Assembly: GCA_016931455.1 (NCBI GenBank)
Contig: JAFGES010000054.1
Coordinates: forward strand, 124,001 to 188,000
Length of the DNA: 64,000 bases
Direction of reading: 5' to 3'
Origin: Desulfobacterales bacterium
GTDB taxonomy: Bacteria; Desulfobacterota; Desulfobacteria; Desulfobacterales; JAHDSC01
Positions 1 to 64,000 of this stretch are shown in pieces. The notes under the pieces are model-generated. The model searched no databases and was not told where the DNA came from. It saw nothing but the letters and a program-made list of their open reading frames with translations. Within the stretch, counting starts at the first letter, position 1. The number at the start of each line of letters is the position of its first letter. The translations under genes and the position numbers were made by a program.

Positions 1-708
1 ACCCAACTCAGGCGGCTTGAAAACATGCGGCGTGATTTTGCAGCCAATGTTTCACATGAAATCAAAACTCCATTAACCGCAATAAAAGGATTTGTTGAAA
101 CCCTGTGCCACGGTGCGGTAACGGATCCGGCTCAATATCGACACTTCCTCGCTATTATCGAAAAGCATGTCAACCGTTTGGCCGCTATTATTGAAGATCT
201 CATGAATCTTTCAAGAATCGAACAGAGCGATGAAAAGAAAGAAATTCGAATTAAGGAAAATTCAATCCGGACTGTGATTCAAAATGCTATTCAAATCTGT
301 AGGCCTCAAGCCATGGGAAAAGACATAGAGCTTGTTCTGAACTGCGATGAAGAAGTGACCGCCAAAATAGACCCACCGCTTATTGAACAGGCGATTGTGA
401 ACCTCATAGACAATGCAATCAAATACAGTGGGGTTAAAAGTGAAATTCAAGTGGAAGTAAGTTTGGAAGAAACTGATGTTACGATCAGTATCAAAGACCA
501 TGGAGTTGGAATTGCTAAAAAACATCTGCCGCGACTTTTTGAAAGATTTTACCGCGTCGATAAAGCCCGCAGCCGTAAATTGGGTGGCACCGGCCTGGGA
601 CTAGCCATTGTCAAGCATATCGTTCAAGCACATGGCGGTTTTGTAACAGTTGATAGTATACTAGAAAAAGGAAGTGTTTTTAAAATTCACTTGCCAAAGA
701 TAAAATGA
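1..708 (+). CDS. phoR: PhoR-like sensor histidine kinase, C-terminal part (5' end outside window)
   Basis: The reading frame is open from the first base, so the gene starts upstream. The visible 235 residues are a full kinase core. An H-box with VSHEIKTPLT places the phospho-accepting His at residue 19 of the visible part. It is followed by the N-box (NLIDNAIKYS), the G1 box (DHGVGIA), an F-box (RLFERFYRVD) and the G2 box (GGTGLGLAIV). This HisKA plus HATPase arrangement, and the pst-phoU genes 2.5 kb downstream, point to PhoR, the membrane kinase that controls PhoB under phosphate limitation. The sensor/PAS part is not visible, so the name rests on context as well as on similarity. Confidence 0.85.
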   Translation, partial: TQLRRLENMRRDFAANVSHEIKTPLTAIKGFVETLCHGAVTDPAQYRHFLAIIEKHVNRLAAIIEDLMNLSRIEQSDEKKEIRIKENSIRTVIQNAIQICRPQAMGKDIELVLNCDEEVTAKIDPPLIEQAIVNLIDNAIKYSGVKSEIQVEVSLEETDVTISIKDHGVGIAKKHLPRLFERFYRVDKARSRKLGGTGLGLAIVKHIVQAHGGFVTVDSILEKGSVFKIHLPKIK

Positions 709-749
709 CAATCCGTGTATTTTATTATGGTGTGACTAAAGAAAAAAAA

Positions 750-1310
750 TTATCCGAACTGTTGTAGGTATTGACATAATTTTTTAGCTCCCATTTTTAA
801 AGGCCCGCTATTATCAATCACAAAATCTGCGTGTGGTAAATCTTTATGTTGAAATGCACGCTTTACACGTTCCCGGAATACGGGATCATTTTCAAATTCT
901 CGTCCTCGTCCTTTGATTCTCTTCACCGATACTTCAACGGGTACGTTTACATAGATGACTTTAGCTTCGGGAATTTTCTTGCGCACTTCGGGTATAACCT
1001 CCCGGCTGACATTGACCATTGTATGTTCACCCTTATTGAGCCAAGTTACGATTTCCGCCGGTATCCCATAATCAAGGTCATAGGTATGCCATGTTAGGCA
1101 AAATTTGCCTTCTTCATTCAATTTTTTAAATTCTTCCGGAGTTACCGAAATAAATGGCTCGGTTCGATGAGGAGAGCGGGTAATATAGCGCTTGGGAATA
1201 CGAAATGGCTTTTTATCTTTAGGCCACATGTCCAAGACTTCTTGAATAAGTGCATCTTTCCCGGAGCCGGAATTGCCGACGATAAGAAATAGCTGGCCTC
1301 TATTTTCCAT
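750..1310 (-). CDS. phnN: PhnN-like ribose 1,5-bisphosphate phosphokinase
   Basis: This 186-residue P-loop kinase belongs to the guanylate-kinase fold. The Walker A motif GNSGSGKD lies at residues 12-19, followed by a YITRSPHRTEPF segment typical of PhnN rather than of Gmk. PhnN phosphorylates ribose 1,5-bisphosphate to PRPP at the end of C-P lyase phosphonate degradation and also supplies PRPP in some species. No other phn gene is visible, so it is a solitary copy convergent with phoR. The ATG at 1310 has only a weak ribosome site. A guanylate-kinase-like enzyme of other specificity cannot be excluded. Confidence 0.75.
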   Translation of the reverse strand: MENRGQLFLIVGNSGSGKDALIQEVLDMWPKDKKPFRIPKRYITRSPHRTEPFISVTPEEFKKLNEEGKFCLTWHTYDLDYGIPAEIVTWLNKGEHTMVNVSREVIPEVRKKIPEAKVIYVNVPVEVSVKRIKGRGREFENDPVFRERVKRAFQHKDLPHADFVIDNSGPLKMGAKKLCQYLQQFG

Positions 1311-1653
1311 AGCATCGATGTCTTTATAAATTTTACAAAAATAGGTTTGGATTCATTTTTGAATTTTTATCAAATTACGTGACCGTATAAGATCTTTACC
1401 TTAATTTTTTTATATACGGTCATTAAATGGTCATTACCTGACTATCAGAATCATCTATTTACATCGGTTCAACAACACATTTGCTTAAGGGAAAAAGTCC
1501 TGCTTGGTGTGAGGTTAAAAAATTTGACTTCAGCTTATAAACTTTGTTAATTATAAATACAGTATACGATTTCAGATGTCTCGGAAGCTAATGGAAAGCG
1601 GCCATCTATTTACCCTCTAACATCATCTTGGATGAGAAAGTGATGAATGGATT
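1311..1653. other. Intergenic region between phnN and a small ORF
   Basis: This AT-rich 343-base divergent region has no convincing gene. Its only clear structure is a pair of GGTCATTA repeats spaced 11 bases apart (1418-1436), listed separately as a possible Pho box. I see no RNA gene or strong hairpin. Confidence 0.5.
1417..1434. promoter_or_regulatory. Possible Pho box (two GTCAT half-sites 11 bp apart)
   Basis: CGGTCAT, a 4-base TAAA spacer, then TGGTCAT: a 7+4+7 layout. This is the spacing of the enterobacterial PhoB box (CTGTCAT-N4-CTGTCAT), with one or two mismatches per half-site. It lies between phnN and the small ORF at 1654 and could serve either. The repeats before pstS use a different core (TTAAC), so this assignment is tentative. 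Confidence 0.35.
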
Positions 1654-1884
1654 ATGAAAATTAATGCAACCGTTAAACTAGCTCAAAAGTTGTTGATAGA
1701 ATTGATCCGAGCCAACCGTATCACTTTTTTGATCAATCAACCCGGAAATAGAGCAGACAGACAATTATTTGTGACCGATATGATCGTCAATGACAATGAA
1801 GGCAGAGAAGATTTGCAAATATCCTTAGATAAAGAACCTCTTACAAAAGCTGAATTGGAAACCGTTCTATCGACTGATAATTAA
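1654..1884 (+). CDS. Small protein of unknown function (76 aa)
   Basis: A short, charged, soluble protein without signal peptide or membrane segment. I do not recognise a family. It has an N-terminal helix-like stretch (TVKLAQKLLIELIRANR) and an acidic C-terminus. It stands 61 bases upstream of the thioredoxin-reductase homologue on the same strand and may be co-transcribed with it. The ATG at 1654 follows a GA-rich stretch. Coding character is moderate; it could be a small regulatory or accessory protein. Confidence 0.45.
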   Translation: MKINATVKLAQKLLIELIRANRITFLINQPGNRADRQLFVTDMIVNDNEGREDLQISLDKEPLTKAELETVLSTDN

Positions 1885-1945
1885 AAACACCGGATTGTAC
1901 AACATATTGAATAAGATACTATGATTCATACCATTAGGAAACGTA

Positions 1946-2848
1946 ATGTTCAACGAGATATATGATATTGTAATTTTAGGCTCAGGACCTGCAGGGATTC
2001 AGGCCGCAATCCATGCTTCACGATCGAAGGTAAAAGTACTTGTCATCGGTAGAGAATACAAATCAAGTCTTTTTAAAGCCCATATCGAGAACTACTGCTG
2101 TCTCAACGCAATTTCAGGAGAAGAACTGCTCAAGGCGGGTATCGAACAGGCATCAAAATCCGGAGTTAATTTTCTCAATGAAGACGTTATAAAGACTTCA
2201 AAAGAAGGCGACCTATTTCTAATCAGCACCGAAAGCCGACACGCTATTAAGACACGATCCCTTATCCTGGCAATGGGCGTGATACGCAACCGTTTAGGAG
2301 TACCGGGTGAAAAAGAATTTATCGGTAAGGGTGTCAGTTACTGTGTCGATTGCGATGCCCGCTTCTTTAAGAATGAAAAAGTTGCGGTGATTGGTAATGA
2401 GTCTGCCGCTATTGACGGGGCGCTGACTCTTCTTTTTTATGCCGAAGAAGTCCATTTAATTGCAGACAAACTGAAAGTTTCGAAACTGCTTGAATATCAA
2501 GTCCGAAAATCAGCCGTGCATGTCCATTTAGGGCATAAAGTTAAGCAGATTGTAGGCACGAATAAGGTTAAGGAATTGATTTTGGAAAACGGGCGGAAAA
2601 TAGAAATAGACGGCGTCTTTATCGAAACCGGTGCGAAAGGAGCGGTCGAGATAGCTGCCACGCTGGGCGTGGCATTAGACGAAGAAAAATTTCAATATAT
2701 TGTCACAGACAAACAACAGCAGACTAATATCAAAGGAATTTACGCTGCAGGCGATATCTGCGGACCGCCGTGGCAGATGGCAAAAGCCGTTGGCGAAGGT
2801 TGTGTGGCCGGGCTGGCTGCCGCAGAGTATGCGAAAAAGCTCCATTGA
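1946..2848 (+). CDS. Thioredoxin reductase-family flavoprotein lacking the usual NADPH motifs
   Basis: 300 residues, the normal TrxB length. The N-terminal FAD motif GSGPAG (12-17) and the C-terminal FAD motif GIYAAGDICGPPWQ are intact. The redox-active pair is CVDC (Cys133, Cys136), where bacterial TrxB usually has CATC. The second Rossmann motif, normally GxGxxA, reads GNESAA near residue 150. The HRRxxxR element that binds the NADPH phosphate is absent (the corresponding stretch reads VHLIADKLKV). Ferredoxin-dependent (FFTR) and related TrxR homologues are known to lack exactly these motifs, so electrons may come from ferredoxin or flavodoxin. No thioredoxin gene is adjacent. The fold is certain, the electron donor is inferred. 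Confidence 0.8.
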   Translation: MFNEIYDIVILGSGPAGIQAAIHASRSKVKVLVIGREYKSSLFKAHIENYCCLNAISGEELLKAGIEQASKSGVNFLNEDVIKTSKEGDLFLISTESRHAIKTRSLILAMGVIRNRLGVPGEKEFIGKGVSYCVDCDARFFKNEKVAVIGNESAAIDGALTLLFYAEEVHLIADKLKVSKLLEYQVRKSAVHVHLGHKVKQIVGTNKVKELILENGRKIEIDGVFIETGAKGAVEIAATLGVALDEEKFQYIVTDKQQQTNIKGIYAAGDICGPPWQMAKAVGEGCVAGLAAAEYAKKLH

Positions 2849-2955
2849 TCGCTTTATATTTAAATTTAAAGAAAAAGCTTCCAAGCTTTAATTTCATTTT
2901 TCATACAAAAAAGCTGTAGATTTTAATCTATCAAATTAAGCTCTATTTTTTTCTT

Positions 2956-3004
2956 CTCATATCTTTTTTATCAATTTCTAATTTTTTCTTAACTCGTCGC
3001 TAAC
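2956..3004 (+). promoter_or_regulatory. Distal phased repeat tract, probable Pho box array
   Basis: Five-base elements start at 2956 (CTCAT), 2967 (TTTAT), 2978 (CTAAT), 2989 (TTAAC) and 3000 (CTAAC), each exactly 11 bases from the next. The last two match the core of the proximal tract. PhoB/PhoP-type regulators bind direct repeats at this helical spacing. The weaker upstream units may be chance. Confidence 0.5.
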
Positions 3005-3117
3005 ATTAAAGGGTTATCTTCTCAAAAAATTAAAAAATGTTAATTTGATGAAAAATCAAACTAAAAGGTGGTATTTATTTCGTCGGTTGGTAATAAAAGG
3101 GGGTGAATATTAGTATG

Positions 3118-3155
3118 TTAACAAAGACCTAACCGTTTGCTAACTTAAATTTAAC
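3118..3155 (+). promoter_or_regulatory. Proximal Pho box: four YTAAC repeats at 11-bp spacing
   Basis: TTAAC at 3118, CTAAC at 3129, CTAAC at 3140 and TTAAC at 3151 are spaced exactly 11 bases apart. The final unit ends 15 bases before a TAAAAT -10 candidate (3171-3176), so the array replaces a -35 element, as in PhoB-activated promoters. It lies directly upstream of pstS, with phoR nearby. The repeats are seen directly; the regulator is inferred. Confidence 0.75.
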
Positions 3156-3201
3156 AATTCAGTGTCAAAATAAAATATTTTAAATTGGAGGTAAAAAGGA
3201 T

Positions 3202-4020
3202 ATGAAAAAGAATAGTTATTTTATAACGGCAATTTTGCTGACAATATTTTTTATGACAAATATTGCAATGGCAGGCAACCTCGTGATCAAGGGCTCAACT
3301 ACGGTATTGCCGATTGCTCAGCAAGTGGCCGAAGCCTATATGATAGATCATCCGGATGTAAAGATTTCGATTTCCGGGGGCGGATCAGGCAATGGAATGA
3401 AAGCCGTCATCGATGGGACCACGGATATAGGAAACGCATCTCGTTTCATCAAAAGCAAAGAGATTGAACTGGCATTGGAAAGAGGTGCCTATCCCGTTCC
3501 TTTCAGAATTGCCTATGATTGCATTATACCGGTTGTCCATCCAAGCAATACAATCGATAATATCACGTTGGAAAATCTTAAAGCAATTTATGAAGGCAAG
3601 ATTAAAAACTGGAACGAGCTGGGCGGCCCGGATAGAAAAATCGTGGTTATATCCCGAGATACTTCATCGGGTACTTACGAAGTCTGGGAAGATAAGGTGA
3701 TGAATAAGGAAAGAGTTTACCCGGGTGCATTGTTGCAGGCTTCCAATGGTGCCGTAGTGCAGGCGATTTCAAAGAATCAAAATGCAGTCGGGTATGTTGG
3801 GATCGCGTATCTGAACGAGAGTCTGAAAGCTTTGAAAGTAAATGGAGTTGAAGGGTCTGAAGCGACGACTCTGAACGGCACATATCCAATCAGTCGACCA
3901 CTTTTTATGTTTACCCGGAATTGGCCTATAGGAGACACGCTCAATTTTATTAACTTCATTCTAAATCCTCAGAAAGGGCAAAAACTTGTAAAAAGTTCGG
4001 GTTTTGTTCCCCTTTATTAA
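3202..4020 (+). CDS. pstS: Phosphate ABC transporter, periplasmic binding protein
   Basis: 272 residues with a signal peptide (positively charged start, hydrophobic core, cleavage near AMAG at about 24). PstS captures phosphate in the periplasm and delivers it to PstCA. Phosphate-binding signatures are visible: KGSTTVLP after the signal, GGGSGNGMKAVIDG, and SRDTSSGTYE. This is the short PstS class common in deltaproteobacteria and Gram-positives. The start has a strong GGAGG ribosome site. It is the first gene of pstSCAB-phoU, separated from pstC by a stable hairpin that probably gives it higher mRNA levels. Confidence 0.95.
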   Translation: MKKNSYFITAILLTIFFMTNIAMAGNLVIKGSTTVLPIAQQVAEAYMIDHPDVKISISGGGSGNGMKAVIDGTTDIGNASRFIKSKEIELALERGAYPVPFRIAYDCIIPVVHPSNTIDNITLENLKAIYEGKIKNWNELGGPDRKIVVISRDTSSGTYEVWEDKVMNKERVYPGALLQASNGAVVQAISKNQNAVGYVGIAYLNESLKALKVNGVEGSEATTLNGTYPISRPLFMFTRNWPIGDTLNFINFILNPQKGQKLVKSSGFVPLY

Positions 4021-4052
4021 TTGTTTTTGTTTTAAAGTCGACCTAATATTCT

Positions 4053-4087
4053 GCTTCGGAAGCCCGGCATGTTAAGGCTTCCGAAGC
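4053..4087 (+). terminator. Intercistronic hairpin after pstS
   Basis: GCTTCGGAAGCC (4053-4064) pairs perfectly with GGCTTCCGAAGC (4076-4087) around an 11-base loop. No long T-run follows. It is more likely a partial terminator or mRNA-stabilising hairpin that keeps the binding-protein transcript in excess over the permease, as is common after binding-protein genes. Confidence 0.7.
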
Positions 4088-4137
4088 GTTTGCCGACCAA
4101 TTCGGCATTTATTGATAACCAATAAAGAGGAAACCAT

Positions 4138-5031
4138 ATGGCAATTCGCCGTCAACTGAAAGAACAATGGATGCGAGTTTTCTTTTTTTGTTTCGCTTTA
4201 GCATCTATTCTGATTCTTTCCATGATTGTCGTCTTTCTTTTCATGGAAGGCCTACCGATTTTCAGCAAGGTTTCCGTAAAAGATTTTCTTCTAGGTATCT
4301 ATTGGTATCCAACATCGGACCCGCCTGATTTCGGAATCTTACCCCTGATTATTGCCTCACTGTCGGTCACTTTTTTTTCCGCACTCTTGTCCATACCGCT
4401 GGGAGTGATGACTGCCGTTTACCTTGCCGAAATAGCCGGCAGGAGGCTTAGAGAAGTGATCAAACCCATTGTTGAACTATTGGCAGCACTTCCGTCGGTC
4501 GTCATCGGCTTTTTCGGAATGGTTGTCGTCAGCCCATTTCTTCAAGACTTTTTCGGTCTTTCCACGGGTCTAAATCTTTTCAATGCAGCTTTGATGTTAG
4601 CGTTTATGTCAATTCCAACGATTTGCAGTTTATCCGAGGATGCGATTTACAGCGTACCGGTGGAATTGAAAGAAGCTTCTTTGGCTCTGGGTGCTACGCA
4701 TCTGGAAACAATTTTTCGCGTAATTCTGCCCGCCTCCATATCCGGTATTGCCACGGCCGTTATTTTAGGGATGTCCAGAGCGATCGGAGAAACAATGGTC
4801 GTCCTGATGGTTGCCGGTGGAGCAGCCATGATCCCCACATCGATCTTTGATCCGGTAAGGCCTTTGCCGGCCAGTATTGCTGCTGAAATGGCCGAAGCTC
4901 CATTTCGCGGGGATCATTATTATGCTCTTTTTGCCACGGGTATTGTTCTTTTTTTCTTCACTTTTCTTTTTAATATTCTGGCAGATTACATATCTCATAA
5001 ATACAGGCAGGTAGGAGCTGCGACACTTTAA
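4138..5031 (+). CDS. pstC: Phosphate ABC transporter permease PstC
   Basis: 297 residues with six predicted membrane segments. It has the permease EAA loop (ELKEASLALGATHLETIFRVILP) preceding the ATPase contact, and the PstC-typical stretch ELLAALPSVVIGFFG. It forms the inner-membrane channel with PstA. The ATG follows AAAGAGGAAA. It is three bases from pstA, so the two are clearly co-translated. Confidence 0.95.
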   Translation: MAIRRQLKEQWMRVFFFCFALASILILSMIVVFLFMEGLPIFSKVSVKDFLLGIYWYPTSDPPDFGILPLIIASLSVTFFSALLSIPLGVMTAVYLAEIAGRRLREVIKPIVELLAALPSVVIGFFGMVVVSPFLQDFFGLSTGLNLFNAALMLAFMSIPTICSLSEDAIYSVPVELKEASLALGATHLETIFRVILPASISGIATAVILGMSRAIGETMVVLMVAGGAAMIPTSIFDPVRPLPASIAAEMAEAPFRGDHYYALFATGIVLFFFTFLFNILADYISHKYRQVGAATL

Positions 5032-5034
5032 AAA

Positions 5035-5919
5035 ATGAAAAAAAAACCTAAAGTCCGATTGATTTTTCCCGGGCGTCGTAAATTTTTTCAGAATTTTATT
5101 TTTGTGCTCTTCAGACTAGCGGCCGTTATTAATGGGCTGGCCTTGCTTATCATTGTTTATTTTATGATTGCAAATGGTTGGCAGGCAATTAACTGGGAAT
5201 TTTTGACACAACCACCAAAGGAAGCAATGACCCGTGGGGGTATACTTCCGTGCATTATCGGAACGCTTTATCTCAGCTTAGGGGCAATGCTGATTGCTTT
5301 TCCGATCGGGGTGGCCTCCGCCGTCTATCTGAACGAATATGCTCAGCCGAGTCGCATCTTACGAATTATTCGCTTGGGCATTAACAATCTTGCCGGAGTG
5401 CCTTCGGTTGTTTTCGGTCTTTTTGGTCTTGCTTTTTTCGTTGTCTGGTTAAAATTCGGAATTAGCCTTCTTGCCGGGGCGTTGACTCTAGCGGCCATGA
5501 CACTGCCGGTAATTATCGGTGCCACCGAAGAAGCCTTAAAGGCGGTTCCTAACACCTACCGGGAAGCTTCACTAGGACTTGGGGCTACAAAATGGCAAAC
5601 TATTTTAAGGGTAGTTTTGCCGACGGCCCTGCCCGGTATTTTAACGGGAGCAATTCTCAGTATCAGTCGAGCTGCAGGGGAAACGGCTCCCATCATGTTT
5701 ACCGCCGCCGTCTTTTATACACCTCAACTGCCGACTTCCCTATTTGATGAAATCATGGCTTTGCCCTATCATATTTATGTTTTATCCACGGCGGGTACGG
5801 AAATTGAAACCACGCGTCATCTGCAATATGGTACCTCTTTGGTGTTGATTGCCCTGGTTTTGGGATTAAATCTGATCGCGATTATTTATCGCGCCCGACT
5901 TCAAAGACGCATGCAATAA
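5035..5919 (+). CDS. pstA: Phosphate ABC transporter permease PstA
   Basis: 294 residues with six membrane segments. The signature NNLAGVPSVVFGLFGLA and the EAA loop TYREASLGLGATKWQTILRV match PstA. It partners PstC in the phosphate channel. The start lies three bases after the pstC stop. A basic N-terminus (KKKPKVRL) precedes the first membrane helix. An 8-bp AT hairpin (5935-5954) follows before pstB. Confidence 0.95.
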   Translation: MKKKPKVRLIFPGRRKFFQNFIFVLFRLAAVINGLALLIIVYFMIANGWQAINWEFLTQPPKEAMTRGGILPCIIGTLYLSLGAMLIAFPIGVASAVYLNEYAQPSRILRIIRLGINNLAGVPSVVFGLFGLAFFVVWLKFGISLLAGALTLAAMTLPVIIGATEEALKAVPNTYREASLGLGATKWQTILRVVLPTALPGILTGAILSISRAAGETAPIMFTAAVFYTPQLPTSLFDEIMALPYHIYVLSTAGTEIETTRHLQYGTSLVLIALVLGLNLIAIIYRARLQRRMQ

Positions 5920-5985
5920 ATCAAAATATTTTCTTATCAAAATTATTTTTGATATTAAAGGGAGTTATACAAGAGGTTTTAATAA

Positions 5986-6747
5986 ATGGATGCCGGTCCC
6001 AAAATGACCATAAAAAATTTGAATTTCTATTATGGAAATTTCCAGGCTTTATACGACATTTCTCTCGATATCTTTCCTAACCAGGTGACTGCATTTATTG
6101 GACCGTCGGGCTGCGGTAAAAGCACATTTCTGCGATGCATGAACCGGATGAACGATCTAATATCCGTCAGCCGCGTGGAAGGCGAAATTTTACTTGATGA
6201 AAAAAATATCTATGATCCGGCAGTGGATGTCGTCACCCTTCGAAGCCGCATAGGTATGGTATTTCAAAAACCCAATCCATTTCCCAAGAGTATTTTTGAA
6301 AATGTGGCTTATGGTCTCAGGGTAAACGGGATTAAAGATAAAACCTTCATTATTAACCGGGTGGAAGAAACCTTGAAACAAGCGGCTCTCTGGGATGAAG
6401 TCGAAGATAGATTAAATGATTCGGCCCTGAGCTTATCAGGAGGTCAGCAGCAGCGCCTGTGTATCGCCCGTGCGCTGGCGGTAAGGCCCGAAGTCCTTCT
6501 AATGGATGAACCGGCTTCTGCACTGGATCCGATTGCCACCCAAAAAATTGAAGAATTAATTCAGCAATTAAAGCAATCTCTTACCATCATCATTGTTACC
6601 CATAATATGCAACAAGCCGCTAGAGTTTCCGATATTACCGCTTTTTTTTATCTGGGAAAACTCATTGAGATTGATGAAACCGATATGCTTTTTACCCGAC
6701 CGCAACTCAGACAAACCGAAGATTACATTACCGGACGTTTCGGATAA
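5986..6747 (+). CDS. pstB: Phosphate ABC transporter ATP-binding protein
   Basis: 253 residues, a complete ABC ATPase. Walker A GPSGCGKS is at 39-46, followed by the Q-loop ([17 protein letters not shown]), the signature [15 protein letters not shown], Walker [14 protein letters not shown] and the switch His in [15 protein letters not shown]. The NPFPKSI segment is specific to PstB. It energises phosphate import by PstCA and, with PhoU, signals phosphate status to PhoR. It is in operon order between pstA and phoU. Confidence 0.97.
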
Positions 6748-6764
6748 GAATTGAGGTTATTATT

Positions 6765-7421
6765 ATGCCAATGCGTTTGCATAAAGAACTTGAGAAAATG
6801 AAAAAGATGATCCTCTCCCTGGGTACCATGGTAGAGGAACGGGTTTTTATGGCTATTAGAGCCATTAATGAAAAAGATCCTGAGATTGCAAAAATAATTA
6901 TTAAATCCGACTATGAAATCGATAACATGGAAGTGGAAGTCGAAGAAGAATGTTTAAAAATCTTGGCGTTGCATCAACCGGTTGCAGTGGATCTTCGCTT
7001 TCTGATTGCTATAATCAAAATCAATAATGACTTGGAAAGAATTGCAGATGAAGCTGTCAATATCGCCAAGCGGATGGAAATTCTCACACAATATGAAAAC
7101 CTTGATTTCGCTTTCGATTTTTCTTTCATGGCGGAAAAAGCCGCCGCAATGCTTAAAAAAAGCCTGGATGCCCTCGTAAACTTAGACCCTGAACTAGCTT
7201 TTGAGGTTTGTAGACTTGATGATGAAATCGACAAACTTGACTATGAAGTTTATGGTATGGTAAAAAATACGATCGGTAAAGATTGCGAGCATGTAGAATT
7301 TTATATCAGCAAATTATTAATTTCACGTTATCTTGAACGTATTGCGGACCATGCAACCAATATTGCCGAAGAGGTTATCTATCTAATTCAAGGTGAAATC
7401 ATTCGACACGGTCATTACTAA
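6765..7421 (+). CDS. phoU: Phosphate transport system regulator PhoU
   Basis: 218 residues with two PhoU repeats of three helices each. Metal-cluster motifs are visible in both halves: EIDNMEVEVEEECLKILALHQP and DLRFLIAIIKINNDLERIADEAVNIAKR, then EIDKLDYEVYG and ISRYLERIADHATNIAEEV. PhoU links PstB to PhoR and represses the Pho regulon when phosphate is plentiful. It starts 17 bases after pstB and ends the pst operon proper. Confidence 0.96.
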   Translation: MPMRLHKELEKMKKMILSLGTMVEERVFMAIRAINEKDPEIAKIIIKSDYEIDNMEVEVEEECLKILALHQPVAVDLRFLIAIIKINNDLERIADEAVNIAKRMEILTQYENLDFAFDFSFMAEKAAAMLKKSLDALVNLDPELAFEVCRLDDEIDKLDYEVYGMVKNTIGKDCEHVEFYISKLLISRYLERIADHATNIAEEVIYLIQGEIIRHGHY

Positions 7422-7443
7422 CATTTGCTGGAGGAAAGATATC

Positions 7444-7926
7444 ATGAAAGTCCTAATTCTCTATTATTCAAAAAGCGGCAATACAAAAAAACTCGCCGAA
7501 GCGATTACTAAAGGAGTTGAACAAGTGGATGGTGTCGAGGCGGTCTTAAGAGATACGGATAACATTACCAAGGAAGATTTCTTGTCCTCGGAAGGCATCA
7601 TTGCGGGTTCACCCGTATATTTCGGCGTTATGGCTGCACAGCTGAAAAAAGTCTTCGATGATTATGTGGGAATTCGAAATAAAATGGAAGGGAAAGTCGG
7701 GGCGGCTTTTGCTACTGCCGGAGACCCTTCAGGCGGTAAAGAAACTACGATGATGTCCATTATCCAGGTGTTACTGATCTACGGCATGGTCATTGTCGGC
7801 GATCCTATTTCAGCTACGGGTCATTACGGCGTATCATGTGTCGGATCGCCGGATAAAAATTCTGATAAAAATGCAATGAAGCTTGGCCGAAGGGTAGCGG
7901 AATTAGTCAAAAAGATCAGAGGATAA
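7444..7926 (+). CDS. Flavodoxin/WrbA-type NAD(P)H-quinone or electron-transfer flavoprotein
   Basis: 160 residues counted from ATG 7444, which has an excellent ribosome site (GGAGGAAAG); an in-frame extension to 7393 would overlap phoU and lacks one. The FMN phosphate loop YYSKSGNTKKLA is at the N-terminus, followed by the second flavin loop GSPVYFGVMAAQLKKVFDD and a third near ATAGDPSGGKETT, as in the WrbA/flavodoxin-like family. It probably carries FMN and transfers electrons in the cytoplasm. It sits 22 bases after phoU. Whether it is Pho-regulated or simply read through is unknown. Confidence 0.8.
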   Translation: MKVLILYYSKSGNTKKLAEAITKGVEQVDGVEAVLRDTDNITKEDFLSSEGIIAGSPVYFGVMAAQLKKVFDDYVGIRNKMEGKVGAAFATAGDPSGGKETTMMSIIQVLLIYGMVIVGDPISATGHYGVSCVGSPDKNSDKNAMKLGRRVAELVKKIRG

Positions 7927-7943
7927 CAGATACCTTTTACGTC

Positions 7944-10073
7944 CTACACATTTTTTAAAGCATTGACATAAAACTTCTTTATATATTCTCTAACCATTCG
8001 TATGGCCGAAAATTTGGGGGCATTCGATTTGATGGATTCCTTCATAATTCTTACCCAATCCCGTCGGATTCCGTCGGCAGAGACCTTGTAGTATTTTGGA
8101 ATAACCTCATTTTCCAAAATATTATAGATGGCTTCGGCATCGCTTTGGTTCCGGTTACCTTCGATTTCCTCCAGACCGAATGCCCAGCCGTTTTTCCCAT
8201 TAAACCCCTCACACCACCAGCCATCCAAAATGCTCAGGTGAGGTACCCCATTGAGAGCGGCCTTCATGCCGCTGGTTCCGCAGGCTTCCATCGGTGGAAG
8301 CGGGTTGTTCAGCCAGACGTCCACCCCGTGGACCATATATTGTGCAAATTGTTCCCCATAATTTTCCAGAAAAGCAATTCTTCCCGCCATTGCGGGATCC
8401 CGCGTCGCATTAAATACTTTTTGAAGAATTCGTTTGCCGGGGTCATCTGCGGGATGAGCCTTGCCGGCAAATATGATTTGTATAGGACGCCAGCGGTCAT
8501 TTAAAAGTCGCTTCAACCTTTCAATATCATAAAAAATCAGATCCGCTCGCTTGTAAGTTGCAAAACGCCTGGCAAAACCGATCGTCAGAACGGAAGGATC
8601 CAGGAGTGCACCACCGGCTAGAACTATAGACGCACTGACCTGATTGTTGGTCCAGCGCTGGCGTGAGCGCTCCCTAATAGCATCGATCAATTTAATCTTT
8701 AACCAGTAGTGGGTTTTCCACAATTCATCATCCGGAATTTCATCGATCATCTCCCAAATAAACGGATTATCATGATCATCCAGCCAATTCGGGTAAAGAT
8801 ATTTATTAAAAAGAAGTTCCAAGCGTGGCTCGATCCACTTGGGCACATGAACTCCATTGGTCACATAATCAATCGGCACCTTATCCTGGGGCAGGTCGGG
8901 CCAGAGACTTTGCCACATTTGACGAGTTACTTCCGCATGCCTTTTGCTGACGGCATTACAGTAGCCTGACATCCTTAAGGCGAAAGCGGTCATATTAAAG
9001 CCGGCATTCGGATCATTCGGATGAATCCCCAATTTAAGAAAACGATCATGGTCTAGTCCCAGGGCCGGCCAATAGGAATTGAAGTATTTTTCCATCAAGT
9101 GAAACGGAAAAACATCATGTCCGGCAGGAACCGGCGTGTGGGTGGTAAAAACAGTGGTTGTCTTAACCTGCTGTAAAGCTTCTTCATAAGTCTTTCCGGC
9201 TTGGACTTGATCTCTGATCCTTTCCAACAACGCAAAAGCCGGATGCCCTTCATTCAAATGTAGTATGGAGCGCTTAATCCCCAGTGTTTCCAACACTTCA
9301 GACCCGCCGATGCCGAGAACAATTTCCTGTCGTAGGCGCTGTTCGATATCTCCGGAATAAAGATGAGCCGATATCGTCCGGTTCCAAGGATCATTTATTT
9401 CAATATCCGTATCCATCAGGTAAAGCGGCACTCGACCCACATCAATTTTCCAGACAGCCACATACAAGGGGGGTTCGATCAATGGGACTTTAACAGTGAG
9501 CTGCTGACCATCGTCGCCCAGGACCCGAATAATAGAGGACGCATCGCGGTCCAGAATTTGATCTATATTTTCCTGCCAACCATCTTCACGAATCCGTTGA
9601 AGAAAATATCCCTCCGGATACATAAAACCGACAGCCGTCAAAGGTACGCTTAGATCACTGCAGGCCTTGATGAAATCACCGGCCAGAAAACCCAATCCAC
9701 CCGCATAAAAAGGTATCGAATGGTGTAGGCCGTACTCTGCTGAGAAATAGGCGATGGAATGGATCTCAGGATCCACGATGTCATTTAAGATGCGGCATTC
9801 TTTTTCCTTAATTTCTTTTCGAAATTTAGAAAGAACGACGTTGTAACGTCGTAAATAGTCCGTATCTTCGGCAGCTGATTCCAAAAGTTCGCTTGGTAGA
9901 TCACTGAGCATCTTTACCGGATTATGCCTGCTTTCCTTCCAGGTCTGTCGGTCGATCATTTTAAATATCATCCGGGCAGCCGGATGCCAACTCCACCAAA
10001 GATTTGCAGCGATCTCTCCAAGTCCTTCCAAGCGTGGGGGTAACTTGCGAAATATATTTTTTTTTATTTCCAT
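7944..10073 (-). CDS. glgP: Alpha-glucan (glycogen) phosphorylase, short form
   Basis: 709 residues of glycosyltransferase family 35. It releases glucose 1-phosphate from storage glucan in the cytoplasm using pyridoxal phosphate. Visible motifs include the N-terminal block NLWWSWHPAA, the active-site stretch HLNEGHPAFALLER, RFATYKRADL and the PLP-region motif GTSGMKAALNG. It belongs to the shorter GlgP/MalP-like class that lacks the regulatory N-terminus of the E. coli and animal enzymes. It is monocistronic, convergent with the flavodoxin gene and has no visible glycogen genes beside it. Confidence 0.92.
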   Translation of the reverse strand: MEIKKNIFRKLPPRLEGLGEIAANLWWSWHPAARMIFKMIDRQTWKESRHNPVKMLSDLPSELLESAAEDTDYLRRYNVVLSKFRKEIKEKECRILNDIVDPEIHSIAYFSAEYGLHHSIPFYAGGLGFLAGDFIKACSDLSVPLTAVGFMYPEGYFLQRIREDGWQENIDQILDRDASSIIRVLGDDGQQLTVKVPLIEPPLYVAVWKIDVGRVPLYLMDTDIEINDPWNRTISAHLYSGDIEQRLRQEIVLGIGGSEVLETLGIKRSILHLNEGHPAFALLERIRDQVQAGKTYEEALQQVKTTTVFTTHTPVPAGHDVFPFHLMEKYFNSYWPALGLDHDRFLKLGIHPNDPNAGFNMTAFALRMSGYCNAVSKRHAEVTRQMWQSLWPDLPQDKVPIDYVTNGVHVPKWIEPRLELLFNKYLYPNWLDDHDNPFIWEMIDEIPDDELWKTHYWLKIKLIDAIRERSRQRWTNNQVSASIVLAGGALLDPSVLTIGFARRFATYKRADLIFYDIERLKRLLNDRWRPIQIIFAGKAHPADDPGKRILQKVFNATRDPAMAGRIAFLENYGEQFAQYMVHGVDVWLNNPLPPMEACGTSGMKAALNGVPHLSILDGWWCEGFNGKNGWAFGLEEIEGNRNQSDAEAIYNILENEVIPKYYKVSADGIRRDWVRIMKESIKSNAPKFSAIRMVREYIKKFYVNALKNV

Positions 10074-10304
10074 ATTCTAATTCCATCTAAAATTATAGGT
10101 AAATACAAAAAAATCCCATTTTGACAATAAAACGAATCGCTATGAATCAAATAATTTTTGTAAATTTAAGACAACCGATTCTTGACATCCATACTGGTTG
10201 TTTTTATTATGCTCCGTTTTCAAGCAATGTATTTTCTGGTTTGATTAAAATTTTTGATTATTACACGCTATTGATTAACAATAGATCTATCCAATCTTTA
10301 TATT

Positions 10305-11297
10305 ATGACATCAAATAAAAAAGTTCGGGCCTTAGGTCTTTCTTCCGGTGGTCTTGATAGTATACTCGCTGCTTTGGTTTTGTACAAACAGAGAATAGAA
10401 ATTGAATGGATAACTTTTGAAACACCATTCTTTTCATCCGAAAAAGCCGAAAAGGCATCTCGAATTACAGGTATACCGATTATCATCAAGAATATCACCC
10501 CTGTCTATCTTGAAATGCTCAAAAATCCACCTTGCGGTTACGGTAAATACATGAATCCCTGTTTGGACTGTCATGCCTTAATGTTCAGACTCGCCGGTGA
10601 TATAATGAAACAAAAAGGATTCGATTTTCTTTTCAGTGGCGAAGTACTCGGACAACGTCCGATGTCTCAGACAAAACCGTCCCTGCGTTACGTGGAAAAG
10701 CATTCCGGATTTGACGGCTATATCCTGCGTCCTTTGAGTGCAAAAAAACTGCCTGAAACGATTCCTGAAAAACAAGGGTTAGTCAACAGAGAGTTATTGC
10801 TCGATATTTCAGGCAGATCACGCAAAAAACAGATAAAATTGGCCGAAGAATTCGGCATTCATAAATATCCGGCTCCTGCGGGTGGTTGTCTTCTGACTGA
10901 TAAAGGATATTCCAATCGTTTGAAAGACCTCTTTGAACACCAAAGCGCCTTGACCGAAAAAGAACTTGAATTGTTAAAATACGGACGCCATTTTCGCGTC
11001 GACATCAAAACGAAAATAATAATCGGACGGACGAAAATCGAGAATCAAAATCTTATCAAATATTATGATGCGACCACGGATGTGTTGATCAAAGTTAAAG
11101 ATTTTCCAGGGCCTTTAGCTTTGCTTCCTCAAAAAAGCGGCATTGAAAATATCAGTCTGGCCGCATCCCTGTGTATCGGTTATAGTAAAGCACCAAACAA
11201 CGAGCCGACCGAGGTCCTCATTTGCACCCCCGACGGGCCCAACACCCTAAAATTAATTGGAATCACTTCCTCGGAAATCAAGGGCTTGATTCTATGA
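10305..11297 (+). CDS. PP-loop ATPase with C-terminal NFACT-R-like domain, tRNA-thiolation (TrmU/ThiI-like) family
   Basis: 330 residues. The N-terminal PP-loop (SSGGLDS, about residues 13-19) marks an adenylating ATPase of the MnmA/ThiI/TtuA superfamily. Conserved cysteines appear in PPCGYGKYMNPCLDCH and PAGGCLLTD. The C-terminal part (IIIGRTKIENQNL, then KVKDFPGPLALLP) resembles the DUF814/NFACT-R RNA-binding domain. Homologues are often annotated as tRNA 2-thiouridylase-like. Modification of a tRNA uridine with sulfur is plausible, but neither substrate nor sulfur donor is visible. It overlaps the convergent rlmN by 20 bases at the 3' end. Confidence 0.7.
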   Translation: MTSNKKVRALGLSSGGLDSILAALVLYKQRIEIEWITFETPFFSSEKAEKASRITGIPIIIKNITPVYLEMLKNPPCGYGKYMNPCLDCHALMFRLAGDIMKQKGFDFLFSGEVLGQRPMSQTKPSLRYVEKHSGFDGYILRPLSAKKLPETIPEKQGLVNRELLLDISGRSRKKQIKLAEEFGIHKYPAPAGGCLLTDKGYSNRLKDLFEHQSALTEKELELLKYGRHFRVDIKTKIIIGRTKIENQNLIKYYDATTDVLIKVKDFPGPLALLPQKSGIENISLAASLCIGYSKAPNNEPTEVLICTPDGPNTLKLIGITSSEIKGLIL

Positions 11298-12351
11298 AAC
11301 TTGCTTTGGCCCTTAACTGGCCGCAGGCGGCTGAGATATCTTGCCCTTTGCTATAGCGAATGACAGCCGTATAATTATTTTCCATCAAGATGTCCTGAAA
11401 ATTACGGATAACAGATTCATCAGACCTTTTGTAATCGCAGTCTTTATATTCATTGAAAGGAATCAGATTGATCTTGGCCTTTATCGGCCGAAGTAATTTT
11501 GCAAGGCACCTCGCATCATCGGTACTATCATTCATTCCGCGAATTAAAATATACTCAAATGTAATTCTACGCCGAGGACTTAATTTATAGCTGCGGCAAG
11601 CATCCAGCAGATTTTCGATCGGATACTTTTTGTTTATCGGCATCAACAGACTGCGGATCTTGTTATTTGTTGCATTTAATGATATTGCAAGGTTAATGTT
11701 TGTATCCCGGCCCAAATCAGCAAGTTTGGGAACCAAACCGGCTGTTGAAAGCGTCACCTTACGACTTGAAAATTTTAATCCGAATTCACTGTCTGTGATG
11801 ATTTTAAGCGCATGGATCACATTTTTATAATTTGCCAAGGGTTCACCCATTCCCATAAAAACAATATTGGAAAGGGGCATGGATGAGCCCAAATCTTTTT
11901 GAATATCTCGAATTTGAGCGACAATCTCACTTGTTGTCAGATTGCGGATAAAACCGTTTTTAGCGGTAAGACAAAAAGTGCAGCCCTGAGCGCAGCCAAC
12001 CTGACTTGAAATGCAAAGCGTATAGTGATTTTTTTCAGGAATCAGAACCGTTTCAATACAATTTCCATCTTCTAACTTAAAAAGGTATTTTTTGGAACCA
12101 TCCTGGGAAGTTTCCAAACTTATCTTTTCGAGGCGATTGATTGTAAAATAATTTGCAAGCAGGTTTCTTACATCTTTGCTGAGATCGGACATGATATCAA
12201 AAGTGTCCGCCTGGTGGGAATAGATCCATTTTAAAACTTGTCCGGCACGATAAGATTTTATGCCATGGGCATCCAGCCGGGCAACAAGCTCATCTTTGCT
12301 CAGGTCATTGACATTTATCTTTTTTAATTTAGGTTTCATTTTTCTTGACAT
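11278..12351 (-). CDS. rlmN: Dual-specificity 23S rRNA/tRNA adenine-C2 methyltransferase RlmN
   Basis: 357 residues, a radical SAM enzyme that methylates A2503 of 23S rRNA and A37 of some tRNAs. The cluster motif is CAQGCTFC (CxxxCxxC), followed by MGMGEPLANY and SLNATNNKIRS. The resolving cysteine appears near the C-terminus (DISAACGQLRAK). The N-terminal domain (DAHGIKSYRAGQVLKWIYS) is the usual RlmN accessory domain. It is divergent from ffh, and its 3' end overlaps the PP-loop gene. Confidence 0.95.
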   Translation of the reverse strand: MSRKMKPKLKKINVNDLSKDELVARLDAHGIKSYRAGQVLKWIYSHQADTFDIMSDLSKDVRNLLANYFTINRLEKISLETSQDGSKKYLFKLEDGNCIETVLIPEKNHYTLCISSQVGCAQGCTFCLTAKNGFIRNLTTSEIVAQIRDIQKDLGSSMPLSNIVFMGMGEPLANYKNVIHALKIITDSEFGLKFSSRKVTLSTAGLVPKLADLGRDTNINLAISLNATNNKIRSLLMPINKKYPIENLLDACRSYKLSPRRRITFEYILIRGMNDSTDDARCLAKLLRPIKAKINLIPFNEYKDCDYKRSDESVIRNFQDILMENNYTAVIRYSKGQDISAACGQLRAKASFIESSP

Positions 12352-12412
12352 AGCATGAAATAGATATTAAATTCAATGATTTTAATTGCCAATGAATTTA
12401 ATGAGTGAGGCT

Positions 12413-13744
12413 ATGTTTGATAATTTAAGTGATCGGCTGAATATCATCTTTAAAAAGCTCAAAGGCCATGGTAAATTAACTGAAAAGAACATTGAAGAAG
12501 GCTTACGAGAAGTTCGAATGGCTTTGCTGGAAGCCGATGTTCATTACAAAGTGGTTAAACAATTTATCGCGGATATAAAGCAACGGGCACTTGGGCAGGA
12601 AGTCATGGCAAGCCTTACGCCCGGCCAGCAGGTCATAAAGATAGTAAATGAAGAGCTGACAAAGGTGATGGGCAGCCGCCATGAAGACTTGAATATTTCA
12701 GGTGCGGCGCCTGTTTCAATTATGTTGGTTGGATTGCAGGGGTCCGGTAAAACGACAACAGCCGGTAAGCTTGCTGTTTTGTTAAGGAAAAAGGGAAGAA
12801 AACCTTACCTGGTTCCGGCAGATGTCTATCGGCCTGCTGCGATCGACCAGCTCAAAAAACTCGGCGAGCAACTGGCGGTTCCTGTATTCCCGTCCAATCC
12901 GGAGATGGATCCGGTGCAAATTTGTCAAACGGCCAGAGCATTCGCACAAAAAGATGGATGCGACACACTGCTTCTCGATACAGCCGGACGTCTCCATATC
13001 GATGAGGAGCTGATGGCAGAGCTTTGCCGTATTAGAGATGAAGTGAAACCATCCGATATTTTGCTTGTAGCTGATGCCATGACAGGGCAAGATGCCGTCA
13101 ATATCGCCGGCTCTTTTGACAAGATGCTCAATATCGGCGGGATTGTTCTTACTAAGATGGATGGCGATGCGCGCGGTGGCGCAGCCATTTCGATAAAGTC
13201 AATTACAAATAAGCCGATAAAATTTATAGGTGTCGGTGAAAAGTTGGGGGATCTTGAGCCATTTCATCCGGATAGGATGTCTTCTCGAATTTTAGGCATG
13301 GGTGATGTCCTGACCATGATTGAAAAGGCCCAATCAATAGTTGACCAAAAAAAAGCGGCTGAACTAGAAAAGAAATTAAAAAAGAACCAGTTTACATTGG
13401 AGGACTTCCGTGATCAGATGATCCAGATCCGAAAAATGGGTTCACTCAACGATATTATCAGTATGATTCCCGGAATGGGTAAAATTAAGCAGTTGAAAAA
13501 TCTCAAGGCTGATGAAAAAGAACTCGTCAAGATCGAAGCGGTCATTAATTCCATGACATCCTTGGAACGGCGTCAGTATACGATAATAAACGGCAGCCGC
13601 CGAAAAAGGATTGCCAAAGGCAGCGGAACCAGTGTACAAGATGTAAATAGGCTTCTTAAAAATTATACTCAAGTTTTAAAAATGCTGAAAAAAATCAATA
13701 AAGGCGGTATGCGCGGAATCAAACAGGGTATGCTGCCGTTTTAG
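12413..13744 (+). CDS. ffh: Signal recognition particle protein Ffh
   Basis: 443 residues from ATG 12413 (MFDNLSDRL, the usual family start, with GTGAGG five bases upstream); an in-frame ATG at 12386 would add nine residues and has no ribosome site. N, G and M domains are in order. The G domain shows GLQGSGKTTTAGKLA, PADVYRPAAIDQL, DTAGR and TKMDGDARGG. The M domain contains the RNA-binding SGTSVQDVNRLLKNY and a methionine-rich end. With 4.5S RNA it targets nascent membrane proteins. It heads the translation gene run. Confidence 0.97.
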   Translation: MFDNLSDRLNIIFKKLKGHGKLTEKNIEEGLREVRMALLEADVHYKVVKQFIADIKQRALGQEVMASLTPGQQVIKIVNEELTKVMGSRHEDLNISGAAPVSIMLVGLQGSGKTTTAGKLAVLLRKKGRKPYLVPADVYRPAAIDQLKKLGEQLAVPVFPSNPEMDPVQICQTARAFAQKDGCDTLLLDTAGRLHIDEELMAELCRIRDEVKPSDILLVADAMTGQDAVNIAGSFDKMLNIGGIVLTKMDGDARGGAAISIKSITNKPIKFIGVGEKLGDLEPFHPDRMSSRILGMGDVLTMIEKAQSIVDQKKAAELEKKLKKNQFTLEDFRDQMIQIRKMGSLNDIISMIPGMGKIKQLKNLKADEKELVKIEAVINSMTSLERRQYTIINGSRRKRIAKGSGTSVQDVNRLLKNYTQVLKMLKKINKGGMRGIKQGMLPF

Positions 13745-13756
13745 AAGGGATGAGAT

Positions 13757-14011
13757 ATGGCGGTTAAAATCAGACTAGCCAGGCATGGCGCAAAGAAAAG
13801 ACCATTTTATCGAATTATTGTAGCAGACAGTGAATGCCGTCGAGATGGCAGATTCCTTGAAATCGTTGGTACGTACAACCCCTTACCGGACCCGGCGGAG
13901 GTTTCACTGAAGGAAGAACGAATCAAGTATTGGATGGATCAGGGAGCAATCCCTACCAACACCGTAAAAAACCTTTTGAAAAAAAAAGGCCTTTTTGCTG
14001 ATTTTGTATAA
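13757..14011 (+). CDS. rpsP: 30S ribosomal protein S16
   Basis: 84 residues of typical S16 sequence: [20 protein letters not shown], then [15 protein letters not shown]. It binds 16S rRNA early in 30S assembly. It starts 12 bases after ffh, with GGGATGAG as ribosome site. The order ffh-rpsP-khpA-rimM-trmD-rplS is conserved across many bacteria. Confidence 0.98.
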
Positions 14012-14058
14012 TATTTTATAGGCCCTAATTCTCAACAGCCAACAAAGGAGATGGAGCT

Positions 14059-14289
14059 ATGAAAGATCTGATCAAGTATATTGCCCAGGCACTCGTTGAC
14101 AATCCGGAACAGGTAACAGTTTCAGAGGTGGAAGGAAACCAGACCTCTGTGCTAGAATTAAAAGTGGCAAAAGAGGATCTAGGGAAGGTTATCGGAAAAC
14201 AGGGCCGAACGGCCAGAGCGATGCGAACCATATTAAGCGCTGCTTCTGCTAAAGTTAAAAAGCGTACGGTTCTTGAAATTATAGAATAA
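14059..14289 (+). CDS. khpA: KH-domain RNA-binding protein KhpA (YlqC family)
   Basis: 76 residues, a single KH domain with the GxxG loop in [18 protein letters not shown]. KhpA binds RNA, usually as a dimer with KhpB, and sits between rpsP and rimM in most genomes, as here. A strong ribosome site (AAAGGAG) precedes ATG 14059. Confidence 0.93.
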
Positions 14290-14293
14290 TTTC

Positions 14294-14815
14294 ATGAAGA
14301 AAAATGGTTTTCTTTCCATCGGGAAAATTGTTGGGACCCATGGCATCAAGGGAACCATAAAGGTTTATTCCTATGTAGAATCTTTGTCTTTTTTTGATGC
14401 CGGTAATCAAATACTTGTGAAAAATGACAAAGATGGAGAGAAAATATATGCGATCGAATGGGCTAAACCCCACAGGCGAATTATCCTAATGAGTTTTAAA
14501 GGGATAACCTCTTGCAATTTAGCCCAGGCACTTATTGGTTCCGAGCTTTTTATTGACCAAACAAATCTTCCCGAGCTTGAAGATGACACTTATTACTGGT
14601 TAGATATTATTGGACTTTCGGTTTTTACAATTGATGGGAATTATATCGGTAAAGTTGAATCGATAATCCCTACGGGGAGTAACGATGTATATGTCGTTAA
14701 AAACCCCGATAAAAACAGACACAATGAGACCCTAATTCCTGCTCTCGAGTCTGTAGTTTTAGAAATTGATCTTAAACGAAAAACGATGCGAGTGGATTTA
14801 CCTGAGGGTTTGTAA
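14294..14815 (+). CDS. rimM: Ribosome maturation factor RimM
   Basis: 173 residues. The N-terminal RimM domain begins with SIGKIVGTHGIKGTIKV. The C-terminal PRC-barrel has YYWLDIIGLSVFTIDGNYIGKV and ends with LIPALESVVLEIDLKRKTMRVDLPEGL. It binds the 30S head near S19 and assists 16S rRNA processing. It starts four bases after khpA and ends 10 bases before trmD. Confidence 0.96.
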   Translation: MKKNGFLSIGKIVGTHGIKGTIKVYSYVESLSFFDAGNQILVKNDKDGEKIYAIEWAKPHRRIILMSFKGITSCNLAQALIGSELFIDQTNLPELEDDTYYWLDIIGLSVFTIDGNYIGKVESIIPTGSNDVYVVKNPDKNRHNETLIPALESVVLEIDLKRKTMRVDLPEGL

Positions 14816-14825
14816 TGGTTTGTAG

Positions 14826-15614
14826 ATGAATTTTATTGTCTTGACTATCTTCCCGGAACTCTTTGATCCATTCTGGGAATATGGAATTATAAGCAGAGCG
14901 ATTAAACGTAATAAAATCAACGTATCGGCTGTCAATATAAGAGATTTTGCTGCAGGTAAACACCGTGTCACTGATGATCGACCTTATGGCGGTGGATGCG
15001 GAATGGTTATGAAGGCCGAGCCTTTGGCAAGCGCTATTCGAGCGGCAAAAATTACGAATTCTTCTGCAAAGACGGTTTTATTGACTCCTCAGGGACGTAC
15101 TTTTAAACAAAATTTAGCGCGTGAATTTGCGTCTCATAAGGGACTCATTCTGGTTTGCGGCCGATATGAGGGCGTGGATGAACGTATTTGTGAAGAATTT
15201 ATAGATTATGAAATCTCAATCGGTGATTACATTCTGACCGGCGGTGAACTAGCGGCCATGGTCATCATCGAAGCTGTTACTCGAATGGTTCCCGGCACTT
15301 TGGGCGGTGTGGACTCAGCGGGAAAAGATACATTTTCAGATAATCTTTTAGAGCATGCGCATTATACCCGGCCTCGAAGTTTGGAGGGGGAAGATGTTCC
15401 TGAGGTTCTTTTGTCCGGAAACCATAAAGCAATTGAAAAATGGAGGTTTGAAACATCGCTGATACGCACCTTTTTAAAAAGACGGGATTTGTTGAAAGAT
15501 AGACCTTTGAGCCGGCAAGAAATCGAAATTCTAAAAAAATGGTGCCGCGATATTGAAAAAATTATACACACCCAATCTTTATTTGGCTTTGATGCACTAT
15601 CCGGTAGTCAATAA
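14826..15614 (+). CDS. trmD: tRNA (guanine37-N1)-methyltransferase TrmD
   Basis: 262 residues of the SPOUT fold with the trefoil-knot SAM site. Visible motifs are RPYGGGCGMVMKAEPL, LLTPQGRTF, LVCGRYEGVDERI and IGDYILTGGELAAMVIIEAV, with the flexible loop PGTLGGVDSAGKDTF. It methylates N1 of G37 to prevent frameshifting. Its last 62 bases overlap the next gene in another frame, an unusually long overlap. Confidence 0.97.
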   Translation: MNFIVLTIFPELFDPFWEYGIISRAIKRNKINVSAVNIRDFAAGKHRVTDDRPYGGGCGMVMKAEPLASAIRAAKITNSSAKTVLLTPQGRTFKQNLAREFASHKGLILVCGRYEGVDERICEEFIDYEISIGDYILTGGELAAMVIIEAVTRMVPGTLGGVDSAGKDTFSDNLLEHAHYTRPRSLEGEDVPEVLLSGNHKAIEKWRFETSLIRTFLKRRDLLKDRPLSRQEIEILKKWCRDIEKIIHTQSLFGFDALSGSQ

Positions 15615-16125
15615 AAACGGAAACATAATTGCATCGGCAGTGACAAACCTTGATTTGCACGACATCTCAAGATTGTCAAAGACTTATGGTATACGAAAAT
15701 TTTATGTGGTCACCCCCCTGACGGATCAGGGCGAGCTTGTTCAGCGAATCGTTTCCCACTGGATAAGTGGGACAGGCTCTACATATAATCCGGCAAGGCG
15801 TGAAGCTTTAGAACTGATCTGCATAAAAAATTGTTTGGAGGATGTTGTGGACCATATCTACAGCAGCAGTGGAGAATCTCCAAAGACGGTTGTAACATGC
15901 GCCCGTTACGATTCGGGAGACCTTAGTTTCGGTAAGTTTCGTAATATGCTTAAAAGCGGTAATCCATACCTGCTGCTATTCGGAACAGCATGGGGACTTG
16001 CGGAGAATTTTATTACGGAAGCCGATTACCGGCTTGATCCTATAAAAGGGGTTGCAGATTATAATCACCTTTCAGTTCGGTCTGCGGCTTCGATTATATT
16101 GGATAGACTGATAGTAAAGGAATAA
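15553..16125 (+). CDS. SPOUT-family RNA methyltransferase (PF09936-like)
   Basis: 190 residues from a TTG at 15553, 62 bases inside trmD. The family block NLYLALMHYPVVNKNGNIIASAVTNLDLHDI begins within the overlap, so the overlap is real and a start after trmD would delete conserved sequence. The C-terminal knot-like region (LLLFGTAWGLAENF) resembles SPOUT SAM-binding loops. This family commonly lies between trmD and rplS in deltaproteobacteria and related bacteria. The target RNA is unknown. Confidence 0.85.
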   Translation: MKKLYTPNLYLALMHYPVVNKNGNIIASAVTNLDLHDISRLSKTYGIRKFYVVTPLTDQGELVQRIVSHWISGTGSTYNPARREALELICIKNCLEDVVDHIYSSSGESPKTVVTCARYDSGDLSFGKFRNMLKSGNPYLLLFGTAWGLAENFITEADYRLDPIKGVADYNHLSVRSAASIILDRLIVKE

Positions 16126-16173
16126 GCCCTTCGATCTGATAATTTAAATGATATATTTTAGCTAGGAAAAATT

Positions 16174-16521
16174 ATGGAAACGATTAGACAGTTGGAAAAA
16201 GAAATGATGCGGATGGATGTACCTGATTTTGCTCCAGGTGATACGGTTAAAGTTCATGTAAAAATTAAGGAAGGAGAAAAAGAGCGAATTCAGGTCTTCG
16301 AGGGTGTTGTGATAAGCAAACGCAAAGGGACCACGAATGCTACATTTACCGTTCGCAAAGTTTCATACGGTATAGGCGTTGAACGTATTTTCGCCCTTCA
16401 TTCGCCCGTTATTGACCGGATCGAAGTTATTTCGCGAGGTCGCGTTAGACGCGCAAAAATTTATTATTTGCGTAATCTGCGAGGCAAGGCTGCAAGAATA
16501 AAAGAACGTCAATTTAATTAG
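16174..16521 (+). CDS. rplS: 50S ribosomal protein L19
   Basis: 115 residues with the standard L19 sequence: [28 protein letters not shown] and [18 protein letters not shown], ending [19 protein letters not shown]. It lies at the 30S-50S interface. It follows the SPOUT methyltransferase and is seven bases before rnhB. Confidence 0.98.
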
Positions 16522-16527
16522 TTTTCA

Positions 16528-17130
16528 ATGCAACCTGATTTATGGGTATTTGAACGTAAGGCCGGAGAAAACGGATTTAAGAAGATCGCGGGAATTGATG
16601 AAGCCGGGCGGGGTCCTTTGGCCGGCCCGGTTGTTTCTGCAGCTGTTATGTTGCCCTCCTTTTTCCCGGTTTCAGGTATCAACGATTCAAAAAAATTAAC
16701 TCCCAAGAAACGAAACGATTTTTACGAAAAGATTTATGAGTATGCGGTTTCCATAGGCATCGGCATCGTCGATCCCGTCGAAATAGATCGCATCAATATC
16801 CTACAGGCCTCACATCTTGCGATGGTCATATCTGTTAACAACTTGAATCCACAGCCGGATTACCTTCTTATAGATGGCAGATTTCGTATCTCATCAGACC
16901 TGCCTCAACAACCGATCATTCATGGTGATTCACGCAGCATTTCCATTGCGGCTGCATCTATTATAGCCAAAGTAACCCGTGACAGGTTGATGGAAAGGTA
17001 TCATTTAGACCACCCTTATTTTGGTTTTTCCAAGCATAAAGGATATCCGACTAAAGCTCATAAAGCAGCTATCAAAAAATATGGATGCTGTCCGATTCAT
17101 CGCCGCAGCTTCAAAGGGGTAAAAGAATAA
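16528..17130 (+). CDS. rnhB: Ribonuclease HII
   Basis: 200 residues. The catalytic motif GIDEAGRGPLAGPVV carries the DE pair; the third and fourth acidic residues are in YLLIDGRF and in HGDSRSISIAAASIIAKVTRD. It cleaves RNA in RNA-DNA hybrids, including single ribonucleotides. The ribosome site is weak; translation is probably coupled to rplS. Confidence 0.96.
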   Translation: MQPDLWVFERKAGENGFKKIAGIDEAGRGPLAGPVVSAAVMLPSFFPVSGINDSKKLTPKKRNDFYEKIYEYAVSIGIGIVDPVEIDRINILQASHLAMVISVNNLNPQPDYLLIDGRFRISSDLPQQPIIHGDSRSISIAAASIIAKVTRDRLMERYHLDHPYFGFSKHKGYPTKAHKAAIKKYGCCPIHRRSFKGVKE

Positions 17131-17137
17131 GCTTGTC

Positions 17138-17509
17138 ATGCAAAGCAGTCAAATGGAATTCGGATGCAAAGGTGAGTCGCTTGCAGTGAGGCATCTTAAA
17201 AAGCAAGGTTACAAAATTCTCGAGCAAAACTACCGAACCAAAATCGGCGAAATTGACATTATAGCAAAAGATAAAGAGACCATTGTTTTTGTTGAAGTTA
17301 AATCCAGAAGGTCGGTCCATTTCGGTAGTCCAAAATGGGCAATCACGCCAAGAAAGCAAAGAAAAATTTCTATGGTAGCGCTTTGGTACCTCAAAGCCAC
17401 CCGGCAAAACCATCAAAAAGCAAGGTTTGATGTGGTGGCTATTTGGCTCAAAAAGGATAAACCCGATATTGAGATAGTCAAAAATGCCTTTGAACTCGCC
17501 TATGTCTGA
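17138..17509 (+). CDS. yraN: YraN family (UPF0102) endonuclease-like protein
   Basis: 123 residues. The nuclease-like core is clear: GESLAVRHLKKQGYKILEQNYR, then GEIDIIAKDKETIVFVEVKSR, the D...ExK pattern of restriction-endonuclease folds. Members sit near rnhB in many genomes. The biochemical role is unsettled; a link to DNA repair or recombination is only suggested by the fold. It overlaps rsmI by eight bases (ATGTCTGA). Confidence 0.9.
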   Translation: MQSSQMEFGCKGESLAVRHLKKQGYKILEQNYRTKIGEIDIIAKDKETIVFVEVKSRRSVHFGSPKWAITPRKQRKISMVALWYLKATRQNHQKARFDVVAIWLKKDKPDIEIVKNAFELAYV

Positions 17510-18377
17510 TTTGATATCCAAACCCGTCGATCAAAAAGGAGAACTTTTTGTTATTGCAACGCCGATCGGAAACAAAGATGATATCACATTACGGGCGCTT
17601 CGTATTTTGGCTGAAGTTGATCTGATTGCAGCTGAAGATACGCGACACACGGGGAAATTGCTTTCCTATCACAAAATCAAAGGTCATTATATCTCCTATC
17701 ACGAACATAATGAAAGTGAGCAGACATTAAATCTGATTAAAAAACTTAAAGCAGGTGCATCGATCGCACTGGTGTCCAATGCCGGAACACCGTCCGTATC
17801 TGATCCGGGCTATCGTCTTGTCAAAGAGGCATTGGCAAATGAAATAAGGGTCACCCCTGTTCCCGGCGTCTCTGCTGCTATCTCGGCTCTCAGCGTGGCG
17901 GGATTACCTACGGATTCTTTTATTTTTATCGGTTTTCCTCCCCCCAAAAAAAATAAACGTCTTAAACAGCTAAAAGAGCTTGCAGATCAACCCAGAACGA
18001 TCATATTTTATGAGTCACCAAGACGAATTTTAACCCTATTGCAGGAAGTCCTATTGACGATGGGGGATCGTTATTGCGTTTTGTCCCGAGAAATGACCAA
18101 GCTGCATGAAGAATTTATAAGGGGGTTTATTTCTGAAATTATCAGGCAACTGGATCAACGCGCTTCAATAAAAGGTGAATGTACGCTGCTGGTCAAAGGA
18201 TGTGCCGAAAATGAAACCGTTTCCATGGAAACGATTCGAAGCGAACTTATTCAATTACTTAAATTAAAAGAAAAAAGGCTTTCTGAAATTTCACGTGAAG
18301 TTGCCCAAAAGTACAATCTTTCAAGCAAAAGCGTTTACACCGAAGCCTTGAAAATAAAAAATGACTATAGCCTATAA
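17502..18377 (+). CDS. rsmI: 16S rRNA (cytidine1402-2'-O)-methyltransferase RsmI
   Basis: About 291 residues from ATG 17502 (MSDLISKP), which overlaps the yraN stop; an in-frame ATG at 17484 is possible. Tetrapyrrole-methylase fold with the N-terminal motif LFVIATPIGNKDDITLRALRIL, then AAEDTRHTGKLL and ALVSNAGTPSVSDPGYRLV, and PVPGVSAAISAL. It methylates C1402 in the 30S P site using SAM. It is the last gene of the translation run. Confidence 0.95.
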   Translation: MSDLISKPVDQKGELFVIATPIGNKDDITLRALRILAEVDLIAAEDTRHTGKLLSYHKIKGHYISYHEHNESEQTLNLIKKLKAGASIALVSNAGTPSVSDPGYRLVKEALANEIRVTPVPGVSAAISALSVAGLPTDSFIFIGFPPPKKNKRLKQLKELADQPRTIIFYESPRRILTLLQEVLLTMGDRYCVLSREMTKLHEEFIRGFISEIIRQLDQRASIKGECTLLVKGCAENETVSMETIRSELIQLLKLKEKRLSEISREVAQKYNLSSKSVYTEALKIKNDYSL

Positions 18378-18400
18378 TTATTTGAAAAGGAAAGGCTATC

Positions 18401-20566
18401 ATGCAAAATCTTGATGCAATTTTTTCCCCGCAATCCGTTGGCGTTATCGGTGCTTCAACCACACCTGGAAAAGTGGGTCATGATATTTTTGCCAATATTC
18501 TCCGAGGCAACTATCAGGGAACCCTATACCCGGTAAACCCTTCCGCGCGGTCGGTTTTAAGTGTAAAAGCGTATCCTACAATCATTGATATTCCTGATCC
18601 GGTTGATCTGGCAATTATTATTTTGTCCCCCTCTCTGGCTCTGAAATCCGTTGAAGAGGCCATCGAAAAAGGCGTCAAGGGGATTGTGATCGTGTCCGCC
18701 GGTTTTCGTGAAGTCGGCGGCAAGGGCCTGGAAATCGAAAACAAAATCGTTTCGATTTGTAGAAAAGCAGGAATTCGAGTGGTTGGACCAAACTGTTTGG
18801 GGGTGATCAATCCAATGCCTTCAGTTAGACTCAATGCCAGTTTTTCCAGGCGGATGCCGGCACCCGGCAATATCTCTTTTATTTCCCAAAGCGGCGCTTT
18901 ATGTACAGCCGTTCTTGATTTTGCAGCAGACAGGGAATTCGGCTTCTCAAAGTTTATTTCCATTGGTAATAAAGCGGATGTGGATGAACTCGATCTTCTG
19001 CGTTACCTGCATGATGATCTCGATACGGAAGTTATCATGATCTATCTCGAAGAACTGCGCAGAGGACCTGAATTTATTAAGGCGGTCAAAGAAATTACTT
19101 CAGGAGACAAGCGACCGACGCCTGTTCTTGTTATCAAGTCCGGCCGGACCCGTGCCGGGGCTTTGGCGGCCGCATCACATACCGGCGCTCTAGCCGGTAC
19201 CGAGGCAGTATACGATGCGATTTTCCAACAAGCCGGTATTATTCGAGTTGATTCGATTGATGAACTGTTTGATTTTGCCACCGCCTTTGCTTACAAAAAT
19301 GAAAGCCAGCTGGGGAAAAAAAGACGGAAAGTTCCCAGTGGAAATCGGGTTGCAATTGTCACCAACGCAGGAGGACCGGGAATCGTTGCAACGGATATGA
19401 CCGTTTCATCCGGTCTTAATCTTGCTGAATTCCACGAAGAAACGATTGAAGTCCTCGCCAGCCATTTGCCTTTAACCGCCAATATTCATAATCCTGTCGA
19501 TGTGATCGGAGATGCGGCTCAGGATCGCTATGAAAACGCTCTGGCGGCCGTCATCAAGGACGAGGGAGTTGACGGAGCTCTTGTGATTCTTACTCCACAA
19601 TCCATGACGAATGCTCTTGGAACAGCGCAAGCCATCACCCGCATTGCCCGTCGTTCTTATAAGCCGATTCTTTGCTGCTTTATGGGAATCATTGATGTCT
19701 CCGCAGGTGTAAAATATTTACAAGAAAACGGAATACCGGTATTTAAGTTCCCGGAAAATGCTGCCAAGGCTTTCGGAGCGCTTTATCGATATTCAAAATG
19801 GCTCAACCGGCAGCATCTGGCTTCCTTTTCCTTCCAGCATGATAAAAAACGGGCCTCTGAAATTATTGAAAATTGCTTGGCAGCAGAAAAAACAAATTTA
19901 GGTGAACTCGAAGGCGCTGAATTTTTGAAATGTTATGGGTTTAATGTTTTGTCATCTCATCTTGCCGAAACGGAAGAGCAAGCCACTGATATTGCTGAAA
20001 ATATATCTTTTCCGGTAGCAATGAAAATTGTTTCCCCGCAGATTTTGCACAAATCCGATGCCGGCGGTATTGTATTGGGAGTTGAAAATAGAGAAAACGT
20101 CAAAAGAGGCTTCCGACAAATTGTCGAAAATGCTTCAAAGTACAATCCGGATGCCGTCATTAATGGGGTTCTCATTCAGAAAATGGCATCGCCCGGTGAA
20201 GAAGTCATCTTGGGAATGAATCGTTACCCTGTTTTCGGCCCTCTCCTTATGTTTGGTCTTGGCGGTATTTGGGTTGAATTGATTCAAGATGTTGTATTTC
20301 GTTTGGCTCCCATCGGCAGAAACGAAGCCCGCCGTATGATTCGGCAAATTAAAGGCTATAAAATTTTTTCAGGATTCCGGGGCCGGCCCCCGGTAGACAC
20401 CCGAATACTTGAAAAGTTAATTGTAAGCCTTTCCGATATGGTCACCAACCATCCGGAAATTATGGAATTAGATATCAATCCGCTTCTGGTGCACGCAGAA
20501 GGTAAAGGGGCTACCGTTGCGGATTGCAGGCTGATCCTTAAATCTTCGGATAATGAAAAGAAATAA
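18401..20566 (+). CDS. Acyl-CoA synthetase, NDP-forming (acetyl-CoA synthetase ADP-forming, alpha-beta fusion)
   Basis: 721 residues with three parts: an N-terminal CoA-binding Rossmann domain (FSPQSVGVIGASTTPGKVG), succinyl-CoA ligase-like domains with the phospho-His region ASHTGALAGTEAV near residue 260, and a C-terminal ATP-grasp domain (MKIVSPQILHKSDAGGIVLG). ADP-forming enzymes convert acyl-CoA, phosphate and ADP to free acid, CoA and ATP, or the reverse. The fused order is typical of bacteria. The acyl substrate cannot be read from sequence. It overlaps the downstream phosphopantetheinyl transferase gene by 14 bases. Confidence 0.9.
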   Translation: MQNLDAIFSPQSVGVIGASTTPGKVGHDIFANILRGNYQGTLYPVNPSARSVLSVKAYPTIIDIPDPVDLAIIILSPSLALKSVEEAIEKGVKGIVIVSAGFREVGGKGLEIENKIVSICRKAGIRVVGPNCLGVINPMPSVRLNASFSRRMPAPGNISFISQSGALCTAVLDFAADREFGFSKFISIGNKADVDELDLLRYLHDDLDTEVIMIYLEELRRGPEFIKAVKEITSGDKRPTPVLVIKSGRTRAGALAAASHTGALAGTEAVYDAIFQQAGIIRVDSIDELFDFATAFAYKNESQLGKKRRKVPSGNRVAIVTNAGGPGIVATDMTVSSGLNLAEFHEETIEVLASHLPLTANIHNPVDVIGDAAQDRYENALAAVIKDEGVDGALVILTPQSMTNALGTAQAITRIARRSYKPILCCFMGIIDVSAGVKYLQENGIPVFKFPENAAKAFGALYRYSKWLNRQHLASFSFQHDKKRASEIIENCLAAEKTNLGELEGAEFLKCYGFNVLSSHLAETEEQATDIAENISFPVAMKIVSPQILHKSDAGGIVLGVENRENVKRGFRQIVENASKYNPDAVINGVLIQKMASPGEEVILGMNRYPVFGPLLMFGLGGIWVELIQDVVFRLAPIGRNEARRMIRQIKGYKIFSGFRGRPPVDTRILEKLIVSLSDMVTNHPEIMELDINPLLVHAEGKGATVADCRLILKSSDNEKK

Positions 20567-21209
20567 AGCTGATACGATTTATCCTGTTATCCTTTTCGTT
20601 CCCTATTCGAAACAGCAACTTAAGGGTAGAGATAGAGTTGCCTTTCTCAGTCGGCACGCAAGACGTGCACTCAGGATTTCCTCTCTAAAAAGCGGGATCG
20701 GATTTATTGAGACGTTCAAGGATAAAAACGGTATGCCGTTGCCCTTTGGTGGAAATTACTGGTCCCTTACCCATAAACCTAAATATGTTGGAGCTGTCGT
20801 TGCTGCCGGAAGAATCGGGATCGATATTGAAGAAATAAGGCAATGTTCGCAGTCTCTTTTCGAAAAAATAGCGACGGATAGAGAATGGGAGCTGACGGAT
20901 GCGAATCCGGATATACTTTTTTTTCGCTACTGGACCTCAAAAGAATGCATTTTAAAGTATGCGGGAACCGGTCTTAAAGATTTATCAAAATGCCGTATTG
21001 CAGAAGTTATTGATGATTACCATCTGGTTATACGTTTCAGAGAAAATAATTTTTTGATCTCGCATCATTATTTTGATAACCATATTGTATCAATTATCAG
21101 CGATGATTTTCAGATAAAGTGGATATTTATACCTGAAGAACAAATTGAACCTTTCGATCGGCAATCTGCAAGCATCGGAAATTCAAAAGGCTTATGGCTT
21201 GATACCTAA
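20553..21209 (+). CDS. 4'-phosphopantetheinyl transferase superfamily protein (Sfp-like)
   Basis: 218 residues. The Mg2+/CoA-binding signature is present: GIDIEEIRQC, then FFRYWTSKECILKYAGTGL (the WxxKEaxxK motif), and upstream SLTHKPKYVGAVV. Such enzymes move phosphopantetheine from CoA to carrier proteins of fatty acid, polyketide or peptide synthesis. No carrier protein or synthase is visible here. The start lies 14 bases within the acyl-CoA synthetase gene, suggesting translational coupling. The C-terminal 50 residues are not recognisable. Confidence 0.85.
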   Translation: MKRNKADTIYPVILFVPYSKQQLKGRDRVAFLSRHARRALRISSLKSGIGFIETFKDKNGMPLPFGGNYWSLTHKPKYVGAVVAAGRIGIDIEEIRQCSQSLFEKIATDREWELTDANPDILFFRYWTSKECILKYAGTGLKDLSKCRIAEVIDDYHLVIRFRENNFLISHHYFDNHIVSIISDDFQIKWIFIPEEQIEPFDRQSASIGNSKGLWLDT

Positions 21210-21235
21210 AGGACGAAAGGGACACCTCTGCAATC

Positions 21236-22663
21236 ATGCAAAGCCCTACTTTGTGTTTTCTTTCTCAGGCGGATAAAAAAAAAATTCACCGGGCCGCACT
21301 GCGTATTCTCAGTGACATCGGCATGCAGATTTTTCATGATGAAGCCTTGGCTTTGTTGAAAAAAGCCGGCGGCACCATCGAAAAAGATCAAATCGTTAAA
21401 ATACCCGGCAACCTCATCGAACAGGCCGTTCAAACGGCACCCACAAACATTGTGGTTTACGACCGAGAAAACAAACAGGTTATGGACATTGGAGGATACC
21501 GATGCTATTTCGGTCCGGGTTCGGATCTTTTGTATTCCATAGATTCGAAAGATATGAAACGGTTTCCATCCATGTTAAGGGTGGTTATCCGGGCGGCACG
21601 CGTCTGTGATGCACTTGAAAACATTGATTTTATCATGTCCTGTGCATATCCTTCCGATATTTTACCTCATCATTCCTATCTGAAAAGCTTTCAGGTCATG
21701 GTCGAAAACTCCACCAAGCCCATCGTTTGTACAGCTGAAAATCGTAATGATTTACAGGCAATTTGGGAAATTGCTTCAATACTGAGAAGCGATGCGCTGA
21801 AGTTACAGCAAAAGCCCTATTTTATGGTCTACGTGGAGCCGATCAGTCCCCTCAAACATCCCTTTGAGAGTTTGGATAAGCTTTTGTTCTGCGCAGAAAA
21901 GAAGATTCCCGTTATATATTCACCGACTCCGATCGCGGGAGCAACCTCACCGATTACCATTGCCGGTCATGTTGCTCAGGGATTGGCGGAATGTTTGTGC
22001 GGGTTGGTTATCCATCAGTTAAAGGTACCGGGCGCACCATTTATTATGGGTATGGGTCCTGCCGTAATGGATATGGCCAGTAGTCAATGTTCCTATAATG
22101 CACCGGAGTATTATCTGGCCTATATGGCGTTTATAGAAATGATTCATTATTATAATCTTCCCAGTTGGGGTTATGCCGGAACCAGTGATTCAAAAATTCC
22201 CGACGGTCAGGCTACCTTTGAAGCCGGACTCTGCACGTTCCTCACAACAATGGCTGGTGCCAATCTGAACCATGACATTGGATATCTTGACTTCGGCCTG
22301 ACGGGAAGTTTGGAGATGATTGTGATCTCCGATGAGATTATCGACCAGATGCTTCGGCTGAAATGCGGAATTCCGGTAAATGATGAGACGCTAGGACTAT
22401 CTGCTATTCAAGATGCATGGTCCCAAGGCTGTTTTCTTACCCATCCGCATACCCTCAAGCATTTTCGAACAACTCAATGGCGACCGAAGCTTTTCAACCG
22501 TAACGGTTATGAGAAATGGCAAAAAACAGGAAGTCTAAGCCTTATGGAGCGGGCTCGAAAACGCCTTCATGAAATAGAGGCGACGCATGCCCCAAAAAAA
22601 ATTCCAAAAAAAAAGGCACAAGCTATTCAAAATATTGTGGAACATTTTGCTGTAAACTCATAA
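21236..22663 (+). CDS. MttB-family (trimethylamine/quaternary amine) corrinoid methyltransferase, non-pyrrolysine
   Basis: 475 residues of the MttB superfamily, TIM-barrel fold. The start IHRAALRILSDIGMQIFHDEALALLKKAGG is characteristic, as is GYRCYFGPGSDLLYSID. The gene reads through without an in-frame amber codon, so it is of the non-Pyl class. Members of that class demethylate glycine betaine, proline betaine, carnitine and related compounds, passing the methyl to a corrinoid protein. A corrinoid protein, methyl-H4folate methyltransferase and reactivase lie on the facing strand. The methyl donor cannot be told from sequence. Confidence 0.88.
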   Translation: MQSPTLCFLSQADKKKIHRAALRILSDIGMQIFHDEALALLKKAGGTIEKDQIVKIPGNLIEQAVQTAPTNIVVYDRENKQVMDIGGYRCYFGPGSDLLYSIDSKDMKRFPSMLRVVIRAARVCDALENIDFIMSCAYPSDILPHHSYLKSFQVMVENSTKPIVCTAENRNDLQAIWEIASILRSDALKLQQKPYFMVYVEPISPLKHPFESLDKLLFCAEKKIPVIYSPTPIAGATSPITIAGHVAQGLAECLCGLVIHQLKVPGAPFIMGMGPAVMDMASSQCSYNAPEYYLAYMAFIEMIHYYNLPSWGYAGTSDSKIPDGQATFEAGLCTFLTTMAGANLNHDIGYLDFGLTGSLEMIVISDEIIDQMLRLKCGIPVNDETLGLSAIQDAWSQGCFLTHPHTLKHFRTTQWRPKLFNRNGYEKWQKTGSLSLMERARKRLHEIEATHAPKKIPKKKAQAIQNIVEHFAVNS

Positions 22664-22676
22664 ATCGCATGGAACA

Positions 22677-24350
22677 TCATATTTTTGGAAAGGGCAACAT
22701 GGCAATGAAGGTTTCCTGAAAATCGGGATGATCCGCTAGATTCAGTACCTGAATTCTCCGGCGCAATTGTTTGGCCTTGTCTAAAAAAGCAGAATCATAA
22801 AGCGCAGAGATCGCCCCGATCCCAGCGGCATTACCCACCAATTTTAATTTTGTTTCCGGGATCTGAGGGAGCATTCCAATCGTATATGCATCTTTTTTGT
22901 TTATAGAATTTCCAAAAGCTCCTGCCAGCAGGATTTGGGTGGGGTGTTTGATTCCGGCCTTACGGCACAGCAGCTCGATTCCGGCTCCAAGTGCAGCTTT
23001 TGCAAGCTGAATCACCCGGATATCTTTTTGAGATAAAGTAATTGCCTGTTGAATTTGGGTTTTTTCCGGGGAAACCAATACAAAGGCAGGCATTGCGTTT
23101 TCATCGAATTGAAAATTCGGTGAATCCGTTTTGAGATTAAACCGACCGTTTTCCATTAGAATGCCTACTCGGCGAAGTTCCGCTACCGCACTGATCACTC
23201 CCGATCCACAAATTCCTGATGCTTTCCCTGATGCTTTCAATGGTAAATTTTTACTGCCACGGATAACGGAACAAATGACTCGGCCGCTTTTCCGATCAAT
23301 TTTGACTGCATCAACGGCACCGGGAACCGCCGGCATGCCATGGCGAATAGCAGCGCCTTCAAAAGCCGGGCCGGTTGCACACGAAGCAGCAAAAAATCCA
23401 TCTCTGCCTGAAATCAAAACTTCACCGTTTGTGCCGACATCCACCAGCATGCTGCCCGTTGGGGAGCTCTCCATTTTCGTGACAAGGGCAGCGCCGAGAA
23501 TATCAGAACCAATAAAGCCGGAAACCAACGGCAGGGTTAAAACCTCTGCAGACGGATTGAACTCAAATCCAATTTCGGCGGCTTTAAATATTTTTTCTTT
23601 CACAAATTGCGGTTGGTAAGGAAAAACGCCGATCGATGATGGATTCGTACCCACAAATAAATGAATCATTATGGTATTGCCCACAACAACCATGCGTTGA
23701 ATATTATCGGCATTTATCCGATTCGACCGACAAAGTTCCAAGACACCCCATTCAATGGCTTTGACTGCCATCTTTTGCAAACGGGTCAAAAAACTCGGGT
23801 TGGCGGAGACGGCACTAATTCGGCTCATTACATCAATACCCAGTAGGGCTTGTGGATTTCTTACGAAAATCGATGCAATCACCTTGCCGTTAATCAAATG
23901 ACATAGGTAAACGGCTATGGTTGTAGTCCCCAGATCCACTGCCAAACCATAATTAGCGGCAACACGATCAATAGGCTGGAAGGGAGAAAATTTTGCAGGA
24001 AGGGGGATATCGACAGGGGCTTTCTGAATGAGGTCGGAATTTAATAGGGAGCTTTTTGGAATTTCTATTTCCAGGTCGGAATTGGGTTTAAGGCAGCATG
24101 CCAAACGATAGCCCGCCGCCAAATCTTTTTGGCCGATAATCTTTCTTTCAGACGAATCCGGCGGAGAAAATTTAAGATGATCGGAACCTAAAACCTTCAA
24201 ACGACATTTACCGCAGTATCCACGCCCACCGCAATCAGAGCGTAAAAAAATACCCTCCTCAAAAAGCGCCTCTAATATCGACTTTTCTTTCTGAGCATAA
24301 AATTCCCGATTACCCGGCAAAAGTCGAATTTGATATTTTTTTGCTTTCAA
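22677..24350 (-). CDS. RACo-like corrinoid reductive activator (2Fe-2S + ASKHA ATPase)
   Basis: 557 residues. An N-terminal plant-type ferredoxin domain has the [2Fe-2S] ligands in RSDCGGRGYCGKCRLKVLG. The C-terminal actin-like ASKHA ATPase has phosphate loops in GLAVDLGTTTIAVYLC, SMLVDVGTNGEVLIS and QILLAGAFGNSINKKDA. Such proteins use ATP to reduce inactive Co(II) corrinoid back to Co(I). The TTG start shares TTGA with the stop of the upstream methyltransferase gene, so translation is coupled. It converges on the mttB-like gene with 13 bases between. Confidence 0.9.
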   Translation of the reverse strand: MKAKKYQIRLLPGNREFYAQKEKSILEALFEEGIFLRSDCGGRGYCGKCRLKVLGSDHLKFSPPDSSERKIIGQKDLAAGYRLACCLKPNSDLEIEIPKSSLLNSDLIQKAPVDIPLPAKFSPFQPIDRVAANYGLAVDLGTTTIAVYLCHLINGKVIASIFVRNPQALLGIDVMSRISAVSANPSFLTRLQKMAVKAIEWGVLELCRSNRINADNIQRMVVVGNTIMIHLFVGTNPSSIGVFPYQPQFVKEKIFKAAEIGFEFNPSAEVLTLPLVSGFIGSDILGAALVTKMESSPTGSMLVDVGTNGEVLISGRDGFFAASCATGPAFEGAAIRHGMPAVPGAVDAVKIDRKSGRVICSVIRGSKNLPLKASGKASGICGSGVISAVAELRRVGILMENGRFNLKTDSPNFQFDENAMPAFVLVSPEKTQIQQAITLSQKDIRVIQLAKAALGAGIELLCRKAGIKHPTQILLAGAFGNSINKKDAYTIGMLPQIPETKLKLVGNAAGIGAISALYDSAFLDKAKQLRRRIQVLNLADHPDFQETFIAMLPFPKI

Positions 24351-25147
24351 GCTTGAATCTTACCTGCCCGGACGCCTTTTAGATATCTTGCACAAAAATC
24401 ATCTTTTCCGAGCAGCATTTCAGTCGTCCTGAGAACCGCCATAAGATTCAGATCCAATGGATCCAAAATAGCCGCATCTAGCCCTGAAGCCATCAACAAG
24501 CTCAAAAAGCTGCGATTGATAATTTTGCGCTGCGGCAACCCATAAGAAATGTTTGAAAGACCGCAAATCGTGTGTACGCCGGGAAATTTCCGCATGATAC
24601 CTTGCACGGCATCTAAAACCGTCAGAGCGTTCGATGTGTTGGTGCTCACGGGTTGGATCAGGGGATCGATAAAGATGGCGTCTCGCTGCATCCCGATGTC
24701 TTCAAGACTGCAAACGAGTTTTTCAGCTCGGTCGATTACGTCTTGGGCGCTGGTGGGTAATCCTGCATCATCCATGCAAAGTGCAACAATTTTACAATTC
24801 TTTCCTTTCAGAAAGGGAAGCATACGGTTGAGACGCTCTTTTTCCAGGCTGATGGAATTGATCATGGGAGGTTCATCCACCAAATCATAGGCCATTTTCA
24901 ATATATTCGGATCAGGGCTGTCAAAGCAAAGAGGAATTTTTACCACTTCACGGATGACTTTTATAAGCCATTGCATGTCTTCGGCTTCATGACCGATACG
25001 GGCTCCGGCATTAACGTCGATATAATTCGCGCCACTATCTTGCTGTTTTTCGACATCCTGTTGAATGTAAGTCTTGTCTCGATTCGAAACTGCTTCCCGA
25101 ACATTTTTGCGCGATGTATTAATCCGTTCACCCACAATGATAAACAT
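24347..25147 (-). CDS. Methyltetrahydrofolate:corrinoid methyltransferase (MtgA/AcsE-like)
   Basis: 266 residues, pterin-binding TIM barrel. Motifs: IIVGERINTSRKNVREAV, GANYIDVNAGARIG, FDSPDPNILKMAYDLV, MINSISLEK and TICGLSNISYGLPQRK. This family moves the methyl group between corrinoid protein and tetrahydrofolate. With the MttB-like and corrinoid proteins it would complete transfer from a methylated amine to methyl-H4folate. It is the middle gene of the minus-strand operon, with AAAGGA before its ATG. Confidence 0.9.
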   Translation of the reverse strand: MFIIVGERINTSRKNVREAVSNRDKTYIQQDVEKQQDSGANYIDVNAGARIGHEAEDMQWLIKVIREVVKIPLCFDSPDPNILKMAYDLVDEPPMINSISLEKERLNRMLPFLKGKNCKIVALCMDDAGLPTSAQDVIDRAEKLVCSLEDIGMQRDAIFIDPLIQPVSTNTSNALTVLDAVQGIMRKFPGVHTICGLSNISYGLPQRKIINRSFLSLLMASGLDAAILDPLDLNLMAVLRTTEMLLGKDDFCARYLKGVRAGKIQA

Positions 25148-25213
25148 TTATTTTTCCTTTCTTTCAACCGACATAAAAGCCATGAAAATAAATTTGGTTG
25201 CTATTGATGGATT

Positions 25214-25864
25214 TTATATTTTTTGGGAGCCAAGCTGTAACAATTCTTTGGCCAATTTGACCGCTGAGCCCGCATCCGGTGCATAACCGTCCGCACCGAT
25301 TTCATCTGCAAAATTTTGGGTTACCGGGGCCCCTCCGACCATAATTTTAATGGTTTTCCTCAATCCTTTTTTAGTGACCGCATCAATGGTTTCTTTCATC
25401 ATCGGCATCGTTGTGGTCAGAAGTGCTGAAAGACAGAGCATTCCCGCTTTTTTTTCTTTTATTACTTCCAAAAATTGATTGGGTGAGACATCCGCCCCCA
25501 AGTTATGAACCTCCAGGCCGGCGCTTTCCAGCATCATCGCAACGAGGTTTTTGCCGATGTCATGCAAATCTCCCTTCACGGTACCAATAACCACGATACC
25601 CCTATTGCCCATATCGTCAGCCGATAAAAAGGGTTTTAAAATTTCAACGCCTGCACTCATTGCTTTTGCGGCCATCAGGACCTCCGGAATGAATAATTCA
25701 TCGTTTTCCATTTTCGCACCGACGATATCCATACCGGCAATCAGTCCATCATTTAAGATTCGCTTAGCATCCATACCTTGATCCAAGGCAGCTCGAACCA
25801 AGGTGATTAGATTGGATTCATCCCCTTCAATTAAAGTATTTATCATTTGTTCCAAATCAAACAT
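25214..25864 (-). CDS. Corrinoid methyl-carrier protein (MttC/MtbC-like)
   Basis: 216 residues. The N-terminal four-helix cap (ALDQGMDAKRILNDGLIAGMDIVG, NDELFIPEVLMAAKAM) is followed by the B12-binding Rossmann domain with GDLHDIGKNLV (the DxHxxG motif, lower axial His) and later SALLTTTMPMM and GGAPVT. It carries the methyl group on cobalt between the MttB-like enzyme and the methyl-H4folate methyltransferase. It is first in the minus-strand operon; GGGAG stands 14 bases before the ATG. Confidence 0.93.
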   Translation of the reverse strand: MFDLEQMINTLIEGDESNLITLVRAALDQGMDAKRILNDGLIAGMDIVGAKMENDELFIPEVLMAAKAMSAGVEILKPFLSADDMGNRGIVVIGTVKGDLHDIGKNLVAMMLESAGLEVHNLGADVSPNQFLEVIKEKKAGMLCLSALLTTTMPMMKETIDAVTKKGLRKTIKIMVGGAPVTQNFADEIGADGYAPDAGSAVKLAKELLQLGSQKI

Positions 25865-26140
25865 AAATTATTTCAATCTCCCTTAATATCTATATAATTG
25901 ATCGGCCGCTCGATTTATGTGGTGGGTTTCTAAAAAAATATTCATTTTAAGAATGATCTCATATAATAACGGAGACGCTGCTTTGTCAACCGGCAAATAC
26001 CAATTCTTAAAAGCAATATGCTAATCCCTGATAAGCATCGGATGATTATTCATTTTTTAAGACTCAGATAAATTAAAATTGACCCATTTATATGATGATG
26101 CTAATCTATTTATATTCTTTAATATAGATCATAAAAATAA

Positions 26141-27912
<1,772 letters not shown>

Positions 27913-27955
27913 ACTAAATGGCCAAGCAGCAATGCCCCATTGAGAAAAAAATATA

Positions 27956-28231
27956 ATGGAAAAATTGATTAAAAAAATCGGTGATAAAGAGGCACGCAAG
28001 ATCAAAGCCCGAAAGGAAAAACCCGAGAGTATTTTGTTCGGATTGGGAATGTTCGGCCTGGTTGGGTGGGCGGTAGCCATTCCTTCACTGATAGGTATCG
28101 CTGTGGGGGTATGGATCGATACCCAATGGCCCAGCCGTTATTCATGGACGTTAATGTCTCTTATCATCGGTGTTGGGCTCGGATGTCTGAATGCCTGGTA
28201 CTGGGTGAAACGGGAAAGTGGACAGGATTGA
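27956..28231 (+). CDS. atpQ: N-type ATPase AtpQ (AtpI/AtpZ-like) membrane protein
   Basis: 91 residues with two membrane segments (LFGLGMFGLVGWAVAIPSLIG and SWTLMSLIIGVGLGCLNAWYW) after a basic N-terminus. The position between atpC and atpR is that of AtpQ, a relative of the AtpI/AtpZ assembly proteins. A role in c-ring assembly or in ion (Mg2+/Ca2+) supply has been proposed for the family. Confidence 0.82.
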   Translation: MEKLIKKIGDKEARKIKARKEKPESILFGLGMFGLVGWAVAIPSLIGIAVGVWIDTQWPSRYSWTLMSLIIGVGLGCLNAWYWVKRESGQD

Positions 28232-28279
28232 GGATTTTAAAGTGATCGAACAAAAATATTGGAAAAAGGAGCAACGGCT

Positions 28280-28606
28280 TTGGTGTTTAACGTGCATGAT
28301 GTATTAACGGCATTTCCGGCAGGTGTGGGAATCGGAATTTTTTACTTTGGCGGTCTCTTGTGGACGGTACGACGACTACCTACTTCCCAAAGGCCGGCGT
28401 TTTTAACTTTTGGAAGTTTTTTTATTCGCAACACGCTTTCCTTAGGCGGTTTCTATCTGGTCATGCAAGCAGCATGGGGAAATCAGGGGGCAGGGCAATG
28501 GCAAAGACTGCTGATCTGTTTAGCCGGATTCATGCTCGTACGATTTACGGCCGTGCGTCGATGGGGACCTGCCCGAACGTCGACGATGACCCATAAACGG
28601 ATATAA
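28280..28606 (+). CDS. atpR: N-type ATPase AtpR membrane protein
   Basis: About 108 residues, three membrane segments. The start is a TTG at 28280 (or GTG 28283) after AAAGGAG; an upstream in-frame TTG at 28259 is less likely because the ribosome site lies inside that extension. The family pattern GIFYFGGLLWTVRRLPTSQRP and intramembrane arginines in FFIRNTLSLGGFYLV identify AtpR, a protein unique to N-ATPases and thought to contact the c-ring carboxylates. Confidence 0.82.
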   Translation: MVFNVHDVLTAFPAGVGIGIFYFGGLLWTVRRLPTSQRPAFLTFGSFFIRNTLSLGGFYLVMQAAWGNQGAGQWQRLLICLAGFMLVRFTAVRRWGPARTSTMTHKRI

Positions 28607-28611
28607 TCCTC

Positions 28612-29346
28612 ATGAATATAAAAGATATCAGCCCCGACCAGATCGTATACTGGAAGTGGGGCGTCATTTCCATAAACGCCACTATTTTGTTTACCTGGGT
28701 GATCATGGCTCTACTGGTCATTGTGTCCTGGTTGGTGACTCGCAACTTATCATCTGATGTACGATTGTCTCGATGGCAGAATCTACTTGAAATTCTTGTT
28801 ATGGGTATAAAAGATCAAATTCGAGATATCAGCTTAAAGGAGGCCGATCGATATATACCTTTCATCGGAACACTTTTTCTATTTATTGCCGGTTCCAATC
28901 TCCTGGCTATTGTTCCCGGCTACACCCCCCCCACCGCATCTTTATCTACAACCGCGGGGCTGGCCATATGCGTGTTTATTGCCGTTCCAATTTATGGAGT
29001 TTTAAGTCAAGGTTTTTTATGCTACCTTAGACAATATATACGGCCGACCGTATTCATGTTGCCCTTCCATATCATGGGGGAACTTTCACGCACCCTGGCA
29101 CTATCAGTCAGACTTTTTGGAAACATGATGAGCGGATCCAAAATAGGTGCCATTCTTCTGGCAATCGCCCCCTTGTTTTTTCCGATCATTATGCAGGTTT
29201 TGGGGCTATTAACCGGATTGATTCAAGCTTACATATTCGCCGTATTAGCCATGGTGTACATCGCCTCCGCCGCGCAGACGCATGCTAAAAAAGATCAAAA
29301 GCTAAAACCGAATGAACATAAGAAAGGAGAAAATTTCAATGGATAG
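28612..29346 (+). CDS. atpB: N-type ATPase subunit a
   Basis: 244 residues, membrane stator channel subunit. The essential arginine is in the helix LSRTLALSVRLFGNMMSG, and the C-terminal helix has QAYIFAVLAMVYIASA. It forms the ion half-channels next to the c-ring. It overlaps atpE by eight bases. Confidence 0.95.
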   Translation: MNIKDISPDQIVYWKWGVISINATILFTWVIMALLVIVSWLVTRNLSSDVRLSRWQNLLEILVMGIKDQIRDISLKEADRYIPFIGTLFLFIAGSNLLAIVPGYTPPTASLSTTAGLAICVFIAVPIYGVLSQGFLCYLRQYIRPTVFMLPFHIMGELSRTLALSVRLFGNMMSGSKIGAILLAIAPLFFPIIMQVLGLLTGLIQAYIFAVLAMVYIASAAQTHAKKDQKLKPNEHKKGENFNG

Positions 29347-29617
29347 CATCAGTCTTATCGGCATCGCTTCCATTATTTCAGCCGCCCTGTGCATTAGTTT
29401 GGGTTCGATCGGACCTGCATTGGGCGAGGGAAGGGCCGTTTCTCAGGCACTGAGTTCAATTGCCCAACAACCGGATGAAGCCGGTACCATCACAAGAACC
29501 CTATTTGTGGGGTTGGCCATGGTCGAATCCACTGCGATTTATTGTTTTGTCGTCTCCATGATTCTGCTGTTTGCAAATCCATTCTGGGATTATGTAATAT
29601 CAAAAGCAGGAGGATGA
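29339..29617 (+). CDS. atpE: N-type ATPase subunit c with Na+-binding signature
   Basis: 92 residues from ATG 29339, with AAAGGAG upstream and overlapping the atpB stop (ATGGATAG). Two membrane hairpin helices. Na+ ligands known from Ilyobacter c-subunits line up: Glu30 in PALGEGRA (Gln32 there), then Glu63, Ser64, Thr65 and Tyr68 in VESTAIY (Glu65, Ser66, Thr67, Tyr70 there). This strongly suggests a Na+-driven ring. Confidence 0.95.
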   Translation: MDSISLIGIASIISAALCISLGSIGPALGEGRAVSQALSSIAQQPDEAGTITRTLFVGLAMVESTAIYCFVVSMILLFANPFWDYVISKAGG

Positions 29618-29620
29618 TTC

Positions 29621-30469
29621 GTGCTGATCGACTGGTTTACCGTAATTGCTCAAATCATCAATTTTCTGATTCTGGTTGCCCTTCTCAAATATTTTCTTTA
29701 CGGTCGCATCCTTAAAGCGATGGAAGAACGTGAGAAAAAAATTGCATTAAGGCTGGAAGAAGCGGAGGAACAGAAAAAAGAAGCCACGAATGCAGCCGAG
29801 TCACTTCGCCGAAAGAATTTGGAGATAGAAGCAAAAAGTCAAAAAATTTTTTCACAAGCCGTTCAAGAAGCAGAAGATCGGCGTAATGAATTGATCGAAG
29901 CGGCTCGGACGGAGGCAGCTGATTTAAAGTCCCGTTGGCAGGATTCCATTCAGCGGGAAAAGGAGGGTTTTCTGCGAAACCTTCGCGAAATGGCCGGTAG
30001 CCAAGTTTACGCTATTGCTCGTCGTGCTTTTAAAGATCTGGCGGATGCAGATTTAGAAGATCAGGTCGTTACAGCCTTTATCAAGCACATCCGACAAATG
30101 CCGCAAGATGAAAGCCAAAACATTTTCACTTCATTCAAAAATACTGTAGATGATTTAGTTATCCGTAGTGCTTTTGAAATTTCACCCCCAAAACAGAAAG
30201 AATTAACACAAACGCTTTCTGAAATCATAAACGAAGCCATTCAAATCCAATATGAAACAGCTCCTGAATTGATTCTGGGAATTGAGTTAAAAACCCCTGG
30301 TCGTAAAATCGCCTGGAGTCTGGAAGATTATATCCGGAATCTGGAAGAAGCCGCCGGACAAGCCCTTGAGAGCAAAGGGCGTATAATAGATGAAAAAAAT
30401 GCATCGCCGATTGAAATGAAAACTGAAAAAGAGGGTAGTGAGAAAGACAATGACGACGGATCCGCCTGA
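29621..30469 (+). CDS. atpF: N-type ATPase subunit b with delta-like C-terminus
   Basis: 282 residues from GTG 29621 behind AGGAGG, much longer than the usual ~160 of subunit b. One N-terminal membrane helix ([20 protein letters not shown]) leads into a long charged coiled coil, then a C-terminal domain ending [28 protein letters not shown]. That end resembles the last domain of the delta subunit. N-ATPases lack a separate delta gene, so this extension probably supplies that stator function. Confidence 0.92.
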
Positions 30470-32000
30470 ACTAGAAAAAGCGTTAGCTGATACCTCAGAT
30501 GTTCTCAGTGATGTGCTGAAGAGTTACCGGACAAAGTTGCAGATCCAAGAGGTCGGTACAGTGTCTTTTGTGGGTCAGGGTATTGCACACGTGAGGGGTT
30601 TGCGCGGTGTGAGATCCGAAGAACTTGTTGTATTTTCGGGTGATCGTCTCGGAATGGTTTTCAATCTTGATCCCGAAGAAATCGGTGTGATCCTGCTCGA
30701 TGAAGGTGAAGGCATTTCCGCGGGCAGTGATGTTCAGCGTACCGGCCGGGTGCTGGACATTCCGGTCGGCAGCGGCCTTTTGGGCCGTGTTCTGGATTCA
30801 AAGGGCCGCCCTATGGACAACTCGGGGCCGCTGAAGATTTCTAAGCGGCTTCCGGTTGAGCAAACCGCGCCCGCCATAATGGATCGGGCACCGGTTACGG
30901 TTCCATTGCAGACCGGCCTTAAAGTAGTAGATGCCCTGATTCCCATCGGCCGAGGGCAGAGAGAACTTATTTTGGGTGACCGGCAGACGGGCAAAACCGC
31001 GATTGTTTTAGATACCTTTCTCAACCAGAAGGATAAAGACGTTATTTGTATTTATTGTGGTATTGGAAAACGTGCATCCGCTATTGCTAAGTTTATTGCG
31101 GACTTACGCGAACGTAATGCCGTGAATTATTGTATTTTTGTCATCGCTACGGAAGACAATCAACCGGGACTACAGTTTATCGCGCCTTATGCCGCAACCA
31201 CGATTGGGGAGTATTTTATGCAGCAGGGTCGGGACGTAATTGTCGTATTTGACGATCTGACGCGACATGCACGGGCCTATCGGGAACTGTCTTTGCTTTT
31301 GCACAGGCCTCCCGGCCGGGAAGCCTTTCCCGGTGATATCTTTTATATTCATTCTCGGCTCTTGGAACGTTCGACGCATCTTCGAGATGAATACGGAGGC
31401 GGTTCACTGACCGCTTTACCGATTATCGAAACCGAAGCCCAAAATATGTCCGCCTATATCCCAACCAATCTCATTTCCATCACGGATGGTCAAATTTATC
31501 TTTCTCCGGATCTTTTTCAAAAAGGAAACTTGCCGGCCGTCGATGTCGGCAAATCCGTGTCACGTGTCGGCGGGAAAACACAGCTGCCCGCATATCGCTC
31601 CGTAGCCGGAGATTTACGTCTTTCCTATTCTCAGTTTGAAGAATTGGAAATTTTTTCGCGCTTCGGAACCCGCTTGGACGAAGACACGCGTCAAAAACTG
31701 GAACGAGGGCGTAGAGTGCGGCAGGTACTCAAACAGGTTCAGTATAATCCTTTATCCGTCTCCGAGCAAATGGCTGCCTTGATCGCTGTGAATCATGGCG
31801 TTTTTGACCCACTTCCGATTGAAAAGGTGCTCGAAGCCGAGCAGAAGGTTCGCAGTGCGGTGATCACGCAGCTCCCTGACCTATGTAAGCGAATTGAGGA
31901 AGGTGAGGATCTTGGAGAAAAGGAACTCGAGGAGATCATAAAAACAGCTGAGAACGCCTTGGAAACACAAAATACAGATCAAAAAGATGCAGACGATTGA
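30450..32000 (+). CDS. atpA: N-type ATPase subunit alpha
   Basis: 516 residues from ATG 30450; a GTG at 30438 in frame is closer to the GAGGG site but gives a non-standard N-terminus. Walker A GDRQTGKT, the alpha signature region [23 protein letters not shown] and the N-terminal beta-barrel are all present. It is the non-catalytic nucleotide-binding subunit alternating with beta. The start overlaps atpF by 20 bases. Confidence 0.95.
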
Positions 32001-32883
32001 GGGCCTAAAGCGAAAAATTCAAAGCACTGAAGATCTCCAGGCGGTTGTACGCACGATGAAGACTTTAGCTGCTGTCAGCATTCGCCAATATGAGCAGGCG
32101 CTAAAATCGCTCAAGAATTACGATAAAACGATTGAAACGGGCTTTCAGATCGTTATGAGAAATAACCCGACGCTTTTTAATGAAAAAGGACCGGTTGCTA
32201 AAAAACGATTGGGTGCCGTCATTTTTGGGTCCGACCAGGGCATGTGCGGTCAAATAAACGAGCAGGTCGTCACCTATGCCGTTGAGACGATCGATGAACT
32301 CGGCATCGAACCTGAAAGCCGAACCATTCTTGCCGTCGGAGTTCGGGTCAAAGGTCTGCTTGAAGATATCGGCCAACCGGTTAAAGATTCCATTTACGTT
32401 CCCAGCTCCGTTGCCGGCATAACTCCCACGGTCCAACAAATATTAATGGAAATTGAAAACTGGAATCAGGCAATCGGCGTGAATCAAGTTTTTCTTTTTT
32501 ATAATGAGCAACTGACTGGTGCTTCGTATCGTCCCCGCGCACTCCATCTATTACCCTTTAATCAAGATTCATTTCACAATCTTCAGAAAGCCCCATGGCC
32601 GACACGTGCGCTTCCCACCTATACAATGGATGTCAGCGCGCTTTTGTCCGCTTTGATTCGACAGTATCTTTTTGTTTCCTTATACCGAGCTTTTGCGGAA
32701 TCTCTGGCAAGCGAAAATACGAGCCGATTGGTTGCCATGCAAGGCGCTGAAAAAAATATCGGGGATCGCCTGGTGGAATTAAATAACGAGTTTCATCAAA
32801 AGCGGCAAATGTCGATAACCGAAGAACTGCTTGATATTGTGGCGGGTTTTGAGGCTTTAAAAGAGGATAGAAACAAAGTGTAA
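31987..32883 (+). CDS. atpG: N-type ATPase subunit gamma
   Basis: 298 residues. The N-terminal rotor helix ([31 protein letters not shown]) and a C-terminal rotor helix with [16 protein letters not shown] are recognisable; similarity in the middle is lower, as is usual for N-ATPase gamma. It is the central shaft coupling c-ring rotation to catalysis. It overlaps atpA by 14 bases and ends the operon before a hairpin. Confidence 0.92.
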
Positions 32884-32918
32884 AATTTTTCCCCGCGTTT
32901 TGCCGCAGGGAAAAATTT
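32883..32918. terminator. Terminator-like hairpin after atpG
   Basis: AAATTTTTCCC (32883-32893) pairs with GGGAAAAATTT (32908-32918) around a 14-base loop. T/A-rich flanks on both strands fit a bidirectional terminator shared by the ATPase operon and the converging gene at 32934. Confidence 0.7.
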
Positions 32919-32933
32919 ATAAACTGAGACCGA

Positions 32934-33371
32934 TCACTTCATTCTTTGATAAGTTTGAATAATATCATAAATACCATAATCAAAAATGCGGATGGTTTTA
33001 TTAATGGTTTCCACACATTGTTGAAGATCGACGCCGGTAACCACAAGTGCCTGGGAATCAGCAAAAAGCCATATATGTCTCCTAATCATGATTAAGGCAT
33101 ATACGGCTTCATCCAGCGAAATTTTTTCCTTTATTCTTTCCTCAGCATATTTTCTGAAATACTCATGAACTTCCGTGTAGGGTTTTTCGCTAAAATAAAT
33201 TCTTCGTAAATTATCGCAGAATTCAACAGCTGAGAGAACGCATTGGTCCTGGGTTAGAAGATGATATGAGGGTGTCCTGGGATTTGTTCTCACAGCCTTG
33301 CACCATTGTTCGGAAATTTCACCTGCATGGCGCTCGGTAACATCGATTAACTTATCAGCAAATGCTTTCAT
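32934..33371 (-). CDS. RsbRD N-terminal-like (histidine kinase/RsbR N-domain) protein
   Basis: 145 residues from ATG 33371, which follows GGGAGG; an in-frame upstream start at 33425 lacks a site. The whole protein looks like one helical sensor domain of the RsbRD_N type (ADKLIDVTERHAGEISEQWCKAV, YFRKYAEERIKEKISLDEAVYALIMIRRHIW). In related proteins this domain precedes STAS or kinase modules; here it stands alone. A ligand-sensing or partner-switch role is possible but not shown. Confidence 0.65.
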   Translation of the reverse strand: MKAFADKLIDVTERHAGEISEQWCKAVRTNPRTPSYHLLTQDQCVLSAVEFCDNLRRIYFSEKPYTEVHEYFRKYAEERIKEKISLDEAVYALIMIRRHIWLFADSQALVVTGVDLQQCVETINKTIRIFDYGIYDIIQTYQRMK

Positions 33372-33699
33372 TTTATACCTCCCTTCGTTTCTGTTGCCAA
33401 TGTTTTTAAAATTTTTATAGGTCAATCTATAAAACTATAAAAAAATAGTGCCGAGTGGTTCTCAGCTCCTTTTCCACAACAGTTAAATGAGGCTTAAAAA
33501 TAGTGTTACCTTTCTCGTCTGCCGAATATATACCCCTGTGAATACAAAATTCCCTATATTTAATTAAACTTATAGCATTTTTAGATATACGGGTCAACTT
33601 TATCTATATGTGCTGTTATTTGTGGCACTGATCAGATGGCAACCGTTTAGGATATTGTCGTTGATGTTTTTGCTAACCTAAAGACGATCACTAATTGCC
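33372..33699. other. Intergenic region without recognised features
   Basis: 328 AT-rich bases between two minus-strand genes. I find no coding frame, RNA gene or strong hairpin. It should hold the promoter for the 32934 gene, but I cannot single out one. Confidence 0.4.
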
Positions 33700-34434
33700 T
33701 TACTTCCGCCTATCTTTGATATACATGACCGAATTATTCTTGCGCATATCAATCTGGAATAACTCACTTACACGAATCAGATCGCTTAATTTTTTGTATC
33801 CATAATTGATAGGAGAGAACGAAGTATTGTTTGAAATATATTGTCCAACCCGAGCAAGATGTGACCACCCATCTTCTTCGGCGGTCTGTTCAGCTGCATT
33901 CCGAAGCAACTTCACCAGTCCAGCGTCTCCACGCAGTTCATTACGGGATTTCTTTAAATCATGAGGGGTGTCTGCTGGTGTATCGTCCGCTTCAGCTGGT
34001 GGAATAAGATTTTCTGTATAGATAAATTGTGAACAGGCATTGACAAAGGGGAGCGGAGTTTTCTTTTCGCCGAATCCATACACCTTGAGGCCATTTGCCA
34101 GAATCCGCATGACCAGTGGGGTAAAATCACTATCACTGGTCATAAGCGCAAAGGCACCAAGCTGTTGTGTATACAGCAGATCCATCGCATCAATAATCAT
34201 GGCGGCATCCGTAGCATTTTTACCCTGAGTATACGCAAATTGCTGAATGGGTTGAATAGCAAACGGGTGAAGTTGCTCTTCCCATCCTTTTAGATTTGGG
34301 GTTTTCCAATTCCCGTAGGCACGCCTAATATTCGTAACTCCATATTTAGCAAGTTCATTCAAGACGCCATCAATAGCCTGATGACTCGCATTGTCACAAT
34401 CTATCAGCAAAGCAATATTCTGATCCTTCTCCAT
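33700..34434 (-). CDS. NYN-domain (LabA/DUF88-like) protein with OST-HTH/LOTUS domain
   Basis: 244 residues. The N-terminal NYN nuclease-like fold shows IALLIDCDNASH, GKNATDAAMIIDAMDLL and ALMTSDSDFTPLVMRI, which supply the clustered aspartates of a PIN/NYN active site. After a linker near residue 160, a LOTUS-type winged helix follows (WSHLARVGQYISNNT, YKKLSDLIRVSELFQID). This pairing, widespread in bacteria, suggests an RNA-directed nuclease or RNA-binding regulator. It is monocistronic. Confidence 0.82.
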   Translation of the reverse strand: MEKDQNIALLIDCDNASHQAIDGVLNELAKYGVTNIRRAYGNWKTPNLKGWEEQLHPFAIQPIQQFAYTQGKNATDAAMIIDAMDLLYTQQLGAFALMTSDSDFTPLVMRILANGLKVYGFGEKKTPLPFVNACSQFIYTENLIPPAEADDTPADTPHDLKKSRNELRGDAGLVKLLRNAAEQTAEEDGWSHLARVGQYISNNTSFSPINYGYKKLSDLIRVSELFQIDMRKNNSVMYIKDRRK

Positions 34435-34704
34435 AGGTACGTTCCTTTCTTTGGATTCACTCTTATTAGGGTTTTTTCTATTTCTTTCTATTGGTTGTGC
34501 TGATTCGTTTCATCCGTAGACCATTCTTCGCTATCAACACAAAAAATTAGGATTTCCGCAAGTAATTTTTGTAAAAAATTTATACAGGATGCTATAGCAT
34601 AATGGTTTATACCAATTTTTATCTCAATAGCAGCTTAATTTAAGGCGGATGCTTGACTATACGGGAAAAACGACACCGAAACCAAGGGAGAAAAGAAGTC
34701 TGCG

Positions 34705-35523
34705 TCAAGCTTCCTTGACGGCTTCATCCTGTTCTTTGATCAGTGTTATCTCCACACGCCGATTGGCTTGCTTGTTTTCCGGAGAGTTATTGTCAAATAG
34801 AGGGCGGTACTCTGCGTAGCCCTGAATAGAAACCCGCTGAGAATCAACGCCGTTTTTGATTAAGAATTTTGCAACGTTGACGGATCGGGCTGCAGAGAGT
34901 TCCCAGTTGGAAGGAAAATCCGGCGTATTGATGGGGGTATCATCCGTGTGGCCGGATACTGAAACACGGTAGCCTTCCTTGGAGGCGATAAAACGGGCAA
35001 TTCGTTTAAGCGTCGGCTGAAAGTCCTCTATCAGGTCCGCTTGGCCTACGAAAAAGGTGATGCATTCTCCCAAAGTTAAAATAAGCTGCTGCCGGTCAAT
35101 TTGAACCGAAAAATTATGGTATTCGATATGATCGATGGCGCTTAAAATATCGAGCCTCAACTGCTCCAGCGATGGATCGGCTTTGGGAAATTTAGGAATA
35201 TTAACCCCATGATCCGTTCCAATAAATCTTGAGGAATCAGAAGAAGATACGGATTCTACTTGCCCCTCCTGATATGGGACGGGCTTTTCTGTTTGCAAGA
35301 CAGCTTGATTTTGGGCAAAATGATCTAATTGGGTAACTTTTTCGCTAACCGCACGAGAATAAAAAAGGATGAAAAAAATAAGAAGAAGAGTCATGAGGTC
35401 TACAAGACTCCAGAGATAGAAATCCTCCTCGGTTGACTGAGTGAATATTTCCGGCAGCTTAATTCGTTTGTGTTCTAATAATTCGATTTGCCGCTTAAGC
35501 TTTTCGTCGTTTGTCTTAGGCAC
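34705..35523 (-). CDS. MotB/OmpA-like stator protein
   Basis: 272 residues. One membrane helix near residues 30-50 (LVDLMTLLLIFFILFYSR) contains the aspartate expected of a MotB proton channel. A periplasmic OmpA domain follows (VSGHTDDTPINTPDFPSNWELSAARSVNVAKFL, then YAEYRPLFDNNSPENKQANRRVEI) that binds peptidoglycan. It is co-transcribed with the MotA-like gene, overlapping by eight bases. No flagellar genes are near, so it may serve another ion-driven motor. Confidence 0.85.
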   Translation of the reverse strand: MPKTNDEKLKRQIELLEHKRIKLPEIFTQSTEEDFYLWSLVDLMTLLLIFFILFYSRAVSEKVTQLDHFAQNQAVLQTEKPVPYQEGQVESVSSSDSSRFIGTDHGVNIPKFPKADPSLEQLRLDILSAIDHIEYHNFSVQIDRQQLILTLGECITFFVGQADLIEDFQPTLKRIARFIASKEGYRVSVSGHTDDTPINTPDFPSNWELSAARSVNVAKFLIKNGVDSQRVSIQGYAEYRPLFDNNSPENKQANRRVEITLIKEQDEAVKEA

Positions 35524-36352
35524 TTTGTTTCCCCGGCAATAATTTTTTCAGGGGGCTGAGATTCTTTGTTTTCGAAGGAACCGGGGATTCGGTTATATCG
35601 GTATGGATTTGTCGGTAGCCCTCCAAATAAGACTGGAGACGATAAAAAATAGACTTGGAATTTTTTTCCTCGCAAATATCTATGATACCTTCTAAAACGA
35701 TTGTGAGCAAGAGGGCATCGGCCTGAGTATATTCGGAAAGTTTTTTTGCCAATGGTGAAAAAATAAAATTACTCAGAAGCAGGCCATATAAGGTGGTGAG
35801 CAGGGCAATGGACATGCCCTGACCGAGTTGGCTCGGTTCTCCTATCTGATTCAAGACGTTAATGAGTCCGATGATTGTGCCCACAAAACCGAAGACCGGC
35901 GCAACTTTTGCCATCGTACTGAGAACGTTTTTCTGTGATTGCTTATTGGTAAAGTAGAGCTCTAATTCTTTTTCCAGCGTATTGTGGATTTCGTAACGAT
36001 CATAACCATCGATTACCATCTCGATGCCCTTGCGTAAGAATACATTTTCAATCTTGTCAACGGCCGACTCCAAGGCTTTGATTCCGTGTAACCTTCTCAG
36101 GCGGGCCAGATTTTCAATTTGTTTTAAAAGCATTTTATAATCGCTTTTTTCATTTCGAAAAACTCTGCCGAGGCTGTGAATAAGATCCTTGATGGTTTCC
36201 GTGGAAAAAGATAAAAAAGCACTGATTAAAGTCCCACCTAATACAAGCAAACAACTTTTGAGGTTAACAATGGGTGAGATTTCACCGGCGACGGACTTTG
36301 ATAAAAAAATAAAAAAAATTGCCCCGACCGAAAGAATAATTTTCTGAATCAT
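35516..36352 (-). CDS. MotA/ExbB-like proton channel protein
   Basis: 278 residues with four membrane segments. The MotA pattern is visible: two N-terminal helices (GGTLISAFLSF), a cytoplasmic loop rich in charged residues, then MAKVAPVFGFVGTIIGLINVL and LLTTLYGLLLSNFIFSPLAKKL with the conserved prolines. It pairs with the MotB-like protein to form a stator. The ATG at 36352 is first in the two-gene operon. Confidence 0.85.
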   Translation of the reverse strand: MIQKIILSVGAIFFIFLSKSVAGEISPIVNLKSCLLVLGGTLISAFLSFSTETIKDLIHSLGRVFRNEKSDYKMLLKQIENLARLRRLHGIKALESAVDKIENVFLRKGIEMVIDGYDRYEIHNTLEKELELYFTNKQSQKNVLSTMAKVAPVFGFVGTIIGLINVLNQIGEPSQLGQGMSIALLTTLYGLLLSNFIFSPLAKKLSEYTQADALLLTIVLEGIIDICEEKNSKSIFYRLQSYLEGYRQIHTDITESPVPSKTKNLSPLKKLLPGKQSA

Positions 36353-36550
36353 TTTTTATTTCCCTTGAATGTTTTGGATTTTTACTCTAAGGGTTCTGCA
36401 TATTGTGTGCCAAATTGGATATGTTCCGTGAAGCGCTTCTTATAGGTCATTAGGGTGAGACGTTTTATTTGAAATGGGAAAAACTTGCCTATTTAAAGGG
36501 GCAATTTGTGTTTTTTGCCTAATATGAGTTGTGTGTAAGTGATATAAAAT

Positions 36551-37864
36551 ATGAATTTCGATATGGTAATTTATAACGGTACAATTATTACCGTTAATTC
36601 GGATTTTGACATCATCAAAGATGGATTTGTCGGCATAAAGAATGGAAAATTTGCACAAATCGGAAAATTTACTGATGATTTTACCGTCCCGACGGCAGAG
36701 GAGGTCATCGATGCAGAAGGGGGCATCATTATGCCCGGGCTGGTCAATACGCATACCCATCTTCCGATGACCCTATTCAGGGGACTTGCCGATGACCTTC
36801 CACTCTTTCAATGGCTGCACGAATATATTTTCCCAGCCGAACAAAAATATATCCAGGCTGAAACCGTTCGCTATGGAACTTTACTGGGATGCGTGGAAAT
36901 GATTTTAGGGGGCACGACGACCTGCTGTGACGGTTATTTTTTTGCAGATGAAATTGCTAAAGCAGTTTATGACTCCGGCATGCGGGCCATCCTTGGGCAA
37001 GGGGTCATTGACTTTCCGGCTCCGGGGGTACCGGATCCAAAAGAAAACATTCAAGTCGTCCTAAAATTTGCAGAAAAATGGCAAAATGTTTCGCCGCTCA
37101 TCGTTCCATCCATATTTTGCCATTCGCCTTATACCTGTAGTCGGCAAACATTGAAAAAAGCAAAAGATGCAGCAGACTCAAAAGCAATGCTCTTTCAGAT
37201 TCATGTTGCCGAAACAAAGAATGAATGGGATCGGATTTATTCCGAACATCAGACAACTCCCATAAAATATCTTGATCAAATTGGAATACTCGATCCCAAT
37301 ACGCTCTTGGTACATACGATTTGGGTTGATGATGAGGATATCGCCTTGATCGCACGGCGCGGGGCAAAGATTTCCGTGACGACTGAAAGTGAGATGAAAC
37401 TAGCATCGGGCATTGCACCGATTCCTGATTTTTTGCGCTGCGGCATATCCGTTGGGCTGGGAACCGATGGGTGTGCGAGTAACAATGACCTTGATCTTTT
37501 TCGCGAAATGGACTCTACGGCAAAACTTCACAAAGTAAATACGCTGAATCCAACGGTTCTGGATGCCCCGTCCGTACTGAAAATGGCTACCCTAGAGGGT
37601 GCAAAAGCCATTGGCCTGGAAAAAGATATCGGTTCTCTGGAGGTCGGCAAACAGGCGGATCTGATCATCATCGATACCGACAAACCGCATCTGGTGCCGA
37701 TGTATAATCCAGTCTCTCATGTTATTTATGCCGCTGTCGGTTCCGATGTGCGCGACGTTATGGTTGCCGGGAAAATGATTGTCAGAAATAAAAATTTGCT
37801 GACGTTGGATATACAAGAGATCCTTGCAAGAGTAACCCGGATAAGCAAGAATATAAGAATTTAG
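36551..37864 (+). CDS. mtaD: 5-methylthioadenosine/S-adenosylhomocysteine deaminase family amidohydrolase
   Basis: 437 residues. Metal-dependent amidohydrolase with the first metal site in PGLVNTHTHLPMTLFRGLADDLPLFQWL, His residues in FQIHVAETKNEW and LVHTIWVDDEDI, and the final Asp in VGLGTDGCASNNDLDLF. The LADDLPLxxWL block is typical of MTA/SAH deaminases (MtaD). It would convert methylthioadenosine to methylthioinosine. It is followed without a gap by adenine deaminase and then mtnA, a purine/methylthio salvage cluster. Confidence 0.88.
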   Translation: MNFDMVIYNGTIITVNSDFDIIKDGFVGIKNGKFAQIGKFTDDFTVPTAEEVIDAEGGIIMPGLVNTHTHLPMTLFRGLADDLPLFQWLHEYIFPAEQKYIQAETVRYGTLLGCVEMILGGTTTCCDGYFFADEIAKAVYDSGMRAILGQGVIDFPAPGVPDPKENIQVVLKFAEKWQNVSPLIVPSIFCHSPYTCSRQTLKKAKDAADSKAMLFQIHVAETKNEWDRIYSEHQTTPIKYLDQIGILDPNTLLVHTIWVDDEDIALIARRGAKISVTTESEMKLASGIAPIPDFLRCGISVGLGTDGCASNNDLDLFREMDSTAKLHKVNTLNPTVLDAPSVLKMATLEGAKAIGLEKDIGSLEVGKQADLIIIDTDKPHLVPMYNPVSHVIYAAVGSDVRDVMVAGKMIVRNKNLLTLDIQEILARVTRISKNIRI

Positions 37865-39580
37865 ATGATGAAACTTTCCAAAATGATAAAAGCCGCACGC
37901 GGTGAAACTCCAGTGGACCTGCTCTTAACCCATGCCCGAATAATTAATGTTTTTTCCGGTGAAATCATTTCCGACAATATTGCGGTGGCAAATGGATATA
38001 TTGTGGGATTGGGTTCCTATCGCGCCGAAAAAACGATTGATCTCAAGGGACGATTTGTGGCGCCGGGTTTTATCGATGCCCACGTCCATATTGAAAGTTC
38101 CATGGTTGGTGTTACCGAGTTTGTGCGTGCCGTTGTCGTCCATGGGACGACGACGGTTGTCGCCGATCCCCATGAAATAGCAAATGTCCTCGGCACTGAA
38201 GGCATCAATTATATGCTTCGATCCGCTATACGGCAGCCGATAAATATATACCTTACGTTTCCCTCTTGTGTTCCGGCTACAAATCTGGAAACTGCCGGTG
38301 CATCCCTGGACACTGACGACTTGTTGGCTTTTATCGATAAAGATCATATTATCGCTTTGGCTGAAATGATGAACTACCCGGGGGTTATTCATGGGGACTC
38401 TGAGGTCTTAACCAAAATAGAGCAAACCCGAATGCAACGAAAACGGGTTGACGGTCACGCGCCCGGTCTTTCCGGCCGAGATTTATCGGCTTATATAGCT
38501 GCCGGAATTTCAAGCGACCATGAGTGTACAACCGCGAAAGAAGCCATGGAAAAACTTCGCAATGGAATGTACATCATGATTCGGGAAGGTACCGGGGCAA
38601 GAAATCTTCAGGCACTTTTACCCATCATCAACCGGCAAACCGCTCGTCGAATCATGTGGTGTACGGATGACCGGCATCCGCATGATCTTCTTCAAAAAGG
38701 GCATATCGATTCCATTATCCATGAGGCCGTCGATGCCGGTATCGATCCGGTTACGGCCATTCAAATGGCAACAATAAATCCGGCGGAGTATTTCGGTATT
38801 CATGATATAGGCGCCGTGGCGCCGGGGCGAAGGGCGGATTTGGTCGTATTTTCCGATTTGAAAAATCTCAAGGTCGAACAAGTATTTTGTCGTGGGTTGA
38901 AGGTGGCTGAGAACCAAAATATTTTACCGCAGGTTGAAAAGCCGGTTCTCGTTAAAATTGAGCCGTCCATGAATGTTAAAGGCAATATGCTGGATTTTTT
39001 AATTCCTGCCGAAAAAGATTATATCCGAGTGATTGAGATTGTTTCAGGACAAATTCTAACCCGTCAGAAAGTCGTGAGAGCCTCTATATCAGAAAATTTT
39101 GCCGTTGCCGATCCTTCGCTTGATCTTCTAAAACTTGCAGTGGTTGAACGGCACAAAGGTTCGGGAAATATCGGGAAAGCCTTTGTGAAAGGGTTTGGAT
39201 TGCAGCAGGGAGCGCTGGCGTCCAGCGTTACGCACGACTCGCACAATATCATTGTTGTTGGAACCAATGATGCCGATATGAAGGTGGCGGTGGAAGCCGT
39301 CATAAAAATGAAAGGTGGTTTGGCGGCAGCGTGTCGACAAGAAATTCAGGCTCGCTTGCCACTTCCGATCGCCGGGTTGATGTCGGAAGATACGGTTGAA
39401 TCGGTGCGGGATCAGTTGGATAATCTTATCCGTGTTGCCCATAGTTTGGGAGTGATGTTAAAAGATCCTTTTATGACGCTTTCATTTTTAGCGCTTCCCG
39501 TAATTCCGGAATTAAAGCTAACTGATAAAGGGCTTGTGGATGTTAGCCGGTTTGAAATTGTTTCGCTATTTGTATCGTGA
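37865..39580 (+). CDS. ade: Adenine deaminase
   Basis: 571 residues. N-terminal amidohydrolase with APGFIDAHVHIESSMV (metal site), HGTTTVVADPHEIANVLG and CTDDRHPHDLLQKGHID; the C-terminal AdeC-specific domain has GGLAAACRQEIQARLPLPIAGLMS. It converts adenine to hypoxanthine. The start directly follows the mtaD stop (ATGATG; either ATG possible). In this cluster it could process adenine released from methylthioadenosine. Confidence 0.94.
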   Translation: MMKLSKMIKAARGETPVDLLLTHARIINVFSGEIISDNIAVANGYIVGLGSYRAEKTIDLKGRFVAPGFIDAHVHIESSMVGVTEFVRAVVVHGTTTVVADPHEIANVLGTEGINYMLRSAIRQPINIYLTFPSCVPATNLETAGASLDTDDLLAFIDKDHIIALAEMMNYPGVIHGDSEVLTKIEQTRMQRKRVDGHAPGLSGRDLSAYIAAGISSDHECTTAKEAMEKLRNGMYIMIREGTGARNLQALLPIINRQTARRIMWCTDDRHPHDLLQKGHIDSIIHEAVDAGIDPVTAIQMATINPAEYFGIHDIGAVAPGRRADLVVFSDLKNLKVEQVFCRGLKVAENQNILPQVEKPVLVKIEPSMNVKGNMLDFLIPAEKDYIRVIEIVSGQILTRQKVVRASISENFAVADPSLDLLKLAVVERHKGSGNIGKAFVKGFGLQQGALASSVTHDSHNIIVVGTNDADMKVAVEAVIKMKGGLAAACRQEIQARLPLPIAGLMSEDTVESVRDQLDNLIRVAHSLGVMLKDPFMTLSFLALPVIPELKLTDKGLVDVSRFEIVSLFVS

Positions 39581-39621
39581 TTCTTATCTTATGAAAAACA
39601 GTTCACCCAAAGGATTGCAAC

Positions 39622-40725
39622 ATGAAAGTTAACGGAAAGGATATGCGACCCATTTGGTTGGATGCCGATTTGAAGGTGGTTAAAATCATTGATCAAAGGT
39701 GTCTTCCGCATGAATTCAAGGTGGTGGACTTAAAAACAGTTCAAGACGTCATTGGGGCGATAAAAGAGATGACTGTCAGGGGCGCGCCGCTGATCGGGGT
39801 AACCGGCGCATATGGTGTCTATCTGGCAACTTTGAATTCTTTTGAAAAAACAAACGAAGATCAATATCTGATAAAATCATGCAGCCGATTGAAATCCGCC
39901 AGGCCCACTGCCGTGAATCTGTCTTGGGCAGTGGATCGAGTAATTAAAGCGGTAAGATCGGTAAAAAGTGTTTCCGAAAAAATTGAAACAGCCCGCAAAG
40001 AAGCGCAAAAAATCGAAGCCGAGGAAGTGCAAAACTGCGAAAAGATCGGTAAATACGGCGTAGAGCTGATTGCACGAATAAGTCGGTGCAAAAAAGGAAA
40101 AACAGTTAATATTCTTACGCATTGCAATGCAGGATGGCTTGCGTGTGTGGAATATGGAACGGCAACAGCCCCGATTTATGCGGCATTTGAAAAAGGCATC
40201 GATGTCCATGTTTGGGTGGATGAGACACGGCCGTTGAACCAGGGTGCAAGACTAACGGCTTGGGAACTGAACAATCATGGTGTCAAACATACGGTTATTA
40301 CCGATAATGCGGGAGGTCACCTGATGCAGCATAATATGGTGGATTTGGTAATCGTCGGTTCCGATCGCGCCACCTGCACCGGTGATGCGGCAAATAAAAT
40401 CGGAACCTATCTTAAAGCACTTGCCGCCAAAGACAACGGTGTTCCCTTTTATGTAGCGCTTCCATCCAGTACCTTTGATTGGCATCTTAAAAACGGTCTA
40501 AGGGATATTCCGATCGAAGAGCGTGATCCGGACGAAGTTCGATATGTGCAAGGCTGGAACGAGGGAGTGATCAAAAGTGTTTTAATTCCACCTGCAACTA
40601 GCCCGGCTGCAAATTTCGCATTTGATGTGACGCCCGCAAGACTTATTACGGGTTTTATCACCGAAAGGGGGATTTGCAGGGCAACGGCGGATGATATCAT
40701 TAAATTGTTTCCTGAGAAAGTTTAG
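39622..40725 (+). CDS. mtnA: S-methyl-5-thioribose-1-phosphate isomerase
   Basis: 367 residues, related to eIF2B alpha. MtnA motifs include MTVRGAPLIGVTGAYGVYLA, ILTHCNAGWLACVEYGTA, VWVDETRPLNQGARLTAWEL and VGSDRATCTGDAANKIGTY. It isomerises methylthioribose 1-phosphate to methylthioribulose 1-phosphate. No mtnB/C/D or mtnP is adjacent, so the later fate of the product is not visible. Confidence 0.93.
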   Translation: MKVNGKDMRPIWLDADLKVVKIIDQRCLPHEFKVVDLKTVQDVIGAIKEMTVRGAPLIGVTGAYGVYLATLNSFEKTNEDQYLIKSCSRLKSARPTAVNLSWAVDRVIKAVRSVKSVSEKIETARKEAQKIEAEEVQNCEKIGKYGVELIARISRCKKGKTVNILTHCNAGWLACVEYGTATAPIYAAFEKGIDVHVWVDETRPLNQGARLTAWELNNHGVKHTVITDNAGGHLMQHNMVDLVIVGSDRATCTGDAANKIGTYLKALAAKDNGVPFYVALPSSTFDWHLKNGLRDIPIEERDPDEVRYVQGWNEGVIKSVLIPPATSPAANFAFDVTPARLITGFITERGICRATADDIIKLFPEKV

Positions 40726-40910
40726 CTGTATCTGGGTTTGGCGAATCTCTATCGGTCGAGTGTTGGATTCTGCTTTATATTTTAATAATTTTGATGGGTT
40801 GTGAGCTTCCTTTATACAATTTATATGCTTGACAGGTTAAACTGAGGCAATTATAGTATTAAAGTAGATTAAAAAAAATTCCGTTATTCTTATCCCCCAA
40901 AAAGATAAAC

Positions 40911-41003
40911 GGCAGGCGACTTCCGGCATGTGAAAGAATATTTATAGCTGTAAATTAAAAATATCCGATTCCGTCCAACCGAATGAACAATATGCCGGCT
41001 GCC
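40911..41003 (+). promoter_or_regulatory. Long-range inverted repeat in the leader of the 41025 operon
   Basis: CCGGCAT (40923-40929) pairs with ATGCCGG (40992-40998), and GGCAG (40911-40915) with CTGCC (40999-41003), leaving a seven-base bulge and a loop of about 60 bases. It ends 21 bases before the GTG start. It could be a leader RNA structure or chance; no known riboswitch class is recognised. The rest of 40726-41024 shows nothing else. Confidence 0.35.
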
Positions 41004-41024
41004 TGAATGTTTAAGGAGAAGTCC

Positions 41025-42296
41025 GTGCAAAGACCCCTCCAACTGCTTCTTACCATTCTTTTTTTTGTCTGTGCGCTTGAAGCATGCAGCCTACCTGATC
41101 AAGAGGGAAATCCTCTGAAAAAAACACCCGGTGTAACAGACACCGAGGTATTTTTCGGCTCTTCGCTGGCGTTTAGCGGCCACGCGAGCTATCTAGGCAT
41201 TCAAACCCTGCGCGGGACGATGTCCTATATTAAACATATTAACGAAACCGGCGGGGTTCATGGCCGTACCATCAAAATCATTTTTTATGACGATAGTTAT
41301 GATCCTCCCAAATGTTTAGCCAATACTCAAAAATTGATTATTGAAGATAAGGTTTTTTCTCTCTGCTGTTATGTGGGCACGCCGACAACCGTTAAAATTT
41401 TGCCGCTGGTGGAAGAAGCCAAAATTCCGTTTCTGGGTATGTTTACCGGGGCAAATGCCCTTCGAGAGCCTTTTAACCGGTATCTGATCAATATACGGGC
41501 ATCTTACTATCAGGAAACAGGCGCGGCTGTAATGCACCTGGTAGAGGACTTGAATATTGAAAAGATTGCTATTTTATATCAGTATGATGCGTATGGCTTC
41601 GATGGACTCAGTGGTACCGAGCTGGGCCTTAAAAGATATAATTTGGTACCGGTTGCCGGCGGTTCCTATATTCGAGGAACCTTGGATGTTGAAGAAGGCT
41701 TGAACAAAATTATCAATTCCGGTGCTGAAGCCGTGGTTTTAATCGGAACTTATGAACCTTGTGCAAGATTTATTAAACTCGCCGGTGAAAGGGGATTTAC
41801 GCCCGTGTTTTATACCCCGTCTTTTGCAGGCGCTGAGGAACTGGCCCGCCGGCTGGATTCCTTCAATAACATTATTTTAATTATGTCCCAGGTCGTACCC
41901 CCGCCGGAAGGACCTGAATCCGAAGCTCTTCTGGGGGGTGCAGTGGAATATATCCAATTACTGAAACAATATTATCCTGAAGATACACCTAATTTTGTTG
42001 GGCTGGAGAGCTATGTCAACGCTAAGGTTTTGGTCGAGGGTTTGAAATCGGCCGGCAGGGATCTCACGCGTGAAAATTTTATCGATGCAATTGAATCGAT
42101 AAGAGATTTCTCATTAGGGCCCGACATTACAATCTCCTTTAGCCCTACCGATCATCAGGGAATGGATCGAGTGTATTTTACCCAATTGAAAAATGGTCGC
42201 TTTACTCTAATTGATGATTGGACAGCGATCAAAAAGGCTTTTATCGATCGAAACGAAGGGCGAAAAAAAACTACACAAAGTGATAGATCTCTGTGA
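41025..42296 (+). CDS. LivK-type ABC substrate-binding lipoprotein without a transporter
   Basis: 423 residues from GTG 41025, which has AAGGAG seven bases upstream (ATG 41007 lacks one). The signal ends in a lipobox-like LEAC, so it is a probable lipoprotein. The rest is a type I periplasmic binding protein (VTDTEVFFGSSLAFSGHASYLG, then GGVHGRTIKIIFYDDSYDPPKC and FLGMFTGANALREP), as in Leu/Ile/Val or amide receptors. No permease or ATPase is nearby; it overlaps a sensor kinase gene by GTGA. It probably presents a ligand to that kinase. Confidence 0.85.
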   Translation: MQRPLQLLLTILFFVCALEACSLPDQEGNPLKKTPGVTDTEVFFGSSLAFSGHASYLGIQTLRGTMSYIKHINETGGVHGRTIKIIFYDDSYDPPKCLANTQKLIIEDKVFSLCCYVGTPTTVKILPLVEEAKIPFLGMFTGANALREPFNRYLINIRASYYQETGAAVMHLVEDLNIEKIAILYQYDAYGFDGLSGTELGLKRYNLVPVAGGSYIRGTLDVEEGLNKIINSGAEAVVLIGTYEPCARFIKLAGERGFTPVFYTPSFAGAEELARRLDSFNNIILIMSQVVPPPEGPESEALLGGAVEYIQLLKQYYPEDTPNFVGLESYVNAKVLVEGLKSAGRDLTRENFIDAIESIRDFSLGPDITISFSPTDHQGMDRVYFTQLKNGRFTLIDDWTAIKKAFIDRNEGRKKTTQSDRSL

Positions 42297-44248
42297 AACG
42301 ACTCGCGGATATCAGCCTGAAAAATAAAATTTTTCTTTCCATAATGGCGGTGATTCTTGTCATTAGTCTATTTATCGCTTTTGTAACCCGATGGATGCTT
42401 ATCAGCACATTTAGTACCGAATTGGAACTCAGAGGCACTGCTTTGGCGCGCAGTATTGCCGGCAGTGTCAGCGGATATATACTGGATAAAGACTATCCAA
42501 AATTGCTGAGCTTCATCTTTGATGAAGCTCAGCTTAAAGAGCGCAAGCATTTGGTGGCCTATATTTTTGTCGTTGACCCCGCGGATAAGGTTCTCAGTCA
42601 TACCTTTACACGTCCTTTTCCGGATGCGCTTGAGCGTTCAAATCCCATTTTGCCGGGCAAAAATAAAAGTATACGGCTGATCACGCTTGACGATCAAACG
42701 GTTTACGATATCGCCATTGCCATTAATGAAGGGATTTATAGAATCGGCACGGTGCATGTCGGGCTGAACAAGAATCATATTGATTCTCTGATAAAGAAGC
42801 TTCGCATTACCTTTGCGGGTTTTCTTTCATTGATTCTGGTGCTTATCTTTTTTGTAAGCCATAGGCTTGCTAAGTACATCACGATGCCAATGTCCCGGCT
42901 GGTAAGAATCATCAATGAATTGGGGCAAGGTAATTTCGACATGGATTTGGATTCTATCCATCTTAAAAATAGCGATAAGTCCCTGAATTTGACAGGTAAG
43001 GAAAAACCGGAGCATCCGATGCCGGCTTTTGACGAATTGAGCAGCCTGGGAGAAGCGCCGGTACTTAAGCGGCGTGGTGACGAGGTTATTCAACTGGCCG
43101 ATTCTTTTAACTATTTGTTTTGGAAAATAAAACCGTTTCCAACACAATTGCGTGAAATGGAAGAAAAATACCGCTCGCTGTTTGACAGCGGTCCTGAGCC
43201 GATTTTTGTGGTCGATCGTGGTTCCTATGAAATTTTGGATGCCAACCCTAAAGCAATGAATCTTTACGGCTACTCAAGAGAAGAACTCATCGGTATGTCA
43301 TTTCTAAGGCTCGGGGCCGGAGATAATCTAACCAAGGAATGTATGGCCTATTTTTCCGACGAAAACAAGTCGATGGAGTGTGTGTTTTATCCCAAAATGC
43401 TTCATTATAAGAAGGAAGGTCAGCCGGTATATGTGAATGTTCACGCTTGTCCGATTGCATACAAGGGGCAGCCCTCTATTATTGTAGAAGTTATGGATGT
43501 TACCAATATCGTTGAAAAGGATGCTCAACTCATTCAGGCCGGCAAAATGAAATCCCTTGGGGAGATGTCTGCCGGTATCGCACATGAACTTAATCAACCA
43601 CTTAATACGATCAAGCTCGGTAGTGAATTTCTATCCATGATGATCGAAGAAAATCGAAGCTTGCCTAAGGAACAGATCGCCCAGGTCGTCAAAGAAATCA
43701 GTACTCAAGTCGATCGAGCGGCCGGTATTATCGATACGTTGCGGTCCTTTGGCCGAAAATCGGGGCTTATTAAAGAAAAGGTAGACATCAATAAGCCGAT
43801 ACGCGGTGTGTTTACCACCGTGGGGGGTCAGTTTGAACTTGAAAACATCAAAATAAATTTGGAACTTTCGGAAGGCATATCTTCTATCCTGGCCCATGAG
43901 AATCAACTTTTGCAAGTTTTTCTCAACCTGGCTACAAATGCCCGGGATGCCATTTTGGAAAAGAACAAGGCTCAAGGTACTACGGCGGGAGGTGTGATTA
44001 CCATTCGTTCCTATCAGGAAGATCAACGGGTTTTGGTGGAGGTGCAGGACAATGGTACCGGCATACCGGAGGACGTTCGCGAAAAGATTTTCCACCCTTT
44101 TTTTACGACTAAGGAGGCCGGTGCGGGTATGGGACTGGGTCTAGCCATTGCATATGGTATCGTAAAAGACTTTGGAGGCGATATTCAGATAAAAAGTAAG
44201 GAGGGGGCAGGAACGACATTTAAATTGATATTTCCTGTGGCTTCTTAA
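42293..44248 (+). CDS. Membrane sensor histidine kinase with HAMP, PAS, HisKA, HATPase
   Basis: 651 residues from GTG 42293. Membrane helix at about 11-31, a periplasmic domain of about 140 residues, a second helix near 175-195 (LRITFAGFLSLILVLIFFV), then a HAMP-like region with an insertion, a PAS domain (YRSLFDSGPEPIFVVDRGSYEILDANP), HisKA with His431 (GIAHELNQPLNTIKLGSEF) and an ATPase with NLATNARDAI, DNGTGIP and GAGMGLGLAIAYGIV. The kinase core resembles the DctB/NtrB type. It is translationally coupled to the binding protein and followed by a response regulator. Confidence 0.9.
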   Translation: MKRLADISLKNKIFLSIMAVILVISLFIAFVTRWMLISTFSTELELRGTALARSIAGSVSGYILDKDYPKLLSFIFDEAQLKERKHLVAYIFVVDPADKVLSHTFTRPFPDALERSNPILPGKNKSIRLITLDDQTVYDIAIAINEGIYRIGTVHVGLNKNHIDSLIKKLRITFAGFLSLILVLIFFVSHRLAKYITMPMSRLVRIINELGQGNFDMDLDSIHLKNSDKSLNLTGKEKPEHPMPAFDELSSLGEAPVLKRRGDEVIQLADSFNYLFWKIKPFPTQLREMEEKYRSLFDSGPEPIFVVDRGSYEILDANPKAMNLYGYSREELIGMSFLRLGAGDNLTKECMAYFSDENKSMECVFYPKMLHYKKEGQPVYVNVHACPIAYKGQPSIIVEVMDVTNIVEKDAQLIQAGKMKSLGEMSAGIAHELNQPLNTIKLGSEFLSMMIEENRSLPKEQIAQVVKEISTQVDRAAGIIDTLRSFGRKSGLIKEKVDINKPIRGVFTTVGGQFELENIKINLELSEGISSILAHENQLLQVFLNLATNARDAILEKNKAQGTTAGGVITIRSYQEDQRVLVEVQDNGTGIPEDVREKIFHPFFTTKEAGAGMGLGLAIAYGIVKDFGGDIQIKSKEGAGTTFKLIFPVAS

Positions 44249-44266
44249 AATAGTGAGGAAAAGCGG

Positions 44267-44965
44267 ATGAATAAAATACTTGTTATTGACGATGAGAAAC
44301 CGACTTTAACGATGTTTCGGTTTTTATTAAGTGCCTATGGCTATTCGGTATTTACAGCTGAAAATGGAGAAGAAGGGTTGAAAATACTTGAACGTGAGAA
44401 GTGCCCCCTGGTTCTGACCGATATCAAAATGCCGGGCATGGATGGAATAGAGGTTTTAAAGCGCATCAAGGAAATGGACCCTCGCATCGAAGTTATTGTC
44501 GTTACCGGTCATGGGGACATGGATCTGGCCATCAATGCGTTGAATCTAGACGCTACCGATTTTATAAATAAACCTGTCCAACGTGAGGCTCTTGAGCAGG
44601 CTTTGAAAAGAGCTGAAAAAAGAATACAGCTTGCTGAAAACCAAGAAAAACAAGTCTGGGTTCGGTCGAAAGACAATTATGCGGTTATTGAAATTCGTGG
44701 TAGGATTTCTTCTCACTCCGAATCTTACTTGCAAAAAGCTTATAAAGATGCACTGGCCATGGAAAAAGAGAAGATTTTTTTGAGATTTGATGAAAATGCT
44801 TCCATCAATGGGGCCGGTATTGCCGTTTTGACCCAAATCCTTCTGGAAGGCCGGGAACAAGGGCGAAAAATATTCATCGCCGGGCTTTCGAAAAATTTCA
44901 GGAAAGTCTTTGAAATTGTTGGAATTTCCAAGCTTGTAGAAGTTTTGGATACAATTGATGAGTAA
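44267..44965 (+). CDS. Response regulator with receiver plus STAS output domain
   Basis: 232 residues. The receiver has acidic residues 8-9, phospho-acceptor Asp52 (LTDIKMPGMDG), TGHGD and the Lys in NKPV. From about residue 130 a STAS domain follows (NYAVIEIRGRISSHSESYL, INGAGIAVLTQILLEGREQGRKIFIAG), as in anti-sigma antagonists. At the usual phospho-Ser position it has Asn (SINGAG), so it is probably not serine-phosphorylated. No DNA-binding domain: output should be by protein interaction. It lies 18 bases after the kinase. Confidence 0.85.
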   Translation: MNKILVIDDEKPTLTMFRFLLSAYGYSVFTAENGEEGLKILEREKCPLVLTDIKMPGMDGIEVLKRIKEMDPRIEVIVVTGHGDMDLAINALNLDATDFINKPVQREALEQALKRAEKRIQLAENQEKQVWVRSKDNYAVIEIRGRISSHSESYLQKAYKDALAMEKEKIFLRFDENASINGAGIAVLTQILLEGREQGRKIFIAGLSKNFRKVFEIVGISKLVEVLDTIDE

Positions 44966-44974
44966 GTGAGAACC

Positions 44975-45538
44975 ATGAATAAAAAAATGATTTGGAACGT
45001 AATTATTATTTTATCGATCGGTTTTTTAGCAATGAATTGCTATTGCGAAAAAGTATTTTCAGCGGATTTACCCCAAAAGGGAACCGTGCTGCCCTCGATT
45101 CAATTTATAGCCCCTCCCTTGAAAGAGCATTTGAAATATCTTGGCGTGAAAGATGAAAAGTTTGAGCTGAAGGATATCCACTATAAAGTATTGCTGATAG
45201 AGGTTATCGGTGTTTATTGCCCGTATTGCGTGGAGCAGGTGCCGTTGTTTACAAAACTTTTCAATCGTCTCCAAAAAAATAAATTGGATCATAAAGTCAA
45301 AATGCTTGGAGTTACCGCTGGCGGGGCGCCTATGGAAGTTAAATTTTTGCAGGAAAACGGTGGCTACAAATTTCCATTGGTCCCGGATGAATCGTTTGCT
45401 ATTCATAAACTCCTGGGTGAACCGCGCACGCCGTTTACCATGCTCGTAAACAAAAGAGGCGAGGTCCTCTATACGCATCTTGGAATCGTCAAAGATATAA
45501 ATTCTCTCTATAAATTAATACAGACATTGTCAGAATAA
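44975..45538 (+). CDS. Exported TlpA/AhpC-like thiol-disulfide redoxin
   Basis: 187 residues from ATG 44975 (GTG 44966 also in frame). An N-terminal hydrophobic segment (MIWNVIIILSIGFLAMNCYC) ends near VFSAD and should export or anchor the protein. The thioredoxin fold carries CPYC in EVIGVYCPYCVEQVPLF, and a cis-Pro region in PRTPFTMLVNKRGEVLYTHLG. It probably acts on periplasmic thiols. It is the fourth gene of the seven-gene operon, nine bases after the REC-STAS gene. Confidence 0.8.
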   Translation: MNKKMIWNVIIILSIGFLAMNCYCEKVFSADLPQKGTVLPSIQFIAPPLKEHLKYLGVKDEKFELKDIHYKVLLIEVIGVYCPYCVEQVPLFTKLFNRLQKNKLDHKVKMLGVTAGGAPMEVKFLQENGGYKFPLVPDESFAIHKLLGEPRTPFTMLVNKRGEVLYTHLGIVKDINSLYKLIQTLSE

Positions 45539-45553
45539 AATGGAGACGGGGAT

Positions 45554-46705
45554 TTGACGGATCAGTTGAATAACAACCCACAGGCCTTAAAGACCCGGGA
45601 TGAACTGGATAAGCGGATTTTTCATCTTCAGGCGATTTATGATTTAACAGCGGAACTTAGCCCTCTCACCGATACGCAGAAGCTGCTGGATACATTTCTG
45701 CTGATGATTTTAGGCACCTTCAGCGTCGGACAAGGATTTGTCCTGGTCTATGACCGCAGGGAAAAGATTGTCGCCCTATCTGATCGTGGTCTAGAGCATA
45801 AAGCTACATTAAGCCCGGAATTTACAGAAAAACTGCTATACCAATGTCTTGATGTCTCAGCAGAGAAAACCTTGGCGCCTATGAGTGTCACAAATCTTAC
45901 CGCACCGGATCTTTTCAAGACGGCCGGCTTGAGTCCTGCAACGGAATATGGCCTTATGTTTGTCGTTGATTCGCAACTCATGGGAATTATCGGACTGGGT
46001 CCGAGAATTTCAGATACTGATTTTTCCAAAGTCGAAAAAACGCTTTTGGTCAATTATGTGTCCAATTTTATGGTTTTTTTAAAAAACGCTAGATCTTTTG
46101 AAATGATTCAGGCCCTGAACAAAGACCTTGAGCAGCAAAATGAACAACTCAGAAAAACGATTGCAGAATTGACCGAGGCGAGGCATAAAATTACCACTTT
46201 AGAAAAGGCCAAGGCTCAAATCAAGATGATCGTTCAAGCAGAGCTGGAACGAGCCGGACGTGTGAGAATCTTGGATTTTGTTTTGATCCTTGCCGTGGCG
46301 ATGCTTGTGGGTTTGGTTTTCAATTTTTTCAGTCCCAATGGTATTCCGTTGGTTTCTGAATCGATATTTCGACCATCGCCGGCTTTGATCGATGTCGCAG
46401 AAGCAAAAAAAATTATAGATACCGGTACAGGCGTTTTGGTGGATGCCCGACCTAACGAGTTTTATAGGCAAGAGCATATCAAGGGTGCTATTAATTTGCC
46501 GCCGGCACTTTTTGATTTCATATATATGATGAAGTTAAGTAAACTGGACCCAAAAAAGAAAATTATCGTTTACGGGCGAAATATCAGCAAACGCTACGAT
46601 GAAGAGGTGGCCTACCGTCTCACACAGCGTGACCACGAAGACATCAAAGTGCTTGCCGGTGGTCTTTCAGCCTGGAGTAAAGAGGGGTACCCGCTGGAAC
46701 CATGA
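45554..46705 (+). CDS. GAF domain-coiled coil-membrane helix-rhodanese fusion, rhodanese Cys missing
   Basis: 383 residues from a TTG at 45554 preceded by GGAGACGGGG. Order: GAF-like sensor (about 20-180), coiled coil (MIQALNKDLEQQNEQLRKTI), one membrane helix near 238-258 (LDFVLILAVAMLVGLVFNFF), then a rhodanese domain (275-383: VDARPNEFYRQEHIKGAINLP, LAGGLSAWSKEGYPLEP). The active-site loop begins VYGRNISKR, with Gly where the sulfur-carrying Cys should be, so it is probably non-catalytic. It looks like a cytoplasmic sensor joined to a periplasmic binding module. Confidence 0.75.
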   Translation: MTDQLNNNPQALKTRDELDKRIFHLQAIYDLTAELSPLTDTQKLLDTFLLMILGTFSVGQGFVLVYDRREKIVALSDRGLEHKATLSPEFTEKLLYQCLDVSAEKTLAPMSVTNLTAPDLFKTAGLSPATEYGLMFVVDSQLMGIIGLGPRISDTDFSKVEKTLLVNYVSNFMVFLKNARSFEMIQALNKDLEQQNEQLRKTIAELTEARHKITTLEKAKAQIKMIVQAELERAGRVRILDFVLILAVAMLVGLVFNFFSPNGIPLVSESIFRPSPALIDVAEAKKIIDTGTGVLVDARPNEFYRQEHIKGAINLPPALFDFIYMMKLSKLDPKKKIIVYGRNISKRYDEEVAYRLTQRDHEDIKVLAGGLSAWSKEGYPLEP

Positions 46706-47181
46706 AATTTTGGGAATTCGCTAAAAAGATTCCAACGAGCAAGTATCTTGCATTAATCTTAAGAATTTATATTGGCTGGATCTTTATTTACGCCAGTATG
46801 TACAAGATTAATTATGCCGGGGAGTTCGCCGAAAGCATTGCTAGTTATCAACTTGTTCCTTTTTGGGCGGTCAACATTATGGCTGTTTTTCTGCCTTGGA
46901 CGGAACTTATTTGCGGGCTTCTGCTGATAGCCGGGATTCGATCAAAAGCGGCCGCTCTTCTCATTGCAAGTATGTTGGTTGTATTTATTATTGCCATTGG
47001 AATCAATCTTATTCGTGGTACTCCAATCGGTTGCGGCTGTTTCAGCAGCGTAGAGGAACCGTTGAACTGGGTTACCTTGTTCCGTGATATCATCTGGTTG
47101 GCTATGACGATTCATGTTTACATTTATGATACGGCTTTTCATTTAGAAAAAAAATTTTTTATGAAGATCAGGGATCTTTAG
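46702..47181 (+). CDS. MauE/DoxX-like redox-associated membrane protein
   Basis: 159 residues with four membrane segments. The DoxX/MauE pattern is clear: LRIYIGWIFIYASMYKI, ESIASYQLVPFWAVNIMAVFLPWTELICGLLLIAGI, then a Cys pair in IGCGCFS and a final helix. MauE relatives support disulfide chemistry or quinone-linked redox in the membrane. It overlaps the rhodanese fusion by ATGA and precedes a lipoprotein by two bases. Confidence 0.82.
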   Translation: MKFWEFAKKIPTSKYLALILRIYIGWIFIYASMYKINYAGEFAESIASYQLVPFWAVNIMAVFLPWTELICGLLLIAGIRSKAAALLIASMLVVFIIAIGINLIRGTPIGCGCFSSVEEPLNWVTLFRDIIWLAMTIHVYIYDTAFHLEKKFFMKIRDL

Positions 47182-47183
47182 TT

Positions 47184-47516
47184 ATGAAATATTTCCGTAT
47201 TTTTTTATTGAGTTCGATTATTACCTTTCTCATTATTGTTTCCTGTCAACCCGGCCGAAATATTGCCGGAAAATACCAGGAAGAAAACCCTTTAGATCAA
47301 GATGTACTTGTGGTGCTTTCACTCACATCCGATGGTAAGGGGTCATGGAGTGTAGATGATGAAACCGTCTCCTTTAAATGGAAAGTCCATGATGACGAAA
47401 TTTGGCTGCATACCCCTTCCGGTGGAGTGATTGTAGGTAAACTTTTGCAAACCGATTCCATTATTGTTACCTTACCGGGAATAAAAAAAATTTTTCTTAA
47501 GAAGATTCGACAATAA
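47184..47516 (+). CDS. Small putative lipoprotein of unknown function
   Basis: 110 residues. A hydrophobic signal with a lipobox-like IIVSC ends near residue 21. The mature part (GKYQEENPLDQDVLVVLSLTSDGKGSWSVDDETVSFKW) resembles small beta-barrel, lipocalin-like domains that contain a Gly/Trp-rich strand. I do not recognise a specific family. It is the last gene of the operon, two bases after the MauE-like gene. Confidence 0.65.
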   Translation: MKYFRIFLLSSIITFLIIVSCQPGRNIAGKYQEENPLDQDVLVVLSLTSDGKGSWSVDDETVSFKWKVHDDEIWLHTPSGGVIVGKLLQTDSIIVTLPGIKKIFLKKIRQ

Positions 47517-47656
47517 AATCCATTGAAAATAATGGTCCCCCGCAATTTATAGAATAAACTAATTGCTTAATTTTGAATTTCTTGCCTACCTATAATAAAC
47601 AATAAATAGTTAAGAAAAAATCCGGGTTTCCGATATTTTATTAAGCAGTCAATAAG

Positions 47657-47735
47657 GATGAACTCGTAAGAAGTCAAAATTGAAACGGCACAGCAAAAAG
47701 TTCAGATTCAAGGCGTCGCGAATTTCTTGAGATGA
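47657..47735. repeat. Dispersed repeat, partial copy A
   Basis: Begins GATGAACTCGTAA, identical over 13 bases to copy B at 51998, and continues through AAAAAGTTCAGATTCAAGGCG. From general familiarity, similar non-coding repeats occur in Desulfobacteraceae genomes, but this cannot be checked here. It fills most of the gap before the nfeD-like gene. Confidence 0.4.
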
Positions 47736-47744
47736 GGTGATATT

Positions 47745-48191
47745 TTGCATTTGGAATGGCTGACAAAAGATCCGGTTTTGATCTGGTTTTTGGTTGGACT
47801 GGTGTTGATGATTTCGGAATTTATCATTCCTGGGTTAATCATCATATTTTTCGGTATCGGTGCCTGGATGGTTGCAGTGGTCTTGTTGGCAATTAATTTA
47901 AAATTCTTCCTTCAGATTTTCATTTTTCTGGCGGGATCGGTTGCATCTCTATTGTTGCTGAGAAAGAAATTTACGGTATCGAAAGACAAGGTGGTGAATG
48001 TTACGGATGATTTTATCGGCAAAACCGCTCGGGTACAACAAGGATTTTCAAAAGGTGAATTCGGGCGCGTTTTTTTCAAAGGGACATCCTGGAAGGCGGA
48101 AACAACATCGGATAAGCCCATTGAAGAAGGAACATACGTTAGAATTACCGGGTACGACAGTATCGTACTTAAAGTTGAACGATTAGAATAG
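47745..48191 (+). CDS. NfeD family membrane protein
   Basis: 148 residues from TTG 47745 with GATGAGGTGA upstream. Membrane segments at the N-terminus (PVLIWFLVGLVLMISEFIIPGL, then FLQIFIFLAGSVASLLLL) are followed by the C-terminal OB-fold domain (IGKTARVQQGFSKGEFGRVFFKGTSWKAET). NfeD proteins pair with SPFH/stomatin proteins and probably act in membrane microdomain quality control. The stomatin gene follows 11 bases later. Confidence 0.9.
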   Translation: MHLEWLTKDPVLIWFLVGLVLMISEFIIPGLIIIFFGIGAWMVAVVLLAINLKFFLQIFIFLAGSVASLLLLRKKFTVSKDKVVNVTDDFIGKTARVQQGFSKGEFGRVFFKGTSWKAETTSDKPIEEGTYVRITGYDSIVLKVERLE

Positions 48192-48202
48192 GGGAAAAAT
48201 AC

Positions 48203-49135
48203 ATGGAATTTATTATCATTGCTGTTTTATTGGTCCTGGTTTTAACTATTTTTTTCAAAACCGTCAGAATTGTACCCCAGCGCACGGCCTATGTCATTGA
48301 AAGACTCGGCCAGTATAGTAAAACCCTTGAGGCGGGGTTTTACATATTGATTCCCTTCTTGGATAAAGTGGCTTATAAACGTTCATTAAAAGAAGAGGCA
48401 ATCGATGTGCAGGAGCAAATTTGTATCACAAAAGATAATGTGTCCATCGGAGTAGATGGTATTTTGTATATTCAAGTCATTGACGCTCAAAAATCGGCTT
48501 ACGGCATCGAAGATTATAAATTTGCGACAGCGCAAATTGCGCAAACGACCATGCGAAGTGTTTTCGGAACATTTGACCTCGATCAAACGTTTGAAGCTCG
48601 TGATATCATCAATGCCAGGGTCGTTCAGGCCGTTGATGAAGCCAGTGAACCCTGGGGAGTTAAAGTAACAAGGTATGAGGTCAAAGATATCAATCCACCT
48701 CAGACCATTATTGAAGCTATGGAAAAGCAAATGAAGGCTGAACGTGATAAGCGGGCTACGATTGCCGAATCGGAAGGCGAAAAACAAGCTGCAATCAATC
48801 GGGCTGAAGGCAAGCGTCAATCTATGATTGCGGAGTCTGAGGGTGAAAAACAAAAAAGAATCAATGAGGCCGAAGGTCAGGCGGCTGAGATTGAAAAAGT
48901 TGCGGAAGCCACTGCGCGCGGAATCATAAGAATTGCGATGGCCATCAATAAAGAAGGTGGTAAGGAAGCGGTCAATTTGCGAATTGCAGAACAATATATT
49001 AAAGAGTTCGGCAATTTGGCCCGGAAGAACAACTCCATGATCATTCCCTCCAACCTGACCGATGTAGCCGGTTTCGTTGCAACTGCCACTAGAGTCATCG
49101 AAGAGGCAAAACTAATTCAAAGACCAAACGAATAA
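48203..49135 (+). CDS. SPFH/stomatin-band 7 family protein (QmcA-like)
   Basis: 310 residues. One N-terminal membrane helix, then the SPFH domain (VPQRTAYVIERLGQYSKTLEAGFYILIPFLDKVAYK) and a long helical region with a tandem repeat: AESEGEKQAAINRAEGKRQ followed by AESEGEKQKRINEAEGQAA. Such proteins form large membrane-bound oligomers. The gene pair with NfeD is conserved across bacteria. Confidence 0.93.
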   Translation: MEFIIIAVLLVLVLTIFFKTVRIVPQRTAYVIERLGQYSKTLEAGFYILIPFLDKVAYKRSLKEEAIDVQEQICITKDNVSIGVDGILYIQVIDAQKSAYGIEDYKFATAQIAQTTMRSVFGTFDLDQTFEARDIINARVVQAVDEASEPWGVKVTRYEVKDINPPQTIIEAMEKQMKAERDKRATIAESEGEKQAAINRAEGKRQSMIAESEGEKQKRINEAEGQAAEIEKVAEATARGIIRIAMAINKEGGKEAVNLRIAEQYIKEFGNLARKNNSMIIPSNLTDVAGFVATATRVIEEAKLIQRPNE

Positions 49136-49206
49136 AATTAAATAACTTATGGGTGGTTTGTGCTAAAAAATCTTGACTTTTGCCGGTATTCTCTTTTAAA
49201 TGCTGC

Positions 49207-49683
49207 ATGCTTTCAGAACTGGAAAAAAGAATTCTTGCTTCGATTCAAGATGATATTCCCGTCACAGAGCGCCCATACCTTGAAATTGCCGATCGGTTGG
49301 GTATTTCGGAAGAAGCCTTACTGGAAAATTTAAAAGTGCTTTGTGAAAGCGGTGTCATCCGACGATTTGGAGCCACCCTTCGGCATCAGAAGTCCGGCTT
49401 TAAGTCTAATGCTATGGTTGCATGGCAGGTTGATGAAGATCGGATTAATGAGGTGGGTAATAAAATGGCGGCCTGCCGGCAAATTTCGCACTGTTATCGA
49501 CGTAATCCCACCGATAAATGGCCATACAATCTTTATACCATGGTCCATGCCGAGAGTGAAGAGGCCTGCCGGAAAATTGCGCGGAAGCTGTCTCTGGAGA
49601 CTTCCGTTTCTACCTATGTTCTGCTTTTTAGCCGTCGCGAGTTGAAAAAGACCTCAATGAAATATTTTACCACACCGAATTAG
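49207..49683 (+). CDS. ahbB: Siroheme decarboxylase subunit beta (AhbB)
   Basis: 158 residues from ATG 49207; a TTG at 49180 in frame adds nine unlikely residues. Lrp/AsnC-like: winged helix (LSELEKRILASIQDDIPVTERPYLEIADRLGIS), then GVIRRFGATLRHQKSGFKSNAMVAWQV and the AhbB block SHCYRRNPTDKWPYNLYTMVHAESEEAC. AhbA/AhbB together decarboxylate siroheme to didecarboxysiroheme in the alternative heme pathway of sulfate reducers. The partner ahbA is not adjacent. Confidence 0.88.
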   Translation: MLSELEKRILASIQDDIPVTERPYLEIADRLGISEEALLENLKVLCESGVIRRFGATLRHQKSGFKSNAMVAWQVDEDRINEVGNKMAACRQISHCYRRNPTDKWPYNLYTMVHAESEEACRKIARKLSLETSVSTYVLLFSRRELKKTSMKYFTTPN

Positions 49684-49709
49684 TTATTGGTTAATTTGAA
49701 ATTCACTTC

Positions 49710-51053
49710 GTGAAACACGACGCACCGCATATTCTGCTTGTCAATCCATGGATCCATGATTTCGCTGCTTATGACTTCTGGGCTAAGCCGTTGGGATTGC
49801 TAAGCCTGGCAGCAATACTCGTCCAGCATGAGTTCAACGTTTCCTATATGGATTGCCTTGACCGTTTTCATCCTCGGGCATGCAAAGCGGACCCCTATGC
49901 GCGAAATGGTCGCGGCCCTTATATTAAAACATTTCTTCCTAAACCAAAGGGGTTGGAAGATGTGCCGCGAAATTTTTCAAGGTATGGAATCAAGCCGGAG
50001 TGGTTCAAGGAAGATTTACATTCCATTTCCGAACCTAACCTTATCCTTGTAACCTCCTTAATGACTTACTGGTATCCGGGTGTTCAAGAAACCATCACCG
50101 TTTTAAAAGAAGCTTTTCCGAATACTCCCATTGTTCTGGGGGGTATTTATGCAAGCCTTTGTCCCGATCACGCAAAAGTTTATTCAGGTGCCGATAAAGT
50201 CGTGACGGGAAGTGGAGAGTCAAACATCTTAAAGCTTCTCGAAGATTACACCGGTTTTGCTGTTCATCCAAAATTTGATCCGGATGATTTCGATACTTAT
50301 CCATACCCGGCCTTTGATCTCCAGAGAAAATTTGCTTATATTCCCATTTTGACATCACGAGGTTGCCCTTTTGATTGTTCTTATTGCGCTTCACGGTTTT
50401 TGAATCCGAAAAGAATGCTTCGAAATCCTGAAGCAGTCGTCTCCGAGATCATATATTGGTATAAAAAATACAATATTGAAGAATTTGCTTTTTACGATGA
50501 TGCCCTTCTTGTTAATGCCCGGCAGCATGTGATACCCATCCTTGAAGGAATCATCAATACCGGTCTTAAACTTCGTTTACACACACCAAATGCTGTTCAT
50601 GTTCGCCGAATTTCGAAAAAAATCGCACACTTGATGTATCGATCAGGTTTTAAAACCATTCGGTTGGGCCTTGAAACAACCGGATTTGAAAGCAGGAAGG
50701 ACTTAGACCAAAAGGTTACCCAAGACGAATTTGAGCAGGCGGTAGTCTTTCTGAAAGATGCGGGATTTAATAAAAATATGATCGGCGCTTATCTGCTTGC
50801 AGGTTTACCGGATCAGACGCTTGTCTCCATTGAGGATTCTATCAAAACGGTTAAACAGAGCGGCATTACGCCCGTGTTGGCATATTATACACCGATTCCG
50901 CAAACCGCTTTATGGAAACGAGCGGTTGCCTGCTCTCGCTACGATCTTGAATCAGATCCGATATTCACCAACAATGCGATTTGGCCCTGCCGGACACAAA
51001 GCTTTTCATGGAAAACCATCACACATCTGAAAAATTTGGCTGCGTTTCATTGA
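49710..51053 (+). CDS. B12-binding radical SAM protein of unknown function
   Basis: 447 residues from GTG 49710. The N-terminal part (HILLVNPWIHDFAAYDFWAKPLGLLSLAAIL, PIVLGGIYASLCP) is a cobalamin-binding-like domain without the DxHxxG His. The radical SAM cluster motif CPFDCSYC lies near residue 220 (TSRGCPFDCSYCASRFL), followed by FYDDALLV and IRLGLETT. It lies 26 bases after ahbB. A role in heme or other cofactor synthesis is suggested only by position. Confidence 0.8.
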   Translation: MKHDAPHILLVNPWIHDFAAYDFWAKPLGLLSLAAILVQHEFNVSYMDCLDRFHPRACKADPYARNGRGPYIKTFLPKPKGLEDVPRNFSRYGIKPEWFKEDLHSISEPNLILVTSLMTYWYPGVQETITVLKEAFPNTPIVLGGIYASLCPDHAKVYSGADKVVTGSGESNILKLLEDYTGFAVHPKFDPDDFDTYPYPAFDLQRKFAYIPILTSRGCPFDCSYCASRFLNPKRMLRNPEAVVSEIIYWYKKYNIEEFAFYDDALLVNARQHVIPILEGIINTGLKLRLHTPNAVHVRRISKKIAHLMYRSGFKTIRLGLETTGFESRKDLDQKVTQDEFEQAVVFLKDAGFNKNMIGAYLLAGLPDQTLVSIEDSIKTVKQSGITPVLAYYTPIPQTALWKRAVACSRYDLESDPIFTNNAIWPCRTQSFSWKTITHLKNLAAFH

Positions 51054-51076
51054 CATCTTTCCATTTTCCGTGCTTG

Positions 51077-51961
51077 TCAGGCCTGCAAATCAAGTGGTAA
51101 AGCACTTTTAAGTCCCATTTCTTCGGCCTTTATATCAAAGTGCAATGTTGCGACCTGTTCCAGGGGTGGGTAAATAATACGGTCTAATTTTCTGGTATCC
51201 ACTGTTTTGATATATTTTTTACAGCTTTCACAAACATCAACCCGATATTCCGGTTCCGCTTCGCTGTAAAAATAGTTTAGGGTCTTGGTGTCTTTGTTGT
51301 CACAAAAGGGACAGTACAACCTTCGGGTCGACCATTTGTGACGGCAGAAGCTGCAGATGAAAAACCGCTCGCCTTCACCTTCAAATATCGAAAGTCCCGG
51401 CAGACTTCCGCAAACCGGGCAGTAACCCTTTTCCCATTTATGATTTGGATCCAGATAGGTTGAAAGCTGTTGAGAGCATAAATTTACCGATGGGTTTATG
51501 CTGTTATATGTAATAAAAGCCAAAGCCTTTTTGTCAATTTCAAATTCAGATGCAATTTTTTCAAAAAATCCTTCATCACCACCCAGAAGGCTTTTAAAAA
51601 CAGAGTCAAGATCGATTTTTTCATTGGTGACGGCTTTGATAAGAATTCCGGCAGACACGGCTAAAATACCGTCCGACTGTTGCGAGATATTACATATTTT
51701 TTGAAAAAGCCGGCCTGCAGCTTGGCTGTCGATTGTAAAGTCCGATAGGTTAATCAAGGGGAAATTATCTTTTACTTTAACAGCGATCATTTCGGCGGTT
51801 ATCTTTATTGGATTTATATGTAATTGCCTTTTCGAATCTTCCTGCATGACAAAGATTTTTTCATAAAAATCTATTAATTCTTTGTAAACGGGTCTCAAAC
51901 CCTTTAGTGTTGCAGCTGCCTTTTTGATCTGATCAGAGGTGAAGTCCATATTCACTGCCAT
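51077..51961 (-). CDS. fdhE: Formate dehydrogenase accessory protein FdhE
   Basis: 294 residues. The C-terminal half holds the rubredoxin-like CxxC pairs: GYCPVCGS, FICSFCRHKWS, LYCPFCDN and DVCESCKKY. FdhE is needed to activate or assemble periplasmic formate dehydrogenase before export. The ATG at 51961 follows AAAGGGA. It lies downstream of fdhAB on the same strand, separated by a strong hairpin and a repeat, so it may have its own promoter. Confidence 0.9.
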   Translation of the reverse strand: MAVNMDFTSDQIKKAAATLKGLRPVYKELIDFYEKIFVMQEDSKRQLHINPIKITAEMIAVKVKDNFPLINLSDFTIDSQAAGRLFQKICNISQQSDGILAVSAGILIKAVTNEKIDLDSVFKSLLGGDEGFFEKIASEFEIDKKALAFITYNSINPSVNLCSQQLSTYLDPNHKWEKGYCPVCGSLPGLSIFEGEGERFFICSFCRHKWSTRRLYCPFCDNKDTKTLNYFYSEAEPEYRVDVCESCKKYIKTVDTRKLDRIIYPPLEQVATLHFDIKAEEMGLKSALPLDLQA

Positions 51962-51995
51962 AAAATCCCTTTCAAACTCATTAGTTTTTGCAAGA

Positions 51996-52040
51996 TTGAT
52001 GAACTCGTAAAAAGCTTTTTACGACGCCGTCAAAATTATT
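51996..52040. repeat. Dispersed repeat, copy B: two ends joined around an 18-bp palindrome
   Basis: GATGAACTCGTAA (51998-52010) is identical to the start of copy A. It runs straight into a perfect 18-base palindrome, CGTAAAAAGCTTTTTACG (52006-52023), and then ACGACGCCGTCAA. The arrangement looks like the left and right ends of a repeat with the middle missing. Confidence 0.45.
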
Positions 52041-52044
52041 TTAA

Positions 52045-52080
52045 AAGAAGGGGAGAAGATATGGATCTTCTCCCCTTCTT
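52045..52080 (-). terminator. Perfect 16-bp hairpin after fdhB
   Basis: The arms 52045-52060 and 52065-52080 are perfectly complementary, with a four-base loop (52061-52064). Read on the minus strand it stands 21 bases beyond the fdhB stop and is followed by a T-rich tail (TTTTAAAATAATTTT), so it should end the fdhAB transcript before fdhE. Confidence 0.8.
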
Positions 52081-52101
52081 AAATTGATTGTTCCCGCCAT
52101 T

Positions 52102-52821
52102 TTAAAATAGGTGAGAAGCTATGTTTTTCAGAGGACGAAAAATTTTCCGCAGGGCTACCTGCCGTGTCATATCAAAAGCGGCATTTGAAGCAATGGCGAA
52201 CTCATGATACAGTGTCGGCTCATAAGCAACCAAATAAATCACCCTGACGTCATTCGGATCAATGAGTTCAGCTTTTGGATATTTAGCTTTAACTTCTAAT
52301 AGACGTTTTTGGGCAAGATCCAGCATTTCTTCTCGTTTGCCGAAATTCATAGCACCTGTCGGACAGGTCTGCACACAGGCCGGAAGCAGTCCATTGTGAA
52401 CGCGGTCGTTGCACATATCGCATTTCGCCATGGTTCCATCCGAACTCTTGCGGGGAATATTATACGGACATGCTTCTCGGATTTCCTCAAAATTCAGATA
52501 CTTCGTGTTAGCCGTATAAATTACGGCACCGGTTTTAGCATCCGTATATATAGCGTTTTCATCGCCCGCAATATCTTGGCAAGGTGGCTCGATACAATGA
52601 CGACACTGTTCCGGGAAAAAGAGCCAGTTCAGTTTGCCGTCGATGACATTTTCACGCATTCTGACAACCTTATACGTGTTAAAGGAGACATCCGGCGGAT
52701 TTTCGTATGTGCCGCGATTTTGGGTGATCTCCGCCGGGAGGTCATGCCACTGCTTGCAGGCCACCTGACATGCTCTGCACGCCGTGCACAATGTCGTATC
52801 TATGAAAAATGAGTTACTCAT
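52102..52821 (-). CDS. fdhB: Formate dehydrogenase iron-sulfur subunit (FdhB)
   Basis: 239 residues from ATG 52821, eight bases after GGAGGAGG; an in-frame GTG three codons earlier overlaps that site. Cysteine groups: CTACRACQVACKQW, CRHCIEPPC, then CDMCNDRV and ACVQTCPTGAMNFG. The second group lacks a following CP pair, as in the three-cluster Desulfovibrio FdhB. It passes electrons from the catalytic subunit to a periplasmic acceptor. There is no C-terminal membrane helix, so the enzyme should be soluble or peripheral. It follows fdhA by 15 bases. Confidence 0.93.
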   Translation of the reverse strand: MSNSFFIDTTLCTACRACQVACKQWHDLPAEITQNRGTYENPPDVSFNTYKVVRMRENVIDGKLNWLFFPEQCRHCIEPPCQDIAGDENAIYTDAKTGAVIYTANTKYLNFEEIREACPYNIPRKSSDGTMAKCDMCNDRVHNGLLPACVQTCPTGAMNFGKREEMLDLAQKRLLEVKAKYPKAELIDPNDVRVIYLVAYEPTLYHEFAIASNAAFDMTRQVALRKIFRPLKNIASHLF

Positions 52822-52836
52822 ATAGATCACCTCCTC

Positions 52837-55800
52837 CTAAAGTTTTGTAATGTTGACCATAAAGGCCTTGGTTTCAGGGATACGGGTGTTGGGATCTCCG
52901 GTGGGCGGTGTCAACAAGTTAATGCTGTCCTCAGTTCCTTTCTCAGGCCAGCGCCATCCAAAATGCCACGGAACACCCACCTCATGGACAATGGTACCGC
53001 CGATTTTAAAAGGTTTAAAGCGCTGGGTAACAATTGCGGTACATTCCAAGGTGCCACGAGCCGACGATACCATGACGCGTTCACCGTTTTTGATTCCTCT
53101 GAGCTTGGATAATTCCTCACTCATTTCCACAAATACTTGCGGCTGGAGTTCAAGGAGCCACGGTTGCGGACGGGTCATCAGACCGGTCTGCCAATGTTCA
53201 GTCACTCGGTAAGTTGAGCAGACATACGGAAATCTCGGATCACAGGTTCCTTCCGTCGTCAAATCCGCTTCCGTCAAGTAAACCGGAGCAACCGGGCTTA
53301 TCTTTTGTTTTGGATTCATGTAATTTGTTTCAACCGGGCATTCAAGCGGTTCGTAATGCTCCGGAAAAGGTCCGTCAGTGAGGCCCGGCCCAAAAATTTG
53401 ACCATATCCGTGCTTGCGCATAATAAAGGGATACTTACTCTTGGGGTTTAATGTTCCATCTAGATTCTGTAACGGCGGCCAACCTCCATCGGGTACATCT
53501 CCGATCCATTTATTACCTGTCCAGCGAATGACCCAATCCTGGGTATCATAAGGTTGACCTTTTGGATCGACGGAAGCACGGTTGTAAATGATTCGGCGAT
53601 TCAACGGCCAACACCAGGCAAAATCAGGGTATAAACCGATCTTGTTGGGAGCATCTTCCAAGCCTTTGCGGGCCGCCATATTCCCTTTTTCCGTATAGCT
53701 GTTACAATAAAGCCAGTTTGCGGATGAGGTCGAACCGTCAGCTTGCAGTTTGGTAAAATTCGGCACAAGGGTTCCTTTTTTGTACAGGACGCCTTGGATC
53801 TCGACATCTTCATGAAAATAACCGTTAATTTCCTTGGCCACTTTATGAGAATCGAAATGACCATGGGTTTCATAGTCCCACTTAAGGTTGAGAATAGGTT
53901 CCGGAAGTGCACCTTGTTTTTTGTAAAGCTCTTTAATTTTATGACCCAACTGCATGATAATATGACCGTCGGACAGACTATTGCCAAGCGGTTTCGGCCC
54001 CTGATATCGCCACTGCATCCATCGTCCGCTGTTGGTGATACTGCCTTCTTTTTCAACCGATACGCAACAGGGGAGCATGAAGACTTCCGTTTTTATGGTG
54101 GAGGGATTCATGCCCGGCCCGCGCCAGAACGATCCGGTCTCGTTATCAAAAATATTGACATTAACCATCCAGTCCAGTTTGGCCATGGCTTTTCGATTCT
54201 TATTGGCATTGGAACCACTGCAGGCCGGGTTTTGGCCCCAGGCCATGAAACCTTTGAAAGTGCCCTTGTACATTTCATCGAAAAGGGTTAACCATGAATA
54301 ATCCTTTCCGTCATCGACTTTCGGCATCCACTGATATCCGAATTCGTTTTCTTTGGTTGCCTTATCGCCAAAGTACGATTTTAAAAGGCTGACCATATAC
54401 TTGGGCGTATTTTGCCACCAGTTGGCGCTCATAGGATCCTTGCTGGCAGGCGTCCATCGTTTGAGGTAGGCATCCAATGTATCGTCCGATGATCTGGGCG
54501 TCTTCAGATAGCCGGGCCAAATGTGCCAAAGGAGGCAATGGTCCGTGGAGCCCTGTACGTTTGATTCTCCGCGCAACGCATTAATACCGCCGCCGGCGAC
54601 TCCCATATTTCCCAGCAGTAGTTGAATGATAGCCATGGTACGGATATTTTGAACGCCGACCGTATGTTGAGTCCAGCCCATGGCGTACATCGACGTACCC
54701 GCCTTGCCCTTGGCCCCGGTGGCGGCATAGGTTTTGTATACTGTAAGCAAATCCTGTTCCGGTGTACCCGTAATTTTGGATACTAGTTTGGTATTATAAC
54801 GGCTGTAATGTTTCTTTAAAAGTTGGAACACGCATCGGGAATTTGATAAATTGCGATCCATTTTGGGAACCCCATTATTGTCCAACTCAAACGCCCATTT
54901 GCTTTTGTCGTATCCTCCAGCCGTCACTGATGCGGGGGGATTTTTACGATAGCCTGAAAAAAGGCCGTTTTTAAAACTATAATCCTTCCCCACGATAAAC
55001 GGAGCATTGGTATAGTTTTTTACATATTCTTCATTATAGAGTTTTTTATCGAGGATGTAATTGATCATGCCGCCCAGAAAAGCAATATCCGTCCCGGAAC
55101 GTAAAGGAGCGTAAATATCAGCCTTGGCCGATGTCTGAGTAAATCTGGGATCAACACTAATGAGTTTGGCGCCTCGTTTTTGAGCTTCCGTTACATATTT
55201 GAAAGAAATGGGATGATTGCTGGCGGCGTTGCTGCCCATAATTAAGATACAGTCACTATTTCTAATGTCGATCCAATGGTTTGTCATTGCACCGCGTCCG
55301 AACGACTCTGCCAGAGCCGCTACAGTTGCGCTATGTCAGATACGAGCCTGATGTTCGATATATACCAACCCCAGCGCACGCATGAGTGCCTGGTAGATCC
55401 AGCACTCTTCATTATCCATGGCGGCGCTGCCGACTGAAGCAATTCCCATGGCCCGATTAACAATTTGTTTTTTCTCATTTTTATGCTGAAAGCTAGAATC
55501 CCTGGTTTCTTGAATTCTTTTTGCAATTTCACTTAGAGCCCATTCCCAAGAAACCGGTTTCCATTCTTTGGCATATGGAGCACGGTACATTGGATCGAGC
55601 AAGCGATTGGAATTCTCTGTTAACTGAGAAAGCGCGGCACCCTTGGGACAAAGCGATCCCTTATTAATTATATGGTCCGGGTCCCCTTCGATGTTAATGA
55701 CGCGACCATCACCTTTTTGGCTCGTGTGCACGATAGCCCCGCAACCCACCGCACAATAACAGCAGATTGTGCTGGTTTCTTTGGCATACTTGGTCTTAAG

Positions 55801-55911
55801 CATCTGAGCATGAGACTTAACCGGCGAGAGACCGATTCCCAAACCGCTCACTGCAAGACCGGCGGCCGTTGCCCCCGTGATTTGGATAAATTCTCTTCTT
55901 GTTACATTCAT
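52837..55911 (-). CDS. fdhA: Formate dehydrogenase catalytic subunit, selenoprotein (read through UGA at 55336-55338)
   Basis: 1024 residues if the in-frame TGA (complement 55336-55338, residue 192) is read as selenocysteine. The flanks match the active site of FdnG-type enzymes: HQARI-Sec-HSATVAALAESFGRGAMTNHW. A Tat signal (TRREFIQITG) leads to the periplasm. The [4Fe-4S] ligands are C50, C53, C57 (CCYCAVGC) and the Cys in GSLCPKG. It binds a bis-MGD Mo or W cofactor and oxidises formate to CO2. The ATG follows AGGAGG. The two frames must be joined as one gene; a stem-loop just after the UGA supports this. Confidence 0.95.
55301..55321 (-). promoter_or_regulatory. SECIS-like stem-loop downstream of the fdhA UGA
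   Basis: On the minus strand, starting 14 bases after the UGA codon, AGCGGCTC pairs with GAGTCGTT (with two G-U pairs) around a five-base loop TGGCA. Bacterial SECIS elements sit immediately 3' of the UGA and carry a GG in the apical loop, as seen here. It is a few bases farther away than in E. coli fdhF. Confidence 0.6.
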
Positions 55912-56602
55912 AAGCTTTACCTCCTAGTTTAAGGGTTACCTGCGATAAAATTAATAAATGAGTGCAGATACATAAAACTGAATTTGCTGTTAATGGTACA
56001 TAAAAATACGGTCGGCAATAACTATAGAAATTCTAGGACAGTTAGAATCATTTTCAAAAATATATCGGCGATAGCGCTCGGCAGCGTTAGTTGAAGGTTC
56101 AGCGGCCAACCGTTAATAAGAATTCAGTTTGAATAGAGGTTTGAATGGGTAAGAAATCTTTATAAAGTATCGGCCTTTTTACCAACCTTTATCCGGGGTT
56201 GCGGCTGCACCGCAATTAAAGTTAATGAAGTAAAAAATCAGTCTTAATTTTTAATGACATTCTTTGCTTACTTTGTCTATAGGTATAAGGCATTATTTTT
56301 ATGAGAAAAAATCCTATCTAATAGGGGTTTATCCCGATAAATGGAGTGAAATTAAAAGTAGCCGATAATAGTTGATCATCGATTGAATCATTAGGAAAGG
56401 ATTAATGGACGAGAAAATACTCTAAAAATTAGAATTTAAACCAAAATAAGTGCAGGGATAAATAAAAAACCGAATTAAGTTTTTTTCTTCAATTATTAAA
56501 AAAATACTTGAAATCGGATGTGCATGATGGTAGTTCCACATTTTGATTTTTGTTCTAGGGCCCACTTTTTTTTGACTAAAGTTTGAAAGGAATGTGTGTA
56601 AA
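55912..56602. other. Long divergent intergenic region between fdhA and the cytochrome gene
   Basis: About 690 AT-rich bases with no credible gene or RNA. It must hold the promoters of fdhAB (minus) and of the cytochrome (plus). The only tidy structure is a small hairpin, TTGCGG (56199-56204) with CCGCAA (56210-56215). I cannot identify sigma-factor or regulator sites with confidence. Confidence 0.5.
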
Positions 56603-56983
56603 ATGACTTCAAAAAAAGAACTGCAGGTGGCATACGGCCTGGCAATTATTTTTTTAGTTGTCGGCATCTTAAGTTATGCGGCCTTTCCTGCAAAAGCCCC
56701 TGATCAGCCGGTAAGGCTGATGTTCGAGGGAGTTGCAGGAAATGTTTTGTTTGACCACAAAACGCATACTGTAGATTCGGGTTATGGGATAGCATGTCAA
56801 GATTGCCATCATAACCTCGAAGCGGGTGAAACGAATCCGGAATCTTGTGGAGCATGTCATGAAATTGAGAGTGGCGATGAAGATGTTCCCAAACGTTCGG
56901 ATGCATTTCACTTACAGTGTATCGGCTGTCATAAAGAAGGTGATGCCGGCCCTCAAGAATGTTCGGGATGTCATGTCATGTAA
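56603..56983 (+). CDS. Tetraheme cytochrome c3/c7-like protein with N-terminal anchor
   Basis: 126 residues from ATG 56603 (GTG 56594 in frame). An uncleaved-looking membrane helix (LAIIFLVVGILSYAAF) is followed by four CxxCH heme sites: CQDCH, CGACH, CIGCH and CSGCH, with distal histidines in FDHKTH and FHLQC. Class III periplasmic cytochromes take electrons from formate dehydrogenase or hydrogenase. It lies between fdhA (divergent) and rnfC, so it could serve either; a terminator separates it from rnfC. Confidence 0.9.
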   Translation: MTSKKELQVAYGLAIIFLVVGILSYAAFPAKAPDQPVRLMFEGVAGNVLFDHKTHTVDSGYGIACQDCHHNLEAGETNPESCGACHEIESGDEDVPKRSDAFHLQCIGCHKEGDAGPQECSGCHVM

Positions 56984-57014
56984 GCCAGTAGCCTAAATGC
57001 TACCGGCTTTTTTT
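56983..57014 (+). terminator. Rho-independent terminator after the cytochrome gene
   Basis: AGCCAGTAGC (56983-56992) pairs with GCTACCGGCT (56999-57008), with one mismatch and a six-base loop, followed by a run of seven Ts. It ends the cytochrome transcript, or attenuates it, 42 bases before rnfC. Confidence 0.85.
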
Positions 57015-57055
57015 GTGACCTTTCACGTTAATGCGGCAAACAAAAAGGTTGAACT

Positions 57056-58348
57056 ATGATAAAAAGATCATTTATCGGATTGGCAAAGCCCCGGCTGGAG
57101 TATGAATTACTTGAGGATATTCAACCGGAGCTTGTAAGGGTTCCAACTGCAAAAAAGGTAACCCTGTTTTTGGACAGCCCTTTTGATCCATACATAAAAA
57201 GGGAAAATGATTTACTTAAAATAGGCGATAAGGTAAAAACAGGTCAGAAGCTTCAACTTACCGGGGATAGTGGAGCATATGTCATTTCAACTGTGACCGG
57301 AACGATATCATCGATTACATCTTTTATATCTGATTTAGGTCGGAAACAGACCGCCATTTCAATTGAGGCGGCTACTGAAGAAGCGATTGATGAAACGTTC
57401 GCTAATCAAAGCAAACAACCCGGTATTAAGAATCTATTAGCGTTCCTCGAAGGTGCGCCTGGAAATCCGAATTTAAAGTTTTTCAGCGGTACCGAAAAAA
57501 CGATAGGCACTATAGCAATACTAGGCGCTGATAAGGATTTGCTGCCTGTCACCAATCAGTATTTTGTAAAATCAAAAACTGATGCTATTAAATCAGGTAT
57601 TCGAGTATTAAAGGAATTAACCGGTGTCGCTAACATCGTCATCGTCGTACCCCAGTCTTTAATGCAAGCAGCAGGTGCAACAGGTGTTCAGGTCAAGGTA
57701 GTTGATTCCCAATATCCTGCAGCCTTGCCCCTTATGGTGATGAAAGATGTTCTGGGTCAGGTCGTTCCGGCAGGAAAAACCTGTGAAGATTTGGGGGTAT
57801 GTTTTTTGAGCGCCGAAGCGGTTGCTTCAATCGGTAGCGCTTATGAAAGCGGACAATTGCCGATTTCCAAGACCTTTACCCTGATTAAAAAGGATGGCGG
57901 TAAGATTTTGGTATCGGCAAGGATTGGAACGTCGGTTAAAGATGTTTTTGATGCTTGTAACATAGCCGTAAAAGACAATGATAGAATAATTTTCGGTGGG
58001 ATAATGACCGGTTCCAGTGCTTACTCTGAGGAATTACCGGTTAAATCCGATACCGACGCAATTATCATTCAGGATAGTGAGGAGATTCCGCTGACTACGG
58101 ATTATCCCTGTATCAATTGCGGTGATTGCATACGAATTTGTCCTGCAAATATGCCGGTCAATATGCTTGTACGGCTGCTTGAAGCAAGTCAATATGAAGA
58201 AGCGGTAGACAATTATGATCTGGATTCATGTGTTGAATGTGGTCTTTGCAGTTATGTCTGTGTTTCGAGAATCCCCATTTTTCAATACATAAGAATGGCA
58301 AAAAAAGAACTTGCCAGAATTAAGACAGCGGAGGCAACGAATGAGTAA
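57056..58348 (+). CDS. rnfC: RnfC-type subunit, divergent, without the expected NADH/FMN motifs
   Basis: 430 residues, first of rnfCDGEAB. The C-terminus has two [4Fe-4S] motifs, CINCGDCIRICP and CVECGLCSYVC, as in RnfC. The N-terminal barrel-sandwich (IKRENDLLKIGDKVKTGQKLQLTG) and an SLBB-like part (ISKTFTLIKKDGGKILVSARIGTSVKDVFDAC) also fit. I cannot find the glycine-rich GGAGFP loop, NGAECEPY or PTKYPSGGEKQL that usually mark the FMN/NADH domain. It may therefore be a docking subunit rather than the NADH dehydrogenase. Confidence 0.85.
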   Translation: MIKRSFIGLAKPRLEYELLEDIQPELVRVPTAKKVTLFLDSPFDPYIKRENDLLKIGDKVKTGQKLQLTGDSGAYVISTVTGTISSITSFISDLGRKQTAISIEAATEEAIDETFANQSKQPGIKNLLAFLEGAPGNPNLKFFSGTEKTIGTIAILGADKDLLPVTNQYFVKSKTDAIKSGIRVLKELTGVANIVIVVPQSLMQAAGATGVQVKVVDSQYPAALPLMVMKDVLGQVVPAGKTCEDLGVCFLSAEAVASIGSAYESGQLPISKTFTLIKKDGGKILVSARIGTSVKDVFDACNIAVKDNDRIIFGGIMTGSSAYSEELPVKSDTDAIIIQDSEEIPLTTDYPCINCGDCIRICPANMPVNMLVRLLEASQYEEAVDNYDLDSCVECGLCSYVCVSRIPIFQYIRMAKKELARIKTAEATNE

Positions 58349-59300
58349 TCAGAAAAAATTTATAGTGTCACATGCTCCATTCTGGCTTGACGGGAGCAGG
58401 ATATCCATTCGAAGCTATAATTTAATGATAGCAGCGCTGCCGGCATTATTGTTCGGTATCGCTCAGTATGGTATGCCCGCAATCGGTGTTATAACATTAG
58501 CGATTTCTTCCGCCATTATATGGGAATATCTTTGGGATGTTATAACCAAACAAGCCGTTACCATCGGAGATGGAAATGCTGCAGTTATAGGTCTATTGTT
58601 TGGTATGCTTTTACCGGCGACGGCTCCATGGTGGTTTGTTATCATTGGAACCTTTATCGCAGTTATAATAGGAAAACAGATTTATGGCGGAATCGGGGCT
58701 AATGCTTTTAACCCGGTGCTTGTAGCAATTGCAATCCTCATGCTGTCCTGGAAATATGTATTCAATTTTGATGGAATGCTATTGAATTATGATTTCAACT
58801 TTCTTGCAGTCTATCCGCTTGCGGCCCTGAAACATTTCGGTGTTTCCGGTATTGAGTCTTTTAATATGGGTGATCTTCTAATGGGCCAACAGATCGGCGG
58901 CATCGGAACCGGGTTTGGGCTGGGTCTCATAATCGGCGGTGCTTATCTGATTATTCGCGGCTACATTCGTTGGGAGATTTCAGCATCTTTTATAGTCGGT
59001 ATGTTTATTACCGCCATGTTATTTAATCTTTCAGATTCAGCACGTTTTGCAGGTCCGTTGGTCCATCTTTTTACCGGATACACGTTGATAGGCATTTTTT
59101 TCCTGGCAACGGAGGATTCATCATCGCCGGTTAATTTTATTCCGATGCTTATTTATGGAGCCGGTGCAGGAGTGCTGACCGTATTGATCAGAAATATCGG
59201 TGTCTATGTGGATGGGGTAGTTTTTGCAATACTGGCTATGAATCTTGTAAGTCCGCTTCTGGACATGATCAGGCCTAAAGCTATTGGAAAGGTTGTTTAA
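58341..59300 (+). CDS. rnfD: Rnf complex subunit RnfD
   Basis: 319 residues from ATG 58341, behind GGAGG and overlapping the rnfC stop. Multiple membrane helices, with the start FIVSHAPFWLDGSRISIRSYNLMIAALPALLFG and the GNAAVIGLLFGMLLPATAPWW segment typical of RnfD/NqrB. The family carries a covalent FMN on a Thr. It is part of the ion-translocating membrane core. Confidence 0.93.
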   Translation: MSNQKKFIVSHAPFWLDGSRISIRSYNLMIAALPALLFGIAQYGMPAIGVITLAISSAIIWEYLWDVITKQAVTIGDGNAAVIGLLFGMLLPATAPWWFVIIGTFIAVIIGKQIYGGIGANAFNPVLVAIAILMLSWKYVFNFDGMLLNYDFNFLAVYPLAALKHFGVSGIESFNMGDLLMGQQIGGIGTGFGLGLIIGGAYLIIRGYIRWEISASFIVGMFITAMLFNLSDSARFAGPLVHLFTGYTLIGIFFLATEDSSSPVNFIPMLIYGAGAGVLTVLIRNIGVYVDGVVFAILAMNLVSPLLDMIRPKAIGKVV

Positions 59301-59301
59301 A

Positions 59302-59895
59302 ATGCGTGACATAATAAAGATGATCCTAGTTCTTGCAATTTTAAGTACTTTTTCAGGCGGATTGCTGGCAGCCATTCGTACTGGAACTAAAGACAAAATT
59401 GAAAATCAGCAGCTTCAATTTGTAAAAGGACCCGCAATAAGATCTATACTTGAAGGTGCATCGAATGATCCCATAGCGGATCGATTTAAACTAAAAGATG
59501 GTGATATTGAAAGAAGTTTTTTTGTCGGTGCATTTGATGGAAAAGCTAATTGTATCGCTTTAGAGAGCTATGGTAAAGGCTACGGCGGCGATGTCGGTGT
59601 GATGGTGGGTATCAATATCGATGAAAATAAACTCATCGGTGCAGGTGTAACAACCCATGCTGAAACGCCGGGAATGGGTGCCCGCGCAAAAGAAGATCCC
59701 GCTTTTGTATCACAATTCAAAGGCGTCGATGTGAAAGATGCTTACAAAGTCACAACAGACGGGGGTAAGATTGATGCAATAAGCGGAGCAACAATTACGT
59801 CCCGAGCGGTTTGCGCTGCTGTTACCGACGTGGCTAGTATATACAGCCGGTTAAAACCTCAAATTTCTGATAAAATTAAGGAATTTAACAAGTAG
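59302..59895 (+). CDS. rnfG: Rnf complex subunit RnfG
   Basis: 197 residues from ATG 59302 (an in-frame TTG lies at 59284). One N-terminal membrane helix (MILVLAILSTFSGGLLAAI), then an extracytoplasmic FMN-binding domain with HAETPGMGARAKED and the flavinylation motif SGATITSRAV, in which the second Thr is expected to hold FMN. It starts directly after rnfD. Confidence 0.95.
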   Translation: MRDIIKMILVLAILSTFSGGLLAAIRTGTKDKIENQQLQFVKGPAIRSILEGASNDPIADRFKLKDGDIERSFFVGAFDGKANCIALESYGKGYGGDVGVMVGINIDENKLIGAGVTTHAETPGMGARAKEDPAFVSQFKGVDVKDAYKVTTDGGKIDAISGATITSRAVCAAVTDVASIYSRLKPQISDKIKEFNK

Positions 59896-59904
59896 GAGAT
59901 AAAG

Positions 59905-60495
59905 ATGGCAAAGTCTATCGTCCAAGAATTTACCAAAGGCTTGTGGGATGAAATACCGCCGTTTAGACTCGTTCTCGGTCTTTGCCCCACGCTGGCGGTA
60001 ACAAAAACTGTCGAGAATGGAATTGGTATGGGTCTGGCAACTACTTTTGTTCTTGTTTGCTCCAATATACTTGTATCAGCATTAAGAAATATGATACCCA
60101 GCAAAGTTAGAATTGCATGTTTCATAGTTGTCATTGCAACCTTTGTTACGGTCGTTGAACTTCTGATGCAAGCTTATACCTATCCTCTATTTTTGAAGCT
60201 GGGAATATTTATTCCTCTAATTGTTGTTAACTGTATTGTATTGGGACGTGCTGAAGCGTTTGCTTTCAAAAACCCGATTGCACCTTCTCTGGCAGATGGC
60301 TTAGGAATTGGTGTTGGATTTACGATTGCGCTTGCGGCGCTTGGTGCGATCAGAGAATTATTTGGAGCTGGAACAATCTTAGGAATTAATGTGTTTGGAC
60401 CTTCTTTCCAACCCTTTAATTTTATGGTTGAAGCGCCGGGTGCATTCGTTTGCCTGGGTCTAATGCTTGCAGTTATGAACCTTGCAAAAAAATAG
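59905..60495 (+). CDS. rnfE: Rnf complex subunit RnfE
   Basis: 196 residues with six membrane helices. The start FTKGLWDEIPPFRLVLGLCPTLAVTKTVENGIGMGL is typical of RnfE, and LGIFIPLIVVNCIVLGRAEAFA carries the conserved Cys region. It pairs with RnfA in the membrane core around an Fe-S site. AGGAG precedes the ATG. Confidence 0.96.
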   Translation: MAKSIVQEFTKGLWDEIPPFRLVLGLCPTLAVTKTVENGIGMGLATTFVLVCSNILVSALRNMIPSKVRIACFIVVIATFVTVVELLMQAYTYPLFLKLGIFIPLIVVNCIVLGRAEAFAFKNPIAPSLADGLGIGVGFTIALAALGAIRELFGAGTILGINVFGPSFQPFNFMVEAPGAFVCLGLMLAVMNLAKK

Positions 60496-60504
60496 GAGAA
60501 AAAG

Positions 60505-61080
60505 ATGGGCGACTATATAGTCCTTGCAATAAGTTGCATCTTTGTAAATAATATTTTGCTGGGCCAATTTTTGGGTAACTGTCCTTTTTTGGGGACATCC
60601 AAAAAGATGGAGACAGCTGTCGGTATGGCCATGGCGGTTGTATTTGTATTAGTTATGGCCGGTGTTATTACATGGATTCTCAATACCTACTTCTTAGTCC
60701 CGTTTGGGATCGAATATCTTAGAACCATCGGTTTTATTCTAGTTATTGCAGCTTTAGTGCAATTCGTCGAGATGTTTCTAAAGAAAAGTATTCCAGCGCT
60801 ATATGCGGGATTAGGAATATTTTTACCCTTGATTACAACTAACTGTGCAGTAATGGGTGTTTGTCTCATTAATGTCAATGAGGAATATACTTTTATTCAG
60901 GCCCTTGTTACATCCTTTTCCTACGCTGTCGGCTTCGGGCTTGCTCTCATTCTATTTGCCGGCGTTAGAGAAAGAATTCTTCTTGCAAGAGTTCCAAAAC
61001 CACTTCAGGATACTTCAATTGGATTGGTGACAGCCGGAATGCTCGCACTCGTATTCTACGCATTTAAAGGGATGGTATAA
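60505..61080 (+). CDS. rnfA: Rnf complex subunit RnfA
   Basis: 191 residues with six membrane helices. The signatures NNILLGQFLGNCPFLGTSKKMETAVGMA and LGIFLPLITTNCAVMGVCL are characteristic, and the two conserved cysteines (NCPF, TNCA) bind an intramembrane [2Fe-2S] cluster with RnfE. It starts 10 bases after rnfE. A 122-base gap then precedes rnfB. Confidence 0.97.
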   Translation: MGDYIVLAISCIFVNNILLGQFLGNCPFLGTSKKMETAVGMAMAVVFVLVMAGVITWILNTYFLVPFGIEYLRTIGFILVIAALVQFVEMFLKKSIPALYAGLGIFLPLITTNCAVMGVCLINVNEEYTFIQALVTSFSYAVGFGLALILFAGVRERILLARVPKPLQDTSIGLVTAGMLALVFYAFKGMV

Positions 61081-61202
61081 AGAGAAGACGACTTGGAAGA
61101 TTGACATTCTTGAAATAAAACAAAATAAAAGATATTTTAAAAACAAATTATTAATGGTAATAAAACCATTAATGACTATAAATTCGTACCAAGGAGGTAG
61201 TC

Positions 61203-63293
61203 GTGGTAGAAGCCATTCTTTTTATGCTAGGTTTAGGGGCAGCGTCCGGGGCAATACTGAGTGCTGCTTCTAAAGTCTTCTATGTCTATGAAGACCCGCG
61301 AATAGCCGAAGTTGAAAATTGCTTGGCGGGTGCTAATTGCGGCGGCTGTGGATATGCCGGATGTTCGGCGGCAGCGGTTGCGGTTGTTGCAGGAGAAGCA
61401 CCGCCTTCAGTGTGCATTGTTGCTGGAGCGGAATCCGCTGCAAATGTTGCCGCAGTGATGGGCATGGAAGCTGGAGCTGCAGAACCCTTGCGATCATATA
61501 ATCTGTGCCGTGGTGGTGAGCGCGCCGACGATAAATACCAATACATGGGCATCAATTCATGTCGTGCGTTGTCAATGCTGTACGGTGGAAAACGAGAATG
61601 TGAAATCGGATGTCTTGGGATGGGCGATTGTGTTAAAGCATGTCAGTTTGATGCGATTGCGCTTGGCGAGGACGGTTTTCCGGTTATCGATGAATTAAAA
61701 TGTGTGGGTTGTGGAGCTTGTGCTGAAGCTTGTCCGAAGAACATTCTCGAAGTAAAGAAAATGTCGGATAAGCTTTTACATTTCAACCAACAAGATGATC
61801 GAATTGCGCCTTGTACACAGACATGTCCGGCTCAGATCGATATACCCAAATATATCGAACAGATCCGAAAAGGCGATTATGAAGGGGCTGTCAATACTAT
61901 TAGAGAAAGAAATCCGCTTCTTCTGGCCTGCGGGCGTGTATGTCCGCATCCCTGTGAAGACTATTGTCGTAGAGGAATTGAAGATGAAGCGGTTTCAATC
62001 AACCAATTGAAACGTTTTGTCGCTGACTACGAAATGAATTCCGGAAAGCGTCTTCCAATTAGCTGTGCACCGGATACGGGAAAAAAGGTTGCCATCGTAG
62101 GTGCCGGGCCGGCGGGTCTAAGCTGTGCGTTTTTCTTAAGAAGACTGGGGCACAGTGTGACGATTTTCGAGATGATGCCTAAGTTGGGCGGAATGATTCG
62201 TTATGGTATTCCTGAATATCGATTGCCGAAAGAAGTATTACAATGGGAAATCGACGGCATCCTAAAACTGGGTGTCGATGCGCATACGAATGTTAAACTC
62301 GGGCGCGATTTCGAACTCGGCTCTCTTGTTGCAGCTGGGTATGATGCTGTATTTATGGGCATTGGTGCCTGGAAAGATTACGATCTCGGTGTTGAAGGTG
62401 AAAATTTAAACGGATGTTATACTGGAATTAATTTCCTTACTCGGTTTGCCAAAAAGCAACAAGGTGATGCACCTCTGGAAGAAGCTATTCCCATCGGTGA
62501 CAAATGTGTAGTAATCGGTGGTGGTAATACAGCGATTGACTGTGTTAGAACTCTGGTAAGATTAGGGGCAAAAGAAGTTTCTATCGTTTATAGAAGAACG
62601 AGAAATGAAATGCCCGCAAACATGGTTGAAATCGAAGCTGCAGAGCATGAAGGAATTAAATTTCATTTTCTTGCCGCACCGACTAAGGTTATCGGTGATG
62701 AAAATGGACATGTAAAACAGCTTGAATATTTGAAGATGGAATTAGGCGAACCGGATGCAAGTGGTAGAAGAAGACCGGTACCGATTGCCGGATCTGAAAC
62801 CTTGATGGATATTGACATGCTGATTACTGCAATCGGACAGGGACCCGACACCGCATTCGTAAAAGACGGGAAACGTTTGGATGACCTGAAGATTACGAAA
62901 TGGAGTACAATCGATGCTTTAAATCCGGAAACACTTCAGACCAATATTCCTTACGTATTTGCAGCCGGTGATGCTTATACCGGGGCTTCATTAGTTGTTG
63001 AAGCAATCGGTGGCGGTCGAAGAGCAGCTAGATCCATTCATCTTTATTTAACCGGTCAAGAGGTTACGGCACCTCCAAAATCTTTGTATAAGGAACATAT
63101 TCCGGAATCGATTTTTGAAAGTGTGGAAGGAATTACTCCGAAAGCTCGAACACCAATGCCTGAACTTCCGGTGGAAGAAAGAATCCAATCCTTTGTTGAA
63201 AGTGATCTTGTTATAACCGAAGAAGATGCGATCTACGAAGCAAATCGTTGCTTAAATTGCTGCAGAACATGTTATGATAAGGATGTTGCTTAA
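61203..63293 (+). CDS. rnfB: RnfB fused to a GltD/NfnL-like FAD-NAD(P)H oxidoreductase
   Basis: 696 residues from GTG 61203 behind AAGGAGG, over twice the usual RnfB length. Residues 1-185 are RnfB: membrane anchor, cluster motif NCGGCGYAGC, and ferredoxin motifs CEIGCLGMGDCVKAC and CVGCGACAEACP. Residues 190-696 match the glutamate synthase small subunit: Cys motifs in CTQTCPAQIDIPKYI and CGRVCPHPCEDYCRR, an FAD site VGAGPAGLSCAFF near 300, and a nucleotide site IGGGNTAIDC near 437 followed by VYRRTRNEMPA. It should link ferredoxin, Fe-S clusters and NAD(P)H in one chain. Confidence 0.93.
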   Translation: MVEAILFMLGLGAASGAILSAASKVFYVYEDPRIAEVENCLAGANCGGCGYAGCSAAAVAVVAGEAPPSVCIVAGAESAANVAAVMGMEAGAAEPLRSYNLCRGGERADDKYQYMGINSCRALSMLYGGKRECEIGCLGMGDCVKACQFDAIALGEDGFPVIDELKCVGCGACAEACPKNILEVKKMSDKLLHFNQQDDRIAPCTQTCPAQIDIPKYIEQIRKGDYEGAVNTIRERNPLLLACGRVCPHPCEDYCRRGIEDEAVSINQLKRFVADYEMNSGKRLPISCAPDTGKKVAIVGAGPAGLSCAFFLRRLGHSVTIFEMMPKLGGMIRYGIPEYRLPKEVLQWEIDGILKLGVDAHTNVKLGRDFELGSLVAAGYDAVFMGIGAWKDYDLGVEGENLNGCYTGINFLTRFAKKQQGDAPLEEAIPIGDKCVVIGGGNTAIDCVRTLVRLGAKEVSIVYRRTRNEMPANMVEIEAAEHEGIKFHFLAAPTKVIGDENGHVKQLEYLKMELGEPDASGRRRPVPIAGSETLMDIDMLITAIGQGPDTAFVKDGKRLDDLKITKWSTIDALNPETLQTNIPYVFAAGDAYTGASLVVEAIGGGRRAARSIHLYLTGQEVTAPPKSLYKEHIPESIFESVEGITPKARTPMPELPVEERIQSFVESDLVITEEDAIYEANRCLNCCRTCYDKDVA

Positions 63294-63343
63294 AAGGTCC
63301 TAAAGGTCAACTTTTTTTAGGAACAAAGGGATTAATAAAAATT

Positions 63344-63400
63344 AGGGGTGTAATGCCTTCTTAAAGAAAAGAAAGAGAAGGTAGAAACACCCCTTTTTTT
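63344..63400 (+). terminator. Terminator of the rnf operon
   Basis: AGGGGTGT (63344-63351) pairs with ACACCCCT (63387-63394), with an inner CCTTCT/AGAAGG pairing, followed by a T-run to 63400. It stands 51 bases after the rnfB stop. Confidence 0.85.
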
Positions 63401-63439
63401 ATGCCTTAAAAACAAAGCAGAAAGATTGAATCGTTTTAG

Positions 63440-64000
63440 CTATTTTTTTCCTAAATAATTTATTAATTGGTGCATATCCGACGGTATGACGGATTGAAAA
63501 TGGAAATTGATATTGTAGAGAGGATGCTTAAAATCAAGACAGCATGCATGAAGCATTTGTCTGTAAAGCAGATTTTCCGCATCGGGTAAATTTATTGTTA
63601 TTGTATCAAAAAGAAGTTTATCAAGTTTGCTTTTGCAATATAAAGGATCTCCAACAATAGGATGACCAATTGCTGCACAATGAACACGAATTTGGTGAGT
63701 TCTACCCGTTTTAATGTTTAACCTCAATAAAGTGGCGTGATCAAAGTATTCAACTACTTTCCAAGTGGTGATGGCTTCACGACTTTTTCTACTATTTGTA
63801 GACATTTTTTTTCGATCAATAGGATGTCTACCGATTGAAAATGAAACTACACCTGAAACCGGTTCGACCTTGCCGTGAACAAGGGCGATGTAGCGTTTAG
63901 AAACCTTCCTTTGCTTAAATTGAAGGGATAAATTTTGATGGGCCGAAGAGGTTTTTGCAATGACCATTGTTCCGGAAGTATCTTTATCTAAACGATGAAC
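63440..64000 (-). CDS. RluA-family pseudouridine synthase, C-terminal part (5' end outside window)
   Basis: 187 visible residues; the frame is open to the window edge. The catalytic motif HRLDKDTSG is at the very start, with the catalytic Asp. It is followed by KRYIALVHGKVEP, the RxxHQIRVHCAAIGHPIVGDPLY block (GRTHQIRVH) and a normal C-terminus. It isomerises uridine in rRNA or tRNA; which position is not readable. It converges on rnfB. Confidence 0.92.
   Translation of the reverse strand, partial: VHRLDKDTSGTMVIAKTSSAHQNLSLQFKQRKVSKRYIALVHGKVEPVSGVVSFSIGRHPIDRKKMSTNSRKSREAITTWKVVEYFDHATLLRLNIKTGRTHQIRVHCAAIGHPIVGDPLYCKSKLDKLLFDTITINLPDAENLLYRQMLHACCLDFKHPLYNINFHFQSVIPSDMHQLINYLGKK

Follow-up and report, generated by a model that had tools for sequence, protein, structure and literature searches.

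Organization and conservation of the seven-gene operon

The window analysed here is a stretch of 64,000 nucleotides from a Desulfobacterales bacterium, and seven ORFs on its + strand (41007-47516) form a putative operon (Table 1). The first three encode a binding protein (SBP), a sensor kinase (HK) and a REC-STAS regulator; the last four encode a redoxin, a GAF-rhodanese protein, a MauE-type protein and a small lipoprotein. The SBP ORF was taken from 41007, and position 41025 is an alternative GTG start. The dense packing noticed in a previous sequence-only reading, with gaps of 18 bp or fewer or 4-bp overlaps, was borne out by the ORF coordinates (gaps of 0-18 bp), and the operon is bounded by gaps of 281 bp (upstream) and 228 bp. 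The upstream gap contains the best sigma-70-like match of the 64-kb stretch (11/12); since the total of such matches is at the chance level given by shuffling, this site is only consistent with the operon. A search of plasmid DNA gave a sole match of 69 bp, inside the kinase region. Genes for an SAH/MTA deaminase-type amidohydrolase, an adenine deaminase and an IF-2B-family (MtnA-like) protein lie upstream of the operon (36551-40725), and are apparently involved in purine and methionine salvage.

Table 1. Features of the operon and of the neighbouring formate dehydrogenase genes in the window.
Feature	Position	Strand	Remarks
Promoter-like site TTGACA-17-TATAGT	40829-40857	+	Consensus match only; gap upstream of operon
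SBP	41007-42296	+	Exported lipoprotein-type Peripla_BP_6 binding protein; no transporter adjoining
HK	42293-44248	+	sCache-PAS-HisKA-HATPase sensor kinase (Pfam); 4-bp overlap with SBP
REC-STAS regulator	44267-44965	+	Pfam REC and STAS; 18-bp gap after HK
Redoxin, TlpA/ResA-like	44966-45538	+	Exported, CxxC; Pfam Redoxin; 0-bp gap after REC-STAS
GAF-long helix-one TM-rhodanese-like protein (P0005)	45554-46705	+	Pfam Rhodanese; 15-bp gap after redoxin
MauE/DoxX-like membrane protein with CGC	46702-47181	+	Pfam; 4-bp overlap with GAF-rhodanese
Small lipoprotein	47184-47516	+	Lipocalin-like at most (sub-threshold Pfam match); 2-bp gap after MauE
FdhE-like FDH accessory protein	51077-51961	-	Linked locus, outside operon
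FdnH-like Fe-S subunit of FDH	52102-52830	-	CxxC-type ferredoxin sequence; syntenic with FdnG in relatives
FdnG-like FDH alpha subunit	52837-55911	-	One ORF through a single in-frame TGA

The GAF-rhodanese protein was searched for in 96 relatives, of which nearly all belong to this order, and five long relatives were found in other families. Three of these loci (L032, L033 and L036) keep the order SBP-HK-REC/STAS-redoxin-GAF/rhodanese unchanged; L035 has the last part of the operon behind REC-STAS only, and L034 begins at a contig edge. The REC-STAS gene thus lies upstream in four of the five full-length relatives, the fifth being the one at the contig edge. A scan of genome contigs with the SBP gave 80 loci. 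The kinase follows the SBP in 74 of the 76 loci with enough sequence, and REC-STAS follows the pair in 62/66; whereas the GAF-rhodanese gene was found downstream in 29 of the 58 loci having at least 6.5 kb of downstream sequence. The same order in other families and in about half of these 58 loci indicates that the arrangement is not due to chance, and the proportions show that SBP-HK-REC/STAS is the core unit and the thiol half a frequent addition. REC-STAS is upstream in 31/31 GAF-rhodanese loci of this set, which was anchored on the SBP and hence is no independent test.

The sequence-only reading had proposed that the two halves form a joint unit, and had suggested neighbourhood conservation in Desulfobacterota as a check, with occurrence of the halves in unrelated neighbourhoods as the contrary outcome. 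The same order was indeed found in many members, and the joint unit is supported by both searches. The thiol half was not found in unrelated neighbourhoods, whereas the sensor half stands alone in about half of the loci.

Properties of the sensor and thiol halves

The SBP orthologues of the 80 loci are 54-70% identical. The SBP model has a LIVBP fold, and its best Foldseek match is 4kv7 (TMt 0.91), the nearest solved SBP; this structure came from a planctomycete, which suggests that the family extends beyond a role with formate dehydrogenase (FDH). The protein had been described as a LivK-like binding lipoprotein without a transporter, and this description holds: it is a Peripla_BP_6 protein by Pfam, no HAAT permease or ATPase adjoins its gene in the operon, and five other loci of the genome carry LivH/M-type permeases. 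A co-directional SBP-HK gene pair with no transporter adjacent is the arrangement of a binding-protein-dependent sensor. Moreover, the phospho-acceptor His431 of the kinase is invariant (78/78 aligned sequences), as is Asp52 of the receiver domain (68/68), so that signal transfer via Asp phosphorylation would be possible. The previous suggestion of a binding-protein-plus-kinase system is supported.

A SpoIIAA-type partner-switch antagonist with a phosphorylatable Ser was also considered for the STAS domain, and was not supported: in an alignment made by eye, the position of the SpoIIAA phospho-Ser is Gly in 53/67 sequences, including the window protein, and Ser in 3/67. A BTAD/MalT-like activator was considered as a STAS partner; no homologue was found in the window's genome, which is weak evidence.

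The thiol half is marked by invariant cysteines, namely the CxxC of the redoxin (38/38 sequences) and the CGCF of the MauE protein (37/37), which make thiol chemistry possible. A CxxC redoxin beside a MauE-family protein with conserved cysteines resembles the MauD/MauE pair and its thiol chemistry. Relatives of the small lipoprotein are present in many loci. In the AlphaFold model of P0005, a GAF-like N-terminal domain is joined through a 75-residue helix and one TM-like helix to a rhodanese fold. The GAF part had no Pfam match, and was assigned from the secondary structure of the model, one weak Foldseek match to the sensor kinase 6oap, and the similarity of the N-terminal part to that of cyclase proteins. 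The membrane orientation of the rhodanese domain and of the MauE cysteines is a prediction made by reading the sequences by eye. Sulfur transfer by the rhodanese domain was rejected, since the catalytic Cys is replaced by Gly in all 36 sequences and a rhodanese lacking this residue is not expected to be a sulfurtransferase. Of the membrane thiol/sulfur module proposed for the last four genes, the thiol part was thus retained and the sulfur transfer was not.

Related domains were also observed elsewhere. A short TM-rhodanese gene paired with a MauE gene occurs in the window's genome and in three relatives (L045-L048), and short rhodanese matches of this kind were found in most of the 96 relatives. 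The active-site Cys is present in two or three of the four copies examined, and absent from the copy in the window's own genome. L039 (8688-9980) and L041 (8045-10924) contain a module in which HATPase and STAS genes are accompanied by a small Crp-like ORF and by a cyclase gene; the N-terminal part of this cyclase resembles that of the GAF-rhodanese protein.

Linkage to a periplasmic selenocysteine formate dehydrogenase

FDH is a selenium-containing enzyme interconverting formate and CO2. In the window, the FDH genes lie 3.6 kb downstream of the operon on the opposite strand, with four other genes between. The commonest non-operon neighbours of the SBP are two FDH subunits (27/47 and 25/47 loci), and FdhE-like genes are also frequent; antisense artefacts given by the same neighbour clustering were set aside. 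Among the fully covered SBP loci, 22/36 have an FDH gene within 10 kb and 14/36 do not. The SBP tree shows at least 8 changes in the place and direction of FDH with respect to the SBP, which indicates that the physical linkage has been kept despite rearrangement. In the phylum sample, FDH lies within 20 kb of the SBP in at least 11 of 33 SBP genomes, where a rough Poisson estimate predicts about 0.65. FDH is present in 25/33 SBP genomes versus 157/296 of the sample (Fisher p ~0.006; counts taken by hand from two tables), and the 8/33 SBP genomes without FDH are among those with weaker SBP matches. All 20 further genomes reached via SBP loci have an FDH (19 close matches and one at 43% identity), in most cases outside the flanks of their SBP locus; in Desulfosarcina widdelii the distance is about 12 kb. 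The SBP-kinase pair thus travels with a periplasmic selenocysteine FDH (FdnG/FdnH/FdhE) across the phylum. This context was overlooked in the sequence-only reading, and gives the operon a probable role.

More distant loci differ in the regulator. At L129, L131 and L143, the SBP and its kinase are accompanied by an NtrC-type sigma-54 activator, divergent from FDH. L130 is arranged alike, its regulator having been detected by tblastn only. At L132 the regulator is of the NarL/LuxR type and lies in the FDH direction. These domains were assigned by Pfam for L129 and L132, and by reading the sequence for the others. In L129, L131, L143 and L132 the related SBP is 35-40% identical, a DNA-binding regulator replaces REC-STAS beside the same FDH, and the thiol half is absent. 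In Desulfobacula-type loci, a BTAD/TPR protein follows REC-STAS, and FDH is convergent in several of them. A simple pattern search for sigma-54 promoters upstream of FDH gave two weak matches only, at L131 and L143. These exchangeable regulators are the best evidence that the SBP-kinase pair controls FDH; since the regulator of the distant pairs near FDH is a DNA-binding one and not REC-STAS, control of FDH was probably the ancestral role.

Some loci showed other features. At L133 (8647-10971, - strand), two SBP domains are fused in one ORF beside a receiver-domain protein and a kinase, and FDH was not among the matches listed for this genome (G129). At L060 (8110-9054, - strand), an IS1595-type transposase-like ORF lies between FDH and the SBP; its cluster has members in 16/47 loci. 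A transposase would not usually recur in this way, and the ORF could perhaps be a domesticated gene. In the window, a class III cytochrome c gene and then an Rnf-like cluster (56594-63293) adjoin the FDH genes.

The window FdnG resembles the D. vulgaris FdhAB in its Sec192, encoded by the TGA at residue 192, and aligns with both cysteines of the FdhAB disulfide switch (Cys845 and Cys872). Reduction of this disulfide, for example by DTT, activates FdhAB, and the oxidised state protects the enzyme from O2; the passages on this activation name no physiological or in vivo reductant (PMC13397495, PMC11323313), and the operon is a candidate only. In a set of 137 FDH sequences, 33/92 of those with the Cys pair have a TlpA-like gene within 8 kb, versus 1/45 of those lacking it; this signal comes mostly from the SBP-anchored loci. 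The proportions in the FDH-anchored subset are 8/63 and 1/37 (p=0.15, not significant), and phylogenetically independent pairs gave about 5:0 (p ~0.06). TlpA-like genes are thus nearly confined to the surroundings of FDHs that have the Cys pair; after phylogenetic correction the association is only suggestive. At L060, FdnH is followed on its own strand by genes for a TlpA-like protein and a member of the peroxiredoxin family. The window's genome has a comparable pair, a TlpA paralogue with an AhpC/TSA (peroxiredoxin-family) gene, away from FDH (L249, 8616-9827, - strand). The FDH is the probable client of the thiol half.

Proposed role, alternatives and known parallels

We propose that the operon serves the periplasmic selenocysteine FDH in two ways, by regulation and by care of its thiols, and give this reading a probability of roughly 0.55. 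The ligand of the lipid-anchored SBP would be a small molecule in the periplasm; formate, or something else that signals its turnover, is plausible. The SBP might then dock on the sCache domain of HK, which in turn would phosphorylate REC-STAS. This regulator has no DNA-binding domain and could act by contact with a partner protein. The redoxin and the MauE protein may form a MauD/MauE-like periplasmic thiol-disulfide pair through their CxxC and CGC motifs, and the GAF-TM-rhodanese protein might be a non-catalytic transmembrane adaptor coupling the cytoplasmic state to this pair. The most likely thiol client would be the FDH alpha subunit, via its conserved Cys pair. The operon would thus sense the need for FDH and help to hold it in the active, reduced state, if thiols and electrons flow in the presumed direction. 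A complete circuit, from a formate-sensing SBP through the kinase and the regulator with its non-phosphorylatable STAS domain to the cytoplasmic GAF end of the pseudo-rhodanese, whose periplasmic end would gate a MauE/TlpA relay and so open or close the FDH disulfide, is improbable as a whole.

The two halves may also have separate tasks. The two-component half would regulate FDH; whereas the thiol half would serve another periplasmic client, such as the maturation of c-type cytochromes or a general repair of disulfides, and be co-transcribed for convenience. We consider this alternative less likely. The redoxin is ResA/TlpA-like, a family known in cytochrome maturation; a cytochrome c3 gene is found close to the FDH of the window, and the sensor half is found without the thiol half in about half of the loci. 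The short TM-rhodanese and MauE pair (L045-L048), which in the relatives examined lies apart from FDH, also indicates that MauE modules have other uses. However, the thiol half occurs near FDH without the sensor half at L037, TlpA-like genes directly follow FdnH in other loci, and, before correction, such genes were almost restricted to the surroundings of FDHs with switch cysteines.

It is doubtful that the operon is a periplasmic sensor of redox state or sulfur compounds working through a stress-type STAS partner switch, with FDH nearby because both belong to a shared energy-metabolism island. The rhodanese-like and redoxin domains, the L041 module in which a STAS protein related to the REC-STAS one accompanies a HATPase, a small ORF and a GAF-like cyclase, and the position of the window FDH beside cytochrome c3 and Rnf-like genes would agree with this explanation; whereas the FDH linkage survives at least 8 rearrangements and extends to distant lineages with other regulators, FDH subunits are the top neighbours, and the rhodanese Cys is gone. 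The redox-signalling system suggested by the sequence-only reading is possible but unproven. It is very unlikely that the SBP simply binds amino acids for a distant LivHM permease and that the kinase beside it is unrelated, as its LIVBP fold and the five LivH/M-type permease loci might suggest, since no permease or ATPase is encoded in the operon, the SBP gene is followed by the kinase gene almost without exception, and the position that holds the ammonium group in LIVBP appears to be an invariant Ser in this family.

Each part of the proposed unit has known parallels, including SBP-dependent kinases, AmiC-type sensing and MauD/MauE thiol pairs. AmiC/AmiR, TorT/TorS and LuxP/LuxQ are binding-protein sensors without a transporter, which likewise use a periplasmic-binding-protein fold as the sensor beside signalling proteins; the operon differs in its combination of an exported Peripla_BP_6 lipoprotein, an sCache-PAS kinase and REC-STAS. 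MauD/MauE function in the maturation of methylamine dehydrogenase; whereas the operon has no such enzyme, has a transmembrane pseudo-rhodanese between the two proteins, and is linked to FDH. The two-component system RsfSR of Mycobacterium smegmatis reports the respiratory state into a STAS partner switch; its regulator is a REC-PP2C protein acting on a separate STAS protein, whereas REC and STAS are fused in the operon and PP2C is absent (PMC10950880). A literature search that covered few subscription papers found no description of the operon system or of a thiol partner of FDH. The combination of genes, the regular link to the selenocysteine FDH with exchangeable regulators, and the pseudo-rhodanese adaptor were likewise not found described in that search, which is not proof of novelty.

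In sulfate reducers and syntrophs, the operon is a candidate for the sensing of formate or of the demand for FDH. It is also a candidate physiological partner for the disulfide switch that governs the activity and oxygen protection of a widely studied CO2 reductase. If the complete circuit outlined above is true, the activity of FDH, beyond the expression of its genes, would follow a periplasmic signal.
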